NCBI RefSeq assembly: GCF_001418015.1
Contig: NZ_LIQG01000018.1
Location: 1-64,000 of the forward strand
DNA from: Lacinutrix mariniflava
Lineage (GTDB): Bacteria > Bacteroidota > Bacteroidia > Flavobacteriales > Flavobacteriaceae
Direction of reading: 5' to 3'
Length of the DNA stretch: 64,000 nucleotides
Made by a program: the position numbers and the translations under genes. Positions 1 to 64,000 of this stretch are shown here, in pieces (within the stretch, counting starts at the first letter, position 1; each line of letters begins with the position of its first letter). Under the pieces are notes generated by a model. It was not told the DNA's origin. It was given only the letters and a program-made list of their open reading frames with translations, and did not search any database.

Positions 1-3000
1 CGTTTGGCTCTCCGTTTTCGATAATTGTAGATTGACTTTCTAAATCGAACATATCAAAGAAACCATCGTTATCATCATCACAGGCTACTAATGGGATTGG
101 TGAAGCTATTGGTGATGGTAATGGGTTTACTCTTAAATCTAAAGTGATTGTACTTACACAACCTGTAACATTATTAGTGGCTCTTACGTAAACCGTTTGT
201 GCATTACTTGTATTTGAATATGGACTAACAATTTCTACAGCGCCGTCGTTTGTATCTGCTCCTGCTTGTGTGCTAAAATAAGTTAAAGTGATACCTGTTT
301 GTCCGTCTAGTATTTCTGCATTAGCATCTTCTAAGTTGAAGGCTTCTACTTCGTCGCCTGGATTATTAACATCACATAAATTTAGTGCTGTTGGCTGTAC
401 TAATACTGGTAATGGATTTACTATTAAATCTAAAGCCACTGTTTTATAACATCCTGTAGCATTATCTTCTACACGTACCCAAATGGTTTGTGCATCTACA
501 GTTGTGTTTACATAAGCGTTTGGCGTTGCGATAGCATTGGTTGGTGCTTCGGCATTAGCCTCTGATGTGTAATATGTAATAGTATATAATGTAGGGTCTA
601 AATCGTTAGTTGCATCTGCATCTAATAAGTTTAGGATCTCTGGTTCTTTTGTTGGTAGATTAAAACTTGCGAAACCGTCTGCATTGTCATCACAAACTTC
701 TAGCGGTGTTAATACTGCCGCTGTTGTTATTTGTGGTGTTGGGTTGACAATTAAATCTAATATAATAATATTTATACAATCATTATTTAAATTTACGACA
801 CGGGTATAAATCGGCTGATTATTTACTACAATATTATTATAATTACTATCTAATTCATTAACCGTATTTTCAGCATCAGCAAGAGTTTCATAATATGAAA
901 TCAAAAATCCAGGATCACCTGCTGCAATTTGAATATCTGCTTCATTTAAATTAAATTCTCCAAAACCATCACTGTCAGGATCACAATAGGTTAAAAATGG
1001 TGAAGGATTTATTATTCCAGAGCTGTTTACCCTTATTTCAAAGGATGTTGTGTCATAGCATCCCGTAAGACTATCTTCTAAACGAATATAAATAATTTCT
1101 GGATTTGAAACATTTGCATAAGAAGTAGGATTAAGTATTGCAAAACTAGCCGTTTCTGCGTTCGAAAGCGTGGTATAGTAAGTTACAGCTGTATTGTCTT
1201 GCCCATTGCTTATAACCGCATCATTAGAAGTTAAATTAAATAATACAGTCCCATTATTATCAATTTCACATTGTAATTCGTTATCGATTGGAAAAGCTGT
1301 TGGTGAAATACCTATAGAAATATCAAAAGTATTTTCATCCACACAATTATTTGGTGCTGTACTTGTTTCTGCGTAGACAAAAAGAGTTGTTGAATTCACT
1401 AAAATAGTACCAGCAGGTACAATAGCACCACTACCTGTTGGTCCACCTGTTGCCGTATAATAAGAACTGCCAGGAGATAAAGCAGGTAATGTATAAGTAT
1501 CACAAGCTTGTACATCTAATGGATCATCTGCAGTTGGTGAAACATCAATGGTAATTGTAAAGCTATTTTCATCGGTACAATTATTTGGTGTTGTACCAGT
1601 TTCAGTAAAAACAAACAATGTTGTTGTAGTTGTAATAGCTGTTCCTGCTGTTACTAAAGTACCTGTCCCTGCCGGTCCTCCTGTTGCAGTGTAATAGTTA
1701 TTTCCAGGTGTTAAATCTAGTAATGTGAAGGTATCACATGCTTGCACATCTGAAGGTGCATCTGCTGTTGGAGAAGCATCTATAGTAATTGTAAAGCTAT
1801 TTTCATCGGTACAATTGTTTGGTGTAGTACCTGTCTCTTTATAAACAAATAATGTAGTTGTGGTTGTAATAGCTGTTCCTGCTGTTACTAAAGCACCTGT
1901 ACCTGTTGGTCCTCCTGTTGCAGTATAATATTCATTATCTGTGGTTAAAGTAGGTAATGTATAAGTATCACATGCCTGAACATCTAAGGGCGCATCAGCT
2001 GTTGGTGAAACATCAATGGTAATTGTAAAACTATTTTCATCGGTACAATTATTTGGTGTTGTACCAGTTTCAGTAAAAACAAACAATGTTGTTGTAGTTG
2101 TAATAGCTGTTCCTGCTGTTACTAAAGTACCTGTCCCTGCCGGTCCTCCTGTTGCAGTGTAATACTTATTTTCAGGTGTTAAATCTAGTAATGTGAAGGT
2201 ATCACATGTTTGCACATCTGAAGGTGCATCTGCTGTTGGAGAAGCATCTATAGTAATTGTAAAGCTATTTTCATCGGTACAATTGTTTGGTGTTGTACCT
2301 GTCTCTTTATAAACAAATAATGTTGTTGTGGTTGTAACAGCTGTTCCTACTGTTAGTAAAGTACCTGCACCTGTTGGTCCTCCTGTTGCTGTATAATATT
2401 CATTATCGGCGGTTAAAGCAGGTAATGTATAAGTATCACAAGCCTGAACATCTAAAGGTGCATCTGCAGTTGGTGAAACATCAATGGTAATTGTAAAACT
2501 GTTTTCATCTGTACAATTATTTGGTGCTGTACCAGTTTCAGTAAAAACAAACAATGTTGTTGTGGTTGTAATAGCTGTACCTGCTGTTACTAAAGTACCT
2601 GTCCCTGCTGGCCCTCCTGTTGCTGTGTAATAGTCATTTCCGGGTGTTAAAGCTAGTAATGTAAAGGTATCACAAGCTTGTACATCTGAAGGTGCAGCTG
2701 CTGTTGGTGAAGTGTTTATAGTGATTGTAAAACTATTTTCATCGGTACAATTGTTTGGTGTTGTACCTGTCGCTTTATAAACAAATAATGTTGTTGTGGT
2801 TGTAATAGCGGTTCCTGCTGTTACTAAAGTACCTGTACCTGTTGGTCCTCCTGTTGTTGTATAATAATCATTATCCGTGGTTAAAGTAGGTAATGTATAA
2901 GTATCACAAGCTTGTACATCTAAAGGTGCATCTGCAGTTGGTGAAACATCAATGGTAATTGTAAAACTGTTTTCATCTGTACAATTATTTGGTGCTGTAC

Positions 3001-5653
3001 CAGTTTCAGTAAAAACAAAAAGTGTTGTTGTGGTTGTAATAGCTGTTCCTGCGGTTACTAAAGTACCTGTACCTGCTGATCCTCCTGTTGCTGTGTAATA
3101 GTCATTTCCGGGTGTTAAAGCTAATAATGTGAAGGTATCACATGCTTGCACATCTGAAGGTGCAGCTGCTGTTGGTGAAGTGTTTATAGTGATTGTAAAA
3201 CTATTTTCATCGGTACAATTGTTTGGTGTTGTACCTGTCTCTTTATAAACAAATAATGTTGTTGTGGTTGTAATAGCGGTTCCTGCTGTTACTAAAGTTC
3301 CTGAACCTGTTGGTCCTCCTGTTGCGGTATAATAATCGTTTCCTGGTGTTAAGTCTGGTAAATTAAAAGTGTCACAAGCCTGAACATCCAACGGATCATC
3401 CGCAGTCGGTAAAGCATCTATAGTTATTGTAAAACTAGTTTCACTAAAACAATCAGTATTAGAATTATTATCTACTCTAACATAAATAGTTTGAGTAGGA
3501 CTTGCTGTATTGCTATATACTGTTGGATTGGTTATAGGATTTGAGGAAGTAGCAACATCCGTTTGCAACTCATAAAAACTTACTGAGAAATTTAAAGGAT
3601 CTTGACCGTTTAGGATTTCTGATTCTAAAATTGTTAGATTAATTATTTCAACACCATCGTTAGAGCTATCATCACAGATACGAATATTGTTGGGTTGCGT
3701 AGCTACCGCTCTTTCATCCACTACTAAATTAAATGTAGGATTAGTTGATGAAATGTAACATGTTGGATCATCATTATCTTCGATTCTAACAAAAATAGGT
3801 TGAGGATTCGAAGTATTAATATATGAATTAGCCAAAGCATTTGTTCCTGCATCGGCATTACTAAAATCATCATGATAAGTAACACTATAATCTAAGGCAG
3901 ATAATGTTCCAAGGATAGCTGAGTCTTGTGTATTTAGAATAAATGTCTCTGTTCCATCATTACTAGTATCATCACAAACCACCAAATCTGGTACTGTATT
4001 AATTGTAGTCCCTAAAAATTGTAATAAAAAAGAATCTGTTGAAAAACAGCTTCCTGTTTGTGTGTCTTCAATTCTTATAAAAATTGTTTGCCCATCTGTA
4101 CCTGTATACATTATTGGATTAAGAATAGGATTTGCACCTGAGTTTGCATTAGCTTGAGAAATATGATATGTCACACTAACATCCATTGTGTCTTGAGTTC
4201 CAATGGCTGGAATATTATTATCAGTTAGATTAAAAACTGCTGTTGTGCTACCATTGTTGCATTTTGTCAAATTATTTACAGACTGAATTATAGGAGTCGT
4301 TTTATATTCAACAAAAATAGAATCTGTAGTTTGACAAGAAGAAGTAACATCTATTTCGACAAAATAATTTCCTTGTTGTGTAATATCTAATGTAGATCCT
4401 GTTTCTCCAAATATTTCATTTCCGTCAAGATACCAAGTATGATTTACACCAGAAAAAGAAGTGTCTAAGGTAATAGATGTACCTTGACATTGAGCAGTAC
4501 CTGCAGCAATTGTTATGTCTTCTCCTAGGTCTCCTCCTCCTAAATCAAATGTACCTGCACCAATAAAAACTGCGGCATCTCTTACTGAATCATCACCATC
4601 TGCAATTACTAATTTTATAGTGTATGCATCACCAGCAATTACGTTGGCAAAAGCAGTCATTGGTACCGTATAACCTAGAAAATTAGTAGGATTATCTATT
4701 GGAGCCTGACCTCCAGGCCCATAGTAGGAATCAAAAAACATGGGATTAACTGATGTGCATGACGGTCTATATGCATTATCTCTTACAGTCGTTACACCAA
4801 CTGGATCGGTAGTACCTGGTACGACAGCAAGATTCGATACTGCTAAATTAGATTGCTTTGTTAATATAAAAGCAAAAGCATCTGCATAGCTACATTGAAA
4901 TGCGCCATATTCCTCAGAAGCAAAAATATAATCAAAACTTATAGTGTTGCTTGTAGGTACAAAACTAAATTCAATATAAGATGCATTATAAGTAACTACA
5001 CCGCCTCCAATAATAGCCTCTAAATCGGCATCTCCACCCCAAGTACCATTATTTTGAGCACCTGTCTCAGGACCTTCTGCTGCTGTGGCATTACCCGTAG
5101 ATAATATAATACCACTTTGAAAAGCAAAAGCACCTGGCATAGCTGTAAATGATCCTATTCCTTGTGATGCTCCAAAATTCATATCATCACTAGAAGTTAT
5201 ATCAGCAACTAAAGCACATGAGTTGTTTATTAATACATCGGTTACTAATTCTTGAGTACTATATGTTGTTATATCTACATCAATATATGGAGAGAATACT
5301 TTATCTTCAGTTATTGATGAAGCAACATTTTCAATTCCATTCTTAATTTTTAAATGCGAATCTTTAATAATGATATCAAAAGACTGTTCATTAAAACAGT
5401 TATCTTCAATATTAATTACACTAGAATAAGTATATAGTGTCGTGCTTTGGTAAATAACCGTACCAGGTTTAATAACTAAACCATAACCATCTGGACCACC
5501 TGACTCTGTATAGTAAGTATTGCCCGAAGGTAGATTTGGTAATATATATTTTTGATAGACTTCTATATTTGATGGAGTTTCTAAGTCATCAGCATATAAA
5601 ACAGTGCTAAAAAGAGTTGCAAATAGAAACGAAAAAAGTAGAGTGTTTTTCAT
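1..5653 (-). CDS. Giant secreted repeat protein with choice-of-anchor L domain (C-terminus outside window)
   Basis: The frame is open from an ATG at 5653 to the window edge (1884 codons); I checked residues near the edge codon by codon and found no stop. A signal peptide of about 21 residues (MKNTLLFSF...VLYA) starts it. One degenerate module follows at residues 70-95. A choice-of-anchor L domain follows (about residues 140-370, with SSDDMNFG, SGIILSTGN, FDYIFASEEYG and DAFAFILT). Then come an Ig/PKD-like segment, several roughly 100-residue modules with CDDxxxDG and IYVRVED motifs, nine near-identical 78-residue modules, and four more CDD modules. In Flavobacteriaceae such proteins are normally exported by the type IX system and carry a C-terminal sorting domain. 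That end is outside the window, so T9SS export is inferred. A role in adhesion or the cell surface is likely; the ligand is unknown. Confidence 0.85.
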   Translation of the reverse strand, partial: MKNTLLFSFLFATLFSTVLYADDLETPSNIEVYQKYILPNLPSGNTYYTESGGPDGYGLVIKPGTVIYQSTTLYTYSSVINIEDNCFNEQSFDIIIKDSHLKIKNGIENVASSITEDKVFSPYIDVDITTYSTQELVTDVLINNSCALVADITSSDDMNFGASQGIGSFTAMPGAFAFQSGIILSTGNATAAEGPETGAQNNGTWGGDADLEAIIGGGVVTYNASYIEFSFVPTSNTISFDYIFASEEYGAFQCSYADAFAFILTKQSNLAVSNLAVVPGTTDPVGVTTVRDNAYRPSCTSVNPMFFDSYYGPGGQAPIDNPTNFLGYTVPMTAFANVIAGDAYTIKLVIADGDDSVRDAAVFIGAGTFDLGGGDLGEDITIAAGTAQCQGTSITLDTSFSGVNHTWYLDGNEIFGETGSTLDITQQGNYFVEIDVTSSCQTTDSIFVEYKTTPIIQSVNNLTKCNNGSTTAVFNLTDNNIPAIGTQDTMDVSVTYHISQANANSGANPILNPIMYTGTDGQTIFIRIEDTQTGSCFSTDSFLLQFLGTTINTVPDLVVCDDTSNDGTETFILNTQDSAILGTLSALDYSVTYHDDFSNADAGTNALANSYINTSNPQPIFVRIEDNDDPTCYISSTNPTFNLVVDERAVATQPNNIRICDDSSNDGVEIINLTILESEILNGQDPLNFSVSFYELQTDVATSSNPITNPTVYSNTASPTQTIYVRVDNNSNTDCFSETSFTITIDALPTADDPLDVQACDTFNLPDLTPGNDYYTATGGPTGSGTLVTAGTAITTTTTLFVYKETGTTPNNCTDENSFTITINTSPTAAAPSDVQACDTFTLLALTPGNDYYTATGGSAGTGTLVTAGTAITTTTTLFVFTETGTAPNNCTDENSFTITIDVSPTADAPLDVQACDTYTLPTLTTDNDYYTTTGGPTGTGTLVTAGTAITTTTTLFVYKATGTTPNNCTDENSFTITINTSPTAAAPSDVQACDTFTLLALTPGNDYYTATGGPAGTGTLVTAGTAITTTTTLFVFTETGTAPNNCTDENSFTITIDVSPTADAPLDVQACDTYTLPALTADNEYYTATGGPTGAGTLLTVGTAVTTTTTLFVYKETGTTPNNCTDENSFTITIDASPTADAPSDVQTCDTFTLLDLTPENKYYTATGGPAGTGTLVTAGTAITTTTTLFVFTETGTTPNNCTDENSFTITIDVSPTADAPLDVQACDTYTLPTLTTDNEYYTATGGPTGTGALVTAGTAITTTTTLFVYKETGTTPNNCTDENSFTITIDASPTADAPSDVQACDTFTLLDLTPGNNYYTATGGPAGTGTLVTAGTAITTTTTLFVFTETGTTPNNCTDENSFTITIDVSPTADDPLDVQACDTYTLPALSPGSSYYTATGGPTGSGAIVPAGTILVNSTTLFVYAETSTAPNNCVDENTFDISIGISPTAFPIDNELQCEIDNNGTVLFNLTSNDAVISNGQDNTAVTYYTTLSNAETASFAILNPTSYANVSNPEIIYIRLEDSLTGCYDTTSFEIRVNSSGIINPSPFLTYCDPDSDGFGEFNLNEADIQIAAGDPGFLISYYETLADAENTVNELDSNYNNIVVNNQPIYTRVVNLNNDCINIIILDLIVNPTPQITTAAVLTPLEVCDDNADGFASFNLPTKEPEILNLLDADATNDLDPTLYTITYYTSEANAEAPTNAIATPNAYVNTTVDAQTIWVRVEDNATGCYKTVALDLIVNPLPVLVQPTALNLCDVNNPGDEVEAFNLEDANAEILDGQTGITLTYFSTQAGADTNDGAVEIVSPYSNTSNAQTVYVRATNNVTGCVSTITLDLRVNPLPSPIASPIPLVACDDDNDGFFDMFDLESQSTIIENGEPN
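1310..3415 (-). repeat. Nine tandem 234-bp coding repeats in alternating A/B order
   Basis: The anchor string acaatt[a/g]tttggtg recurs at 1343, 1577, 1811, 2045, 2279, 2513, 2747, 2981 and 3215, always exactly 234 bp (78 codons) apart. Units at 1577, 2045, 2513 and 2981 share one variant (coding VFTETGT). Units at 1811, 2279, 2747 and 3215 share another (coding VYKETGT or VYKATGT). The array is therefore built from 468-bp A+B dimers, with a more diverged unit at 1343. Each module reads roughly PTADAP-DVQACDT-LPALTPGNDYY-TGG-GTLVTAGTAITTTTTLFV-NNCTDENSFTITI. Unit boundaries are arbitrary. Confidence 0.9.
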
Positions 5654-5711
5654 AGATTTAAATAGAATAGAATGGATTACATTATAATTCATTCTTGATA
5701 ATTTTCTTTTT

Positions 5712-5727
5712 ATTGTAAAATTACAAT
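5712..5727 (-). promoter_or_regulatory. Palindrome upstream of the giant surface-protein gene
   Basis: ATTGTAA-AA-TTACAAT (7-bp arms, 2-bp centre) lies about 60 bp upstream of the ATG at 5653. On the minus strand it contains TAATTTTA, a near match to the Bacteroidota -7 box. It could be an operator over the promoter or a chance AT-rich palindrome. Confidence 0.3.
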
Positions 5728-5824
5728 TTATTATATAAAACCGAACAATTTTCTTTTGGCTAAATTTAGCAATTCATCAATGGCTTAGAGACTTACTACT
5801 AATTTTATTAATTTTTAGAACAAA

Positions 5825-5859
5825 AAAAATCTCGTTAAAATACAATTAACGAGATTTTT
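5825..5859 (-). terminator. Intrinsic terminator after the BadF-type kinase
   Basis: A 14-bp perfect stem (5825-5838 with 5846-5859; core ATCTCGTTAA/TTAACGAGAT) has a 7-nt loop and A/T runs on both sides, so it could work in both directions. It lies just downstream of the kinase stop at 5879. Confidence 0.85.
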
Positions 5860-5878
5860 ATTATTTAAAATATAAATT

Positions 5879-6742
5879 TCAATTTCTTTTATTGGTGTGA
5901 AAGCTAACTAAACCTTCTATAGGTCGTCTTTCAAAATTACCAACTTTATACCCTAACTCTTCAGCAACTTCTCTAATTTCATCTTGACAGAAAAAAGCAA
6001 TAGATCCTGCAAAATGTACTGGAACTGTTTTAATTTCTTCTTTAAACTGAAGAATCATATTCTTTGAAAACACACGAATACCTTCTTTAATAAGCTCCTT
6101 TACGTATTTAGAATCTTTATTCAAAATCATAAATTCTGCAAAATTAGCTAAGTAGGCATTTGGATTTGGTTGTTTATAAAGGTTATATTTTATATAATCT
6201 GAATCCAAATTATATTTATCTGCAAAAGCAATTTTAATATCTTCTGGCATGTGATTAAAGTAATAATCACGAATTAGCTGCTTACCATAATAATTTCCAG
6301 AAGCATCATCCATTAAAGTATATCCAAGTGAACTTACACGTTGCTCAAGTTTTTTCCCATCATAATAACTACAATTAGATCCTGTTCCTAAAATACAAAC
6401 AACCGCTGCCTCATCTGGAGCGTTAATTGTAGCATAAACTGCTGCCAAAGTATCTTCGTTCACTTCTACATTAGCATTAGTAAAAATTTGTTGTAGAACA
6501 ACTTTTAATGCCAATCTTGGGTTTTCGGTGCCACAACCGGCTCCATAAAAATAGATATTAGTTACTTTTTCGCGATTTGCTTTTAGCTCTTTACTTTTTT
6601 TAATGGTTTTCCTAAGTTTTTTCTCAGAAAGTATAGCTGGATTTAAACCTTTGGTTCTAATTTTTTCAAGTAATTGATTTCCATCTTTATCTACTGCAAT
6701 CCAATCGCATTTTGTAGAACCACTATCAACTATTAATATCAT
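5879..6742 (-). CDS. BadF/BadG/BcrA/BcrD-family ATPase, N-acetylglucosamine kinase-like
   Basis: A 287-residue sugar-kinase-fold protein with an ASKHA phosphate-1 loop at the N-terminus (ILIVDSGSTKCDW), a phosphate-2-like segment (CILGTGSNC, about residue 117) and an adenosine-side motif near the end (VHFAGSIAFF). This is the layout of the BadF ATPase family that includes N-acetylglucosamine kinases. It probably phosphorylates an amino sugar or a related sugar in the cytoplasm. It lies downstream of pfkA and gap on the same strand, separated from gap by an 88-bp gap with its own terminator, so part of its transcription may be independent. The exact substrate cannot be read from the sequence. 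Confidence 0.75.
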   Translation of the reverse strand: MILIVDSGSTKCDWIAVDKDGNQLLEKIRTKGLNPAILSEKKLRKTIKKSKELKANREKVTNIYFYGAGCGTENPRLALKVVLQQIFTNANVEVNEDTLAAVYATINAPDEAAVVCILGTGSNCSYYDGKKLEQRVSSLGYTLMDDASGNYYGKQLIRDYYFNHMPEDIKIAFADKYNLDSDYIKYNLYKQPNPNAYLANFAEFMILNKDSKYVKELIKEGIRVFSKNMILQFKEEIKTVPVHFAGSIAFFCQDEIREVAEELGYKVGNFERRPIEGLVSFHTNKRN

Positions 6743-6765
6743 GATAAAAGTAATTTAGTTATTAA

Positions 6766-6806
6766 AAAAGCGCAGTAAAAAGTTTAAAACTTCTAACTGC
6801 GCTTTT
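6766..6806 (-). terminator. Hairpin terminator between gap and the kinase gene
   Basis: AAAAGCGCAGT (6766-6776) pairs perfectly with ACTGCGCTTTT (6796-6806) across a 19-nt loop, with A and T runs at the ends. It follows the gap stop codon at 6831 on the minus strand. Confidence 0.8.
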
Positions 6807-6830
6807 AAGTATTATTGAATAGAAAAAAGC

Positions 6831-8836
<2,006 letters not shown>

Positions 8837-8892
8837 TTATTTAACTTGTTTGAAGCTAAACTAATAAAGTAAATCAATATAATACTACGTAT

Positions 8893-8909
8893 TTGTTAAA
8901 ATTTAACAA
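8893..8909 (-). promoter_or_regulatory. Perfect palindrome upstream of pfkA (candidate operator)
   Basis: TTGTTAAA-A-TTTAACAA has 8-bp perfect arms around one base. It lies 57 bp upstream of the pfkA ATG, in the only promoter region available to the pfkA-gap unit. The symmetry and position suggest a repressor or activator site; the protein is unknown. The rest of 8837-9099 shows no gene. Confidence 0.4.
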
Positions 8910-9099
8910 GTGTATTTTTACTATAACGTTTTAGTTAATAAAATTGTTGAAAAAAGGTTAAAAAATTGATTATTATTAACTGAAAAAAGAGTCTAAAAGT
9001 TGATTTTTAAGAAAATTATATATTTCGATAAGAATGAAATAAATAGTTTTAATTGGATGTGGTTTCTTCAATAAAAAGAAATTCAAATGAAAAGCAATA

Positions 9100-12000
9100 T
9101 TATTCTTTAATCCCAAATCCAGAAGGAAGTGGATTTTCTTTTTCTTCAGAAACTGGTTTTTCTTTCAGTTGTTCTTCGTTAGTTTCTTCTTCTTTTTTAT
9201 TGAATATTTTTCGAAGTAGTTCTCCAAACGTATCAAAATCTACAGAATATGCTATACCAAGTCCCTGTGTATAACCTATTTCTTCTCCAAAATTTCTAAT
9301 ACTATTTTCTCTATTAAACACCGTTGCAGTAAGTGTCCCTTCTTCATTTAATAAGAAATCTACTTGTACATCTCCAGCTATTACAGAATCTGTAGCTCCT
9401 CCTACAGGAACTCCTACTTTACCATTAATTAGCACACGGTCTGTAATTTTGGTTTGCAAAGTAAAACCAACACGATCATCTGTATTGTAATCTGGTCTAT
9501 TTTGGCCTGCTTCGTAATTTAAACCTATTTTAATCTTATTATCAGAGTCTGAAAAAATACCATTAATCAAACCATTAATACGTTCTGCAATAGTACCCGT
9601 AAAATTAATATCTTGTAATTGCCTGTTAAATCCACCGGTAGCTAATAGATATAATGCTTGATTTTCTGTATCGTCTTTGGAATCTAATCTGTAATTTAAC
9701 TCAGATTTTATAGTTGAACTCGCATTAGGGAATTCGAATTTAAATTCCGGTTCTGGTCTCTCTAACTGTCCCGTTAGGTTAATTTGAAGCTCAACCGGAA
9801 TAGTTCTGTTAATAGGATTATCTAACAAAGGAGAAGGATTTGTTCTCGTTTTATATATGGCTTGAATATTTATTTCTGCATCTAAAGGATCTCCATTCCA
9901 AGCTATTGTACTTTCGTAAGGTTTTACACTAAACTCTTTTTGCACAACACCTCCATAAAGAAAATTATAAACGCCTTCATAAACTACAAAATCTCCAAAC
10001 ATTTCAAACTTATCGTTTGTATTAATGTTAAACAGCAAACTTCCATTTCCACGACCTCGAATGGTACTTCCAGACTCTTTATCCATTACAATTTCTATAA
10101 GAGCATCTTGAGTTACGTTTAAATCGAAAAAGAGTTCTAGTCCAGATATGTTTTTAGTTTCTATAACTTTACCTTCAGATTTTGCTTGTTTTTCTTCTGG
10201 AGTTAAAAAATGAATAAAAGAATTATCTCCAAAGGATTCAACATCACTTAAAGGTATAAAGAACTCTGTACCAGATTTAGTTTCAGCTTCTGCAGTAATC
10301 CTCAGCGCTTCTGTTGGACCAAAAACGTTTGCAACACCACTAATGAAACCTGTTCCATAATATGGAGATTCCTCGGTTTCTTTGGTGTCTAAAACCAAAA
10401 GTCTATCGGTTTCTATACCTAAATTTAAGCGCCATTTAGCAAAGTTAACATGGCTTACAATACCATCTAGTAAACCTTTTGTTCCATATTTAACATCTGT
10501 AAGTTTAATGTCGTTAAAATTAAAATTCTGATTATCTAAAGTTACTGAAGAATTATCCTCGAAATCTAAATCTACATTAAGATAAGGTATTTTTAAACCA
10601 CCTTTATTTATTTTTAAGTCACCATTAAAATTAGGTTGTTTTAAATCTCCATTAACACCAATGCTACCTGTAACGACTCCTCTAACCTTACTTAAAACTG
10701 GTTCTAATAAAGGTGACAGTATGCCAATGTCAAAATCCTTAAAGCGTAAGTCTACATCTATGGCAGCGTTTTTAGACGAAACGTCAATGTCTCCAATGGC
10801 TTCAAAAGAATTCTTAACATCGTCCTTTATCTTTGCTTTTACACTGTAGTTAGTAAGTGACTGATTACCTTTTATATTTGCATCAAAAGAACCAAAATAA
10901 GTGTTGTTAATCTCTAAATCGTCTATTGTAATTGAAGAGTTAGGAAGATAGCTTCCATTTTTTTGAAGCAAATCTAACTTCCCATTTACATTACCAACTA
11001 AAGACAAACTATCTATTCTAGGTGTAATTTTTGCTAAATCAACATCTTTAAAATTAAGCTTTAAGTCTTTGTAAGTAGAATCTCTAATAACTCCCGCAAG
11101 TCTTATTTCTTCGTTATTATGACTTAGTATAAGTTTTTCGATGTTAAAGTCTTTAAAGCCATTAGCAATTTCTACTTTATTGTACTTATCCGATGCTTCA
11201 TTAAGCTTCCAAAGGTTATCTTTAAAAGTAACTTCGCTAGTTTTAAAACCTACAACAGAGTTGTTTTGCTCATTAATAGTATGATAAAAACTAAGGTTAT
11301 ACTCATCTGTATTCGTGCTACCTCCCTTAAATTCACTACGCATATACAGTGTATCATTTAAAGTCACGTTAATTAAATTAAACTTAGAAATATTATAAAA
11401 ATTAGTATTTAAACTATCAATCTCTATATAGGTGTTAAAAAGTGGATTTTTATTGTCTACCTGCAGCTCAATTTCACTGGCAAAATAGTCTAACCATTCT
11501 ATTTTAGGCGATTTAAAAGTAAGCTTAAACTCTTTTTCATCGGTTTCTACTCGACCTCTTACATAAGTGTTTTTACCTAATTTTAAATCTGGATAAAAAA
11601 CTTCAACTATTTTATTATAAATTTTAAAGTTGAAATTAATAAATTGATCCGTCTCTATTGCATTTGGTGGTTGACTTGTATATATGTCTTTAACAGAATT
11701 TTCGAATAAGTTTGGAACATCTTTAAATAAAAACTCACCTCTCATGGTTCCTTCTATTATATCTGGAGAATCAACATTTATAATATGCTCTTTATCTTCA
11801 AAACTTGAGGTTATCGCAAAATCCTCAAAATAATAATCATCTATTTCATTTTTATAGTTTGTTTTCTTAAAAGTAATATTTCCAACAGCATCGTCTAACG
11901 TTGTGCCTTTCATTTTCATTTGCACATTCCCTTTAAAAAATGAGAGAGAATCTCTTGTGTAAAGGTTTAACTTCTTTAAATCTGCATATGCAACGTTTGC

Positions 12001-13491
12001 TGAAAAATCAAATGCATTAATATCTGTCGACAAATCTGCTAGCCCATTAAAATCGAGTTTTAAGTTAGCATCTTTTACAACAAGTTTTCCATTAAAAACA
12101 CTTTGCTTATACTCTCCGTTTACAACTATATTTTGGTAGCTATATTTGTTATAATTTATAGAGAAAACATCTCCTTTAATTCCAGTTCTTAAATTTTCTT
12201 TTTTAAAACCTAAACCATCAACGTCAAGGTTAGAAGATATCTCACCAAGGTTTGGGTCTTCTAAAAAAGCTCCAATATTAAACGTATCGAAAACAATATT
12301 TCCTTTATATGCTGCATGATCGATATCATCAACATTTGTTATACTTAAGTTAGATTTAATAAACCCTAACTCTGTATTAATGTCTATATCTGCATTAATT
12401 TTTGTTGGTGTAATATTAGTTGTTCCATTAATATTAAAATCTCCCAATTTATCAAAAATGGAAGGAATAGAAGCCCCTAAAACATTAGGAAGTAAACGCT
12501 TTAAATCTTTATAATTTGATGTAAGATTTGAAAAATTGCCATACATAGCAAAATTATTCTCTTCACTATTTAACAGGTTTTTAAAATTGATGTTTCCATA
12601 AATTTTTGTGCTCGTACTCGTATTTAATCTTAAATTACTAAGTTTTAAATCGTTTAAAGTACCAGATATATCAGTATTAAAACGTGCTCGTTGATTAACA
12701 CCAAATTCGTTATAAAAAACATTTAATTCGTCTAAAGCAATATTAGCATCGCTAAAATTAGCATCTACTTTTACTTTATTCTCAAAATCCTTAAAGTCCT
12801 CTCTATCATAATTAAAAGTTAGATTCCCTTTAAGTGTTGAGTTCTTGGTTTTAATGCTAAGATCATTAAAAGCCATGTTTTCAATGGTATATTTAAAATT
12901 AGTAGACATGTTTTGTATTATCAATCCACGACTATCTAAAAACGATAGTGTATTAATTCGCGTGCTTACATCGCTACCATTAATTAAGAAATTTGTAGCA
13001 TTGATATCTAATTTACTAAATTCTATAACTTTAGGTGTTTCTTTATTCTCATCAATCAATCTAAATAGACCATTATAAATAGAAACATCACTTGAGGATA
13101 ATAAAAATGTGCTTTTTTTAGATCGTGGATTTTCACTATCAAATTTGGCTACAAAAACATCGAGATTTGTATTTGTTTCACCTTTATAAGTAACCACATT
13201 AAAGATAAGATCTTCCATATCTATATCTCCAAAGTTTAAAGTGCCATCAATTAAATTACTAAAATTTATAATGGAAGTGTTTAGCTCTGTAGCACTAATA
13301 AGTGTATCCTTTTTGAAATCACGAATTAATATCTCTTTCAACTCGACATCTCCATTAAACTGAAGACCTATTTTTCCAATATTAATGTTAGTTTTAAAAT
13401 CATCGTTAATTCGTTTTGTTGCATATTTACCTAACTTAGTTTGAACAGCAGGAATAGACAGTACCAACACCAAAATGATGAAGAGTAGCAA
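9100..13491 (-). CDS. tamB: TamB-like translocation/assembly module protein (DUF490)
   Basis: A protein of about 1463 residues with one N-terminal membrane anchor, a long beta-rich AsmA/TamB-like body and a C-terminal DUF490 domain ending in the typical segment with GLGIAYSVDFDTFGELL. TamB-family proteins span the periplasm and take part in phospholipid transport or outer-membrane protein assembly. The start given is the TTG at 13491. The frame stays open upstream to a stop at 13558-13560, and the extra codons read IKKFLKIVGKLLAILL, a natural start for the anchor. No ATG exists there, so the true start is probably the ATT at 13536 or another rare codon. It is divergent from tsaD. Confidence 0.88.
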   Translation of the reverse strand: MLLFIILVLVLSIPAVQTKLGKYATKRINDDFKTNINIGKIGLQFNGDVELKEILIRDFKKDTLISATELNTSIINFSNLIDGTLNFGDIDMEDLIFNVVTYKGETNTNLDVFVAKFDSENPRSKKSTFLLSSSDVSIYNGLFRLIDENKETPKVIEFSKLDINATNFLINGSDVSTRINTLSFLDSRGLIIQNMSTNFKYTIENMAFNDLSIKTKNSTLKGNLTFNYDREDFKDFENKVKVDANFSDANIALDELNVFYNEFGVNQRARFNTDISGTLNDLKLSNLRLNTSTSTKIYGNINFKNLLNSEENNFAMYGNFSNLTSNYKDLKRLLPNVLGASIPSIFDKLGDFNINGTTNITPTKINADIDINTELGFIKSNLSITNVDDIDHAAYKGNIVFDTFNIGAFLEDPNLGEISSNLDVDGLGFKKENLRTGIKGDVFSINYNKYSYQNIVVNGEYKQSVFNGKLVVKDANLKLDFNGLADLSTDINAFDFSANVAYADLKKLNLYTRDSLSFFKGNVQMKMKGTTLDDAVGNITFKKTNYKNEIDDYYFEDFAITSSFEDKEHIINVDSPDIIEGTMRGEFLFKDVPNLFENSVKDIYTSQPPNAIETDQFINFNFKIYNKIVEVFYPDLKLGKNTYVRGRVETDEKEFKLTFKSPKIEWLDYFASEIELQVDNKNPLFNTYIEIDSLNTNFYNISKFNLINVTLNDTLYMRSEFKGGSTNTDEYNLSFYHTINEQNNSVVGFKTSEVTFKDNLWKLNEASDKYNKVEIANGFKDFNIEKLILSHNNEEIRLAGVIRDSTYKDLKLNFKDVDLAKITPRIDSLSLVGNVNGKLDLLQKNGSYLPNSSITIDDLEINNTYFGSFDANIKGNQSLTNYSVKAKIKDDVKNSFEAIGDIDVSSKNAAIDVDLRFKDFDIGILSPLLEPVLSKVRGVVTGSIGVNGDLKQPNFNGDLKINKGGLKIPYLNVDLDFEDNSSVTLDNQNFNFNDIKLTDVKYGTKGLLDGIVSHVNFAKWRLNLGIETDRLLVLDTKETEESPYYGTGFISGVANVFGPTEALRITAEAETKSGTEFFIPLSDVESFGDNSFIHFLTPEEKQAKSEGKVIETKNISGLELFFDLNVTQDALIEIVMDKESGSTIRGRGNGSLLFNINTNDKFEMFGDFVVYEGVYNFLYGGVVQKEFSVKPYESTIAWNGDPLDAEINIQAIYKTRTNPSPLLDNPINRTIPVELQINLTGQLERPEPEFKFEFPNASSTIKSELNYRLDSKDDTENQALYLLATGGFNRQLQDINFTGTIAERINGLINGIFSDSDNKIKIGLNYEAGQNRPDYNTDDRVGFTLQTKITDRVLINGKVGVPVGGATDSVIAGDVQVDFLLNEEGTLTATVFNRENSIRNFGEEIGYTQGLGIAYSVDFDTFGELLRKIFNKKEEETNEEQLKEKPVSEEKENPLPSGFGIKE

Positions 13492-13619
13492 TAATATTGC
13501 TAACAGTTTGCCTACTATTTTTAGAAATTTCTTAATGAGAGATTTAAGTTTAAAAAGCTACCTTTGTTTTCGATTAAATACAATTCAAAATTAACAATTA
13601 TAATGCCGAATATTAACTA

Positions 13620-14642
13620 ATGTCTTCACAAAATATTTATATCCTTGGTATTGAGTCTTCTTGCGATGACACTTCTGCTGCTATACTGTGTAATGACACG
13701 GTTTTAAGCAATATTGTAGCCACCCAAAAAATTCATGAAGAATTTGGTGGTGTTGTACCCGAGTTAGCATCTAGAGCGCACCAACAAAATATTGTTCCTG
13801 TTGTACACCAAGCCTTGAAAGAAGCCAATATTACAAAAGAACAGCTTCATGCAGTGGCTTTTACTCGTGGTCCTGGTTTAATGGGTTCCCTTTTAGTGGG
13901 TACTAGTTTTGCCAAATCTTTAGCTTATGGTTTAGATATACCTTTAGTAGATGTCAACCATATGCAAGCGCATATTTTAGCACATTTTATTGCAGAAGAT
14001 GGTTCTAAAAAACCAACGTTTCCTTTTCTAGGCATGACTATTTCTGGAGGTCACACACAAATTGTAAAAGTAACTAGTCATTTTAATATGGAAGTTATTG
14101 GAGAAACTATAGATGATGCCGTTGGTGAAGCTTACGATAAAAGTGGTAAAATTTTAGGTTTAGGTTATCCTGCAGGTCCAGAAATAGACAAACGTGCACA
14201 ATTAGGAAACCCTAAAGCATACCAGTTTACAAAACCAAGAGTTGGAGGATTAAATTTTAGTTTTTCAGGATTTAAAACCGCTGTACTCTATTTTATACAG
14301 CGTGAAGTAAAAAAGAATCCAAACTTTATTACCGAAAACCTAAACGACATATGTGCCTCTATTCAATATACTATTATTGGCATTTTAATGGATAAATTGA
14401 AGTTAGCGACTAAAGAAACTGGAATTTCTCATATTGCAATTGGTGGAGGTGTTTCGGCTAATTCAGGTATTAGGAAAGCACTAAAAGATGGTGAACAAAA
14501 ATTTGGTTGGACTACTTACCTTCCTAAATTTGAATACACTACAGACAATGCTGCCATGATTGGTATTGTTGGCTATTTAAAGTACTTAGAAAATGATTTT
14601 GCAGAGCAAGATATTATGGCCTCTTCAAGATTAAAAATATAA
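13620..14642 (+). CDS. tsaD: tRNA N6-threonylcarbamoyladenosine transferase TsaD
   Basis: A 340-residue Kae1/TsaD protein that transfers the threonylcarbamoyl group from the adenylate made by TsaC to A37 of ANN-decoding tRNAs, with TsaB and TsaE. The N-terminal GIESSCDDTSAA is diagnostic. The metal-binding histidines are His114 and His118 in NHMQAH. Further ASKHA motifs include SGGHTQIV and GGGVSANSG. The length is normal. It is divergent from tamB and heads a run with the TfoX-N gene 3 bp downstream. Confidence 0.97.
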   Translation: MSSQNIYILGIESSCDDTSAAILCNDTVLSNIVATQKIHEEFGGVVPELASRAHQQNIVPVVHQALKEANITKEQLHAVAFTRGPGLMGSLLVGTSFAKSLAYGLDIPLVDVNHMQAHILAHFIAEDGSKKPTFPFLGMTISGGHTQIVKVTSHFNMEVIGETIDDAVGEAYDKSGKILGLGYPAGPEIDKRAQLGNPKAYQFTKPRVGGLNFSFSGFKTAVLYFIQREVKKNPNFITENLNDICASIQYTIIGILMDKLKLATKETGISHIAIGGGVSANSGIRKALKDGEQKFGWTTYLPKFEYTTDNAAMIGIVGYLKYLENDFAEQDIMASSRLKI

Positions 14643-14645
14643 AAC

Positions 14646-14972
14646 GTGGCATTTAACCAACAAACAGCATTACGAATTAGAGAGCAATTACACTATTATG
14701 CTGAAGATTTTACAGAAAAGAAAATGTTTGGAGGTGTTACCTTTTTACACCAAGGAAAAATGGTTATTGGGGTTATGAAAGAAGATTTAATGGTAAGAAT
14801 TATTGCTAGTAAAATGGACATTGAATTAGCAAAAGAATACGTTAGACCAATGGATTTTACTAAGAAAGCAATAAAAGAGTTCATTTATGTGTCTCAAAAT
14901 GGGTTTAAAACAGAAACCGAACTACTCTATTATATAGAAATGGGCTTAGAACATGCTAAAAGTAAGTTGTGA
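14646..14972 (+). CDS. TfoX/Sxy N-terminal domain protein
   Basis: A 108-residue protein with the TfoX N-terminal domain pattern (KKMFGGVTFLHQGKMVIGV, then MDFTKKAIKEFIYV). In gammaproteobacteria full-length TfoX controls competence, but stand-alone N domains such as this are widespread and their role is not established. The start is a GTG at 14646, 3 bp after the tsaD stop, which suggests translational coupling. Its stop overlaps the ATG of the next gene. Confidence 0.8.
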   Translation: MAFNQQTALRIREQLHYYAEDFTEKKMFGGVTFLHQGKMVIGVMKEDLMVRIIASKMDIELAKEYVRPMDFTKKAIKEFIYVSQNGFKTETELLYYIEMGLEHAKSKL

Positions 14973-15568
14973 TGGATAATACAGTAACAACCTTTTTATT
15001 TAATTGTTTATTTTATGGGTTTTGCTTTACAACTTTTATAAGTTATTGTCTTTCATTTTCTAAATCTGAAAAATTAAGCCATTTTAACACCAGTTTTTTT
15101 CAATATGCCATAAAAACAATTCGCATAATTGCGATTGCCTATTTTATATACAGTTTATTCGAACTTATAATCTATTTTTATTTTAAGGACCATACATTAT
15201 TTTCTAATAGAGCAACTGGACCTTATTGGTTTGCCTATTGGATAATGCTGTTAAGGCCATTTGTGTTTTGTTTATTAATACAACTATTGTGGTTTAAAAA
15301 ATTTCAAAAAAAGAGTCTACTTAACTTTATTCTAGTGCTTATAATACTATTTATAGTATTAGCTTCAGGAACAAACTTAGAACGTTTTATAATTATAGTA
15401 ACTTCCTTTCACCGCGATTATTTACCAAGTGGCTTTAATCATTCTAACGATGGAATTAATTGGTTTTTATTATTTTTAATAGCCATTATAGAACGTATTT
15501 TACTATTTGTTATATTAGTTTTAGGTGTTCAGTTTTTTCATAAAAAGCGTATTAAAAATAAAAACTAA
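14972..15568 (+). CDS. Integral membrane protein of unknown function
   Basis: About 198 residues with five hydrophobic helices (roughly residues 5-27, 48-72, 85-106, 115-137 and 160-190) and a basic C-terminal tail (KKRIKNKN). I do not recognise the family. A GTG lies directly before the ATG at 14972; the ATG is preferred because it overlaps the stop of the TfoX gene (TGATG), a common coupling arrangement. The context gives no clear function. Confidence 0.75.
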   Translation: MDNTVTTFLFNCLFYGFCFTTFISYCLSFSKSEKLSHFNTSFFQYAIKTIRIIAIAYFIYSLFELIIYFYFKDHTLFSNRATGPYWFAYWIMLLRPFVFCLLIQLLWFKKFQKKSLLNFILVLIILFIVLASGTNLERFIIIVTSFHRDYLPSGFNHSNDGINWFLLFLIAIIERILLFVILVLGVQFFHKKRIKNKN

Positions 15569-15574
15569 CTTATT

Positions 15575-15664
15575 TTGTATTTTATACTATCAATTTTCAT
15601 CTCTATAGTTTTTGCTGTAATAGCTATATATTTGGATAATAAATCTATGGACGAAGAAGATTAA
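15575..15664 (+). CDS. Possible 29-residue single-pass membrane peptide
   Basis: A short frame starting at TTG 15575, six bases after the preceding stop, encodes one hydrophobic helix (FILSIFISIVFAVIAIYL) and an acidic tail (MDEED). The strongly biased composition looks like a real small membrane protein. There is no ATG start and no family I can name, so the call is tentative. It would be in the same transcript as the membrane protein before it. Confidence 0.3.
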   Translation: MYFILSIFISIVFAVIAIYLDNKSMDEED

Positions 15665-15750
15665 CTAATTACGTTTTTAAAATCCTAATTAATAACCTTG
15701 GTAAGTATAGTAATAGATAGCTTAATTTTTCGTTTTTTTGTTTTATTAAA

Positions 15751-16407
15751 ATGAAAAACACACTTATTGTAATGAATAAACTTGTAATCCTACTTTTACT
15801 AAGCCTATCACTTTCTACTTTTGCACAGACTAAAGCTAAAAAAGATCTTAAAAAGATTGAAACTTTAGAACAAGCTGAAGAATATATTGGTGAGAAAAAG
15901 TCGAAAAAGAGAAAACTTATGGTTTTTAATGAAGAAAAACACCAAAGTAAACTTGCTAAAGAGCTTTTAGAAATGCCTATAGGATTAACAAAAACAGAAA
16001 GAACACAATTTAAAAAAACCTTCTATAAAGTTATTCAAAAGGAAAAAGAACCACATTACAGAATTAGCTACATCTTTTTCGACGGCAATAAAATGCCAGT
16101 AGCAGAGATTTACAGACTTCGTAAAACAATTATGTTAAAATACGGTAAAGGTGTTGATTTTGGTGACTTAGCAAAAAAGTATTCTATGGCCGAAAATGCA
16201 ATAAAAGGAGGCGATTCTGGATGGGTAAAAGATGGACAATTACCTATTGAAATTGAAGAAGAAGCTAACGATTTAAAACACGATTTAGATGCTATTTTCG
16301 ATGTTGGTATTACAGATGATAATGGCTTTTATATTATTAAGAAAACACACAGATTACAAATAATAAAAGAAGTTTATGTACTTAAAGTGCAAGAAACTAT
16401 AGACTAA
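15751..16407 (+). CDS. Exported parvulin-like peptidylprolyl isomerase domain protein
   Basis: 218 residues with an N-terminal signal peptide ending near TFAQ. The C-terminal half has parvulin-like (PpiC) features: FGDLAKKYSMAENAIKGGDSGWV matches the F-x-x-LA-x-x-yS-GGdlGw pattern of rotamases. It probably acts in the periplasm as a folding helper. A second ATG at 15772 (MNKLVI) would give a tighter signal peptide. It is followed 9 bp later by rsmE. Confidence 0.7.
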   Translation: MKNTLIVMNKLVILLLLSLSLSTFAQTKAKKDLKKIETLEQAEEYIGEKKSKKRKLMVFNEEKHQSKLAKELLEMPIGLTKTERTQFKKTFYKVIQKEKEPHYRISYIFFDGNKMPVAEIYRLRKTIMLKYGKGVDFGDLAKKYSMAENAIKGGDSGWVKDGQLPIEIEEEANDLKHDLDAIFDVGITDDNGFYIIKKTHRLQIIKEVYVLKVQETID

Positions 16408-16416
16408 GTTTAAATA

Positions 16417-17121
16417 ATGCAACTATTTTATAATCCTGAAATAACCGAAGAAACTACACAATTCTCTTTTCCAAAAGAGGAAAGCAAGCATATTGTAAAG
16501 GTTTTACGTAAGAAGGTTGGCGACATCATGCATATTACTAATGGTAATGGTTGGTTGTTTAAAGCTGAAATAATTCAAGACAATATAAAAAAGTGTGTTG
16601 CAGAAGTTAAAACTAAACAACTTCAAGAAAAACCGAAATACCATTTACATTTAGCAGTTGCTCCTACTAAAATGAATGATCGTTACGAATGGTTTCTAGA
16701 AAAAGCTACAGAAATAGGAGTTCAAGAAATTACACCTATTATTTGCGATCATAGCGAACGTAAGTTTATAAAACACGACCGTTTCGAAAAGATTTTACAA
16801 TCGGCCATGAAACAATCTTTAAGTTGTTACCTCCCTAAATTAAACCAAGCTATTGCTTTTAAAGACTTTTTAAAACAAGATTTTAAAGACGATTTGTTTA
16901 TTGCACATTGTGAAGAAACAAACAGGAAATCGCTTAAAAAAGAGTTGAAACAAAATCAAGACACCACTATTTTAGTTGGTCCTGAAGGCGATTTTAGCTC
17001 CAAAGAAATTGAAGCAGCTATCTGTACTAAATTCTCTCCTGTAACTTTAGGTGAGACACGCTTACGCACAGAAACTGCTGCTATTGTGGCATGCCATTCT
17101 GTAGCTTTTGCTAATGAGTGA
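16417..17121 (+). CDS. rsmE: 16S rRNA (uracil-1498-N3)-methyltransferase RsmE
   Basis: 234 residues with an N-terminal PUA-like domain (FPKEESKHIVKVLRKKVGD) and a SPOUT methyltransferase domain with the trefoil-knot motifs LVGPEGDFSSKEIEAA (about residue 187) and LGETRLRTETAAIVAC at the C-terminus. It methylates U1498 in the small-subunit rRNA using S-adenosylmethionine. Its stop is 3 bp from the convergent stop of the DUF1223 gene. Confidence 0.94.
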   Translation: MQLFYNPEITEETTQFSFPKEESKHIVKVLRKKVGDIMHITNGNGWLFKAEIIQDNIKKCVAEVKTKQLQEKPKYHLHLAVAPTKMNDRYEWFLEKATEIGVQEITPIICDHSERKFIKHDRFEKILQSAMKQSLSCYLPKLNQAIAFKDFLKQDFKDDLFIAHCEETNRKSLKKELKQNQDTTILVGPEGDFSSKEIEAAICTKFSPVTLGETRLRTETAAIVACHSVAFANE

Positions 17122-17124
17122 TCT

Positions 17125-17859
17125 TTAAAGCTCTAATTTTACTCCTGTTAAAATATCTAATTCATTATTCTGAATAATCCCTATAATAGACAGTTCGTCT
17201 TTATTCAAAACAACATTGGGAATTTCAATTTTAAGACTACCATTATTTTTTTCTAGTGTTATTAATTGTTCTTGAACTACAACATTAGTATTCGTTAGTG
17301 TTTTATTACTATTTTCACCTCTTTTAACCTCAGTAATTCGCTCTTTAATAGCAACAACTAATCGTAAAGATTTATTTGTAATATCTCCACGCACTTTATA
17401 ATTTAAACTAATACTATTAGCTTCTTTTTTAAGGTCTAGTAATTCAATTTTATTTTTAGAGTCAATCTTTTTGTATTGTTTTAGTTTTTCATTCATAACA
17501 GAAACCTTAGAACCAACAAAATGCTCCTTACCATTAATTACTGTTTGTGGTGTGTAAATAGTATTACTATAAAATTTAGCACTATAAGCACGTTGTTTTT
17601 TAGTGAATTCTGCTTTAGCAAAAGGATCTTTCCATCCAATGTAATTCCAATAGTCCACATGATAAGACAAGGCTATTATGTTTTTATCGTTTTCACTAAC
17701 TTTTTTAAGTAAAGCATCAGCACTTGGACAACTAGAGCAACCTTGAGATGTAAACAACTCTAAAACAACAACAGGATTGAAGTTTTCGATTTCATTTTCA
17801 ATATTTGATGGCTGTAAAAAAAACAACATCATAAAAAGTGATAATAATGTATTTTGCAT
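17125..17859 (-). CDS. DUF1223 thioredoxin-like exported protein
   Basis: 244 residues. The signature VLELFTSQGCSSCPSADALL places Cys41 and Cys44 in a CxxC-like redox motif; HVDYWNYIGWKDPF is also diagnostic of DUF1223. The N-terminus is a short signal peptide, so it should act in the periplasm or at the cell surface. The molecular role of the family is not established. It is divergent from the DUF4159 gene with only 24 bp between the two start codons. Confidence 0.85.
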   Translation of the reverse strand: MQNTLLSLFMMLFFLQPSNIENEIENFNPVVVLELFTSQGCSSCPSADALLKKVSENDKNIIALSYHVDYWNYIGWKDPFAKAEFTKKQRAYSAKFYSNTIYTPQTVINGKEHFVGSKVSVMNEKLKQYKKIDSKNKIELLDLKKEANSISLNYKVRGDITNKSLRLVVAIKERITEVKRGENSNKTLTNTNVVVQEQLITLEKNNGSLKIEIPNVVLNKDELSIIGIIQNNELDILTGVKLEL

Positions 17860-17879
17860 CCTTTTCTTTTTTATTTTTG
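17853..17879 (+). promoter_or_regulatory. Candidate promoter of the DUF4159 gene
   Basis: A perfect -7 box TATTTTTG (17872-17879) lies 4 bp before the ATG at 17884, and TTTG (17853-17856) sits 15 bp upstream, slightly short of the usual spacing. If used, transcription would start at or within a few bases of the ATG, giving a leaderless or nearly leaderless mRNA. Confidence 0.4.
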
Positions 17880-17883
17880 AAAT

Positions 17884-18555
17884 ATGATATTTAGTTCGAA
17901 AAAGTATACAAAACTTACAGTACTGTTAATCCTTTTTATAGTATTTGGTTTTCAATTTAGCGTTGCACAAGACTTAGCAATATTAAAATATAAAGGTGGT
18001 GGCGATTGGTATTCTAACCCTACAGCTTTACCGAATCTCATTAAGTTTTGTAACGAGAATATCGATACTAAAATGAATGAAAAACCAGAAACAGTAGAAG
18101 TTGGTAGCACCGATATTTTTCAATATCCTTTGCTACACATGACGGGTCATGGTAATGTATTATTTAGTGAAGACGAATCTAAAAATCTTCGGGATTATTT
18201 AATCTCAGGAGGCTTTCTGCATATCGACGATAATTATGGAATGAAACAATACATAACAAAAGAACTTAAAAAAGTGTTTCCAAATCAGGAGTTAAAAGAA
18301 TTACCTTCAAGTCACGACATATTTAAAACCGCGTTTGCATTCCCAAAGGGATTACCAAAAATACATGAGCACGATGGTAAAAGGCCACAAGCATTTGGAT
18401 TATTTTACGAGAATAGATTAGTACTTATTTTTACACTTGAAAGCGATTTAGGTGATGGCTGGGAAGACCAAGAAGTACATAATGACCCACAAGATATTAG
18501 ATTAAAAGCTTTACAAATGGGAGCCAATATTGTTAAATATGCTTTTGAAAACTAA
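17884..18555 (+). CDS. DUF4159 exported protein
   Basis: 223 residues with a signal peptide (to about VAQ, residue 29) followed by a DUF4159 domain with the recognisable segments KYKGGGDWY, LHMTGHGNV, GGFLHIDDNYG and ESDLGDGWED. The fold is thought to be glutamine-amidotransferase-like. DUF4159 proteins often occur with MoxR/VWA-type loci in other phyla, but here it stands alone with RNA methyltransferase genes. The function is unknown. Confidence 0.85.
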   Translation: MIFSSKKYTKLTVLLILFIVFGFQFSVAQDLAILKYKGGGDWYSNPTALPNLIKFCNENIDTKMNEKPETVEVGSTDIFQYPLLHMTGHGNVLFSEDESKNLRDYLISGGFLHIDDNYGMKQYITKELKKVFPNQELKELPSSHDIFKTAFAFPKGLPKIHEHDGKRPQAFGLFYENRLVLIFTLESDLGDGWEDQEVHNDPQDIRLKALQMGANIVKYAFEN

Positions 18556-18562
18556 TTTAATT

Positions 18563-18775
18563 ATGAAAAAAGTCTCTTTAAAATTTAAGTGTATTGGTTT
18601 AATTCTAGTTTTAGCATTAACTTTTCAATCGCTTCATTCTATTAATAGTCATAGCTATACTGCTGGTTTTGATAATTTTAATCATGTAAACACTGGAGCA
18701 TTCACATGTTTCTTTGCTGGAACTCAACCTACTCATTCTAGCTATTTGTGTGGACAAGCGTTTCATTTAAATTAA
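18563..18775 (+). CDS. Small exported hypothetical protein
   Basis: 70 residues from the ATG at 18563: a basic start (MKKVSLKFK), a hydrophobic segment and a mature part rich in Ser, His and Phe with two cysteines (FTCFF, YLCGQ). The longer frame from 18530 would overlap the DUF4159 gene; the later ATG gives a proper signal peptide. It fits exactly between its neighbours, ending 6 bp before the next ATG. I do not recognise it. Confidence 0.45.
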   Translation: MKKVSLKFKCIGLILVLALTFQSLHSINSHSYTAGFDNFNHVNTGAFTCFFAGTQPTHSSYLCGQAFHLN

Positions 18776-18781
18776 AAAAAA

Positions 18782-19282
18782 ATGCAACTCACACACTACA
18801 CCACTAAATTCAATAAAAAAACATTTCCAATCACTTTAGTTTGCGAAAACGTTACCAATGCACCAAATATTGGTAGCTTATTTCGTATTGCAGATGCTTT
18901 TGGAGTAGAAAAAATAATCTTTTGCGCTAATGATATTCCGTTGGGCAGAAAAATGACTAAAACGTCTCGAGCAACAGAGAAAGTTGTAAAATATGAAGTT
19001 ATAGAAACTGTTTCGGAAGCTCTTAAGGATTTAAAAGCATTAAATTATCAATGTATTGCCTTAGAAATAACAGAAGACAGCTCTCCTATTCATAGTTTTA
19101 AGTTTTCCGCAGATAAACCAATAGCGCTAATTATTGGTGATGAGAATTTTGGAGTTTCTGAAGATACTTTAGAAGCATGCGACCATATAACTCACATTAA
19201 TATGTTTGGGCAAAATAGCAGTATGAATGTTGTGCAAGCTACAAATATTGCACTCTATGAAATAACAAAACAGTTGCAATAA
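18782..19282 (+). CDS. TrmH/SpoU-family RNA methyltransferase
   Basis: 166 residues of SPOUT fold. Motif 1 is NVTNAPNIGSLFRIADAFG (about residues 24-42), motif 2 is ALIIGDENFGVS and motif 3 is INMFGQNSSMNVVQATNIALYE. These features define 2'-O-ribose RNA methyltransferases of the SpoU group. The substrate (tRNA or rRNA position) cannot be told from the sequence. It has no N-terminal RNA-binding extension, so it is shorter than RlmB. Confidence 0.85.
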   Translation: MQLTHYTTKFNKKTFPITLVCENVTNAPNIGSLFRIADAFGVEKIIFCANDIPLGRKMTKTSRATEKVVKYEVIETVSEALKDLKALNYQCIALEITEDSSPIHSFKFSADKPIALIIGDENFGVSEDTLEACDHITHINMFGQNSSMNVVQATNIALYEITKQLQ

Positions 19283-19336
19283 CTTCAAAACAACATTTTA
19301 TTTAAAAAATAACTTTTCTATCAGTATATTTACTAA

Positions 19337-20437
19337 ATGAATTCGAATACAATATCAAACGGAATCTTAAGAGCTATTGCCATACTTGTTGGTATAGCAA
19401 TTCTATTATGGTTTTTATATCAAATACAATCTGTAATTGCTTATGTTGCTATTGCTGGTGTCGTTTCATTATTAGGAAGGCCAATAAAGCAGTTTTTTAT
19501 GTCCAAATTAAAGTTTGGAGATACATTAGCAGTTGTGGTAACCATGCTCTTATTTGTACTTGTAGTAGTTGGAGTTATTAGTATGTTTATTCCTTTAGCA
19601 ATAGAACAAGGACAAAACTTATCTTTACTTGATATTGATCAATTACAAGGGAATATTGAGAATTTATATAAAGAGTTTATTAATCATTTTAATTTAGAAA
19701 CGTCTGATGTTGAAAACACCATTCAAGACTCTAAATTAATGTCTAAACTTAATCTTAGCTTTATACCAGATATGTTAAATGCTATCGTTACGGGTTTTGG
19801 AAGCTTTAGTGTTGGCTTATTCTCGGTATTATTTATTTCGTTTTTCTTCTTAAAAGACAGCACATTATTCGGGAATAGTGTTATGGCATTCTTTCCGAAG
19901 AGACAAGATATACGTATAAAAAAATCTCTATTTACAATTAGAGATTTACTGTCTAGATATTTTGGAGGCTTAGTTCTGCAATTATTAATATTATTTGTAA
20001 TCTACTCTATTGTATTATTTATTTTTGGTATTCAAAACGCGATAATTATTGCTTCCCTTTGTGCTCTTTTAAACGTCATTCCTTATGTTGGACCAATGAT
20101 TAGTGCTGTTTTAATAATACTATTAACAATGTCTAGTAATTTAGGAGAGAGCTTTAGTGATGTCATTTTACCAAAAACGATTTATGTAATGATTGGTTTT
20201 GTAGTTGCTCAATTGGTAGATAACTTTTTTAGCCAGCCCTATATATTTTCAAAAAGCGTAAAATCTCATCCTTTAGAAATCTTCATTATCATTATTATAG
20301 CCGGTCTACTTTTTGGAATAGTAGGTTTAATATTAGCCATTCCACTGTATACGGCAATCAAAGTTATCGCTAAAGAATTCTTATCTGAGTATAGAATTGT
20401 AAAGAAATTAACAAAAGGTTTAGATGCTAAAAAATAG
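19337..20437 (+). CDS. AI-2E family transporter (UPF0118 permease)
   Basis: 366 residues with about eight membrane helices: two close to the N-terminus, one near residue 70, a soluble loop (about 90-150), then the C-terminal bundle with the family motif region NVIPYVGPMISA and FGIVGLILAIPLYTAIKV. The family includes TqsA-like exporters and Na+/H+ antiporters; transported species here is unknown. The next gene starts inside its last codons (14-bp overlap), so both are probably one unit. Confidence 0.88.
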   Translation: MNSNTISNGILRAIAILVGIAILLWFLYQIQSVIAYVAIAGVVSLLGRPIKQFFMSKLKFGDTLAVVVTMLLFVLVVVGVISMFIPLAIEQGQNLSLLDIDQLQGNIENLYKEFINHFNLETSDVENTIQDSKLMSKLNLSFIPDMLNAIVTGFGSFSVGLFSVLFISFFFLKDSTLFGNSVMAFFPKRQDIRIKKSLFTIRDLLSRYFGGLVLQLLILFVIYSIVLFIFGIQNAIIIASLCALLNVIPYVGPMISAVLIILLTMSSNLGESFSDVILPKTIYVMIGFVVAQLVDNFFSQPYIFSKSVKSHPLEIFIIIIIAGLLFGIVGLILAIPLYTAIKVIAKEFLSEYRIVKKLTKGLDAKK

Positions 20438-21620
20438 TTTAGATAACACTATTTTAAACAGTGATAATCAAAAGTTTATAGAAAATAATTTAACTGTAGA
20501 CACAGCTCAGTTATTATTAAAAAAAACTATAAGTACTTCAGTAGATTTAAAATTACTTATAGAACAAATAGAAGCCAAGAAACGTTGTCAAAAAAAACTA
20601 CCAAATTGGTTTTCTACCAAAAACATTTACTATCCAAATAAACTTAATATAGAACAAACTTCTTCCGAGGTTACCGCAAATTATAAAGCAAACTTAGTCA
20701 ACGGAGAGTCATTAATAGACTTAACTGGAGGTTTTGGAGTCGATTGTTATTACTTCTCAAAACAAGTAAAACAAGTTTACCATTGTGAAATAGACACTAA
20801 TTTATCAGAAATTGTAGAGCACAACTATAAGCAGTTAAATGTGGAAAACATTACTTGCATAGCTAAAAGCGGAATTACAACCTTAGAGCAAGAGAAAAAG
20901 CGTTACAATTGGATATATCTCGATCCCTCTAGGCGAAATAATTTAAAAGGTAAAGTGTTTTTACTTAAAGATTGTCTGCCTAGCGTCCCAGAAAATTTAG
21001 AACTACTATTTAAGTATTCTAAAAACATAATGATAAAAACATCTCCATTGCTTGATATTAGTTCTGGAATTTCAGAATTAGACAATGTAAAAGCCATTCA
21101 TTCTATAGCAGTTAATAATGAAGTTAAAGAATTACTTTGGATTCTAGAACGCGATTATAATGGAGCTGTAGAAATTAAAACCATTAATATCACCAAAGAG
21201 AATAATCAAATCTTTGATTTTTATTTAAATGAAGAATCCTCGGCTTATGCAGAACTTAGCGAGCCACTTAATTATCTGTTCGAACCCAATGCGGCTATTT
21301 TAAAAACTGGTGCTTTTGATGTAATAGCCCAGAAACTCGATATCAAGAAATTGCACAAGCATTCGCATTTATACACTTCAAAGCAGTTAATTAATTTTCC
21401 AGGTAGATGTTTTATAGTAAATAATGTTGTAGAATATAATAAAAAGAAGTTTAAACGTGAGTTTAAAAGTCCTAAAGCAAATGTCGCTACTAGAAATTTT
21501 CCTGAAACTGTACAACAAATACGTAAGAAGCTTAATCTAAAAGATGGTGGAGATGATTATTTATTTTTTACTAAAAACATTGAAAATAAGCCTATTATAG
21601 TAATTACAGAAAAAGCATAA
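20424..21620 (+). CDS. Class I SAM-dependent methyltransferase with THUMP-like domain
   Basis: 398 residues. The middle has a Rossmann methyltransferase core: motif I LIDLTGGFGVDCYYF (about residue 92), an acidic ribose-binding segment (HCEID), and WIYLDPSRR as motif IV. The C-terminal part (from about residue 290) carries the THUMP-like domain common in Bacteroidota (FPGRCFIVNN, PKANVATRNFPETV). Probably an RNA methyltransferase; the target is unknown. The ORF starts within the end of the AI-2E transporter gene. Confidence 0.82.
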   Translation: MLKNSLDNTILNSDNQKFIENNLTVDTAQLLLKKTISTSVDLKLLIEQIEAKKRCQKKLPNWFSTKNIYYPNKLNIEQTSSEVTANYKANLVNGESLIDLTGGFGVDCYYFSKQVKQVYHCEIDTNLSEIVEHNYKQLNVENITCIAKSGITTLEQEKKRYNWIYLDPSRRNNLKGKVFLLKDCLPSVPENLELLFKYSKNIMIKTSPLLDISSGISELDNVKAIHSIAVNNEVKELLWILERDYNGAVEIKTINITKENNQIFDFYLNEESSAYAELSEPLNYLFEPNAAILKTGAFDVIAQKLDIKKLHKHSHLYTSKQLINFPGRCFIVNNVVEYNKKKFKREFKSPKANVATRNFPETVQQIRKKLNLKDGGDDYLFFTKNIENKPIIVITEKA

Positions 21621-21934
21621 AAAAAATAATTGGGCTTTCTTTATAACTTTGTATATCTTTAAGTTAAATGCTGTTTTGTTTACATTTAGCATTTTAATGA
21701 TTCAGAAACATGAAGCACCGATCAATTTAAAAAAATGTTTAACACAATCGTTATAGACCGATAATCATATTTTTTTTTATTCTAACGACAATTATTCAGA
21801 TTAGAGTTAATTATAAATATTTTTTTGTTTTAAAGTATTGCTTTAAGAAAAAAACCTTTATTTTACTGTAATGCGTTTTAACATTATTTTCGTATTGATT
21901 TTATATTAAAAAAATGATTAAAACTTAATATAAT
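21621..21934 (+). other. Gene-free AT-rich stretch before the HNH gene
   Basis: This 314-bp stretch has no ORF I can support. It holds a probable terminator (21666-21694) after the methyltransferase gene and then very AT-rich DNA that must carry the promoter of the HNH gene. I saw no clear -7 box. Confidence 0.6.
21666..21694 (+). terminator. Probable terminator after the THUMP-like methyltransferase
   Basis: AAATGCT (21666-21672) pairs with AGCATTT (21688-21694) over a 15-nt loop, followed by T and A residues. The stem is only 7 bp, so support is moderate. Confidence 0.45.
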
Positions 21935-22963
21935 TTGATTCCACCTTCAAGTAATAATATATCAGTATCTAAATTAAGCTCAGTTTTTAAAAACACTAGT
22001 GCTACTTATAAATTTTATTGGTTTTGGGCAATTTTAGAATCTGTAGAAGAAGGTAATAGTGTTATTACAAAAAAAGAAATTTTTTCTAGAATGATTAAAA
22101 TCTCTTGGTATACCGTTAATTACTATCGTATATCATTTGGAAAACAGGATTTAATACAAAAGGCCGTTGAAGGGATAAAAGAAATAGAAAATTTACAAGT
22201 TGATTCTAAACATGACTTAATATTTAAAACCCTTTTAAATTCAACAAATAAAGATACACTCGGTTTATTAAATCATTTTAATTTAAATGTTCCTCATAAG
22301 TTTTTAAGCCCATGGTTAGGTTCTAAAAGCAAATCTGAAATGTATAAGCTATCAACTGATGACTATAACGCAACCCCTTATTCTCTTTATGATGACAGAA
22401 TTGAAATATCTGAATCTTGGTTAAATTATTTTAATATAAACTCCGGAATTTTAAAAACATTCTGCTATTGGAATCTTACGTTGTTTTTGCAATCTAGAAA
22501 TCCTAATGTACATATACCTAATAAAATTAGTAGACCAATTATTAGAGGTAGTTTGAACAAGCATAAGACTAAATTTTGGGATATAATAATAAAGCAACTA
22601 GGTAGTGTTAAATGCATTTACACAAATGAAAATTTAAAAATTGGTGAATATGTTGTTGAACATTTTATACCATATCAATTTGTTGCTCATGACTTAATGT
22701 GGAATTTGATTCCTGCTGAGAGTAGTTTTAATTCTAAAAAGAGTGATAAACTCCCAAAATTTGAGGATTATTTTGATTCTTTCTATGAAATTCAAAAAGT
22801 TGGTTTTGATATTATTAAAGAAAACTCACCTAAAAATAAATTTTTAGAAGATTATCTTCCTTTATTTCCTTCACAAAATATAGAAAAGAAAAAGTTTGAA
22901 AATTTAATTAAACCTCTACTTACTATTGCTAACAATAATGGTTTTCAATATTTAATAACGTAA
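21935..22963 (+). CDS. HNH endonuclease domain protein
   Basis: 342 residues. The N-terminus (KLSSVFKNTSATYKFYWF) and the C-terminal VEHFIPYQFVAHDLMWNLIP followed by FNSKKSDKLP are typical of a family of stand-alone HNH nucleases in Bacteroidota; the His of VEHF and the Asn residues of WNL and FNSKKS form the HNH core. The usual zinc-knuckle cysteines are absent except one in CIYT. The start is a TTG at 21935: an in-frame TAA lies 9 bp upstream and no ATG occurs until well inside. A defence or mobile-element role is plausible because it is a lone gene in AT-rich DNA close to tRNA genes, but no partner gene is visible. Confidence 0.75.
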   Translation: MIPPSSNNISVSKLSSVFKNTSATYKFYWFWAILESVEEGNSVITKKEIFSRMIKISWYTVNYYRISFGKQDLIQKAVEGIKEIENLQVDSKHDLIFKTLLNSTNKDTLGLLNHFNLNVPHKFLSPWLGSKSKSEMYKLSTDDYNATPYSLYDDRIEISESWLNYFNINSGILKTFCYWNLTLFLQSRNPNVHIPNKISRPIIRGSLNKHKTKFWDIIIKQLGSVKCIYTNENLKIGEYVVEHFIPYQFVAHDLMWNLIPAESSFNSKKSDKLPKFEDYFDSFYEIQKVGFDIIKENSPKNKFLEDYLPLFPSQNIEKKKFENLIKPLLTIANNNGFQYLIT

Positions 22964-23299
22964 AATAAGCAACTATCAAACTACCCTTTCCTACTATTTA
23001 ATTCTTATTATTAATTCCAGATTAAATTACCTGCAATTTTACGCTCATCGTTAATGGTTTATCTTAATAATGAAAACTCTATTTCTTCACTAAACTTAAA
23101 CATATATCTAACTTCTATTTTTAACTAATTCTTTATTTGTGTTATCTATTGAAGAGGTGAATTAATTAAAAAACAATCAATATGGACTTGTCTAAAACAA
23201 AAAAACCTCAATAGATTTGAAGTTTTAAGTGAATTTTAGATTGTATTAATTGAAATGATTTTTCACAAAACAATTAAGTATTTTAATGTGCTTTATAGA
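22964..23299. other. Gene-free stretch between the HNH and small basic protein genes
   Basis: This 336-bp stretch contains no supportable ORF. It holds a probable minus-strand terminator (23201-23226); nothing else recognisable is present. Confidence 0.6.
23201..23226 (-). terminator. Probable terminator of the small basic protein gene
   Basis: AAACCTCAA (23203-23211) pairs with TTGAAGTTT (23217-23225) with one mismatch and a 5-nt loop. On the minus strand it ends in a run of seven U residues. It lies about 75 bp after the stop codon at 23300. Confidence 0.6.
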
Positions 23300-23452
23300 T
23301 TACTCAGCAGCACCCTTAGCCTTTGCTATTATAGCTCTAAGCTTTTCTTTACGCGTGTCTTTCTCTAGCTTAAGTTTATTCTTCTTCTTATCCATTAGCT
23401 TAGTATGCTTCGCTTTATTTTTAGTGTTTTTAGCACTTCCAGATTTTGCCAT
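23300..23452 (-). CDS. Small highly basic protein
   Basis: 50 residues from the ATG at 23452 (MAKSGSAKNTKNKAKHTK...), with about one third Lys or Arg and no Cys. A longer frame from 23488 would add an unrelated hydrophobic start, so the internal Met is preferred. The composition suggests nucleic-acid binding, perhaps ribosome-associated, but this is inference. It is flanked by its own terminator and the tRNA-cluster terminator, so it is an independent transcript. Confidence 0.65.
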   Translation of the reverse strand: MAKSGSAKNTKNKAKHTKLMDKKKNKLKLEKDTRKEKLRAIIAKAKGAAE

Positions 23453-23490
23453 AGATAGTAATTTAGTATAAGAAAAGTTATAAAACAAGA

Positions 23491-23518
23491 AATCCCTTCC
23501 AAATAAATGAAAGGGATT
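23491..23518 (-). terminator. Terminator of the tRNA cluster
   Basis: AATCCCTT (23491-23498) pairs with AAGGGATT (23511-23518) over a 12-nt loop. It lies immediately downstream of the tRNA-Arg gene on the minus strand, followed by a T-rich stretch. Confidence 0.7.
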
Positions 23519-23521
23519 CTG

Positions 23522-23595
23522 TGAGCCCGACAGGATTCGAACCTGTGACCGCCTCCTTAGAAGGGAGGTGCTCTATCCAGCTGAGCTACGAGCCC
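23522..23595 (-). tRNA. tRNA-Arg (anticodon TCT)
   Basis: The minus strand folds into a 74-nt cloverleaf: acceptor GGGCTCG/CGGGCTC with wobble pairs, D-stem GCTC/GAGC, anticodon stem CCTCC/GGAGG with loop CTTCTAA giving anticodon TCT, and T-arm ACAGG-TTCGAAT-CCTGT. It reads AGA (and AGG by wobble). No CCA is encoded. First of three closely spaced tRNAs on this strand. Confidence 0.97.
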
Positions 23596-23611
23596 GTAGC
23601 ATTAAAAATAG

Positions 23612-23686
23612 TCGGGGTGGCAGGATTCGAACCTGCGGCCTCCACGTCCCAAACGTGGCGCGATAACCGGGCTACGCTACACCCCG
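23612..23686 (-). tRNA. tRNA-Pro (anticodon TGG)
   Basis: A 75-nt cloverleaf on the minus strand with perfect acceptor stem CGGGGTG/CACCCCG, anticodon stem CCACG/CGTGG with loop TTTGGGA giving TGG, and T-arm GCAGG-TTCGAAT-CCTGC. No CCA is encoded. It lies 16 bp upstream of tRNA-Arg in the direction of transcription. Confidence 0.97.
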
Positions 23687-23712
23687 AAAATGATTATCAG
23701 TTAATTTAATTG

Positions 23713-23799
23713 CGGAGAGACAGGGATTCGAACCCTGGGTACCATTGCTGGTACGACGATTTAGCAAACCGTTCCTTTCGGCCACTCAGGCACCTCTCC
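23713..23799 (-). tRNA. tRNA-Ser (anticodon GCT)
   Basis: An 87-nt tRNA on the minus strand with the long variable arm typical of serine tRNAs (GTACCAGCAATGGTAC region), anticodon stem ACGGT/ATCGT with loop TTGCTAA giving GCT, acceptor GGAGAGG/TCTCTCC and discriminator G. It reads AGC and AGU. It is the first gene of the three-tRNA transcript. Confidence 0.96.
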
Positions 23800-23901
23800 A
23801 ATTATTGTAATTATTTGTATGAACGTTGCAATTAATTGCGGCTGCAAATGTAAGAGCAATAAAAGTATAACGCAACTATTTTTATCACTTTTTTTTAAAA
23901 A

Positions 23902-25953
23902 TTATTCGGGATATTCAATTCTTAAATGGTAAATATTTGCAAGCTTGCGTTTTAGCACTTTTTTAATAGATTGAATTTCTTTAAAAGTTATGTTTGCATT
24001 TAAAAATTGCCCATCATCCATTTGCTTATTTAGTATATTTTCAACAAAATTATCAATTTTTATAGAGGTTGGTTCTTTTAAACTTTTTGACGCAGCTTCT
24101 ACACTATCACACATCATTAAAATAGCCGTTTCTTTACTAAATGGTTTCGGACCAGGATAAGAGAATTCTAAAACATCCACATCTTCGTTTATTGCTTTTT
24201 CTTTCATGTAGAAATAATAAACACTACTATCTCCATGATGTGTTCTTATAAAATCGATAACACGATCTGGTAAATTGTTTTTCTTCGCTATTTCTATACC
24301 ATTAATAACATGATCTACAATTACAGTTGCACTTTCCTTTGGTGATAATTCGTCATGCGGATTAAGACCTGAAGATTGATTCTCTGTAAAATAAGTAGGG
24401 TTTTGCATTTTACCAATATCATGATATAATGCTCCTACTCTAATTAACATGGCGTTTGCTCCTATTTCATTGGCAGCAGCCTCTGCTAAATTAGCGACGT
24501 TAAGCGAGTGATGGAAAGTTCCGGGTGCTTCATTAGATAATCGTTTTAAAAGCTTAGAATTGGTGTCGGACAGCTCTAAAAGTGATACGTCTGAAACTAA
24601 ACCAAAGAGTTTTTCATATATATAAATAAGTGGTTGCACGAATAGAGTTGCCAGACCACATAATACAAATAAACCAAAAGTATCCCATTTTAGAGTATCT
24701 ATACTTCCTTCGTGAATTAGAAAGAAAGCAAAGTAGGCTATAATGTAAATGATTGTAATTTGTCCAACAGATATAAATAAATTAGCACGCTTATATAATT
24801 CTGAAACCGTTAGAATAGTAACAATTCCGGCAATGATTTGCAAGAACATGTATTCGTAACTATTGGGTACAATAAAACCTAGAAGCAAAACCGTAATTAC
24901 ATGAGTAAACAAACCTAATCGAGCATCGAAAAAGGCTTTAAGAACTAACGGAAGTATTGCTATTGGTACAATGTAAATGTATTTAGAATCGTAATTTACA
25001 ACCAAGGTTGTTAACAAAATCATTAAAAATACATTGAAGAAAATAAAGGTAACTTTAGTATTATTATTAAAGACATCGAGTCTATATTTTCTTAAAAAAA
25101 GTAATAACATTAATAAAGCAAGTGCAACCAATAACGTGTATGCAAAAATAATTAGATTATAATTTGATTGGTTCCAAACTTGAGACTTATATTCCGATTC
25201 TAAAGATTTAAGAATTAAAAACTTATTACCTTCTATTACCTCTCCTTTAGAAATAATTAGTTGTTCTTTTTCTATACTTCCTCTATTATAGGATATTGAG
25301 CTCAAGCGCTCCTCTAAGGCTTTATCAGATAGATTTTTGTTATACTCTAAATTAGGCTCAATAATATTAAAAAACAAAATAGATAAAGGTTTAGCGAACG
25401 CTTCTAAATTATTCTTTTTTAATTCTTCGTCAATTTTTGGTCTAACCTGAGTTTGCTTATAAATATTGGAAAAATCGGTTTTGGTTACTTCTACTCTATC
25501 TTTTAAAATTGTAACCGCAGACTTATTGGCTATAAGTTCATCTTCATTTGTAACTCCGTATTCATAAAGTGTTTCTATAAGGTCTTTTCCAAATTGTTTA
25601 ATTTTAGCCTTAGAGTTATAAATTGAATCTGGAAAAGAAGCATTAAAATTTAAGTTATACTCACTTAAAACATTTGCTTTAACCGTTTCATCTAAATTAA
25701 AATATTTTATAGCACTTTTCTCAATTTCTACTTTTTCTTGTTCTAATTCTTCATTTGTTTTCTGAATAGCAAAATCAAAAGGCGCATAAAGTGTTTCAGA
25801 TTGCCAAGGTTTTCCTTTCTCGAAATCATATTTAAATTTTCCACTTTTCGGAAATAAATAAACAATTAAAAATGTAGTAACAATAAACAGAAGTACCTTG
25901 TAAATTAAAGCATGATTTTTATAAAATTTATTGACTAAGTCCTTCATTATCAA
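23902..25953 (-). CDS. 7TM-HD family phosphohydrolase (PgpH-like)
   Basis: 683 residues. A single helix near the N-terminus is followed by an extracytoplasmic domain (about 50-265), then a block of seven membrane helices (about 270-450), then a cytoplasmic HD domain with HHSLNVANLAEAAANEIG and the metal-binding pair His511-Asp512 in LYHDIGK, plus THHGD. This is the architecture of Listeria PgpH, a cyclic-di-AMP phosphodiesterase; that activity is inferred from the family. It is divergent from the thiolase gene. Confidence 0.9.
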   Translation of the reverse strand: MIMKDLVNKFYKNHALIYKVLLFIVTTFLIVYLFPKSGKFKYDFEKGKPWQSETLYAPFDFAIQKTNEELEQEKVEIEKSAIKYFNLDETVKANVLSEYNLNFNASFPDSIYNSKAKIKQFGKDLIETLYEYGVTNEDELIANKSAVTILKDRVEVTKTDFSNIYKQTQVRPKIDEELKKNNLEAFAKPLSILFFNIIEPNLEYNKNLSDKALEERLSSISYNRGSIEKEQLIISKGEVIEGNKFLILKSLESEYKSQVWNQSNYNLIIFAYTLLVALALLMLLLFLRKYRLDVFNNNTKVTFIFFNVFLMILLTTLVVNYDSKYIYIVPIAILPLVLKAFFDARLGLFTHVITVLLLGFIVPNSYEYMFLQIIAGIVTILTVSELYKRANLFISVGQITIIYIIAYFAFFLIHEGSIDTLKWDTFGLFVLCGLATLFVQPLIYIYEKLFGLVSDVSLLELSDTNSKLLKRLSNEAPGTFHHSLNVANLAEAAANEIGANAMLIRVGALYHDIGKMQNPTYFTENQSSGLNPHDELSPKESATVIVDHVINGIEIAKKNNLPDRVIDFIRTHHGDSSVYYFYMKEKAINEDVDVLEFSYPGPKPFSKETAILMMCDSVEAASKSLKEPTSIKIDNFVENILNKQMDDGQFLNANITFKEIQSIKKVLKRKLANIYHLRIEYPE

Positions 25954-26006
25954 AATTAGATTTATTCTTTAAATTCAAATGTAATAAATTATGATTTCAA
26001 TAATTG

Positions 26007-26025
26007 GTGATAATCATTATATCAC
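26007..26025. promoter_or_regulatory. Dyad in the divergent pgpH-like/thiolase promoter region
   Basis: GTGATA-N7-TATCAC forms a perfect 6-bp dyad. Within it, TGATAATCATTAT (26008-26020) matches 13 of 15 bases of the 7-1-7 Fur-type motif TGATAATCATTATCA. It lies about 60 bp from both start codons. It may be an operator for one or both genes. Confidence 0.4.
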
Positions 26026-26083
26026 TCTAATTTTTAGCAAAAATTCATTATTTTCGCAGGACAAAAATTAAAGACTCATAAAA

Positions 26084-27262
26084 ATGAATAAAGAAGTAGT
26101 TATTGTATCGGCTGCAAGAACGCCAATTGGTAGTTTTTTAGGCGCATTATCAACAATTCCAGCTCCAAAGCTAGGAGCTATCGCTATAAAAGGTGCATTA
26201 GATAAAATCAATTTAAATCCAGAATTAGTTCAAGAGGTTTTAATGGGTAATGTTGTTCAAGCTGGTACAGGTCAAGCTCCTGCTAGACAAGCTGCAATAT
26301 TTGCTGGTATTCCAAACACTGTACCTTGTACTACAATAAACAAGGTTTGCGCATCTGGAATGAAAACAGTTATGCAAGCTGCACAATCTATTGCTTTAGG
26401 AGATGCAGAGATTATTGTTGCTGGAGGTATGGAAAACATGAGTTTAATTCCGCATTACTTTCACGCAAGAAGCGCGACTAAATTTGGTCCTGCTGCAATG
26501 GTAGACGGTATGCAAAAAGACGGTTTAGTAGATGTCTACGACCAACAAGCAATGGGAGTTAGTGCCGATGCTTGTGCTACAAAATATGAGTTTTCTCGTG
26601 AAGATCAAGATGCTTATGCTATGCAATCTTACAAAAGATCTGCTGCTGCATGGGAAGCTGGAAAATTTAACAATGAAATAGTTCCTGTAGCTGTACCACA
26701 AAGACGTGGTGATGACGTTATTGTTACAGAAGATGAAGAATACAAGAATGTAAGAATGGATAAAATTCCTACTTTACGTGCTGCTTTTACAAAAGAAGGT
26801 ACTGTTACCGCTGCAAATGCCTCTACCATTAACGATGGCGCTGGTGCAATGGTATTAATGAGTAGAGAGAAAGCGGACGAATTAGGTTTAAAAGTTTTAG
26901 CTACAATTAAAGGTTATGCAGATGCTGCACATGAACCAGAATGGTTTACTACTGCTCCATCTATAGCTTTGCCAAAAGCATTAAATAAAGCAGGATTAGA
27001 TATTAAAGATGTAGATTTCTTTGAGTTTAACGAAGCTTTTTCTGTTGTTGGTTTAGCTAACATGAAAATATTAGGATTAAACGATAGTAATGTAAACGTT
27101 AATGGTGGTGCCGTTTCTTTAGGTCACCCATTAGGTTGTTCTGGAGTTAGAATATTAATTACATTATTAAACGTTTTAGAGCAAAACGATGCTAAAATTG
27201 GTGCAGCTGCTATTTGTAATGGTGGTGGTGGTGCTTCGGCATTAATATTAGAACGCGCTTAA
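26084..27262 (+). CDS. Acetyl-CoA C-acetyltransferase (thiolase)
   Basis: 392 residues of the thiolase family. The catalytic nucleophile is Cys89 (NKVCASGMK), the general base region has His348 (GHPLGCSG) and the second active-site cysteine is Cys378 (AICNGGGGAS). The length and motifs fit biosynthetic or degradative acetyl-CoA acetyltransferases, which condense or cleave acetoacetyl-CoA. There are no beta-oxidation genes beside it, so the pathway is open. It is preceded by a dyad in the divergent promoter region. Confidence 0.95.
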   Translation: MNKEVVIVSAARTPIGSFLGALSTIPAPKLGAIAIKGALDKINLNPELVQEVLMGNVVQAGTGQAPARQAAIFAGIPNTVPCTTINKVCASGMKTVMQAAQSIALGDAEIIVAGGMENMSLIPHYFHARSATKFGPAAMVDGMQKDGLVDVYDQQAMGVSADACATKYEFSREDQDAYAMQSYKRSAAAWEAGKFNNEIVPVAVPQRRGDDVIVTEDEEYKNVRMDKIPTLRAAFTKEGTVTAANASTINDGAGAMVLMSREKADELGLKVLATIKGYADAAHEPEWFTTAPSIALPKALNKAGLDIKDVDFFEFNEAFSVVGLANMKILGLNDSNVNVNGGAVSLGHPLGCSGVRILITLLNVLEQNDAKIGAAAICNGGGGASALILERA

Positions 27263-27325
27263 AATTTTTAAGCAGTATTCAACTTGCTTACTTATTTAAA
27301 TAATAACATAAATTCAATTTAATAA

Positions 27326-28075
27326 ATGCAATACGGCATTTGTAATTTAAGCATTGTCCCTTTAAGACTTGAAGCTAGCGATACCAGTGAATTGGTATCG
27401 CAAGTTTTATATGGAGATATATTTAAAATTATCGAAATGCGTAAATCTTGGTGTAAAATAAGATTGGCTTTCGATAAATATGAAGGGTGGATTGATACCA
27501 AACAATATTTTGAAATAGACAAAGAATATTACGATATATTACGTGAAGAATCACCTAAACTATCTTCAGATTTAATAGAATTTATTGAAGACAAAAATCA
27601 ACAACTCTATTCTATTCCTTTAGGTTCTCAACTTAATGGTTTAATACTTTTAGAGCACTCTTTTGATGGTGAATACTCCCAAGGAAAGAAAGAAAAAAAT
27701 CAACTTATTACTACTGCTTTTAACTATTTAAACGCTCCATATCTTTGGGGAGGAAAAACACCTTTTGGTATAGATTGTTCTGGTTTTACACAAATGGTTT
27801 ATAAAATGAATGGTTATAAATTACTTCGTGATGCCTCTCAACAAGCTACTCAAGGTGAAGCCTTAAGTTTTATTGAAGAAAGTGAACCTGGAGATTTAGC
27901 CTTTTTTGATAATGCTGAAGGTAATATCGTTCACGTAGGTGTTATAATGAAAGACAACTACATTATTCACGCTCATGGAAAAGTACGCATAGATAGATTA
28001 GATCATTCTGGTATTTATAATGTGGATACAAAAACGCATACACACAAATTACGTGTTATAAAAAAGATAATCTAG
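27326..28075 (+). CDS. NlpC/P60 (C40) peptidase with N-terminal SH3 domain
   Basis: 249 residues. An N-terminal bacterial SH3-like domain (about 1-75, with WCKIRLAFDKYEGWID) precedes a papain-like NlpC/P60 domain with Cys151 (GIDCSGFTQMVYK), His203 (VHVGVIM) and a third polar residue in IIHAHG. Such enzymes cut D-gamma-glutamyl-diaminopimelate bonds in peptidoglycan peptides. No signal peptide is seen, which would fit a cytoplasmic role in recycling muropeptides (as for YkfC-type enzymes). It is 63 bp after the thiolase. Confidence 0.9.
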   Translation: MQYGICNLSIVPLRLEASDTSELVSQVLYGDIFKIIEMRKSWCKIRLAFDKYEGWIDTKQYFEIDKEYYDILREESPKLSSDLIEFIEDKNQQLYSIPLGSQLNGLILLEHSFDGEYSQGKKEKNQLITTAFNYLNAPYLWGGKTPFGIDCSGFTQMVYKMNGYKLLRDASQQATQGEALSFIEESEPGDLAFFDNAEGNIVHVGVIMKDNYIIHAHGKVRIDRLDHSGIYNVDTKTHTHKLRVIKKII

Positions 28076-28131
28076 GCCTTTTCATTTAGTTAAAGAAAAC
28101 CAAAAATTTAAGATTAAAAACAGTGATTGTT

Positions 28132-28139
28132 TATATTTG
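28132..28139 (+). promoter_or_regulatory. -7 promoter box of the PIG-L gene
   Basis: TATATTTG is a perfect match to the Bacteroidota -7 consensus and lies 40 bp before the ATG at 28180. No good -33 TTTG is present at the usual distance. Confidence 0.45.
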
Positions 28140-28179
28140 AGTACTCTTCATTATTCGAGTTCAATTCAAAGAAAAAACA

Positions 28180-30708
28180 ATGTTAAAAACTATTGCTTCA
28201 CTCCTATTTATTTGCCTTTTCTCAATAAATAGTTTCGCACAACAACCCAAAAAACCTAATGCATCTGAAATATACCAATCTATAGAAAAACTAAATTTCT
28301 TAGGTTCGGTTTTATATGTTGCTGCACATCCAGACGACGAAAACACAAGACTTATTTCTTACATGGCAAACCATGTAAAAGCAAGAACTGCTTATTTATC
28401 GTTAACACGTGGTGATGGTGGTCAAAACCTTATTGGACCAGAAATTAGAGAACTTTTAGGCGTTATTAGAACTCAGGAATTACTTGCAGCTAGAAGAACA
28501 GATGGAGGAACACAGCGTTTTACTAGAGCTAACGATTTTGGTTACTCTAAACATCCAGACGAAACTTTGGCTATTTGGAATAAAGAAGAAGTATTAAGTG
28601 ATGTCGTTTTAGCCATTCGTCAATTTAAGCCAGATGTAATTATTAACCGTTTCGATCATAGAAGCCCAGGTACAACACATGGTCACCATACTAGTTCTGC
28701 AATGTTAAGCGTAGAAGCTTTCGATTTAGCTGGTGATGCAACGGCATATTCAAGCCAAGTAAAACAATATGGTACTTGGCAGCCGAAACGTGAGTTTTTT
28801 AATACCTCTTATTGGTTTTATGGAAGTCAGGAAAAATTTGACGCAGCAGATAAATCGAATTTATTAAATTTTGATGTTGGTGAATACTATCCAAGTTCAG
28901 GATTAAGTAATACTGAAATAGCGTCTTTAAGTCGTAGTCAGCATAAATCTCAAGGCTTTGGTAATACAGGAACTCGCGGAGAACAAACAGAATATATAGA
29001 ATTAATTAAAGGTGAAATACCAAACGACAAAACAAATGTTTTTGATGGGATTGATACCTCTTGGAATCGTGTTAAAGGCGGAAAAGCTATTGGTGAGATT
29101 TTAGAAAAAGTACAGAGCGATTATAACTTTAATAATCCTTCAGCATCTTTAAAAGAATTAATGAGCGCTTATACTTTAATTCAAAATTTAGAAGACAGCC
29201 ATTGGAAAACAATTAAAACAGAAGAAATAAAAGCTATTATTTCGGCTTGTAGCGGATTGTATTTAGAGGCTGTAGCTAAGGAAAGCACAAGTACTTTAAA
29301 TAATAAAATTCAATTAAATATTGAAGCAATAAATAGAAGTACTTCTAATATCGAGTTATTATCACTTTTTAAATCTGATGATGGAAAAACAATTACTAAA
29401 AATATCAATTTAGATAATAATATTTCTAACAAAGAAGCTTTAGAATTTCACATTTCTAACGAAGACAATTATTCGGTTCCATACTGGTTAGAAGAAAAAG
29501 GTACTTTAGGAATGTATAAGGTAAAAAATAAAGATTGGATTGGTTTACCTGAAACATTAAGAACTGCAACTGTAAAATTCAACTTAAAAATTGAAGGTAC
29601 TCCTATTTCATTTACAAAAGCAATTATTTATAAAACCAACGATCCGGTAAAAGGTGAAGTTTACAAACCTTTCGAGATTATTCCTGAAGCTTCAGCAAAA
29701 ATTTTAGAAAAAGTAATCATTTTCGAAAACGATTCGCAGAAAGATATTCCTGTTGTAGTTAAAGCAGGACGCGATAATTTAGAAGGATCTATTGAGTTAA
29801 ATTACCCAAAAGGATGGAGTGTTTTTCCGAAGCAACAAAAAATAAATATAGAACACAAAGGTCAAGAACAAACAGTTATTTTTACTGTTATTCCGCCTAA
29901 AAACCAAAGTGAAGGTACTATATCGCCTCAAGTTACAATTGGTAATAAAGTATACACTAAAGAATTAATAGAAATTGATTACGACCATATTCCGTTTCAA
30001 ACGGTGTTATTACCAAGCGAAAGTAAAATTGTACGTTTAAACATTAAAAAACGAGGTGAAAATATTGCATACATTGAAGGTGCTGGCGATGTTGTACCAG
30101 AAAGTTTAAAGCAAATTGGATATAATGTAGTAACTATTTCTCCAGAAGACATTACTCCAGAAAACTTAAATAAGTTTGATGCTGTTGTAGTTGGTATTAG
30201 AGCTTACAACACTGTTGAAGCATTAAATTATAAACAAGAAGTATTATTCGATTTCGTTAAAAATGGTGGTAATATGATTGTGCAATACAACACAAGCCAT
30301 AGAATTAAAGTAGATAATATTGCGCCTTATAGTTTAACACTTTCTAGAGACAGAGTAACAGACGAGTTTGCAGATGTTACTTTTGTAAACCCTAATCACG
30401 AAGTATTAAACAGCCCAAATAAAATTACTCAAGAAGATTTTAAAGGTTGGACACAGGAACGTGGATTATATTTCCCTAACGAATGGTCTAAAGAGTTCAC
30501 TCCTATCTTATCTATGCATGATAAAGGAGAAACTGCAAAAACAGGAAGTTTACTTATAGCAAAACATGGAAAAGGACATTATATCTACACAGGTTTAAGT
30601 TTCTTTAGAGAGTTTCCTGCAGGCGTTTCTGGTGCTTATAGATTATTTGCTAATATGTTGAGTATTGGAAAAGAAGATATCTCTAATGAATCTAAAATTA
30701 AGAACTAA
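28180..30708 (+). CDS. Exported PIG-L deacetylase with NEW3-like and GATase-like domains
   Basis: 842 residues. A signal peptide ends near SFAQQ (residue 21). The PIG-L/LmbE domain (about 40-300) has the zinc motif AAHPDDEN (His50, Asp52, Asp53) and a later HGHHTS. The middle has a NEW3/NPCBM-associated segment (about 525-600, GSIELNYPKGWSVFP), and the C-terminus resembles a ThuA/GATase-like fold (EGAGDVVPESLKQIGY, FDAVVVGIRAYN). PIG-L enzymes remove N-acetyl groups from amino sugars. It is followed at once by a small membrane peptide and a sodium:solute symporter, which suggests extracellular deacetylation coupled to uptake (inference). Confidence 0.85.
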   Translation: MLKTIASLLFICLFSINSFAQQPKKPNASEIYQSIEKLNFLGSVLYVAAHPDDENTRLISYMANHVKARTAYLSLTRGDGGQNLIGPEIRELLGVIRTQELLAARRTDGGTQRFTRANDFGYSKHPDETLAIWNKEEVLSDVVLAIRQFKPDVIINRFDHRSPGTTHGHHTSSAMLSVEAFDLAGDATAYSSQVKQYGTWQPKREFFNTSYWFYGSQEKFDAADKSNLLNFDVGEYYPSSGLSNTEIASLSRSQHKSQGFGNTGTRGEQTEYIELIKGEIPNDKTNVFDGIDTSWNRVKGGKAIGEILEKVQSDYNFNNPSASLKELMSAYTLIQNLEDSHWKTIKTEEIKAIISACSGLYLEAVAKESTSTLNNKIQLNIEAINRSTSNIELLSLFKSDDGKTITKNINLDNNISNKEALEFHISNEDNYSVPYWLEEKGTLGMYKVKNKDWIGLPETLRTATVKFNLKIEGTPISFTKAIIYKTNDPVKGEVYKPFEIIPEASAKILEKVIIFENDSQKDIPVVVKAGRDNLEGSIELNYPKGWSVFPKQQKINIEHKGQEQTVIFTVIPPKNQSEGTISPQVTIGNKVYTKELIEIDYDHIPFQTVLLPSESKIVRLNIKKRGENIAYIEGAGDVVPESLKQIGYNVVTISPEDITPENLNKFDAVVVGIRAYNTVEALNYKQEVLFDFVKNGGNMIVQYNTSHRIKVDNIAPYSLTLSRDRVTDEFADVTFVNPNHEVLNSPNKITQEDFKGWTQERGLYFPNEWSKEFTPILSMHDKGETAKTGSLLIAKHGKGHYIYTGLSFFREFPAGVSGAYRLFANMLSIGKEDISNESKIKN

Positions 30709-30710
30709 TT

Positions 30711-30818
30711 ATGGAAAATAACCAACCAAAATACAAGTGGAATAACCTCTACACATTAATTCTTGTAGCAAACGCTGTTTACATTATAGGCTTCTACCTA
30801 ATCACTAAAGCGTTTTAA
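30711..30818 (+). CDS. 35-residue membrane peptide linked to the symporter
   Basis: ATG 30711 to TAA 30818 encodes a hydrophilic start (MENNQPKYKWNNLYT), one membrane helix (LILVANAVYIIGFYLI) and a short tail. It begins 2 bp after the PIG-L stop and ends 3 bp before the symporter ATG, so it is certainly in the operon. The architecture and position recall the small subunits or helper peptides seen next to sodium:solute symporters. I know no family name for this one. It is too short for routine gene callers. Confidence 0.7.
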   Translation: MENNQPKYKWNNLYTLILVANAVYIIGFYLITKAF

Positions 30819-30821
30819 GTT

Positions 30822-32522
30822 ATGCAAACATTAGATTGGGTTGTTTTAATAGGAACATTACTAACCATAGTAATTTATGGTACTATTCAAACCAGAGGAA
30901 GTAAAAACGTAGAAGATTATTTAAAAGGTGGAAATCAGTCTAAATGGTGGACTATTGGTTTATCGGTAATGGCAACTCAAGCAAGTGCAATTACATTTCT
31001 ATCGACTCCTGGTCAAGCTTTTAACGATGGTATGGGCTTTGTGCAATTCTATTTTGGATTGCCAATTGCCATGATTGTTATTTGTATGGTATTTATACCA
31101 TTATACCACAGACTAAAAGTATATACGGCTTACGAGTTTTTAGAAAATAGATTCGATAGAAAAACAAGAACACTTACCGCTGTTCTATTTCTTATACAAC
31201 GTGGTTTAGCTGCTGGTATTACCATCTTCGCTCCTGCTATTATTTTATCTGCTGTTTTAGGGTGGAACCTATTATTGCTTAATGTTATTATTGGTGTTTT
31301 AGTAATTATTTACACGGTTTCTGGAGGAACCAAAGCAGTAAACGTCACGCAAAAGCATCAAATGGTGGTGATTTTTACAGGAATGATTATCGCTTTTGTA
31401 CTAATAATAAATCAATTACCACAAGATATTTCGTTTTCTAAAGCCATAGAAATTGCTGGTGCAAGTGGTAAAATGGAAGTCTTAGATTTCTCTTTCGATT
31501 TAAATAACCGTTATACATTTTGGACCGGTATTATTGGTGGAACCTTTTTAATGCTTTCATATTTTGGAACAGACCAAAGTCAAGTACAGCGTTATTTATC
31601 AGGAAAGTCTATTAGAGAAATGCAATTAGGCTTAATGTTTAATGGTCTTTTAAAAATACCAATGCAGTTTTTTATTCTGTTTGTTGGTGTTATGGTATTC
31701 GTATTTTATCAATTTAATCAAGCGCCTGTAAACTTTAATCCTACAGCTACCGAAGTGGTTTTAAATTCTGAATATGCCGATGAATACAAGGCTATTCAAC
31801 AAGAACAAAAGACATTGTTTGAAAATAAAAAAGCAGCCATTAATAATTTTGTTTTAAATGAAAACAGTACAAATACGGCAAGCATAGCTTCATTTAATAC
31901 TGCAAACGATGCCTTAAGAGATAAAGCAAAAGCTTTAATTGAAAAAGCAGGTGATGCTAACAATGTTAAGGTTGAAAGCAATGATAAAGATTACGTTTTT
32001 ATTCATTTTATACTAAACAATTTACCAAGAGGTTTAATAGGTTTATTATTGGCCGTAATTCTGTCTGCAGCAATGTCTAGTACTGCCAGCGAATTAAATG
32101 CTTTGGCAAGTACTACTACTATCGATTTATACAAACACAGAGTTGGAGAAAAAACCGATGAAGAAATGGTAAAAGCATCTAGATATTTTACTTTGCTTTG
32201 GGGAATACTAGCCATTGGCGTCGCCTGCGTTGCTAATTTAGCAGAGAATTTAATACAGCTCGTAAATATTATTGGTTCTATATTTTATGGCAATGTATTA
32301 GGTATCTTTTTATTGGCATTCTTTTTTAAGCATGTAAAAGCAAATGCTGTTTTTGTTGCTGCTTTTATTACTCAGTTTTTAGTAATTACACTTTTCCTTT
32401 TAGATAATTACGAAATAATAAACCTTCCATTTTTATGGCTTAACTTTATAGGATGTGTTATAGTTATTGGAATTGCATGCTTATTACAATCTAGAAATTC
32501 TTATATTGGAAAAACTAATTAA
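30822..32522 (+). CDS. Sodium:solute symporter (SSS family)
   Basis: 566 residues with about 13 membrane helices. The SSS signature features include LKGGNQSKWWTIGLSVMAT near the N-terminus, TVSGGTKAV, and the late conserved ILSAAMSSTASELNALAS (about residue 410). A long soluble insert (about 315-390, KAIQQEQKTLFENKKAAI...) lies between helices, which is common in Bacteroidota members. The substrate is unknown; co-transcription with the PIG-L deacetylase suggests a sugar or amino-sugar product. Confidence 0.93.
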   Translation: MQTLDWVVLIGTLLTIVIYGTIQTRGSKNVEDYLKGGNQSKWWTIGLSVMATQASAITFLSTPGQAFNDGMGFVQFYFGLPIAMIVICMVFIPLYHRLKVYTAYEFLENRFDRKTRTLTAVLFLIQRGLAAGITIFAPAIILSAVLGWNLLLLNVIIGVLVIIYTVSGGTKAVNVTQKHQMVVIFTGMIIAFVLIINQLPQDISFSKAIEIAGASGKMEVLDFSFDLNNRYTFWTGIIGGTFLMLSYFGTDQSQVQRYLSGKSIREMQLGLMFNGLLKIPMQFFILFVGVMVFVFYQFNQAPVNFNPTATEVVLNSEYADEYKAIQQEQKTLFENKKAAINNFVLNENSTNTASIASFNTANDALRDKAKALIEKAGDANNVKVESNDKDYVFIHFILNNLPRGLIGLLLAVILSAAMSSTASELNALASTTTIDLYKHRVGEKTDEEMVKASRYFTLLWGILAIGVACVANLAENLIQLVNIIGSIFYGNVLGIFLLAFFFKHVKANAVFVAAFITQFLVITLFLLDNYEIINLPFLWLNFIGCVIVIGIACLLQSRNSYIGKTN

Positions 32523-32540
32523 TAAATATTTTAAATTTTT

Positions 32541-33155
32541 ATGGTTGAAACTTTAACTTCTATTTTTTTTATTTTTGCAGTTATCGATCCTATTGGATCC
32601 ATACCAGTTTATTTAGAAGCTACAAAAGAATTCGATAATGTACACAAAAAGAAAATTGCAGTCCGTGCCTCTGTAATTGCTTTTCTAATTCTATTATTTT
32701 TCATTGTTATTGGGCAACTAATATTAGAAGGTATGAAGGTTTCTTTAGACGCTTTTCAAGTTTCTGGAGGTGTCATACTTTTTCTATTTGCATTAACCAT
32801 GATTTTTGGAGATGGCAAACCACAACAAGAAAAAAATATAATTACCGATTACAAACACGTCACCATATTTCCTATTGCTATACCATCTATTGCATCTCCG
32901 GGTGCAATTATGGCAGTTGTTTTATTAACAGATAACCATATATACAATTTGCAACAACAAACCATCACTACAGTGCTAGTTTTAGTTGTAATTGCTCTTA
33001 CATGTTTAATTCTTTTAGCAGCAAATAAATTACAAAAGAGTATTGGAGATTATGGGATTACTGTAATTAGTAAAATTATGGGTTTAATACTTGCTTCTTA
33101 TGCAGTACAAAGTATTCTAAGTGGTATTTCCGATTACTTTAATATGGTGCATTAA
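32541..33155 (+). CDS. MarC family integral membrane protein
   Basis: 204 residues with six membrane helices and the MarC signature near the start (FAVIDPIGSIPVYL) and PSIASPGAIMAVV in the middle. The family was once linked to multiple antibiotic resistance, but its function is not established. It starts 18 bp after the symporter stop and is followed by a terminator, so it is the last gene of that unit. Confidence 0.9.
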   Translation: MVETLTSIFFIFAVIDPIGSIPVYLEATKEFDNVHKKKIAVRASVIAFLILLFFIVIGQLILEGMKVSLDAFQVSGGVILFLFALTMIFGDGKPQQEKNIITDYKHVTIFPIAIPSIASPGAIMAVVLLTDNHIYNLQQQTITTVLVLVVIALTCLILLAANKLQKSIGDYGITVISKIMGLILASYAVQSILSGISDYFNMVH

Positions 33156-33194
33156 TAAAATTGTTATACTTTATAATATCTATTTCAAGATTAT

Positions 33195-33233
33195 AAAAAT
33201 CGTTTAAAATTAAATTTTTAGACGATTTTTTTT
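33195..33233 (+). terminator. Terminator after marC-like gene
   Basis: AAAATCGT (33196-33203) pairs with ACGATTTT (33222-33229) and the stem continues imperfectly inward through an AT-rich loop. A run of T residues follows. Confidence 0.7.
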
Positions 33234-33276
33234 AGTATCTAAAATAATTACCAACAATTATTATCAGTCAATTTTA

Positions 33277-33308
33277 TTTGTCTTTATGTAAAGTTTGTTT
33301 TACATTTG
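33277..33308 (+). promoter_or_regulatory. Promoter with internal operator of the membrane protein/HTH cassette
   Basis: TTTG (33277-33280), 20 bp, then TACATTTG (33301-33308) is a textbook Bacteroidota -33/-7 promoter. Inside it lies a perfect dyad ATGTAAA-N6-TTTACAT (33286-33292 and 33299-33305). Its placement over the polymerase site suggests repression, most simply by the XRE-type regulator encoded in the same transcript. Confidence 0.7.
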
Positions 33309-33345
33309 AAAAATCAATTATTTATCAATCAAAAAACAATCAATT

Positions 33346-33816
33346 ATGAAATCAAATTATTTATTACCACACAAATTCAAAAAAACTGGATGGCTATTAT
33401 TAACTCTAGGTTTAATAGCAGGTGTTACTCTATTCACTAATTTATTAGACAATAACAGTTTAAAGATACCAGTATTATCAATTTACAATAGTAATTTTTT
33501 AACAGATGAAGTAACATTTTTCAAGATTATTAAAAATAGTATTTTAGATGAAATCATAGCATTAATTATAATTATAGGTGGACTAATAGTTGGCTTTTCT
33601 AAAGAAAAAATTGAAGATGAGTTTAGTTATTCGTTACGCAAAGAATCACTTGTTTGGGCAATTATCGTAAATTATATTGTACTTATATTTACAATTATTT
33701 TTGTTTATGATATGACCTTTTTTAACATACTAATTTTTAATATGTTTACACCATTGTTGTTTTTTATTTTCCGTTCTAACTTTATAAAACTTAAATCGAA
33801 TAGCGATGAAGAATAA
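33346..33816 (+). CDS. Four-helix membrane protein paired with an HTH regulator
   Basis: 156 residues with four hydrophobic helices (about 13-30, 65-85, 100-120 and 122-140) and a charged C-terminus (KLKSNSDEE). I do not recognise the family. The arrangement, a small multi-span protein followed by an overlapping short XRE regulator, recurs in many bacteria (for example DUF2975-type membrane protein plus YozG-like regulator). It may sense or bind the membrane and influence the regulator, but this is inference. Confidence 0.75.
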   Translation: MKSNYLLPHKFKKTGWLLLTLGLIAGVTLFTNLLDNNSLKIPVLSIYNSNFLTDEVTFFKIIKNSILDEIIALIIIIGGLIVGFSKEKIEDEFSYSLRKESLVWAIIVNYIVLIFTIIFVYDMTFFNILIFNMFTPLLFFIFRSNFIKLKSNSDEE

Positions 33817-34006
33817 TATAAAAGTACAACGTGCTATTCATGATTTAACACAAGCTGCTTTAGCCGATGAGATTGGTGTAAGTAGACAGACTATTAATGC
33901 AATGGAAAAAAACAAATACGTACCATCTACGGTACTAGCATTAAAACTCTCAAAACTTTTTAAAATTCCTGTAGAAGAATTATTTATACTTGAAGGAAAC
34001 GAATAA
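33806..34006 (+). CDS. XRE-family HTH transcriptional regulator
   Basis: 66 residues that are almost only an HTH domain: KVQRAIHDLTQAALADEIGVSRQTINAMEKNKYVPSTVLALKLSKLF, with helix 2-turn-helix 3 at about residues 17-36. It resembles YozG/Cro-type compact regulators. The gene starts inside the end of the membrane-protein gene (11-bp overlap), so they are translationally coupled. A dyad in the shared promoter is a likely autoregulatory site. Confidence 0.92.
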   Translation: MKNNIKVQRAIHDLTQAALADEIGVSRQTINAMEKNKYVPSTVLALKLSKLFKIPVEELFILEGNE

Positions 34007-34011
34007 AATAC

Positions 34012-34043
34012 AAAAAGCGCAATCCATAAGATTGCGCTTTTTT
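34012..34043 (+). terminator. Strong intrinsic terminator after the HTH cassette
   Basis: AAAAAGCGCAATC (34012-34024) pairs perfectly with GATTGCGCTTTTT (34030-34042) over a 5-nt loop, with a T run. It may also serve the convergent DUF2911 gene. Confidence 0.9.
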
Positions 34044-34085
34044 AATTATTAAATTCTAATAATAAAGAGATTTAAGTCGTTTAGA

Positions 34086-34934
34086 CTACATTTTCTCCCA
34101 TGCTTTAATAGAATCTTTATTCATTTTTATATAATCAGCATTTCCAGCTTTTTCAGCAGCTGCTAAAGATGCTTTTGCTGCTTTTATAGCTGTCTTAGTG
34201 TTTCCCGCTTTTGCATGGATTAAAGACTGCTGACGTAACATCCAAAATTTAGGATCGTCCTTAGACATATCAATTGCTTTATCAATCCAAGTAACAGCTT
34301 GCTTAATGTCTCCACCAGACTCTAAGTTATAACGTGCAGCACCATAATAATCTGATACTCCAGGTCCATTCATTACTTTAGAGATGCTAGCATCCATTTT
34401 CTTAGCCGTTGGAACTTCAATTTTAACACCAACATAAGAACTTTCCCAAAGGATACCTAACATTGCCGAGTCGTTTGTTAAGTCATCAAAAAGCATTGTA
34501 AATGTTTCCATTTTCATAGGCATTTTCATTACATCTACAGTTACTTTTGCAGCAACTAAGCTCTCATCCCATTTTGCTGGTGTTCCCCAATTTTCTGTAT
34601 TTGTATAAAAAACAACATCCCAAGATTTTTCATTTGGAGTTGTAAAAATAGCGTAAGATCCTGCTTTTACTTCTTTTCCTCCAATAGTAACAGCATCACT
34701 AAAAGTAATTATAGAATTTTTATTAGCACCTGTTCTCCATAATTTACCGTAAGGTACTAAGTCTCCAAATATAGTACGACCTCTCATTCCTGGTCTAGAA
34801 TATTCTAAAGTTAAATCTGTTAAACCTACCTTCTGCTCTACTTTTGCAGCTGGACTTGGCTGTGGTGTTTCAATTTGAGCATTTACAGTAAAAGATGCTG
34901 TAAAAACCAATGCAATCATTAGTAATTTTTTCAT
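34086..34934 (-). CDS. DUF2911 exported protein
   Basis: 282 residues. A signal peptide (to about NAQ, residue 20) is followed by DUF2911 with the diagnostic segments EYSRPGMRGRTIFG, VPYGKLWRTGANKN and GSYAIFTTPNEKSWDVVFY. The C-terminal third has TPR-like helices (GGDIKQAVTWIDKAIDMSKDDPKFWML, then KAGNTKTAIKAAKASL). The family is abundant in Bacteroidota and its function is unknown. Confidence 0.92.
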   Translation of the reverse strand: MKKLLMIALVFTASFTVNAQIETPQPSPAAKVEQKVGLTDLTLEYSRPGMRGRTIFGDLVPYGKLWRTGANKNSIITFSDAVTIGGKEVKAGSYAIFTTPNEKSWDVVFYTNTENWGTPAKWDESLVAAKVTVDVMKMPMKMETFTMLFDDLTNDSAMLGILWESSYVGVKIEVPTAKKMDASISKVMNGPGVSDYYGAARYNLESGGDIKQAVTWIDKAIDMSKDDPKFWMLRQQSLIHAKAGNTKTAIKAAKASLAAAEKAGNADYIKMNKDSIKAWEKM

Positions 34935-35092
34935 AATATTTTTTTGATTAGAGTTATTTTAAAAAGTAAAATTACGAATTAAGAGTTGCTTAATTTGTTA
35001 AGAAAACCTTAAAGTAAATATAATTAAATTGGAGTGAAACCTAATTTTCTAACACCTTTATTATGGCATTTCACAATCTCTCGTTAATTTTT

Positions 35093-35134
35093 GTTTAACA
35101 ATTGTCGTAAAGTGTTAAACATTTTGTATCTTTA
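35093..35134 (+). promoter_or_regulatory. Dyad operator and promoter of the photolyase cluster (copy 1)
   Basis: GTTTAAC (35093-35099), 14 bp, GTTAAAC (35114-35120), then ATTTTG and the -7 box TATCTTTA (35127-35134), with a possible -33 TTG at 35102-35104. The arms are exact inverted repeats 21 bp centre to centre, that is two helical turns. The same arrangement occurs at 42504-42545. The upstream GTTAATTTT block is also shared. It controls the TetR-headed operon. Confidence 0.7.
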
Positions 35135-35152
35135 TATTATCAAATAATAAAT

Positions 35153-35812
35153 ATGATGGCAAAAAAGAAAAATATTACTCAAGATCATATCATTTCATTT
35201 TACATGGATTATGTTTTAGAACATGACCAACAACCAAAGTCAGTTTACAGTTTTGCAAAGCACAATAACTTTGAAGAATCAAAATTTTACGAATTCTTTG
35301 GTTCTTTTGAAGCTGTAGAACAACATGTTTTTAAAGCTTTTCATGATAATACAATATCAGCTTTACATAAAAGTGAAGATTATGAAGGTTTCGAACCTAG
35401 AAACAAGCTATTAAGCTACTACTTTACATTTTTCGAAAACTTAACGGCTAACAGAAGCTATGTTGTATATGCACTACACAAGCACAAAAACAGCTTAAAA
35501 TCTTTTAAAGCTTTAGCTGAATTAAAATCTAGTTTTACACATTACATTTTAGACTTAGGAATAGAATTAATAGATGTTAAAGAAGAGCGTTTAGATAAAA
35601 TTCAAAATCGCGGACTTACAGAATCTGCCTGGTTACAATTATTATTGACCATGAAATTTTGGATGGACGATACCTCTCCAAGTTTTGAAAAAACAGATGT
35701 TTTTATAGAGAAATCTGTTAACACCAGTTTCGATGTACTGAATATTGCTCCTTTAAAAAGCTTAATAGACTTTGGGAAATTTATTTTCAAAGAGAAAATA
35801 AACATGAACTAA
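35153..35812 (+). CDS. TetR/AcrR-type transcriptional regulator
   Basis: 219 residues. The N-terminal HTH (about 10-58) has the TetR-type recognition-helix and hinge pattern SVYSFAKHNNFEESKFYEFFGSFEAVEQHVFKAF; the rest is a helical ligand/dimer domain as in TetR C-terminal family members. It is the first gene of the light-related cluster and lies directly behind a dyad operator that recurs inside the cluster, so it is the prime candidate for binding that site. Another regulator encoded elsewhere cannot be excluded. The ligand is unknown. Confidence 0.75.
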   Translation: MMAKKKNITQDHIISFYMDYVLEHDQQPKSVYSFAKHNNFEESKFYEFFGSFEAVEQHVFKAFHDNTISALHKSEDYEGFEPRNKLLSYYFTFFENLTANRSYVVYALHKHKNSLKSFKALAELKSSFTHYILDLGIELIDVKEERLDKIQNRGLTESAWLQLLLTMKFWMDDTSPSFEKTDVFIEKSVNTSFDVLNIAPLKSLIDFGKFIFKEKINMN

Positions 35813-35830
35813 TTTAATAAACACAAACTA

Positions 35831-37141
35831 TTGAAAACAATAGACAAAATGCCGACATCTAAAATTCAGCGTGCTTCAAAACTTGTACAAACAGGTGCTA
35901 AAGTTGGTGTTAATTATCTTAAATATTATGGAGATAAATTAACAAAAACTGAAGAAGAAGCCAAGTCTCGTTTAAACGAGAATAATGCTGAAGATATTTA
36001 CGACGGATTAAAAAAACTTAAAGGCAGCGCCTTAAAAGTAGCACAAATGTTAAGTATGGAAAAGAGTATTTTACCACAAGCTTATGTGGAGAAATTTTCT
36101 CTTGCGCAATTTTCTGTACCGCCACTTTCTGCACCTTTAGTAATTAAAACATTTAAGAAATACTTTGGCAAATTGCCTAACGAAATCTACGACACCTTTA
36201 ATTCAACGTCTGTTAATGCTGCCAGTATTGGTCAAGTGCATTTAGCAGAAAAAGATGGGAAGAAACTTGCTGTGAAAATTCAATATCCAGGTGTCGCAGA
36301 TAGTATTTCTAGTGATTTGGCAATGGTGAAACCTATCGCCATACAAATGTTTAATATTAAAGGAAAAGATAGCGACAAATATTTTAAGGAAGTCGAAAAT
36401 AAGTTGGTTGAAGAAACCAATTACATCCTTGAAATAGCACAAAGTAAGGAAATTGTTGCTGCTTGTAAACACATTCCTAATCTAAAGTTTCCGGAGTATT
36501 ATGAAGACTTGTCTTCAGAACGGATAATTACTATGGATTGGATGGATGGTGAGCACCTGAGCGAATTTACGGCCTATAATACAAACCAAGAGAAGGCAAA
36601 TAAAATAGGCCAAGCACTTTGGGATTTTTATATGTTTCAAATGCATGAATTAAAAAAAGTGCATGCTGATCCGCATCCGGGTAATTTCTTAATTTCGAAA
36701 GAAGCAGAACTAATAGCTTTAGACTTTGGGTGTATGAAAACCATTCCTGAAGATTTCTATGTACCTTATTTTGAATTAGCAAAGAAAGAAAGCATTGATA
36801 ATGCCGAGATTTTCGATACCAAAATGTATCAATTAGAGATTTTACGTGAAGACGATTCTCCTGAGGAATTAGAATTTTTCAGAAGCCTTTTTCATGAAAT
36901 GTTAAGTCTCTTCACACAACCATTACAGAGTGAAACCTTCGATTTTTCTGATCCTGAATTCTTTGGAAAAATAACAGAATTAGGTCAGAAATACAGTAAA
37001 AGCGCAGAATTAAGAAAAATGAATGGTAATAGAGGTTCAAAGCACTTCATTTATATAAACCGTACATTTTTTGGCTTATATAATTTAATGTTCGATTTAA
37101 AAGCACAGGATATAAAAATCAATAATTATAAAACGTTGTAG
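35831..37141 (+). CDS. ABC1/AarF (UbiB-like) atypical kinase
   Basis: 436 residues of the ABC1 kinase-like family. Motifs: the KxGQ-type segment KGSALKVAQMLSME (about 60), the alanine-rich P-loop replacement AASIGQVHLAE, the invariant lysine in LAVKIQYPG, HADPHPGNF for the catalytic loop and ALDFG for metal binding. Family members act on quinone biosynthesis or lipid/quinone homeostasis. The frame starts at TTG 35831; an ATG at 35849 (MPTSK) is an alternative. It lies 18 bp after the TetR gene. Confidence 0.92.
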   Translation: MKTIDKMPTSKIQRASKLVQTGAKVGVNYLKYYGDKLTKTEEEAKSRLNENNAEDIYDGLKKLKGSALKVAQMLSMEKSILPQAYVEKFSLAQFSVPPLSAPLVIKTFKKYFGKLPNEIYDTFNSTSVNAASIGQVHLAEKDGKKLAVKIQYPGVADSISSDLAMVKPIAIQMFNIKGKDSDKYFKEVENKLVEETNYILEIAQSKEIVAACKHIPNLKFPEYYEDLSSERIITMDWMDGEHLSEFTAYNTNQEKANKIGQALWDFYMFQMHELKKVHADPHPGNFLISKEAELIALDFGCMKTIPEDFYVPYFELAKKESIDNAEIFDTKMYQLEILREDDSPEELEFFRSLFHEMLSLFTQPLQSETFDFSDPEFFGKITELGQKYSKSAELRKMNGNRGSKHFIYINRTFFGLYNLMFDLKAQDIKINNYKTL

Positions 37142-37756
37142 ATGCCATATTTCAGTTTAAACGATATTAATAATTTAGAACATCTCTATAAAATAAACCT
37201 TATTAATGGTTGTTCAGGATTTAAGTCTGCTAACTTAATAGGCACAAAATCTAAAGACGGTATTGAAAACGTTGCCATTTTTAGTTCCGTAACTCATGTT
37301 GGATCTAATCCTCCTATTTTAAGTTTTTTTTGTAGGCCAACAACTGTCTCTAGAGATACCTACGAAAACATAAAGGAAACTGGCGTTTATACTATAAATC
37401 ATATACATGAATCGAATTTTGAAGATGCACACCATACTTCAGCTAAATACGATTCAAGTATTTCAGAGTTTGATAAAACAACATTAATTTCAGAATATAA
37501 AGAAAACGGCTTTGCTCCTTTTGTAAAGGACTCTCCTATTCAATTAGAAATGAAATTTATTGGAGAATATAACATTAAAGAAAACGGCACTATTTTAGTT
37601 TTAGGCGAAATTCAAGGTCTTTATATTAATGACGACATAGTAACCGAAGATGGTTTTGTAAACCTCTCTCAAGCAAAAGTTGCTGCTATTAATGGTTTAG
37701 ATGGTTATACGTTTCCTAAATTAAAACAAAGATTAGCTTACCAAAGACCGAAATAG
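37142..37756 (+). CDS. Flavin reductase family protein
   Basis: 204 residues with the flavin reductase-like FMN-binding split-barrel pattern: NGCSGFKSANLIGTKS, NVAIFSSVTHVGSNPPILSF and YTINHIHES. The family reduces free flavin with NAD(P)H or binds FMN. Its ATG follows the ABC1 kinase stop without a single spacer base. In a photolyase cluster a role in supplying reduced flavin is plausible (inference). Confidence 0.85.
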   Translation: MPYFSLNDINNLEHLYKINLINGCSGFKSANLIGTKSKDGIENVAIFSSVTHVGSNPPILSFFCRPTTVSRDTYENIKETGVYTINHIHESNFEDAHHTSAKYDSSISEFDKTTLISEYKENGFAPFVKDSPIQLEMKFIGEYNIKENGTILVLGEIQGLYINDDIVTEDGFVNLSQAKVAAINGLDGYTFPKLKQRLAYQRPK

Positions 37757-37804
37757 AGAAACTTAACTGTATTCAATAAATAAAATATTTAATAAATTAA
37801 AAAC

Positions 37805-39229
37805 ATGAAAATACTTGTTACAGGTGCCACAGGTTATATAGGTAAACGTATTATTCCGTTACTTATAGAGCAAGGTCATACTGTAATTTGTGCAGTAAGA
37901 GGTAAACTGAGAACAGAAAAACGTTACAGCGAAGAGCAGAAAATTCAAGTTATTGAAGTTGATTTTTTAAATCCAGAGACTTTAACAAACATCCCTAAAG
38001 ATATAGATGCTGCTTATTATTTAATTCACTCTATGTCTAATTCTGTTTCTCATTTCCAACAAATGGAGAAGGATTGTGCGGTAAATTTCAAGAGCGCAAT
38101 AGAAAAAACAAACTGCAAGCAAGTTATCTATCTAAGTGGTATTACTAACGATACGAAACTATCTAAACATTTACTTTCACGCAAAAATGTAGAAAACACA
38201 TTAGCTTCATCAAAATATGCTTTAACTGTTTTTAAAGCTGGAATTATTGTAGGATCTGGAAGTAGTTCTTTCGAAATTATTAGAGATTTAGTAGAAAAAC
38301 TACCGGTAATGGTGGCTCCGAAATGGTTAAACACAAAAACGCAGCCTATCGCTATTAGAGATGTTCTTGCTTTTTTAACGCTTAGTTTGGGTGACCAAAG
38401 GTTATATAATAACTCTTATGATATTTTTGGTCCAGAGGTTTTAACCTATAAAGAGCTGTTATTAAGATTTGCTAAATCAAGAAACCTAAAAAGAACTATC
38501 ATTACATTTCCTATAATGACACCACAACTGTCTAGTTATTGGCTATACTTTGTTACTTCAACATCTTACAAATTAGCAAGAACTTTGGTAAATAGTATGG
38601 GCGTTGAAATTATTGGTAAAGCTAGTGATATCAATACTTTATTAGATGTTCATCCGATGACTTATGAAGAAGCATTAAAATTTGCTTTTGTGAAAATTAA
38701 GCAAAATAGCATTGTTTCTAGTTGGAAAGATTCTTTTGCAAGTAGTCGAAGTAGAAAACGAGTATCTGCTAAGTACATTAATGTGCCAAAATATGGCTGT
38801 TTTAAAGATGTAAAAGAACGTAAGGTTTTAGATGAAGAACGCACCTTTGCAAAAATATGTGCAATAGGCGGTGATAATGGTTGGTACTACGGAACCGCTT
38901 TATGGAAAATTCGCGGTTTTGTCGATAAACTAGTTGGTGGGATTGGTCTGCGTAGAGGGCGTACCAATAAAGACACGCTTAAAACTGGTGACGCTTTAGA
39001 CTTTTGGCGCGTACTTTTAATAGATGAAGAAAATAAACGTTTACTACTTTTTGCCGAAATGAAACTTCCTGGAGAAGCATGGCTAGAGTTTAGAGTCGCC
39101 AAAGGAAAAGTATACCAACGCGCAGTGTTTAGACCTAAAGGTCTTGCTGGAAGATTATATTGGTATAGTGTATTGCCATTTCATGGTTTCATATTTAATG
39201 GTATGATAAATAAGCTCGCAAATGCCTAA
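37805..39229 (+). CDS. SDR-family NAD(P)-binding protein with DUF2867
   Basis: 474 residues. The N-terminal Rossmann domain starts ILVTGATGYIGKRII and belongs to the extended/atypical SDR group. The C-terminal half (from about residue 320) is DUF2867, with GDNGWYYGTALWKIRGFVDKL and GDALDFWRVL. The two-domain fusion is often found in photolyase/SRPBCC neighbourhoods. The substrate is unknown. Its last 8 bp overlap the DUF2256 gene. Confidence 0.88.
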   Translation: MKILVTGATGYIGKRIIPLLIEQGHTVICAVRGKLRTEKRYSEEQKIQVIEVDFLNPETLTNIPKDIDAAYYLIHSMSNSVSHFQQMEKDCAVNFKSAIEKTNCKQVIYLSGITNDTKLSKHLLSRKNVENTLASSKYALTVFKAGIIVGSGSSSFEIIRDLVEKLPVMVAPKWLNTKTQPIAIRDVLAFLTLSLGDQRLYNNSYDIFGPEVLTYKELLLRFAKSRNLKRTIITFPIMTPQLSSYWLYFVTSTSYKLARTLVNSMGVEIIGKASDINTLLDVHPMTYEEALKFAFVKIKQNSIVSSWKDSFASSRSRKRVSAKYINVPKYGCFKDVKERKVLDEERTFAKICAIGGDNGWYYGTALWKIRGFVDKLVGGIGLRRGRTNKDTLKTGDALDFWRVLLIDEENKRLLLFAEMKLPGEAWLEFRVAKGKVYQRAVFRPKGLAGRLYWYSVLPFHGFIFNGMINKLANA

Positions 39230-39362
39230 AGGTATTAAAAAACAAAATCTACCCTCCAAAATATGTATTACTTGTCACTTGCCGTTTTTATGGCGCAAAA
39301 AGTGGACTAATGAATGGGACAACGTAAAATATTGTAGCGAAAAATGCAAAAGAAACAAGTGA
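39222..39362 (+). CDS. DUF2256 zinc-binding small protein
   Basis: 46 residues: MPKGIKKQNLPSKICITCH, then PFLWRKKWTNEWDNVKYCSEKCKRNK. Cys15 and Cys18 (CxxC) with Cys38 and Cys42 (CxxxC) form a zinc ribbon, and WRKKW is the family signature. DUF2256 genes often occur next to cryptochrome/photolyase genes, sometimes fused to them, as here. The ATG lies within the end of the SDR gene. Below normal gene-calling length. Confidence 0.92.
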   Translation: MPKGIKKQNLPSKICITCHLPFLWRKKWTNEWDNVKYCSEKCKRNK

Positions 39363-39452
39363 AATGCAAAATAAAATAATCTTACATTTTAATAAACACT
39401 ACGATTCTACAATAGATTTAATTTCAAAAAATCTATTCACAAAAACTACAAT

Positions 39453-40985
39453 TTGAAAACATTAAGACTCATATTAGGCGATCAACTTAACAGTAAACAC
39501 ACTTGGTTTAAAGGAGACCAAAGCGAGTATATATACTGTATATTCGAAATGCGCCAAGAAACAGATTACGTAAAACACCATATTCAAAAAGTGATAGGCT
39601 TTTTTGCTGCCATGCGCGCGTTTTCAAAAACTTTAGAAGCAGAAAATTGTAACGTTATTTATTATAAGTTAGATAACGAAAATAACAGTCAAAACCTTAT
39701 TGATAATCTTCAACAAATTATTGAAGAACACAAAATTACAAACTTCGAATATCAAGAGCCAGACGAATACCGATTAGACGAGCAACTCTCTACTTTTTGC
39801 AAAGCACTTGCTATAAAACATAAAGTATATTCTACAGAACATTTTTACACTAGCAGACAAGATTTAACCACTTTTTTTAAAGATAAAAAACAATGGTTAA
39901 TGGAAAGTTTTTATAGAAACATGCGTAAAAAGCATGATGTTTTAATGATTGCTGGACAACCAGAAGGTGGAAAATGGAACTACGATAAAAGCAATAGGAA
40001 TAAATGGAAAGAGAAAGAACCTATTCCAGAATTTAAGGCTTTTAAAAATGAAGTTTCAGATATTTTATCGGTTATAAAATCTAAAAAAATTGAAACTATT
40101 GGTTCTTTCAATTCAAAATATTTCGAGTATCCAATTAATAGAAAACAAACGTTAGAGCAACTAAAATATTTTTGTGAGCATTTATTAATTCATTTTGGAG
40201 ATTACCAGGATGCTATGCATACTGAACAGGTTTATTTATTTCATTCGCGTCTATCTTTTGCAATGAATTGCAAAATAATTTCACCAAAAGCGATTGTAAC
40301 TACTGTTTTAAATTATTGGAGAGCTCATGGAGAGGCTATAAACATCTCTCAAGTAGAAGGTTTTATAAGGCAAATAATAGGATGGCGAGAATATATGCGA
40401 GGCATGTATTGGGCTTTAATGCCAGAATATAAGTCGCTTAATTATTTAGAAAACAAAAACTCACTGCCAAACTTTTTCTGGACAGGAAACACAAAAATGA
40501 ATTGCCTTAAAAGTGCCATAACAAATTCTCTAGATAATGGTTATGCACATCATATTCAACGCTTAATGATTACTGGTAATTATGCATTATTAACACAAAT
40601 TAATCCTGATGAAGTCGATGCATGGTATTTAGGTATTTATGTCGATGCTGTAGAATGGGTTCAGTTGCCTAATACCAGAGGAATGAGCCAGTTTGCAGAT
40701 GGTGGAAAAATAGCAACAAAACCTTATGTATCCAGCGGAAGTTATATTAATAAAATGAGCAATTATTGCGATGATTGTTATTATAATAAAAAAGAGAAAA
40801 TTGGAGATAAAGCCTGCCCTTTTAATAGTTTATATTGGAATTTTTTAGATGATAAACGCGAAAAACTAAGCAGTATTTTTAGAATGAAAATGATGTATAG
40901 CTTATTAAATAAAATGAAACCCGAAGATTTACATAGCATTAAATTAAAAGCTAAAGATATTATTGAAAACCCTGATAATTATTAA
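39453..40985 (+). CDS. Iron-sulfur bacterial cryptochrome/photolyase (FeS-BCP, PhrB-like)
   Basis: 510 residues from a TTG start. The N-terminal Rossmann domain begins [17 protein letters not shown]. Four cysteines, Cys351, Cys439, Cys442 and Cys455, sit at the spacing of the 4Fe-4S ligands of Agrobacterium PhrB (350, 438, 441 and 454), and the FAD-binding region includes [11 protein letters not shown] and [11 protein letters not shown]. Relatives repair (6-4) photoproducts and use FAD, a lumazine antenna and an Fe-S cluster. The next gene overlaps its stop (TAATG), so the two photolyase-like genes are coupled. Confidence 0.93.
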
Positions 40986-42475
40986 TGTCTAAAAAACAAG
41001 AACTACAAATTGTATGGTTTAAAAGAGACCTTCGTTTAAAAGATAACGAAGCTATTGAACGCGCTATAAATTCTGGTAAACGCGTGCTATTACTTTATGT
41101 TTTTGAAGATTTTTTAATTGAAGACAAACATTATAGTAAACGTCATTGGGATTTTGTAAAACAGTCTTTAGAAGATTTAAATCTATCTTTAAACAAATTC
41201 AATTCTCAGGTTTTAGTTGTTAATGATTCTATTGAATCTGCAATCCATAAAATAAAAAAACTTTATAATATTACACATGTCTATTCTCATCAAGAAACTG
41301 GACTGTTATCTACTTTTAAACGTGACATACAATTTATTTCCTTTTGTAAAAAAGAACACATCACTTGGATAGAAAATGCAAACAATGCCATTATTAGAGG
41401 TATAACCAATAGAAATACTTGGTTTGAAGATTGGAACGATTTCATGAATGTGCCCTATCATGTCTTTCAACCAAAGGAAGAACAATTACTTAAAATATCA
41501 GAAATAAATATACTTTCAAAAGATTTTAATGTTACAAATTTAAAAACTTCAGAAAACAGAAATTTTCAAAAAGGAGGTACAGGAACAGGAATAAAATACA
41601 TGAAATCCTTTTTCTTAGAACGCTATCCTAATTATATGTTTCATATTAGTAAACCGCTTCATGCTAGAACTGGTTGTAGTCGCTTATCCCCTTACATTGC
41701 TTGGGGAAACCTATCTATTAAACAAGTCATAAATATAGCTGCAGAAGTTAGAGAGAACGGGAAGCATAAACGCCATATTAATGCTTTTATGTCTAGACTA
41801 CGCTGGCAAGGACACTTTATTCAAAAATTTGAAATGGAACACTTAATGGAGTTTAAAAGTGTAAATAAAGGTTATCATAACCTAATTAAACCAGAAAATT
41901 TAGAATTCCAAAAAGCATGGAAAACAGGACAAACAGGTTATCCGTTAGTAGATGCATGTATGCGTTGTTTAAACGAAACTGGTTATTTAAACTTTAGAAT
42001 GCGTGCTATGGTAGTTTCTTTTTTTACTCATAACTTATGGCAACCATGGCAAGCTATGAGCGAGCATTTAGCAGCAATGTTCTTAGATTTTGAACCAGGA
42101 ATACACTATCCACAAATACAAATGCAAGCAGGAGAAACGGGTATAAATATGTTGCGTATTTACAACCCTATAAAAAATAGTATAGAGCATGATCCTAAAG
42201 GAGAATTTATAAAAAAATGGGTTCCAGAATTAGCAATGCTAGAGGCACCTTATATTCATGAGCCACACACTTTGTCTTATTTTGATCAACAGCTAACAGG
42301 TTTTGAACTTGGTAAAGACTACCCTTTTCCTATAGTAGACGAAAAAACATCTAGAAAAAATGCGAGTAACATACTTTGGAATTTAAAGGATAATCCGCTA
42401 GTTAAAAAGGAAGCTAAACGTATTTTAAAACGCCATACAGTCGCTAATCGTCAGCAAATGATAAACAGTAATTAA
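40985..42475 (+). CDS. Atypical cryptochrome/deoxyribodipyrimidine photolyase-family flavoprotein
   Basis: 496 residues. The N-terminal photolyase alpha/beta domain is clear ([17 protein letters not shown]), and the FAD-binding half has [47 protein letters not shown] and [25 protein letters not shown]. However, the usual segment with Asn and WQW is replaced by [16 protein letters not shown] (residues 368-383), so the standard semiquinone-tuning Asn and inner Trp are not in place. It may be a non-repair photoreceptor or a distinct photolyase class. It is translationally coupled to the FeS-BCP gene. Confidence 0.88.
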
Positions 42476-42503
42476 ATTAACAATTTAATCTTTTGTTAAT
42501 TTT

Positions 42504-42545
42504 GTTTAACTTTTTAGTTTAAATCTTAAACATTTTGTAAATTTG
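42504..42545 (+). promoter_or_regulatory. Dyad operator and promoter inside the photolyase cluster (copy 2)
   Basis: GTTTAAC (42504-42510), 14 bp, CTTAAAC (42525-42531), ATTTTG, then a perfect -7 box TAAATTTG (42538-42545). Arm sequence, 14-bp spacing and the 6-bp distance to the -7 box equal those of the copy at 35093. No -33 TTG lies at the expected place, which would fit activator dependence. The -7 box overlaps a TTG that would otherwise be taken as the start of the next gene. Confidence 0.7.
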
Positions 42546-42575
42546 ATTGTTATAAAACATAACAACATCTTGTTT

Positions 42576-43001
42576 ATGGTATTAAATACAACACATTCAA
42601 ATAAAGACAACAAGAAAATCATTAATAAAATGGTTGGAACTGCATTTAGTTTTATACAAAGTTTAAAATTAAAAGGCATTGGTTCTAAACGTATGGTAGT
42701 AGATAATGTTAGTCCTAATTTAAGACTGTTTTTAAATAAAGTATCAGATATAAACTATAGCAATATAGAGCTGAGACCTAAAGGTGTTTTAGTCCATATT
42801 ACAAAAGGACATCAAAATTTTACTTGGGTAATACCTTACTATCAATTGGTCCTTTACAAATCAGATGGCTCTAGCATTCACGCTCAAGGCAGGTTTATTC
42901 ACTTTAAAAATAATAAGATGTTAAAAGAGAATAAACTGTTTTTTGATAAAATTTTAAACGAAAAAATAAAATTTGATGAACACTATAATTTCCAAACCTA
43001 A
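42576..43001 (+). CDS. Hypothetical protein of the photolyase cluster
   Basis: 141 residues from the ATG at 42576 (MVLNTTHSNKDNKKI). The frame also opens at TTG 42543, but that codon is part of the -7 promoter box, so the ATG is preferred. The protein looks alpha/beta with a basic N-terminal half and segments such as TAFSFIQSLKLKGIGSKRMVVD and GHQNFTWVIPYYQLVLYKSDG. I do not recognise a family. It is the first gene behind the second dyad operator, and DUF2805 starts within its 3' end. Confidence 0.7.
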   Translation: MVLNTTHSNKDNKKIINKMVGTAFSFIQSLKLKGIGSKRMVVDNVSPNLRLFLNKVSDINYSNIELRPKGVLVHITKGHQNFTWVIPYYQLVLYKSDGSSIHAQGRFIHFKNNKMLKENKLFFDKILNEKIKFDEHYNFQT

Positions 43002-43281
43002 TAGTCCCGAAAACTTTACTATCGAAGACATTGATCGCATAATCGAGATGGCTTGGGAAGACAGAACGCCTTTTGATGCTATAACCTTTCAATTTGGTAT
43101 TAAAGAGCAAGAAGTAATTGCGCTCATGCGAAAAGAAATGAAATCTAGTAGTTTTAGAATGTGGCGTGCTAGAGTTCAGGGTAGAAAAACAAAACATTCT
43201 AAACATAGAAATTTTGAAGAGGGACGTTTTAAATGTTCAAGACAAAAACAAATAACACACAATAAAATAAGTAAAAGGTAA
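42976..43281 (+). CDS. DUF2805 / TIGR03643 family protein
   Basis: 101 residues from the ATG at 42976. The core FTIEDIDRIIEMAWEDRTPFDAI and QEVIALMRKEMKSSSFRMWRARVQGRKTKH is the family signature and resembles an HTH-like fold with a basic end. The family is repeatedly found beside photolyase and DUF2256 genes. The function is unknown. It overlaps the preceding gene by 26 bp and is 8 bp before folE. Confidence 0.9.
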   Translation: MNTIISKPNSPENFTIEDIDRIIEMAWEDRTPFDAITFQFGIKEQEVIALMRKEMKSSSFRMWRARVQGRKTKHSKHRNFEEGRFKCSRQKQITHNKISKR

Positions 43282-43289
43282 ATACTGCT

Positions 43290-43991
43290 ATGGACAAGAC
43301 TGATTTAAATTTACTTAAAGAAGAAAAAACTAAGGCTTTAAACGGAGAATCTTATATAGATATTGGTGATGACCATTGGTTTTTAGGTTTAAATACACCA
43401 ATGAGAGCTGATGCTTTTGCTATTTCTGATACTGAAAAAAAAGAGAAAATAGCTGGATTATTTAGTCAGATAATGGTTGTGTTAGGCATGGATTTAACAG
43501 ATGATTCTTTAAAAGGAAGTCCTAAACGTGTAGCTAAAATGTATGTAGACGAAATTTTTTCTGGTCTTAATCCAGCAAATAAGCCTGCAATTACTTTATT
43601 TGATAATAAATATCAATACAACCAGATGCTTGTAGAAAAAAACATCACGTTTTACTCTAATTGCGAACATCACTTTGTACCCATAATTGGAAAAGCACAT
43701 GTTTCTTATATTTCTTCAGGTAAAGTTATTGGCCTTTCTAAGTTGAATAGAATTGTGCAGTATTTTGCAAATAGACCACAAGTACAAGAACGTTTAACAA
43801 ATCAAATTGCAATCGAATTAAAAACGATTTTAAATACAGAGGATGTAGCTGTAATTATAGATGCCAAACATTTATGTGTATCCTCCAGAGGAATTAAAGA
43901 TGAGACATCATCAACAATAACCTCTTATTATGGTGGTGCATTTAAAACGCAAGCTAAAATAACAGAGTTACAAAATTACCTTAAAGATTAA
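43290..43991 (+). CDS. folE: GTP cyclohydrolase I
   Basis: 233 residues of type I FolE, which converts GTP to dihydroneopterin triphosphate, first step to folates and pterins. Zinc ligands are Cys125, His128 and Cys196, with exactly the spacing of the E. coli enzyme (110, 113, 181). GSPKRVAKMYVDE and HFVPIIGKAHV are typical. In this cluster it may supply folate or pterin antenna chromophores to the photolyases. It may be a second copy besides a housekeeping folE elsewhere (cannot be judged from this window). Confidence 0.96.
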   Translation: MDKTDLNLLKEEKTKALNGESYIDIGDDHWFLGLNTPMRADAFAISDTEKKEKIAGLFSQIMVVLGMDLTDDSLKGSPKRVAKMYVDEIFSGLNPANKPAITLFDNKYQYNQMLVEKNITFYSNCEHHFVPIIGKAHVSYISSGKVIGLSKLNRIVQYFANRPQVQERLTNQIAIELKTILNTEDVAVIIDAKHLCVSSRGIKDETSSTITSYYGGAFKTQAKITELQNYLKD

Positions 43992-44082
43992 AAATAACTT
44001 AAGCGGCTTATTTGTCGCACACAATGTTAGAATAGATTGTATTTACTAAAATGGTATCTATTCAATTAAAAAAGTATTCAAA

Positions 44083-44766
44083 ATGAAAAACATAGTAATA
44101 ATAGGTGGAAGTAAAGGTATTGGAAATGCAATAGTTAATACTCTCGTTGGAAACAATAAGGTAATTAATATTAGTAGAACTGAACCAGAAATAAAACATG
44201 AAAACTTAACACATTACAGCTGTAATGTATTAAGTGATGACCTGCCAGAACTAGAAGCAATAGATACTTTAATATACTGTCCAGGAAGTATTAATTTAAA
44301 ACCAATTTCGAGATTAAAATTAGAAAACTTTAGAGAAGATTTCGAAATAAACGTCATTGGTGCCGTTAAAGTAATTCAAAAATATTTACCTTTATTAAAG
44401 CACGGCAATGCACCTTCCATCCTACTCTTTAGTACAGTTGCTGCTAAATTAGGAATGCCATATCATGCAAGTGTTGCAGCTGCAAAATCTGCTGTCGAGG
44501 GTTTAACCAAATCATTAGGAGCCGAATTAGCACCAACCATTAGAGTTAATGCTATTGCGCCTACTGTAACTAATACAGATTTGGCTGCAAAATTATTAAG
44601 AAATGAAAAAATGATTGAGAATATTACAGAACGTCATCCTTTGAAAAAGTTTTTAAATCCTGAAGAAGTTGCAAATATGGCGGCGTTTTTAACCTCTGAA
44701 AAAGCAGCATCAATATCTGGTCAAGTTTTTCAAATGGATTGTGGTATTGTAAGCTTTAAAATATAA
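44083..44766 (+). CDS. SDR-family oxidoreductase lacking the catalytic tyrosine position
   Basis: 227 residues with the SDR glycine motif GGSKGIGNAI (8-17) and C-terminal DCGIVSF. The active-site region reads STVAAKLGMPYHASVAAAKSAVEG: Lys135 of YxxxK is present, but the tyrosine position is Val131, with a Tyr at 127 instead. Such variants may use another residue or have a non-catalytic role. A 91-bp gap before it may carry a weak promoter. The next gene follows 2 bp later. Confidence 0.88.
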   Translation: MKNIVIIGGSKGIGNAIVNTLVGNNKVINISRTEPEIKHENLTHYSCNVLSDDLPELEAIDTLIYCPGSINLKPISRLKLENFREDFEINVIGAVKVIQKYLPLLKHGNAPSILLFSTVAAKLGMPYHASVAAAKSAVEGLTKSLGAELAPTIRVNAIAPTVTNTDLAAKLLRNEKMIENITERHPLKKFLNPEEVANMAAFLTSEKAASISGQVFQMDCGIVSFKI

Positions 44767-44768
44767 CT

Positions 44769-45305
44769 ATGAATCCCTTTAAAATATTTGCACGTACATT
44801 ATTCTCAAAAGAAACTCATAATATCAATAGTCTCCAATCCATTTATAATATAGAAATTAATGGTCTAAATGGTAAACCTATTACACTTTCAAGTTTTAAA
44901 GGCAAACATATTCTTTTTGTTAATGTAGCCTCTAAATGTGGTTTCACTCCTCAATATAAAGAGTTGCAAGAATTACATGAAACCTATAAAAGCAAATTGG
45001 TAATTATTGGTGTGCCTTGTAATCAATTTGGTAAACAAGAGCCGGGTGATACAAAAGAAATAGAAACCTTTTGCGAAGTAAACTATGGTGTGACTTTTTT
45101 AATTTCTGAAAAAATAGAAGTTAAAGGTAGTAATGCACATCCTTTATACAAATGGTTAACTCAAAAAAGTAAAAATGGAGTCTCCAACTCTTCTGTAAAA
45201 TGGAATTTTCAAAAATATTTAGTAAATTCAGAAGGTAAATTAATCGATTATTACTTCTCAGCGACAAAGCCAAATAGTATTAAAATAACGAAACACTTAA
45301 AATAA
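44769..45305 (+). CDS. Glutathione peroxidase (thiol peroxidase type)
   Basis: 178 residues. The signature VNVASKCGFTPQY contains the peroxidatic Cys57 (cysteine, not selenocysteine), followed by GVPCNQFGKQEPG and WNFQKYLVN with the Gln, Trp and Asn of the catalytic tetrad. Such bacterial enzymes reduce peroxides with thioredoxin rather than glutathione. It is part of a tight run of genes (2 bp spacings) and fits an oxidative/photo-oxidative stress theme. Confidence 0.94.
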   Translation: MNPFKIFARTLFSKETHNINSLQSIYNIEINGLNGKPITLSSFKGKHILFVNVASKCGFTPQYKELQELHETYKSKLVIIGVPCNQFGKQEPGDTKEIETFCEVNYGVTFLISEKIEVKGSNAHPLYKWLTQKSKNGVSNSSVKWNFQKYLVNSEGKLIDYYFSATKPNSIKITKHLK

Positions 45306-45307
45306 TT

Positions 45308-45475
45308 ATGTTCGGACTATTCAAAAAAACAACTGAAGCAGAAAAACTTCAAAAACAATATGAAAAATTATTAAAAGAGTCTTACGACCTATCTAAGTCT
45401 AACCGTAGCGCAAGTGATGCTAAATTATCTGAAGCTGAAGCTATACAAGATAAAATAATGGCTTTGAAAAAATAA
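45308..45475 (+). CDS. Lacal_2735-type small protein
   Basis: 55 residues: MFGLFKKTTEAEKLQKQYEKL, then LKESYDLSKSNRSASDAK and LSEAEAIQDKIMALKK. It is a charged, helical, probably coiled-coil peptide matching my knowledge of the Lacal_2735 family, common in Flavobacteriaceae. Its function is unknown. It starts 2 bp after the peroxidase stop and ends 2 bp before the TspO gene. It is below the usual calling length but clearly real by context. Confidence 0.9.
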   Translation: MFGLFKKTTEAEKLQKQYEKLLKESYDLSKSNRSASDAKLSEAEAIQDKIMALKK

Positions 45476-45477
45476 TT

Positions 45478-45939
45478 ATGAAGCTCCTTAAACACATTAT
45501 TTTCTTTTTAATTATAAACTTTGGCAGTCTTGCCTTAGGCAGTTGGTTAATGGAAAATGGACCAAGAACTGTTTGGTACCAATCATTAAACCAAGCACCT
45601 TGGACTCCACCAGGTTGGGCTTTTGGAATCGCTTGGACTTTTATAATGGTCTGCTTTTCTATCTATTTAGGTTACTTATTTATTAAAGCAGATAGTGTTA
45701 AATTAAAACTAGCTTTCTCCTTACAAGTATTTTTAAATGTAATATGGAATTTTGTGTTTTTCAATCAGCATCTCATCGCTTTAGGATTAGTAGTAATATC
45801 TGCTTTAACAGTCGTTATTTTCACCTTTTTCTTTAACAACTTTAAAACTGTACAAAACAAAAGTTACCTCCTACTACCTTACATGGCGTGGCTATTAATT
45901 GCAACCTCATTAAACGCTTACATAGTATTATATAATTAG
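45478..45939 (+). CDS. TspO/MBR family tryptophan-rich sensory protein
   Basis: 153 residues with five membrane helices and the TspO pattern WYQSLNQAPWTPPGWAFGIAWTFIM and NVIWNFVFF. TspO proteins bind porphyrins and related ligands and are often light- or stress-regulated; in Rhodobacter TspO influences pigment genes in response to oxygen and light. It lies in the middle of the cluster and is co-transcribed with its neighbours. Confidence 0.95.
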   Translation: MKLLKHIIFFLIINFGSLALGSWLMENGPRTVWYQSLNQAPWTPPGWAFGIAWTFIMVCFSIYLGYLFIKADSVKLKLAFSLQVFLNVIWNFVFFNQHLIALGLVVISALTVVIFTFFFNNFKTVQNKSYLLLPYMAWLLIATSLNAYIVLYN

Positions 45940-45980
45940 GATTATTTTTTCGCTTTCGCGGAACTAAAAACAAATTTAAA

Positions 45981-46442
45981 ATGAAAATATACACCTTTCA
46001 TAGAAAGCAAAACTTGCCAATCACCAAAGCGCAAGCTTGGGAGTTTTTATCCAGCCCGAAAAATTTAAAAACGATTACTCCAGATTATATGGGATTCGAT
46101 ATCCTTTCTGGAGCAGATAGACCAATGTATGCTGGACAAATAATTCAATACATAGTAACACCTGTTTTAGGTATTAAAACAAAGTGGGTTACAGAAATAA
46201 CTCATGTTGTAGATGGCGAATATTTTGTAGACGAACAACGTTTTGGTCCATATGCATTATGGCATCACAAACATTTTATTAAAGAAATTGATGGCGGTGT
46301 TGAAATGGAAGATATTATAGATTATAAAGTACCTATGGGTATTTTAGGTCAAATGGTTAATCCTATTTTAGTAAGACCAAAATTAGAAGAGATATTTAAA
46401 TATCGTACGCAAAAGTTAGAAGAATTATTTGGTAAATATTAA
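45981..46442 (+). CDS. SRPBCC family (START-like) protein
   Basis: 153 residues with the helix-grip pattern of the SRPBCC superfamily: ITKAQAWEFLSSPKNLKTITPDYM at the N-terminus, WVTEITHVVDGEYFVDEQRFGPYALWHHKHF in the middle, and a long C-terminal helix. The ligand is unknown, probably a hydrophobic molecule. Homologues are regular members of photolyase clusters. It starts 41 bp after TspO and ends 2 bp before the photolyase gene. Confidence 0.9.
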   Translation: MKIYTFHRKQNLPITKAQAWEFLSSPKNLKTITPDYMGFDILSGADRPMYAGQIIQYIVTPVLGIKTKWVTEITHVVDGEYFVDEQRFGPYALWHHKHFIKEIDGGVEMEDIIDYKVPMGILGQMVNPILVRPKLEEIFKYRTQKLEELFGKY

Positions 46443-46444
46443 AG

Positions 46445-47749
46445 ATGAAACAACCCATAAACATATTTTGGTTTAGAAGAGATTTACGTTTAGAAGATAA
46501 TCATGGTTTTTATGAAGCACTAAAAGCAGACAAACCAGTATTACCAATCTTTATTTTCGACGAAACCATATTAAGTAAACTACCAAAAGACGATGCTCGC
46601 GTTACCTTTATTCATGAGAATTTACAAGCGATGCAGGATATTCTAAAGAAAAAATATAACTCAGCTATTGCAATTTATCATGGCACTCCAGAAGTCGTCT
46701 ATAAACAGTTAATAGAAAATTATGCTATAGCATCTGTTTACACCAATCGAGATTATGAGCCCTACGCACTTGAAAGAGATAAGAATATTGAATCTTTATT
46801 AACTCATAACAGTATTAATTTCAAGACTTATAAAGATCAAGTTATCTTTGAGCGTGACGAAATTGTAAAAAAAGACGGTACACCGTATAGAGTTTATACA
46901 CCATTTTCTCGTGTATGGATAGATGAATATAATAGAAACCAAACATCCTTTTTTCCTTCGGAAGAATTCCTCAATAATACATTAAAAGATACTAAATTAC
47001 CAAATCTAAGTTTAACAGACATTGGTTTTCAAGAAGCTAAAGTTAAAGTAGAACATTACACAGTAACACCTACTTTAATTGCAGATTATGAAGCGACACG
47101 AAACTTTCCGGCGCAAGACAATACCTCTAAATTAGGACCACATTTACGTTTTGGAACTGTAAGTGTTCGTAAAATGGTAAAAGAAGCTTCAAAACAACAA
47201 AATATTACTTTCTTAAAAGAGTTAATTTGGCGTGAGTTTTTTACGCAAATACTTTGGCACTTTCCACACACAGCAAAAGACTGTTTTAAACCAAAATACG
47301 AACGTATAGAATGGCGCAACAATGAAATCGAATATAAAGCCTGGTGCGATGGCCAAACAGGTTATCCGTTGGTAGATGCAGGAATGCGACAATTAAACGC
47401 TACTGGCTTTATGCATAATCGCGTACGCATGCTTGTAGGTAGTTTTTTATGCAAACATTTATTAATAGATTGGCGCTTAGGTGAAGCTTACTTTGCATTA
47501 AAACTGCACGATTACGATATGTCTAGTAATATTGGAAACTGGCAATGGGTTGCTGGTTGTGGTGTGGATGCTTCACCATATTTTAGAATATTTAATCCAA
47601 CTACACAAATAGAAAAATTTGATAAGCAACACGAGTATATTAAAAAGTGGGTTCCAGAATATCAAGAGCTAACTTATACTAGCCAAATTGTGGATCATAA
47701 AGAAGCTCGAGAGCGTTGTTTAAGGGTTTACAAAGAGGCAGTATCTTAA
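46445..47749 (+). CDS. phr: Deoxyribodipyrimidine photolyase (class I CPD type)
   Basis: 434 residues. Standard photolyase N-terminal domain (INIFWFRRDLRLEDNHGF) and a canonical FAD-binding region: [44 protein letters not shown] and DYDMSSNIGNWQWVAGCGVDASPYFRIFNP, with the Asn and Trp expected for CPD repair by light. It is the third photolyase-family gene in 8.3 kb and the last gene of the cluster. Confidence 0.95.
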   Translation: MKQPINIFWFRRDLRLEDNHGFYEALKADKPVLPIFIFDETILSKLPKDDARVTFIHENLQAMQDILKKKYNSAIAIYHGTPEVVYKQLIENYAIASVYTNRDYEPYALERDKNIESLLTHNSINFKTYKDQVIFERDEIVKKDGTPYRVYTPFSRVWIDEYNRNQTSFFPSEEFLNNTLKDTKLPNLSLTDIGFQEAKVKVEHYTVTPTLIADYEATRNFPAQDNTSKLGPHLRFGTVSVRKMVKEASKQQNITFLKELIWREFFTQILWHFPHTAKDCFKPKYERIEWRNNEIEYKAWCDGQTGYPLVDAGMRQLNATGFMHNRVRMLVGSFLCKHLLIDWRLGEAYFALKLHDYDMSSNIGNWQWVAGCGVDASPYFRIFNPTTQIEKFDKQHEYIKKWVPEYQELTYTSQIVDHKEARERCLRVYKEAVS

Positions 47750-48139
47750 TTTAATAATTAATTTTTGCACCACCATAGTATACAACTTATTACAGAGCAA
47801 ACAATGAATACTAAATTGGCAGTAGCGAGATAGAAAGCCTTATACGAAAAAGTCAATAACTATAGAGTATAAACATTCTCTCTAATTCGAAAATGTAGTA
47901 AGTAGAGAAATACCTAGAAGAGTTATTGCTAGAAAGTAAAGCGCTTGAAACAAAGGCAAGAAATGGCTTGATATTACACGATATTGAAAACAAGAGAACT
48001 AAGTATAGCTCGAATTTTTTCTACAACAAAATGAGAGACGTTTGTATTTATTAACTAAGAGATGGAAAGAGTGTAAGTGAACACATTTTTTTATACTTTG
48101 AAGCAACAAATAAATCTAATAATAACTTTACTTAATATA
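47750..48139. pseudogene. Gene-free stretch with a probable decayed coding remnant
   Basis: No intact ORF lies here, but a protein-like frame persists: KALYEKVNNYRV (about 47837) is broken by stops, and 47902-48054 is an open segment reading EKYLEELLLESKALETKARNG and then NKRTKYSSNFFYNKMRDVCIY. This looks like a lost gene rather than random DNA. No family is recognisable, so the remnant call is tentative. Confidence 0.35.
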
Positions 48140-48241
48140 ATGTGTATGGAAACTGAGCAACAATTAATAACTATTTTATCTATTGCCCTTATAACCTTTA
48201 TGAGTCTGCTTTTTATAACTTTATTTAAATTAAAAAATTAG
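48140..48241 (+). CDS. Possible 33-residue membrane peptide
   Basis: ATG 48140 (or 48146) to TAG 48241 encodes METEQQLITILSIALITFMS and then LLFITLFKLKN: a short polar start, one helix and a basic end. Upstream TATACTTTG resembles a -7 box. The size and lack of a known family keep confidence low. Confidence 0.3.
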   Translation: MCMETEQQLITILSIALITFMSLLFITLFKLKN

Positions 48242-48295
48242 AATAACAGTATAAAAGATCAATTAAATTCTAAATAATTCTGTAAACAAAAAAAA

Positions 48296-48317
48296 GCCTG
48301 AAGTATCAACTTCAGGC
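48296..48317. terminator. Bidirectional terminator after the TPR gene
   Basis: GCCTGAAGT (48296-48304) pairs perfectly with ACTTCAGGC (48309-48317) over a 4-nt loop. An A run precedes it and a T run follows, so it works on either strand; the TPR gene stop is at 48343 on the minus strand. Confidence 0.9.
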
Positions 48318-48342
48318 ATTTTTCTATTTAAAATTTCCAGTT

Positions 48343-49578
48343 TTATAATCCAAATTTAACTTTCAAAGCTTTCGCCTTTTCAGTTTCATTAATTGCACTG
48401 TAAATATTTGCTAAAGTTTTAGCAAAATCGATATCACTAGAATCGACTTTAAGTACGTTTTCTAAATAAGGAACAGCTTCTTTATAAACGTTTATACGCT
48501 TAGCTTTAAGTTCGTCATACTTAATGTTATCTGATGCAGAATTAGACAATCCATTCATTTGTTTAACAATAGCAGATTCTTCTTCTAAAATTAAAGCAGA
48601 GATATTTTTCAAAGCATTAATATATGATGGGTCAATTTCTAGTACGGTTTGATAATATTTTTTAGCATCTACTGCATTTCCAGATTTAGCAGAAATTACA
48701 CCTAAATTGTAAAGTAAATCTTTATTCTTAGGATCATTTTCTATTACTTGTTTTATAAGCTTTCCATAATCTTCAGTATTACCTAGCTTTAAATGCACAT
48801 TAGCCTCGGTAAGTATTAAATCTGTATTAGAAGGATCATTTACTCTAGCTTCTTTTATTGCCTCTAAAGCTAACTCATTCTTATCTTGATTTATATAAAT
48901 TAAAGCTATTTTATTAGTTATTTCAGCAGCTTTAGATTCTGTCATTCTTTCTCCTGGACTAATATGTGTTTTGGCTTTAATGTAAAGATCTCGTGTTCTT
49001 TGGTCTATTATTTCTTCCTCACCACTTTCTTTATTGATAGCAAAATATTCTTTAGTAACACCAGTATATCCATTATCTTTTAGCATTATATAATGCGCTA
49101 AAGCCGTGTCATAATCTTGAGCTTGTATAGAACTTACAGCTGCATAATATAAATACTCTTGATCTTCAGGAACTAATTTATATAACATAGAAAACAAACT
49201 AGATGCCTCCTTATATTTTCCTTCTGTATAAAAACCATTAGCTTTTACTAATAATTCATTTTGAACAAACTTTTTTGTTTCGGTTAAATCCCTAACATAT
49301 TTTTTATCAACTTTCGATAAATCATCGAATGCTCTATCGAAATCTGCTATATTTCCTGAACCGTTAGCATATAATGCTTTTGCTCTATTAAAATAAAATT
49401 TAGATTTCATTTTATCGTCCATGCTATCAAGCATAGGCTCTAATGCAGTCGCTGTTGCTTTAGCTTCAGCAAAATTGTTGTTTTTAACAGCTTTTTCTAA
49501 AGTTTTCAATTCTTTCTTTTGTCCAAAAGAAAAAAGAGTTACAAATAAAGCTAGTGTAAAGATTAATTGTTTTTTCAT
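48343..49578 (-). CDS. Tetratricopeptide-repeat exported protein
   Basis: 411 residues. A signal peptide (to about SFGQ, residue 20) is followed by repeated TPR helices, for example YTEGKYKEASSLFSMLYKLVP, NGNAVDAKKYYQTVLEIDPSYINAL and AVPYLENVLKVDSSDIDFAKTLANIY. It probably acts as an extracytoplasmic scaffold. It lies 45 bp downstream of gyrA on the same strand, a neighbourhood common in Flavobacteriaceae. Confidence 0.88.
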   Translation of the reverse strand: MKKQLIFTLALFVTLFSFGQKKELKTLEKAVKNNNFAEAKATATALEPMLDSMDDKMKSKFYFNRAKALYANGSGNIADFDRAFDDLSKVDKKYVRDLTETKKFVQNELLVKANGFYTEGKYKEASSLFSMLYKLVPEDQEYLYYAAVSSIQAQDYDTALAHYIMLKDNGYTGVTKEYFAINKESGEEEIIDQRTRDLYIKAKTHISPGERMTESKAAEITNKIALIYINQDKNELALEAIKEARVNDPSNTDLILTEANVHLKLGNTEDYGKLIKQVIENDPKNKDLLYNLGVISAKSGNAVDAKKYYQTVLEIDPSYINALKNISALILEEESAIVKQMNGLSNSASDNIKYDELKAKRINVYKEAVPYLENVLKVDSSDIDFAKTLANIYSAINETEKAKALKVKFGL

Positions 49579-49623
49579 TCGTTTAAATTTTTATATTCCT
49601 AACCGGAATTAAGTTTTAATTAT

Positions 49624-52173
49624 TTATTCTTCTTCGTTAGAATCAACAGTCGTGCCGTTTTCAGAATCTTCAGTTTTTTCAGCGGCTTCAGGAATTATTA
49701 CATTTCCATCTTCGTCTAACTCAATCTCATCTTCTTCGTGCATTACTTTTGCTACAGCTGCAATAGAATCTTTTCCTTTAAGATTAATAAGTTTTACACC
49801 TTGTGTAGCTCTACCCATAACACGTAAATCTGCAACTGCCATTCTTATTGCAATACCAGATTTATTGATAATCATTAAATCATCTTCATCTGTTACATTC
49901 TTAATAGATACTAAATTACCTGTTTTCTCAGTAATAGAAATAGTTTTTACACCTTTTCCTCCACGATTGGTAATTCTATAGTCTTCTAAACTAGAACGTT
50001 TACCATAACCATTTTCTGAAACTACAAGGATGTTACTTTCCATATCATCTACAGCAATCATACCAATTACTTCATCGGTTTTCTCGTCTTGCAATCTAAT
50101 ACCTCTAACACCAGAAGCGCCACGACCCATTGGTCTTGTTTTAGCTTCTTCGAATCTAATAGCCTTACCAGACTTTAATGCTAGCATAACTTGGCTTTCA
50201 CCTGTTGTTAACTTCGCTTCTAATAAAGTATCACCTTCCTTAATAGTAATAGCATTAATACCATTAGTTCTTGGCCTAGAATATTGTTCTAAAGAAGTCT
50301 TTTTAACCTGACCTTTTTTGGTAGCCATAATCACATAATGACTATTTACGTACTCTTCATCTTTTAAATCTTGAGTACAAATAAATGCCATTACTTTGTC
50401 GTCTTGCTCAATATTTATAAGGTTTTGGATTGCTCTACCTTTAGATGTTTTAGAACCTTCCGGTATTTCGTAAACACGCATCCAGAAACATTTTCCTTTT
50501 TGTGTGAAGAATAACATGTATTGGTGGTTTGTACCTACAAATAAATGTTCTAAGAAATCTTCATTTCGGGTAGTCGAAGCTTTTTGTCCAACGCCTCCTC
50601 TATGCTGTGTTTTATACTCTGATAGAGATGTACGTTTAATATAACCCGCGTGAGAAATAGTAATTACTACTTTCTCATCTGGAATCATATCTTCAATACT
50701 TAAATCTCCACCTGCATACTCTATAACAGAACGACGATCATCTCCATATTTGTCACGAATAACAATTAATTCTTCCTTGATAATAGACATTCTACGCGCT
50801 TCATCAGCTAAAATATCTTTTAGATCAATAATCGTTTTCATTATTTCATCAAACTCATTACGAAGTTTGTCTTGTTCTAGGCCTGTTAATTGACGTAGAC
50901 GCATTTCGACAATAGCTTTCGCTTGAATTTCTGAAAGTTTAAAGCGTTCAATTAAATTATTACGTGCTTCATCTCCATTAGAAGAAGCTCTAATAATTTT
51001 TATTACTTCATCTATATTATCTGAAGCAATAATTAAACCTTCTAATATATGCGCACGTTCTTCCGCTTTGCGTAATTCGTATTTTGTGCGTCTAACAACA
51101 ACTTCATGTCTATGTTCAACAAAATATTGAATTAATTGTTTTAAATTCAATAATTGCGGACGTCCTTTTACTAATGCAATATTATTAACACTAAAAGACG
51201 ATTGTAAAGCTGTGTATTTGTATAATTTATTTAAAACGATGTTTGGTATTGCATCACGTTTTAAAACGTAAACAATACGCATTCCGTTTCTATCAGACTC
51301 ATCTCTAATAGTAGAAATACCTTCTAGTTTTTTATCGTTTACTAAATCGGCAGTTTTTTTAATCATGTCTGCCTTGTTCACTTGGTATGGAATTTCTGTT
51401 ACAATAACACATTCTCTACCTTGAACTTCTTCAATATTTGCATTGGCACGCATGACAATTCGTCCACGACCTGTATGAAAAGCTTCTTTTACACCATCGT
51501 AACCATAAATTGTTCCACCTGTTGGAAAATCTGGTGCTTTAATATGTGTTATTAGCTCATCAATCTCTATGTCATTATTATCAATGTAAGCAATAGTTCC
51601 ATCTACAACCTCTGTTAAATTGTGAGGCGGCATATTAGTTGCCATACCCACTGCAATACCAGAAGCTCCATTTACTAATAAACCTGGAATACGTGTTGGA
51701 AGAACCGTTGGTTCCTCTAAAGTATCATCAAAGTTTAATTTATGATCTACAGTTTCTTTATCAATATCTGCAAGCATATCCTCAGATATCTTACGCATTC
51801 TCGCTTCAGTATAACGCATTGCTGCTGGACTATCTCCATCTACAGATCCAAAGTTACCTTGCCCATCGACCAACATATAACGCAAACTCCATTCTTGAGC
51901 CATACGTACCATTGCATCGTAAACAGAAGTATCTCCATGTGGGTGGTACTTACCTAAAACTTCACCAACAATTCTTGCAGACTTTTTATGTGCACTGTTT
52001 GCTCTAACACCCAGTTCATGCATACCATAAAGTACACGTCTATGTACTGGTTTTAAACCATCTCTTACGTCTGGTAAAGCACGTGACACAATGACTGACA
52101 TTGAATAATCAATGTAAGCCGATTTCATTTCATCTTCAATATTAATTGGAATCACTTTTTCGCCTTCTGCCAT
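49624..52173 (-). CDS. gyrA: DNA gyrase subunit A
   Basis: 849 residues. The N-terminal breakage-reunion domain contains the catalytic Tyr121 ([10 protein letters not shown]). The quinolone-determining region reads [18 protein letters not shown] with Thr82 and Asp86 (E. coli Ser83 and Asp87 equivalents). The C-terminal half holds the six-bladed beta-pinwheel (for example [22 protein letters not shown] and [11 protein letters not shown]), followed by an acidic tail, as in many gyrases. With GyrB it introduces negative supercoils. Confidence 0.97.
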
Positions 52174-52597
52174 ATATAATCTTAAATTAAATTTTTATAG
52201 TTGTTTCGTAACGCGCTAATATAATTATTTCATTAGTAACGGTAGGTCTTTATACTTACTTTTTGAGAATTTTTATTAACAATTACAACACCGTCTTTCG
52301 TTAATAACTATCTTGTTAATTGTTTTGATTTTATAAACATTTTTTTGTCCTTTAGCATATAAAACCATCAATTATTTTAAATGACGGAATAAAATGCCCT
52401 TTTTCGCCCTCTATTTATGTAAAAAATTAAACCTTAACCATAGCTATCGTTTACTTTTTTACTCGATATTACTAAGAAAAAGATTCTTTTATTTTAGTAC
52501 CGTTTTAAATAATAAATGGCATATTATATTATTTAAGGTATAGTTTTTGCCATTGATAATATGATTCACTAATTTTAATGACGAAAGGAATAACTAT
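52174..52597. other. Divergent gyrA-clpC intergenic region
   Basis: 424 bp without an ORF. It must carry promoters in both directions. A dyad AATGGCA (52515-52521) and TGCCATT (52548-52554), 26 bp apart, brackets a candidate promoter (TATAG, then TTTTTG near 52539) before clpC. An AGGA-like sequence lies 10 bp before the clpC ATG. Confidence 0.5.
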
Positions 52598-55150
52598 ATG
52601 GATGATAATTTTTCACCAAGAGTAAAGGATGTAATCGCTTACAGTAAAGAGGAAGCGCTTCGCTTAGGTCACGATTTTATTGGAACCGAACACCTTATGC
52701 TTGGCTTATTAAGAGATGGAAACGGAAAAGCAATAAATATATTAAATGCCTTAGATATCGATTTAAATCATTTAAGACGAAAAGTCGAAATTTTAAGCCC
52801 AGCAAATCCCAATATTACCATTACCTCTAACGATAAAAAGAACTTGCATTTAACTAGGCAAGCTGAGCGTGCTTTAAAAACTACTTTTTTAGAAGCTAAA
52901 TTATTTCAAAGCACCTCGATTAATACAGCACATTTGTTGCTGTGCATTTTAAGAAATGAAAACGATCCTACCACCAAGCTCCTAAACAAGCTTAAAGTAG
53001 ATTACGATAATGTTAAAGAAAAATTCAAGTCTATGCTTACAAACGACGATAATAATTATATAGAACCAAAAGCTGAATCTTTTCAAGATGATGATTCTAA
53101 AGAAAACGATGGCAGCGAGTCTAAAGATATTTTTAACACACCTACAGGAAAAAGCAACAAGAAGTCTAAAACACCAGTTTTAGATAACTTTGGTCGAGAT
53201 CTTACTGCTATGGCAGAAGAAGGTAAATTAGATCCTGTAGTTGGACGTGAAAAAGAAATTGAGCGTGTGTCTCAAATTTTATCACGTAGAAAGAAAAACA
53301 ACCCTTTATTAATTGGTGAACCTGGTGTTGGTAAAAGTGCCATTGCTGAAGGTTTAGCAAATAGAATTGTTAGCAAAAAAGTGTCTCGTATCCTTTTCGG
53401 AAAACGTGTAGTAACTCTTGATTTAGCTAGCTTAGTTGCCGGAACAAAATACAGAGGTCAATTTGAAGAACGCATGAAAGCCGTTATGAACGAGCTTGAA
53501 AAAAATACAGATGTTATTCTTTTTATAGACGAAATACATACCATTGTTGGTGCTGGTGGCGCAACAGGAAGTTTAGATGCTTCAAACATGTTTAAACCTG
53601 CTTTAGCAAGAGGAGAAATACAATGTATTGGTGCAACAACTCTAGACGAATACAGACAATACATCGAAAAAGATGGCGCCTTAGAGCGTCGTTTTCAAAA
53701 GGTAATTGTTGAGCCAACTACTGTTGAAGAAACTATTGAAATTCTTAATAATATTAAAGATAAATACGAAGAACATCACAATGTGGAGTATACACAAGAG
53801 GCAATTGAAGCTTGTGTAAAACTTACCGATCGCTACATGACAGAGCGTTTTCTTCCAGACAAAGCCATTGATGCTTTAGACGAAGCTGGCTCTCGTGTGC
53901 ACATTACAAATATTGATGTGCCTAAGCAAATTATTGAGCTTGAGAAAAAACTTGAAGAAGTTAAAGAAACAAAAAACTCTGTTGTTAAAAAACAGAAATA
54001 TGAAGAAGCTGCACGCTTGCGTGACGATGAAAAACGTATAGAAAAAGAGCTAGCTATTGCCCAAGAAAAATGGGAAGAAGATACGAAGTTGAATAAAGAA
54101 ATAGTTTCTGAAGACAATGTTGCAGACGTTGTGTCGATGATGACAGGAATTCCTGTTAATAGAATTGCGCAAAAGGAAAGTAATAAACTTGCAGAGTTAC
54201 CAGATCTTATTAACGGAAAAGTTATAGGTCAAGACGAAGCCGTTGCAAAGGTTGTAAAAGCAATACAGCGTAATCGTGCTGGACTTAAAGACCCAAACAA
54301 GCCAATTGGTTCGTTTATATTTTTAGGCCAAACAGGAGTTGGTAAAACACAATTAGCAAAAGTATTGTCTCGTGAATTATTTGATAGTGAAGAGTCACTA
54401 ATTAGAATAGACATGAGTGAATACATGGAGAAATTTGCTATTTCTCGTTTAGTTGGTGCACCTCCAGGATACGTAGGCTACGAAGAAGGTGGACAATTGA
54501 CAGAAAAAGTAAGACGTAAGCCTTATGCTGTTGTTCTTTTAGATGAAATTGAAAAAGCCCATCCAGATGTGTTTAACATGCTGTTACAGGTATTAGATGA
54601 CGGTTATTTAACAGATTCTCTTGGTAGAAAAATTGATTTTAGAAACACCATTATTATTATGACTTCTAATATTGGAGCTCGTAAACTAAAAGATTTTGGT
54701 ACAGGAATTGGATTTGGTACAGCATCACAAAAATCTCAAGAAGATGCTAATGCTCGTGCTGTAATACAAAATGCTTTAAAGAAATCTTTTGCACCAGAAT
54801 TTCTAAATAGAATTGATGATGTAGTTGTGTTTAACTCTCTTGAAAAAGAAGACATTCACCAAATTATTGATTTAGAACTTGATAAATTACTACTAAGAAT
54901 TAAAGATCTTGGTTATGAGTTAGAATTAACTGAAACTGCTAAAGATTTTATAGCAGAAAAAGGCTTCGATAAACAATACGGAGCAAGACCTTTAAAAAGA
55001 GCAATACAAAAGTATGTTGAAGATGCTTTAGCCGAAGAAATAATTACTTCTAAAGTGTCTGAAGGTGATAAAATTGTAATGGACTTAGATGTTAAATCTG
55101 AAGAAATAACAATTACAATCGAAAAAGCAGAGCAATCTACTGAATCATAA
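52598..55150 (+). CDS. clpC: ATP-dependent Clp protease ATP-binding subunit ClpC
   Basis: 850 residues. Two Clp N repeats (1-145), first AAA+ module with Walker [16 protein letters not shown] and Walker [10 protein letters not shown], a UVR/middle domain (about 445-500, [19 protein letters not shown]), and a second AAA+ module with [14 protein letters not shown] and [18 protein letters not shown]. This is the ClpC architecture: it unfolds substrates and feeds them to ClpP. Transcribed divergently from gyrA. Confidence 0.96.
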
Positions 55151-55170
55151 TTATTAAATTATTTATTTAA

Positions 55171-55205
55171 ATAGCCAATATAATCTCAACGATTTTATTG
55201 GCTAT
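55171..55205 (+). terminator. Terminator after clpC
   Basis: ATAGCCAATA (55171-55180) pairs perfectly with TATTGGCTAT (55196-55205); a run of T residues follows. It lies 20 bp after the clpC stop. Confidence 0.9.
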
Positions 55206-55344
55206 TTTTTTGTGCAAAATTTACACTCACATTTATTGGTATAAAAACTTCTAGCATAGATTAAAATAAGAACTTTAATTAACCATTTTTGTAACATAAA
55301 ATTAGATGTGATTAAGTTACACTTGTTGAAAAACAACTTTTTAC

Positions 55345-55377
55345 CACAAATACAGTGCAGTTAGTCGGTTATTTGTG
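55345..55377 (+). promoter_or_regulatory. Dyad upstream of the first paralogue gene
   Basis: CACAAATA (55345-55352) and TATTTGTG (55370-55377) are exact inverted repeats separated by 17 bp, about 84 bp before the ATG at 55461. They could be an operator. The rest of 55151-55460 holds only the clpC terminator and AT-rich DNA. Confidence 0.35.
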
Positions 55378-55460
55378 AAATAAAAAAATAATACTCAACA
55401 CTAAACTCTATTTAAAGAAATGTATTATATCTTTTTAATGCATTTATAACACTAAAATTT

Positions 55461-55838
55461 ATGAACAAGACACTAACGCTTTCATTTGGCAAAATTCAAA
55501 TAGAAAATAGAATTGTTACAGCAGAGATTAATGAAGGTGTACATTTAACTTTAGAGCTTAGCGAGGAAATAGTTTTAAGTGTTTTTAAAAGCATAGGAGA
55601 TAAACCCACCATCTATATCAGCAATAGAATTAATTCTTATTCAATAGATCCAACGTTATACAGTACTATTTCTAATATTAAAAATATTATAGGTATTGCC
55701 ATTGTTAATGATATGGAAATATTTGAAAGCAGTGTGCAAATAGAGAAGTTCTTTTTTAAAAATAAATTTAAACATTTTAATACTCTTAGTAGCGCTATTT
55801 CATGGGCTGAAAAGGAATTAGCTTTATATAATATTTAA
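55461..55838 (+). CDS. Hypothetical protein, NRINSYS family, copy 1
   Basis: 125 residues without signal peptide or membrane helix. The pattern of strands and helices (start LSFGKIQIENRIVTAEINEGVH, centre KPTIYISNRINSYSIDP, end FFFKNKFKHFNTLSSAISWAE) suggests a small alpha/beta fold, perhaps STAS/SpoIIAA-like. It is clearly paralogous to the gene at 56205. Many Flavobacteriaceae carry similar short proteins; I know no assigned function. Confidence 0.8.
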   Translation: MNKTLTLSFGKIQIENRIVTAEINEGVHLTLELSEEIVLSVFKSIGDKPTIYISNRINSYSIDPTLYSTISNIKNIIGIAIVNDMEIFESSVQIEKFFFKNKFKHFNTLSSAISWAEKELALYNI

Positions 55839-56204
55839 ATCTAAATCTAAAAGATTAAGCTAAATATATAAATAGATAAGATTAAGACTATAGCTTTACC
55901 CTACCTATTCATACTACTTCTACTGTTTAATGTTTCTTTTGCGTTCTTTCATATAACATTACTGCCATCTAATAAAATACCAGAAAATGTTTCAGGAAAT
56001 TATTATTAATATAACACTAAACACACCAAAAATTATATAGTAAAACAGTACCTATGCCTAAAATCGAGTTTAGAGAATAACAATCAAGTTCTCAAAACAT
56101 TTATATTTAGCTTTTAATCGATTAATAATACTTTTAATCGAATGTATAAATCGTAAAAACTTAATAACTAAACATTTAATCACAAGAAAGTATATTTGTA
56201 CAAT
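55839..56204 (+). other. Gene-free stretch between the two paralogues with a signal-peptide-like fragment
   Basis: 366 bp. The frame 55872-56009 reads IDKIKTIALPYLFILLLLFN, then VSFAFFHITLLPSN and a stop, with a basic start and a signal-peptide-like core but no ATG, GTG or TTG start. It may be a decayed exported gene or chance. At 56191-56198 TATATTTG is a -7-like box just before the second paralogue. Confidence 0.4.
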
Positions 56205-56567
56205 ATGTTAATAAATCTAGATTTTTGTTCCCTCGAACTTTTTAATAATTATGTAATTTGTATAGTCAATGAAGGTGTAACCATTTGTAAAAAAAATAGC
56301 GATAAGCAAACAGAGTTTATTTTAAATCATTTCCAAAATAAACCTTTTGTATACATAACTAACAGAATAAACTCCTATTCCGTAAACCCATTAATATACA
56401 AGAACATTAGTAAAATTAAAAACTTATTAGGCTTTGCAGTGGTTTCTCAAAACGAAACCACTTTAAACAACGTAGAAATTGAAAAACTTTTTTTTAATGG
56501 AAAACCGTTTAAACCATTTACAGATTTAGAACAAGCTATAAATTGGGCTAATTGTTTAACTCTATAA
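56205..56567 (+). CDS. Hypothetical protein, NRINSYS family, copy 2
   Basis: 120 residues from the ATG at 56205. A TTG at 56196 also opens the frame, but it is part of a TATATTTG -7-like box, and the ATG aligns best with the start of the paralogue at 55461. Shared features: VNEGV near residue 22, KPFVYITNRINSYSVNPLIY, IKNLLGFAVV and EIEKLFFNGKPFKPFTDLEQAINWA. If the -7 box is used the mRNA would be almost leaderless. The function is unknown. Its stop abuts the hutH stop. Confidence 0.78.
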   Translation: MLINLDFCSLELFNNYVICIVNEGVTICKKNSDKQTEFILNHFQNKPFVYITNRINSYSVNPLIYKNISKIKNLLGFAVVSQNETTLNNVEIEKLFFNGKPFKPFTDLEQAINWANCLTL

Positions 56568-58100
56568 TTAGCTAGTAACGCCATAATTATTCAAAAACAA
56601 CTCTTCTATTTCAACATCAACATCATTTAAAAATTGAATTGACGCTTCAATATCATCATGCAAGACTCTATCTTTTTTCACAAAAGACACATCTTTTCTA
56701 TACGCCTCTAAAAAGGATTCTAGAAATGGAGATGTTTTTAATGGGTTTCTAAAAGCAATAGCTTGACTAGCATTCATTAATTCTATAGCAATTACACGCT
56801 CTACATTAGTAATTAATCTAAAAGCTTGTGTTGCTGCGTTTGCTCCCATACTAACATGGTCTTCTTGTCCATTACTAGAAACAATACTATCTACACTTGC
56901 AGGTGTTGCCAATTGCTTGTTCGCGCTTACAATACTTGCTGCCGTATATTGCGGAATCATAAATCCAGAATTTAAACCTGGATTATCTACTAAAAATGCT
57001 GGTAAACCTCTTAACCCAGAAACTAATTGAAAAACGCGACGCTCTGATATATTACCAATTTCTGCCATAGCAATTTTTAAGTAATCTAATGCTAAAGCCA
57101 GTGGCTGCCCATGAAAATTTCCGCCAGAAATAATTAAATCTTCTTCAGGAAAAATGTTAGGATTATCCGTTACCGAATTAATTTCAGTTAAAATAACCTT
57201 TTCAACAAAGTCTAAAGTATCTTTTGTTGCACCATGAACTTGTGGAATACATCTAAAAGAATAAGGATCTTGAACATGCTCTTTCTCTCTAGTAATAAGC
57301 TCGCTTCCTTTTAAGAATTCATTAAAACGTCTTGCTACTTTTAGTTGCCCTGGATGTGGACGTACTTGGTGAACCAAATCATGAAATGGTTCTATTCTAC
57401 CATCAAAAGCATCCAACGATATACACGCAATAACATCTGCTAAATAAGACGTTTTATGAGACATTAAAAGAAGATATACGCCATAAGCACTCATAAACTG
57501 TGTTCCGTTTAAAAGCGCCAAACCTTCTTTTGCTTCTAATTTTACAGGTTCCCAACCAAATTTTTTGAGTATTGTACTTGCTTTTACTTCTTTTTTATCG
57601 TGTACTACTTTTCCTTTACCTAATAATGGTAGCGCCAAATGCGCTAAAGGTGCTAAATCTCCAGAAGCTCCAAGAGATCCTTGAGTAAATACAAACGGAA
57701 AAACATCATTATTAAAAAAATCTATTAATCTATTTACAGTAGCTAGTTGTACACCACTATGTCCATAACTTAACGATTGTATTTTTAATAATAACATTAC
57801 TTTTACTACACTTTCCGGGACACGATCACCTGTTCCGCAAGCATGAGACATTACTAAGTTCTCTTGTAATTTAGTTAAATCTTTTTTAGAAATCTCTACA
57901 TTATATAAAGAACCAAAGCCTGTATTAATACCATAGAATGGCTTATCTGCCTCACTTAATTTCTTATCTAAATATGTTTTACATGTTTCTATTTTTTGAA
58001 TAGATTCTTTAGAAAGCTTAAGTTTTTTTTTGTCTTTAAAAATATTGTAGATCGTTACAATGTCAAGTTTATCTGATGATATATAATGGAATGTGCTCAT
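56568..58100 (-). CDS. hutH: Histidine ammonia-lyase
   Basis: 510 residues of the aromatic amino acid lyase family. The MIO cofactor-forming triad is Ala145-Ser146-Gly147 in GSLGASGDLAPLAH; YGINTGFGSL (57-66) supplies the catalytic Tyr loop. The other hut genes are not adjacent. Family members also include tyrosine ammonia-lyases; the size and SHACGTG segment fit HutH better. It deaminates histidine to urocanate. Its stop touches that of the convergent paralogue gene. Confidence 0.88.
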   Translation of the reverse strand: MSTFHYISSDKLDIVTIYNIFKDKKKLKLSKESIQKIETCKTYLDKKLSEADKPFYGINTGFGSLYNVEISKKDLTKLQENLVMSHACGTGDRVPESVVKVMLLLKIQSLSYGHSGVQLATVNRLIDFFNNDVFPFVFTQGSLGASGDLAPLAHLALPLLGKGKVVHDKKEVKASTILKKFGWEPVKLEAKEGLALLNGTQFMSAYGVYLLLMSHKTSYLADVIACISLDAFDGRIEPFHDLVHQVRPHPGQLKVARRFNEFLKGSELITREKEHVQDPYSFRCIPQVHGATKDTLDFVEKVILTEINSVTDNPNIFPEEDLIISGGNFHGQPLALALDYLKIAMAEIGNISERRVFQLVSGLRGLPAFLVDNPGLNSGFMIPQYTAASIVSANKQLATPASVDSIVSSNGQEDHVSMGANAATQAFRLITNVERVIAIELMNASQAIAFRNPLKTSPFLESFLEAYRKDVSFVKKDRVLHDDIEASIQFLNDVDVEIEELFLNNYGVTS

Positions 58101-58190
58101 TTAGTTAGATTAAAGTATTTCAAAAATGAAGATATGTTAATTATTCTGCAAATAATATTAATAATTTATGAGAATCTCTAATAATCTTCT

Positions 58191-58198
58191 ACTTTTGG
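58191..58198 (+). promoter_or_regulatory. -7 promoter box of the TlpA-like gene
   Basis: TACTTTTG fits the TAnnTTTG consensus exactly and lies 26 bp before the ATG at 58225. The -33 element is not clear. Confidence 0.4.
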
Positions 58199-58224
58199 GA
58201 AAAACTTTTTAATAAATAAGTAAA

Positions 58225-59274
58225 ATGAAAAAAATAGTATTGGCATTATCTATCTTAACAATAGTAGCTTGCAAAGAGGAAGCACCTAAAGATTATCTTA
58301 TCTTTTCCGGGAAAATTGAAAATCAAAGTAGTGACTCTTTATATGTTTTCCAAGGTAGAGCATTTGCTAAAACAATAAAAGTTGCAGAAAATGGTACATT
58401 TAATGACACTTTAAAAGTGGCTACAGGAATGTATGGTATTTATGATGGTAACAAAAATAACAAGACTAATAATCTATTTTTTAAAAACGGAAATGATTTA
58501 AAATTAGAGCTAGATGCTAACGAATTTAATGAATCATTAAAATTCTCAGGTAAAGGAGCAGATGATAATAACTATTTTCTTAAAAAATCTAAGATGCAAG
58601 AAAATTTATTTGAGCCAAGTCTTTTTGATCTTGAGGAAGTAGATTTTAATGCAAAAGTTGTGGAAATGGAAAAAGAATTAAATTCTTTTTTAGAAAGCAA
58701 TTCTAAAAACCTTGACTCTACACTTTTAGCTAACGAAAAAATAGAAATCACTAAATTTAAAGGTGGAATTACTGGTGCCTACAAACAACAACAAGGTAGA
58801 GCTGCACAGTTTGCCTCTTATATTGGAAAGCCGTCTCCAGACTTCGATTTTGAAAATGCAAAAGGAGGAAAAACAGCTTTAGCAGATTTAAAAGGAAAAT
58901 ATGTATACATAGATGTTTGGGCAACTTGGTGCGGACCTTGTATTAGAGAAATTCCTTCATTAAAGAAAGTAGAAAAAAACTTTCATGGTAAAAATATTGA
59001 ATTTGTAAGTCTTTCTGTAGATGACGGAAGAGGATTTAAAGGAGATGCAGTTGCTGCTAAAGAAGCTTGGAAAAAAATGATAGCAGATAAAGAGTTAGGT
59101 GGAACTCAGATTATTTCAGACAATGGATGGAAATCTGATTTCGTACAAGGATTCAAAATTAACGGTATTCCTCGTTTTATCTTACTAGATCCAGCAGGAA
59201 ATGTAGTTAATGCTGATGCTCCAAGACCTTCAAGCCCTAAATTAATCGAGTTATTCGATTCTTTAGAGATGTAG
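58225..59274 (+). CDS. TlpA-like thioredoxin lipoprotein (DUF4369 + AhpC/TSA-Redoxin)
   Basis: 349 residues. A lipoprotein signal peptide ends at Cys16 (LTIVAC). Residues about 25-130 form a DUF4369-like beta domain (FSGKIENQSSDSLYVF), then a helical linker, then a thioredoxin domain (about 200-345) with the redox motif WATWCGPC (Cys236 and Cys239) and the cis-proline segment GIPRFILLDPAG. It should reduce or exchange disulfides in the periplasm, anchored in a membrane. A terminator follows. Confidence 0.93.
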   Translation: MKKIVLALSILTIVACKEEAPKDYLIFSGKIENQSSDSLYVFQGRAFAKTIKVAENGTFNDTLKVATGMYGIYDGNKNNKTNNLFFKNGNDLKLELDANEFNESLKFSGKGADDNNYFLKKSKMQENLFEPSLFDLEEVDFNAKVVEMEKELNSFLESNSKNLDSTLLANEKIEITKFKGGITGAYKQQQGRAAQFASYIGKPSPDFDFENAKGGKTALADLKGKYVYIDVWATWCGPCIREIPSLKKVEKNFHGKNIEFVSLSVDDGRGFKGDAVAAKEAWKKMIADKELGGTQIISDNGWKSDFVQGFKINGIPRFILLDPAGNVVNADAPRPSSPKLIELFDSLEM

Positions 59275-59301
59275 TATAAAAGTTTAAAGTATAAAAAAAA
59301 C

Positions 59302-59328
59302 CGAGTTAACTTATAAAAGTATAACTCG
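59302..59328. terminator. Terminator between TlpA-like gene and nnr (convergent)
   Basis: CGAGTTA (59302-59308) pairs with TAACTCG (59322-59328) over a 13-nt loop, with an A run before and a long T run after. It can serve both convergent genes. Confidence 0.75.
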
Positions 59329-59344
59329 TTGTTTTTTTTTTGAT

Positions 59345-60910
59345 CTATTTTTTCTGCTCCTTAGTATCTGCTTGTTCTACTTGCAGCGGTTCTGGTTGTT
59401 TAAACAAATCTAAATAAGCTAAACTTATACCGTCTATTACATTACTTGCAATAATACTTTGGTAGCCTAATTGCTCTATTAAAATATCGGCACTTTTACC
59501 ATGTAAATACACACCAAAAAGCGTAGCTTGTAATGGATCATAACCTTGAGAAATTAAACCGGTAAGCATTCCTGTTAAAACATCTCCTGTCCCAGCAGTT
59601 GCTAATCCAGGATTTCCCGTAGCATTTATGTATAATTTATCCTCGAAAACGGTAATTGTATTGGCACCCTTTATAACAACAATAACTTTATGTTTTTTAG
59701 CAAAAGCTTTTGTTTTCTTTAATTTATCGAAATCATCTTTCCACTTCCCAACTAACCTTTCTAATTCTTTTGGGTGTGGTGTTAAAATGGTTAATTCTGG
59801 CAATAATTTTAATAACTCCTTCTTTTTAGCCAGTACATTAATACCGTCTGCATCGATAACTAGCGGTTTTTTATTCGCCTTTAAAAACGTTTCTAAAGCA
59901 GAAGCCGTTTTAGCATCCGTACCCAAACCTACTCCAATTCCAATTACTGTTGGCTCTATATCGAAGTCTATATTTGTAATTTTTTCTTCATCTTTATCTG
60001 TAATCACCATAGCTTCTGGAAAAGCCGTTTGTAAAGGTATATAACCACATTTAGGAATATAAGCAGTTATTTTACCTGCTCCAACTGCTAACACCGCACG
60101 ACTAGCAAGTGTTACTGCTCCAATTTTGCCATAACTCCCTCCTATTATTAAACTGTGGCCAAAAGTACCTTTGTGACTATATTTTTCGCGCGGCTTATAG
60201 ATTGGTAACACTTCATTCTTACCTATTAAATCGGCTTCGGTAATAGTCTTAGATAAATATTCTGGATCAATACCAATATCTAAAACCTCCCATTGCATAG
60301 TATATTTTGCTGTTTCAGGTAAAAAGAATACTAATTTTGGTGTTTGAAAACTAAGTGTATAGCCTGCATTAACCACTGCTTCTGGGTCTTCAACGCCTTT
60401 ATCTGTATGTAATCCCGAAGGTAAATCTATAGATAAAGTAAATGCTTTTGATTCTCTAAAAAAGTTAAACAAACCTTTAACCCAAGCATCTACAGGTCTA
60501 TTTAGGCCTATTCCAAAAATTGCATCGACAACAATATCTTTTTCTTCAATATTTATAGCACTAAAATCGTCTTCACAACTTAATAAAGTTGGCCATTTTT
60601 TAGTAACATTTTTAATACGATCATAATTTACTAAAAAGTCTTTCGAGCGCTTATCACTATAATTTACAATGTATGTGTTTACGTTATAGCCATGTGTAAT
60701 TAAATGTCTTGCAACTACTAAACCATCTCCTCCATTATTACCAATACCACAAAATACATGAATTGGTACTTGAGCACCTTGCATTCTAGTATGTAACCAA
60801 TTAAAAATCTGGTTTCCTGCACGTTCCATTAAATCGGTAGAGGAAATTTTTTGTTTTTCTTGCGTTAACGTATCGCCTTCGTAAATTTGTTCTTTAGAGA
60901 ATATTTTCAT
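59345..60910 (-). CDS. nnr: Bifunctional NAD(P)H-hydrate epimerase/dehydratase
   Basis: 521 residues. The N-terminal YjeF_N epimerase domain (1-about 215) has the motif GIGNNGGDGLVVARHL; the C-terminal ADP/ATP-dependent dehydratase (about 230-500) has HSLIIGGSYGKIGAVTLA, LTPHPKELERL and NPGLATAGTGDVLTGML. The enzyme repairs damaged NADHX and NADPHX. A fused two-domain protein is usual in bacteria. It is a single gene on the minus strand, divergent from the threonine operon. Confidence 0.95.
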   Translation of the reverse strand: MKIFSKEQIYEGDTLTQEKQKISSTDLMERAGNQIFNWLHTRMQGAQVPIHVFCGIGNNGGDGLVVARHLITHGYNVNTYIVNYSDKRSKDFLVNYDRIKNVTKKWPTLLSCEDDFSAINIEEKDIVVDAIFGIGLNRPVDAWVKGLFNFFRESKAFTLSIDLPSGLHTDKGVEDPEAVVNAGYTLSFQTPKLVFFLPETAKYTMQWEVLDIGIDPEYLSKTITEADLIGKNEVLPIYKPREKYSHKGTFGHSLIIGGSYGKIGAVTLASRAVLAVGAGKITAYIPKCGYIPLQTAFPEAMVITDKDEEKITNIDFDIEPTVIGIGVGLGTDAKTASALETFLKANKKPLVIDADGINVLAKKKELLKLLPELTILTPHPKELERLVGKWKDDFDKLKKTKAFAKKHKVIVVIKGANTITVFEDKLYINATGNPGLATAGTGDVLTGMLTGLISQGYDPLQATLFGVYLHGKSADILIEQLGYQSIIASNVIDGISLAYLDLFKQPEPLQVEQADTKEQKK

Positions 60911-61037
60911 ATTTATCTTTATATGGTATTATACTTTGCAAAAAATGTTCAAGATAATTCAGTCTTAAGCAATTTAAGGACTTAAATTAAAAATTAAATT
61001 GAATAAAATTCAGAATTGTATAAAAATGATCAATTAG

Positions 61038-61079
61038 TTTTGATATTAGTGTAAAAGTAATACATTTACTAAGTATTAC
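61038..61079 (+). promoter_or_regulatory. Promoter and dyad in front of the thr leader
   Basis: TTTTG (61038-61042), 18 bp, then TACATTTA (61061-61068) resembles the Bacteroidota -33/-7 promoter. A dyad GTAATAC (61057-61063) and GTATTAC (61073-61079), 9 bp apart, covers the -7 box and the expected start site. It could be an operator or a 5' hairpin. The leader ATG is at 61089. Confidence 0.5.
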
Positions 61080-61088
61080 ACAGAAAAA

Positions 61089-61199
61089 ATGTATAACAAA
61101 ACGCTAAATATTACTATTATTCCTGCTACTTCTTTAGAAGTTACTATGGCTATGTTTACATTTTCAACTTCAATTATTATTACCCTTTTGGGTCTTTAA
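61089..61199 (+). CDS. Thr/Ile-rich leader peptide of the threonine operon (candidate attenuator)
   Basis: ATG 61089 to TAA 61199 encodes 36 residues: MYNKTLNITIIPATSLEVT and then MAMFTFSTSIIITLLGL. Thr occurs 7 times (5, 9, 14, 19, 24, 27, 32) and Ile 6 times, that is 13 of 36 residues are end products of the pathway encoded by thrA just 76 bp downstream. An ACCC-TTTT-GGGT hairpin (61182-61193) covers its last codons, and a weak hairpin with a T run lies at 61227-61246. The pattern is like the E. coli thrL leader. A clear strong terminator is not visible, so the exact mechanism is open. Confidence 0.7.
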   Translation: MYNKTLNITIIPATSLEVTMAMFTFSTSIIITLLGL

Positions 61200-61275
61200 A
61201 TAATATACACTTCCGTCTCAATTTACAGCATATTTTTACTGCTTTTCAAAAATGAATTTTATAAAATAGATACAA

Positions 61276-63720
61276 ATGCAAGTACTAAAATTTGGAGGAA
61301 CATCTGTAGGTTCTTCAAAAAACATAAATAAAGTTATTACAATATTAGAAGAATATTCTAAAAAAGACAAAGTAATTTGTGTCGTTTCTGCTATTGGTGG
61401 TATTACAGATAAACTACTTAAAGCTGGTCACTTAGCAAAGGATAATGACAAAAATTATAAATTGGAATACAAGTCTATCAAGGCTAAGCATTTAAAAGTA
61501 CTGGAAGAATTAATACCTAATAACAATACAGCAATTGTTGCTGTAATAGAAGGTAAATTAAAGAATCTTAAGAACCTTTTAGATGGTATTTTTTTAATAA
61601 ATGAATTGTCTCCTCAAACATCCGATCGTTTAGTAAGTTATGGCGAACTTTTATCGTCACTAATTATAGCAGAAACTTTAAAAGTTAGAGGCATAAATGC
61701 TTTTAGAAAAAATACACAAGAGCTTATAACTACCAACTCTAATTTTACTAAAGCTGAAGTTAAGTTTGAAACTACAAATAAAAACATACAAGATTATTTT
61801 AAAGCATCGACACAAGACGTAACAATGCTTCCTGGTTTTATTTCAAAGTCTAGCTTAGGTGAAATTACAACTCTTGGACGTGGAGGATCAGATTATACAG
61901 CAGCAATTGTAGCTGCAGCATTGCATGCCGAGAAACTTGAAATATGGACAGATGTTAGCGGAATGTATACAACAAACCCAAAACTGGTTAAACAAGCCTA
62001 TCCTATCGAGCGTATAAGCTATCATGAAGCTATGGAATTGTCACATTTTGGAGCTAAAGTCCTTTATCCTCCAACAGTACAACCTGTTTTAGACTTAAAC
62101 ATTCCCATACATATTAAAAACACATTAAAACCTGAAGATAGAGGTACTATAATTTCTAATGAAGGCAATAAAAAATCTTCAACTGCTACAGGGATTACTA
62201 ACATTAATGACATTGCTCTATTAACCTTACAAGGTAATGGTATGGTTGGTGTTCCAGGTTTTTCAAAACGTTTATTTGAAACCTTATCACAAGAGAAGAT
62301 TAATATTATTTTAATAACTCAAGCGTCTTCTGAACATTCAATATGTTTCGGTATTTCTAAAGATGATGCAAACCAAGCAGAAATAGCCATTAATCAAGCC
62401 TTTGAATATGAGATTTCTACAAGTAAAATAGATCCTATTACTGTAGAACAAAACCTCTCTATAATTGCATTAGTAGGTGATAACATGAAAAGTCACCAAG
62501 GTATTAGCGGTAAAATGTTTAGTGCCTTAGGAAAAAATAATATTAATATTAGAGCGATTGCCCAAGGTGCATCAGAAAGAAATATATCTGCTGTTATTGC
62601 AGAAAAAGATGTAGAAAAAGCACTCAATACTATTCACGAACGCTTTTTTGAAGACAATATTAAACAGTTAAATGTTTTTATAACTGGTATTGGTAATGTA
62701 GGCGAAAAGTTAATAGATCAAATTCATCAACAAAACGATTATTTAAAGAAGAACTTAAAAATCGATGTTAGAATTGTTGGTATGGCAAACTCTAAGAAAA
62801 TGATTTTTAATGCTGAAGGTATCGATCTAGATAATTGGGCAGGCAAATTTCATCATGCAGATAAATCGAGTTTAGAGGGCTTTTTAGATAAAGCCAAAGA
62901 ACTTAACTTACGTAATAGTATTTTTGTAGACATCACAGCTAACGAAGGTGTTTCAAAAATGTACGAGCACTATTTAAGAAATAGTATTGCTGTTGTTGCG
63001 TGTAATAAAATAGCATGCTCTAGTACGTATAGTAACTACAAATTATTACAAGATTTAGCACTTAAATACAATACACCTTTCTTTTACGAAACTAATGTTG
63101 GTGCAGGATTACCAATCATTAATACTTTAAATAACTTAGTAAGTTCTGGTGATAAAGTTACCAGTATTCAAGCGGTACTTTCTGGAAGTTTAAATTTTGT
63201 GTTTAATAATTTTAGTGATAAAACTAATTTTCACGACACTGTAAAACGTGCGCAATTTGAAGGCTATACAGAACCAGATCCAAGAATAGATTTAAGTGGA
63301 ATTGATGTTGCTAGAAAAATATTAATATTGGCACGTGAAAATGGAGGTGCAATGGAAATAGAATCTATAGTAAACGACTCGTTTTTAACAAAATTAAACT
63401 TAGAAAGTGATACTGTAGACGATTTTTACAAAACGCTTAAAACTGAAGAAGCACATTTTCAAAAGTTATATGCTTCAGCAAAAGCAAAAGACTGTCAATT
63501 AAAATACGTTGCCGAGTTTAAAAACGGAAACGCTAAAGTTGGATTAAAAGAAATTCCGGAAGGACATCCATTTTATAATCTAGAAGGAAAAGATAATATC
63601 GTTATGTTTTATACAGAACGTTACCCAGAGCAGCCATTAATTGTTAAAGGTGCCGGAGCTGGTGCAGATGTAACTGCTTCTGGTTTATTTGCAGATATTA
63701 TAAAAGTAGGTAGTAAATAA
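61276..63720 (+). CDS. thrA: Bifunctional aspartokinase/homoserine dehydrogenase I
   Basis: 814 residues. Aspartokinase domain (1-about 290) starts KFGGTSVGSSKNINKV and has TLGRGGSDYTAAIVA. Two ACT domains (about 315-460; SIIALVGDNM and ASERNISAVI) provide feedback control, normally by threonine. The homoserine dehydrogenase domain (about 465-814) has GIGNVGEKLIDQI and VLSGSLNFVFNNF. It catalyses two steps on the way to threonine, methionine and isoleucine. It follows a Thr/Ile-rich leader and precedes thrB. Confidence 0.97.
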   Translation: MQVLKFGGTSVGSSKNINKVITILEEYSKKDKVICVVSAIGGITDKLLKAGHLAKDNDKNYKLEYKSIKAKHLKVLEELIPNNNTAIVAVIEGKLKNLKNLLDGIFLINELSPQTSDRLVSYGELLSSLIIAETLKVRGINAFRKNTQELITTNSNFTKAEVKFETTNKNIQDYFKASTQDVTMLPGFISKSSLGEITTLGRGGSDYTAAIVAAALHAEKLEIWTDVSGMYTTNPKLVKQAYPIERISYHEAMELSHFGAKVLYPPTVQPVLDLNIPIHIKNTLKPEDRGTIISNEGNKKSSTATGITNINDIALLTLQGNGMVGVPGFSKRLFETLSQEKINIILITQASSEHSICFGISKDDANQAEIAINQAFEYEISTSKIDPITVEQNLSIIALVGDNMKSHQGISGKMFSALGKNNINIRAIAQGASERNISAVIAEKDVEKALNTIHERFFEDNIKQLNVFITGIGNVGEKLIDQIHQQNDYLKKNLKIDVRIVGMANSKKMIFNAEGIDLDNWAGKFHHADKSSLEGFLDKAKELNLRNSIFVDITANEGVSKMYEHYLRNSIAVVACNKIACSSTYSNYKLLQDLALKYNTPFFYETNVGAGLPIINTLNNLVSSGDKVTSIQAVLSGSLNFVFNNFSDKTNFHDTVKRAQFEGYTEPDPRIDLSGIDVARKILILARENGGAMEIESIVNDSFLTKLNLESDTVDDFYKTLKTEEAHFQKLYASAKAKDCQLKYVAEFKNGNAKVGLKEIPEGHPFYNLEGKDNIVMFYTERYPEQPLIVKGAGAGADVTASGLFADIIKVGSK

Positions 63721-63733
63721 AAACCGAGAATAA

Positions 63734-63779
63734 AGAAAAGAGAATATTGACTGCAATAGTTTAGTTCATTCTCTTTTCT
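63734..63779 (+). terminator. Strong hairpin between thrA and thrB
   Basis: AGAAAAGAGAAT (63734-63745) and ATTCTCTTTTCT (63768-63779) are perfect 12-bp inverted repeats with a 22-nt loop, followed by a T-rich stretch. It may be a partial terminator or an mRNA stabiliser that sets the thrA:thrB ratio. Confidence 0.55.
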
Positions 63780-63803
63780 CTATTTTCCTTTTCTTTAAAA
63801 GGC

Positions 63804-64000
63804 ATGAACGAAATTAAAATATTCTCACCAGCTACAGTAGCAAACGTCTCTTGCGGATTTGATGTTTTAGGCTTTTGCATAGACACCATTGGCGATGAAA
63901 TGGTTATTAGAAAAACGAAAGAAAAAGGCATAAAAATAACCAAAATTGTTGGTGCCGATTTACCTTTTGAAACAGAAAAAAATGTTGCTAGTGTTTCGGC
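63804..64000 (+). CDS. thrB: Homoserine kinase (N-terminal part, runs off window)
   Basis: ATG 63804 starts MNEIKIFSPATVANVSCGFDVLGF, the typical N-terminal pattern of GHMP-type homoserine kinases (IFSPATxANxxxGFDxLG). 65 codons are inside the window; the GHMP ATP loop lies beyond the edge. It phosphorylates homoserine for threonine synthesis and is expected to be followed by thrC. It is 83 bp after thrA. Confidence 0.93.
   Translation, partial: MNEIKIFSPATVANVSCGFDVLGFCIDTIGDEMVIRKTKEKGIKITKIVGADLPFETEKNVASVS

Follow-up and report, generated by a model that had tools for sequence, protein, structure and literature searches.

The window analysed here, a 64,000-nucleotide stretch of the Lacinutrix mariniflava genome, carries a photolyase cluster arranged as two operons on the forward strand. 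Operon 1 begins with a TetR-fold protein (35153..35812, +; assigned through PF17931, a predicted model and a fold search) and continues (35831..42475, +) with genes for an ABC1 kinase, a flavin reductase, an SDR-DUF2867 protein, a DUF2256 protein (39222-39362, +), the photolyase-related protein DPRP and a cryptochrome/photolyase. Operon 2 begins with a 141-aa protein that has no match in Pfam or NCBIfam (42576..43001, +, with the ATG start chosen; the ORF from a TTG starts at 42543). Its remainder (42973..47749, +) codes for DUF2805, GTP cyclohydrolase I, an SDR, glutathione peroxidase, a Lacal_2735 family protein, TspO, a protein without a Pfam match that we take to be SRPBCC-like, and a photolyase.

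Sequence inspection places a copy of the same unstranded dyad in front of each operon. Copy 1 (35093..35120) has the form GTTTAAC-N14-GTTAAAC with perfect 7-bp arms at 35093-35099 and 35114-35120, followed by ATTTTG (35121-35126) and, 6 bp 3' of the right arm, the putative -7 box TATCTTTA (35127..35134, +), for which the consensus used was TAnnTTTG. Copy 2 (42504..42531) has the form GTTTAAC-N14-CTTAAAC, with its arms at 42504-42510 and 42525-42531, and is likewise followed by ATTTTG (42532-42537) and, at 6 bp, by the putative -7 box TAAATTTG (42538..42545, +). Re-reading the sequence thus bears out the sequence-only reading that dyad and TAnnTTT recur with identical spacings at 35093-35134 and 42504-42545. 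Its claim of a shared upstream block survives in part: GTTAATTTT (42495..42503, + at copy 2) is common to both copies, but the copy 1 block, GTTAATTTTT (35083..35092, +), lies 1 bp farther from the dyad.

Could the two sites merely be look-alikes among AT-rich promoters, or the product of a recent duplication? Loose matches are indeed common in this AT-rich window: allowing up to three mismatches, GTTTAAC-N14-GTTAAAC is found 17 times against 10.2 expected, a count reached in 5 of 100 shuffles, so the 15 weaker matches are not conspicuous. However, GTTTAAC-N(12-16)-[GC]TTAAAC occurs at these two places only in the window, with 0.00 matches expected from 100 dinucleotide shuffles. Moreover, across 94 genomes of the family, nearly all from different genera, the dyad (at most two mismatches, within 350 bp 5' of the orthologue of the 35153 gene) is present in 75, compared with 12 of 3760 shuffles, and the -7 box stands 6 bp from it in 61 of those 75. 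The spacer is 14 bp long in 64 of the 94 regions, no alternative length between 4 and 26 bp occurring more than twice, while the spacer sequence itself is mostly unconserved. These conservation counts, together with the shuffles, refute chance or duplication, to which we attach practically no probability. They also support the proposal of one operator at both promoters, in which the arms, the 14-bp spacer and the 6 bp up to the -7 box are all conserved, and establish that the motif is present in orthologous clusters. At operon 2, the dyad (at most two mismatches) accompanies 16 of the 30 DUF2805 loci of relatives.

This conservation has its exceptions. No dyad precedes the TetR-like gene in 19 of the 94 upstream regions, and in nine genomes the nearest one lies 174-234 bp before the TetR match and may therefore serve another gene. 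A reversed control was found in 16 of 149 genomes for the strict pattern, against 54 of 149 for the strict dyad itself, and in 24 of 60 for a looser pattern, against 40 of 60. Several of the dyads listed for relatives fall within ORFs and are chance-like in appearance.

A search of the whole L. mariniflava genome with the looser GTTTAA-N16-TTAAAC returned five sites, against two for its reversed control. Two are the operator copies at 35093 and 42504; the third (C32:4177-4204) lies in the carotenoid cluster, between crtI and a CarH-like MerR gene; the fourth (C20:343262) is within an ORF; and the fifth (C20:299301) is 26 bp 5' of a 129-aa ORF. A further match, C26:196088, was set aside as lying within an ORF. 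The MerR gene heads the carotenoid cluster outside the window, on contig C32 at about 3261-4160. In relatives, the same dyad with its 14-bp spacer is found 3' of MerR and 5' of crtI at 15 of 30 MerR loci (at most two mismatches). In 22 of the 30 loci a degenerate dyad overlaps the MerR start codon, and GTTTAAC (at most one mismatch) stands exactly 15 nt before that start in 22 of 30, as against 21 of 6000 by chance. The further sites, which the earlier reading wished to see checked for randomness, are non-random, recurring beside MerR-crtI and other light-defence genes. On this comparative sequence evidence, the operator is one that reaches beyond the photolyase cluster: besides marking both operons of that cluster, the dyad stands at the junction of MerR and crtI and, in a degenerate version, at the start of MerR.

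We consider it probable (roughly 70%) that both sites represent one operator of a single MerR-type repressor related to CarH/LitR, with light probably relieving the repression. MerR is encoded in 53 of 54 genomes with a strict dyad compared to 120 of 149 overall (p 8e-6), a co-occurrence that is weaker than the figure sounds, since MerR is common (80% of genomes), and that comes from genomes not independent of one another. Where the TetR gene is absent, 10 of the 28 genomes that encode MerR have the strict dyad, as opposed to 0 of the 26 that do not encode it (p 5e-4). Further, 28 of the 75 strict sites listed (77 in all) adjoin MerR. The protein is similar to CarH (E about 3e-12), with homology over both its parts, and the L. 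mariniflava genome has a cobalamin adenosyltransferase gene. Certain genomes fit this reading less well. A dyad occurs without a detected MerR in G114 (81% complete) and G003 (89% complete), and G060, which has a divergent MerR only, has a strict dyad before TetR and counts against the MerR reading. The dyad is missing from 14 of 86 TetR upstream regions in genomes with the canonical MerR and present in two of the six with divergent MerR only; the strict dyad is missing in 67 of 120 MerR genomes.

The sequence-only reading had put forward the TetR-type protein encoded at 35153 as a binder to test. On this rival view, the protein would repress operon 1, which its gene heads, as well as operon 2 and, as a secondary effect, the carotenoid genes. 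Regulators of the TetR family commonly bind dyads that overlie the promoter of their own gene; here the dyad lies 32 bp 5' of the 35153 start, over the promoter of a gene whose product is modelled with a TetR fold (top PDB match 3c07, TM 0.66, E 6.6e-4) and which is associated with the dyad overall (44/54 versus 51/95, p 5e-4). Unlike autoregulated TetR-family operators, however, the dyad also stands before unlinked genes and in genomes lacking the TetR gene, namely 10 of the 54 with a strict dyad, in seven of which it is beside MerR. Within MerR-bearing genomes, the association with TetR is not significant (dyad in 43 of 92 with TetR and 10 of 28 without, p 0.21), and three genomes that have TetR and no MerR (G040, G053 and G094, at least 99% complete) show no dyad before TetR. 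Moreover, the Pfam match of the 35153 protein is limited to the C-terminal domain, and a weak, partial match to the COQ9 family (E 4e-4; 20 bits, the cut-off being 75), beside the ABC1 kinase, suggests a different role. We therefore regard this protein as an unlikely binder. A third regulator, neither MerR nor TetR, that would bind the dyad at both clusters and control them, counting MerR among its targets, seems to us improbable to much the same degree. Regulons can include regulators, MerR is just one among the dyad-bearing genes, and an ECF sigma-factor gene follows MerR in some dyad-bearing genomes (L176 by Pfam; L166 and L168 by eye); but the MerR adjacency noted above and the dyad at the MerR start are the usual signs of autoregulation.

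Accepting the MerR protein as the candidate, it would bind the dyad, whose arm centres are 21 bp, or two turns, apart, and whose arms thus lie on one helix face. Photolyase promoters have the dyad 5' of their -7 box, whereas at crtI it overlies the box. Bound MerR is predicted to block RNA polymerase by occupying roughly -46 to -19 in the photolyase promoters, and the -7 box itself at crtI and at merR. Light would release MerR, either directly via bound B12 or via a partner, and this release would induce photolyases, pterin synthesis, redox proteins and carotenoids together, with negative autoregulation. The earlier suggestion of activation, drawn from the missing -33 TTG of copy 2, is not favoured: the usual distance from TTG to the -7 box is about 22-24 bp, a TTG at that distance is unconserved in both the photolyase and crtI promoter classes, and the dyad over the crtI -7 box makes repression the better fit. 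The idea of one regulator for the whole light/DNA-damage block gains support and extends outside the window to the MerR-crtI carotenoid locus. The photolyases of the cluster might alternatively place the sites in a LexA-like SOS response to DNA damage. Carotenoid genes, however, are not usual SOS genes. The conserved GTTTAAC-N14-GTTAAAC is also unlike the GGA-N5-TCC given as the Flavobacteriaceae SOS motif in PMC8565304, and on that published motif we rule out an SOS/LexA identity as exceedingly improbable.

The nearest known system is the class II LitR (PplR/PmlR) regulon of Pseudomonas, in which a LitR/CarH-family MerR repressor governs light-induced phrB, cryB, folE, an SDR and the regulator itself (PMC9758184). 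The photolyase, cryptochrome and folE genes that class II LitR represses in the dark have counterparts here, as judged from gene content alone, a parallel that speaks for a MerR repressor. In contrast to the long-spaced inverted T(G/A)TACA-N12-TGTA(C/T)A of class II LitR (PMC9758184), the flavobacterial operator has GTTTAAC arms and a spacer of 14; its candidate regulator also differs in heading a carotenoid cluster and in retaining the Wx9E and ExH residues of the B12 site. Class II proteins are defined in PMC9758184 as retaining no more of the B12-binding part than its 4-helix bundle, whereas the similarity of the flavobacterial MerR to CarH spans the ExH-containing part, to residue 226.

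CarH (class I LitR), the B12 photoreceptor of Thermus, Bacillus and Myxococcus, shares with it the MerR plus B12-domain layout and the location beside carotenoid genes. DNA binding by CarH depends on AdoCbl and is lost in light; the corresponding observation in L. mariniflava is the adenosyltransferase gene. Pfam MerR_1 scores above its cut-off and B12-binding_2 just below (22 versus 23 bits), CarH structures match over both parts, and the equivalents of CarH W131, E141 and H177 are invariant in 30 of 30 MerR proteins. The H142 equivalent is H in 25, N in four (including L. mariniflava) and R in one. In place of the light-state ligand H132, all 30 have Q, and the NCBIfam CarH score is far below the cut-off (66 versus 400 bits). 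CarH operators are described as tandem 11-bp direct repeats nnnnTnnACAn (PMC9304148), but in the flavobacterial element the repeat is inverted and its arms are 14 bp apart. This difference in operators, the Q at position 132 and the N at position 142 in L. mariniflava weigh against the MerR reading. More tentatively, at odds a little short of even, we propose that the flavobacterial MerR represents a new CarH/LitR branch, in which a B12-domain repressor lacking the bis-His ligand serves as the master switch through which light governs DNA repair and carotenoids. It would act on a fixed-geometry 28-bp inverted operator, set in either of two registers that differ by two helical turns, and also on an operator fused to the start codon of its own gene; its photochemistry or signal would then be unlike that of CarH.

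Flavobacteria are abundant in sunlit water, and some of them switch on pigments in light. In the PMC open-licence literature, we found no description of this operator or of how Bacteroidota switch on pigments in light; for the light-induced carotenoids of Chryseobacterium lacus, the light-regulated mechanism is stated to have 'an unknown pattern' (PMC7064467). With the operator defined, a candidate regulator named and its targets predicted, light regulation becomes a directly testable question and, if true, the MerR reading would add a new operator logic to those of the LitR/CarH family.

The sequence-only reading had given the two dyads of the window one geometry, and this is confirmed for copy 1 with its box at 35093-35134 (GTTTAAC-N14-GTTAAAC-ATTTTG-TATCTTTA) and copy 2 with its box at 42504-42545 (GTTTAAC-N14-CTTAAAC-ATTTTG-TAAATTTG); GTTTAAC-N(12-16)-[GC]TTAAAC has these two sites only in the window, against an expectation of 0.00 (100 shuffles). 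The upstream GTTAATTTT block, said to be shared, is indeed common to both copies, but lies 1 bp farther from the dyad in copy 1. Copy 1 precedes an operon encoding, in order, a TetR-fold protein (35153-35812), an ABC1 kinase, a flavin reductase, SDR-DUF2867 and DUF2256 proteins, a photolyase-related protein and a cryptochrome/photolyase. The operon after copy 2 encodes a 141-aa protein, a DUF2805 protein, GTP cyclohydrolase I, an SDR, a glutathione peroxidase, a Lacal_2735-family protein, TspO, a protein that we take to be SRPBCC-like (no match in Pfam) and a photolyase. Elsewhere in the window, a tandem array at 1432-3443 (a 234-bp unit in 8.6 copies, with alternating types; 468-bp period at 92% matches) is probably a repetitive protein gene extending beyond the window.

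The arrangement is conserved in relatives. Of 149 genomes sampled across the family (148 genera), 95 carry an orthologue of the TetR-fold gene, and in the 350 bp or less upstream of it (94 genomes; the 95th, G181, begins at a contig end and was left out) the dyad occurs with at most two mismatches in 75, against 12 of 3760 base-shuffled sequences. A TAnnTTT[GA] box lies 6 bp past the right arm in 61 of these 75 and 5 bp past it in seven, being elsewhere or not found in the other seven. The GTTTAA..TTAAAC spacer is 14 bp in 64 of the 94 upstream regions, every other length from 4 to 26 occurring in at most two, and likewise in 65/90 of an overlapping set. At the same tolerance of two mismatches, the dyad stands before the TetR-fold gene in 24/30 fetched loci, upstream of the DUF2805 gene in 16/30 and just after a CarH/LitR-like MerR gene in 15/30; GTTTAAY-N14-STTAAAC is present in 40/60 genomes, our own included, with the reversed control in 24/60.

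In the genome itself (3.97 Mb), relaxing the pattern to GTTTAA-N16-TTAAAC gives five sites, where its reversed control gives two. One of the three outside the window, C32:4177-4204 on another contig, lies between this MerR gene (a 307-aa ORF, or 299 aa when counted from its first ATG) and a cluster resembling crtI-crtB-crtZ-crtY, the crt names being assigned by eye. Its spacer is 14 bp as in the window copies, but it is centred on the putative -7 box TATATTTG. In addition, GTTTAAC with at most one mismatch lies exactly 15 nt upstream of the MerR start in 22/30 loci (chance 21/6000); these starts read ATGAAC in 21 and TTGAAC in one, so that the start codon and a degenerate right arm overlap, though the protein's conserved first residues may contribute to this conservation. 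In many relatives (L060-L075) the MerR-crtI gap is small, the between-gene site is absent and only the start-codon site is left.

A scan of species genomes (collection of 84,980) for GTTTAAC-N14-GTTAAAC-ATTTTG-TAnnTTT returned at least 118 stretches, 80 of them listed, whose names, where recognised, we take to be those of Bacteroidota. The 81 sites in these 80 precede, by downstream ORF, genes for the TetR-fold protein (37), the 141-aa protein (23), SRPBCC-like (7), DUF2805 (2) and photolyase-like (1) proteins, with eight lacking a reference-set match and three cut by the locus end. Seven of those eight (L184, L186, L190, L192, L209, L213, L244) share a recurring downstream protein of ~135 aa, followed, by eye, by a DUF2805-like ORF in four loci and a cryptochrome-like one in three; in the eighth, the ORF resembles, again by eye, the ALO-type oxidase of relative L142. 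In six relatives (L035, L140, L143, L149, L161, L163) the dyad precedes a lipoprotein gene adjoining an mnmA-like ORF, and the one lipoprotein tested, that of L035, has Fasciclin domains (Pfam). Among the bearers in relatives, Pfam also identifies FolE, a cryptochrome/photolyase-type protein, an ECF sigma factor encoded near MerR and an ALO oxidase, and TspO-like and SDR-like genes were recognised by eye. The sigma-factor promoter bears the dyad in distant relatives (L176, 3044-3547; also, by eye, L166 and L168), near MerR in L176 and L166. Several other listed dyads lie within ORFs and are probably chance.

Two candidate regulators were compared by co-occurrence with the dyad. The strict form occurs in 54/149 genomes (77 sites; reversed control, 19 sites in 16/149), and both are enriched there: MerR in 53/54 against 120/149 overall (p 8e-6), the TetR-fold protein in 44/54 against 95/149 (p 5e-4), with p values here and below that treat genomes as independent, ignoring common descent. 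Among genomes lacking the TetR-fold gene, the dyad occurs in 10/28 with MerR and in 0/26 without it (p 5e-4). Among MerR-bearing genomes the dyad occurs in 43/92 with and 10/28 without the TetR-fold gene, a difference that is not significant (p 0.21); only three of the TetR-bearing genomes lack MerR. Of the 77 strict sites, 75 were listed: 27 lie just downstream and one just upstream of MerR, 15 just upstream of the TetR-fold gene, nine elsewhere within 15 kb of it and 23 elsewhere. The dyad adjoins MerR in 7/10 dyad-bearing genomes without the TetR-fold gene. MerR was not found in dyad-bearing G114 and G003 (81% and 89% complete), and G094, G040 and G053 (99-100% complete), which have the TetR-fold gene and no MerR, show no dyad before it. 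The 19/94 upstream regions without a dyad comprise 14/86 from genomes with canonical MerR, 4/6 with only a divergent one (about 37-40% identity) and 1/2 with none.

The sequence-only reading had named the 35153 protein as candidate binder. Its predicted model (pLDDT 89) does retrieve TetR regulators on top (Foldseek against PDB: 3c07, TM 0.66, E 6.6e-4), with human COQ9 ranked lower (6awl, TM 0.55-0.62, E 0.066). NCBIfam gives a weak, partial match to the COQ9 family (E 4e-4, below cut-off), and the gene next door encodes an ABC1 kinase. We consider it improbable that the protein is the dyad's principal binder; it may have another regulatory target or a lipid ligand. The succession of TetR-fold gene and ABC1/COQ8-type kinase (35153-37141) is reminiscent of the COQ9-COQ8 pair of quinone metabolism.

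The MerR protein matches CarH structures (3whp, 5c8d; E about 3e-12) across the DNA-binding and B12-binding parts; in Pfam, MerR_1 is matched and B12-binding_2 falls just under the cut-off. The equivalents of W131, E141 and H177 are invariant across 30 orthologues; at the H142 position 25 have H, four N (our genome among them) and one R, and at the H132 position all 30 have Q. The structural match, the three invariant residues and a cobalamin adenosyltransferase gene in the genome together make B12 binding plausible. For Thermus CarH, one account describes H132 as critical for light-driven disassembly, while citing an earlier report of disassembly without it (PMC10442372), and CarH operators are tandem direct repeats (PMC9304148). 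As the H132 ligand and the direct-repeat operator both differ here, we do not file the protein as a CarH. The class II LitR of Pseudomonas controls phrB, cryB, folE, an SDR gene and itself via T(G/A)TACA-N12-TGTA(C/T)A (PMC9758184); the regulon here looks similar, but the operator is another and the B12 part more complete.

The distance from dyad start to -7 box start is 34 bp in photolyase promoters (23/24 TetR sites, 16/16 sites of the second operon) and 14 bp in crtI promoters (13/15), a shift of 20 bp, or about two turns, so that a bound protein would keep the same helix face. With the dyad over the -33 region in the one class and over the -7 box in the other, the activation once suggested loses ground, and a repressor would fit better than a fixed-register activator. 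We propose that MerR works like members of the CarH/LitR family: in the dark it would repress the dyad-bearing promoters, its own gene included by negative autoregulation, and in the light it would be released.
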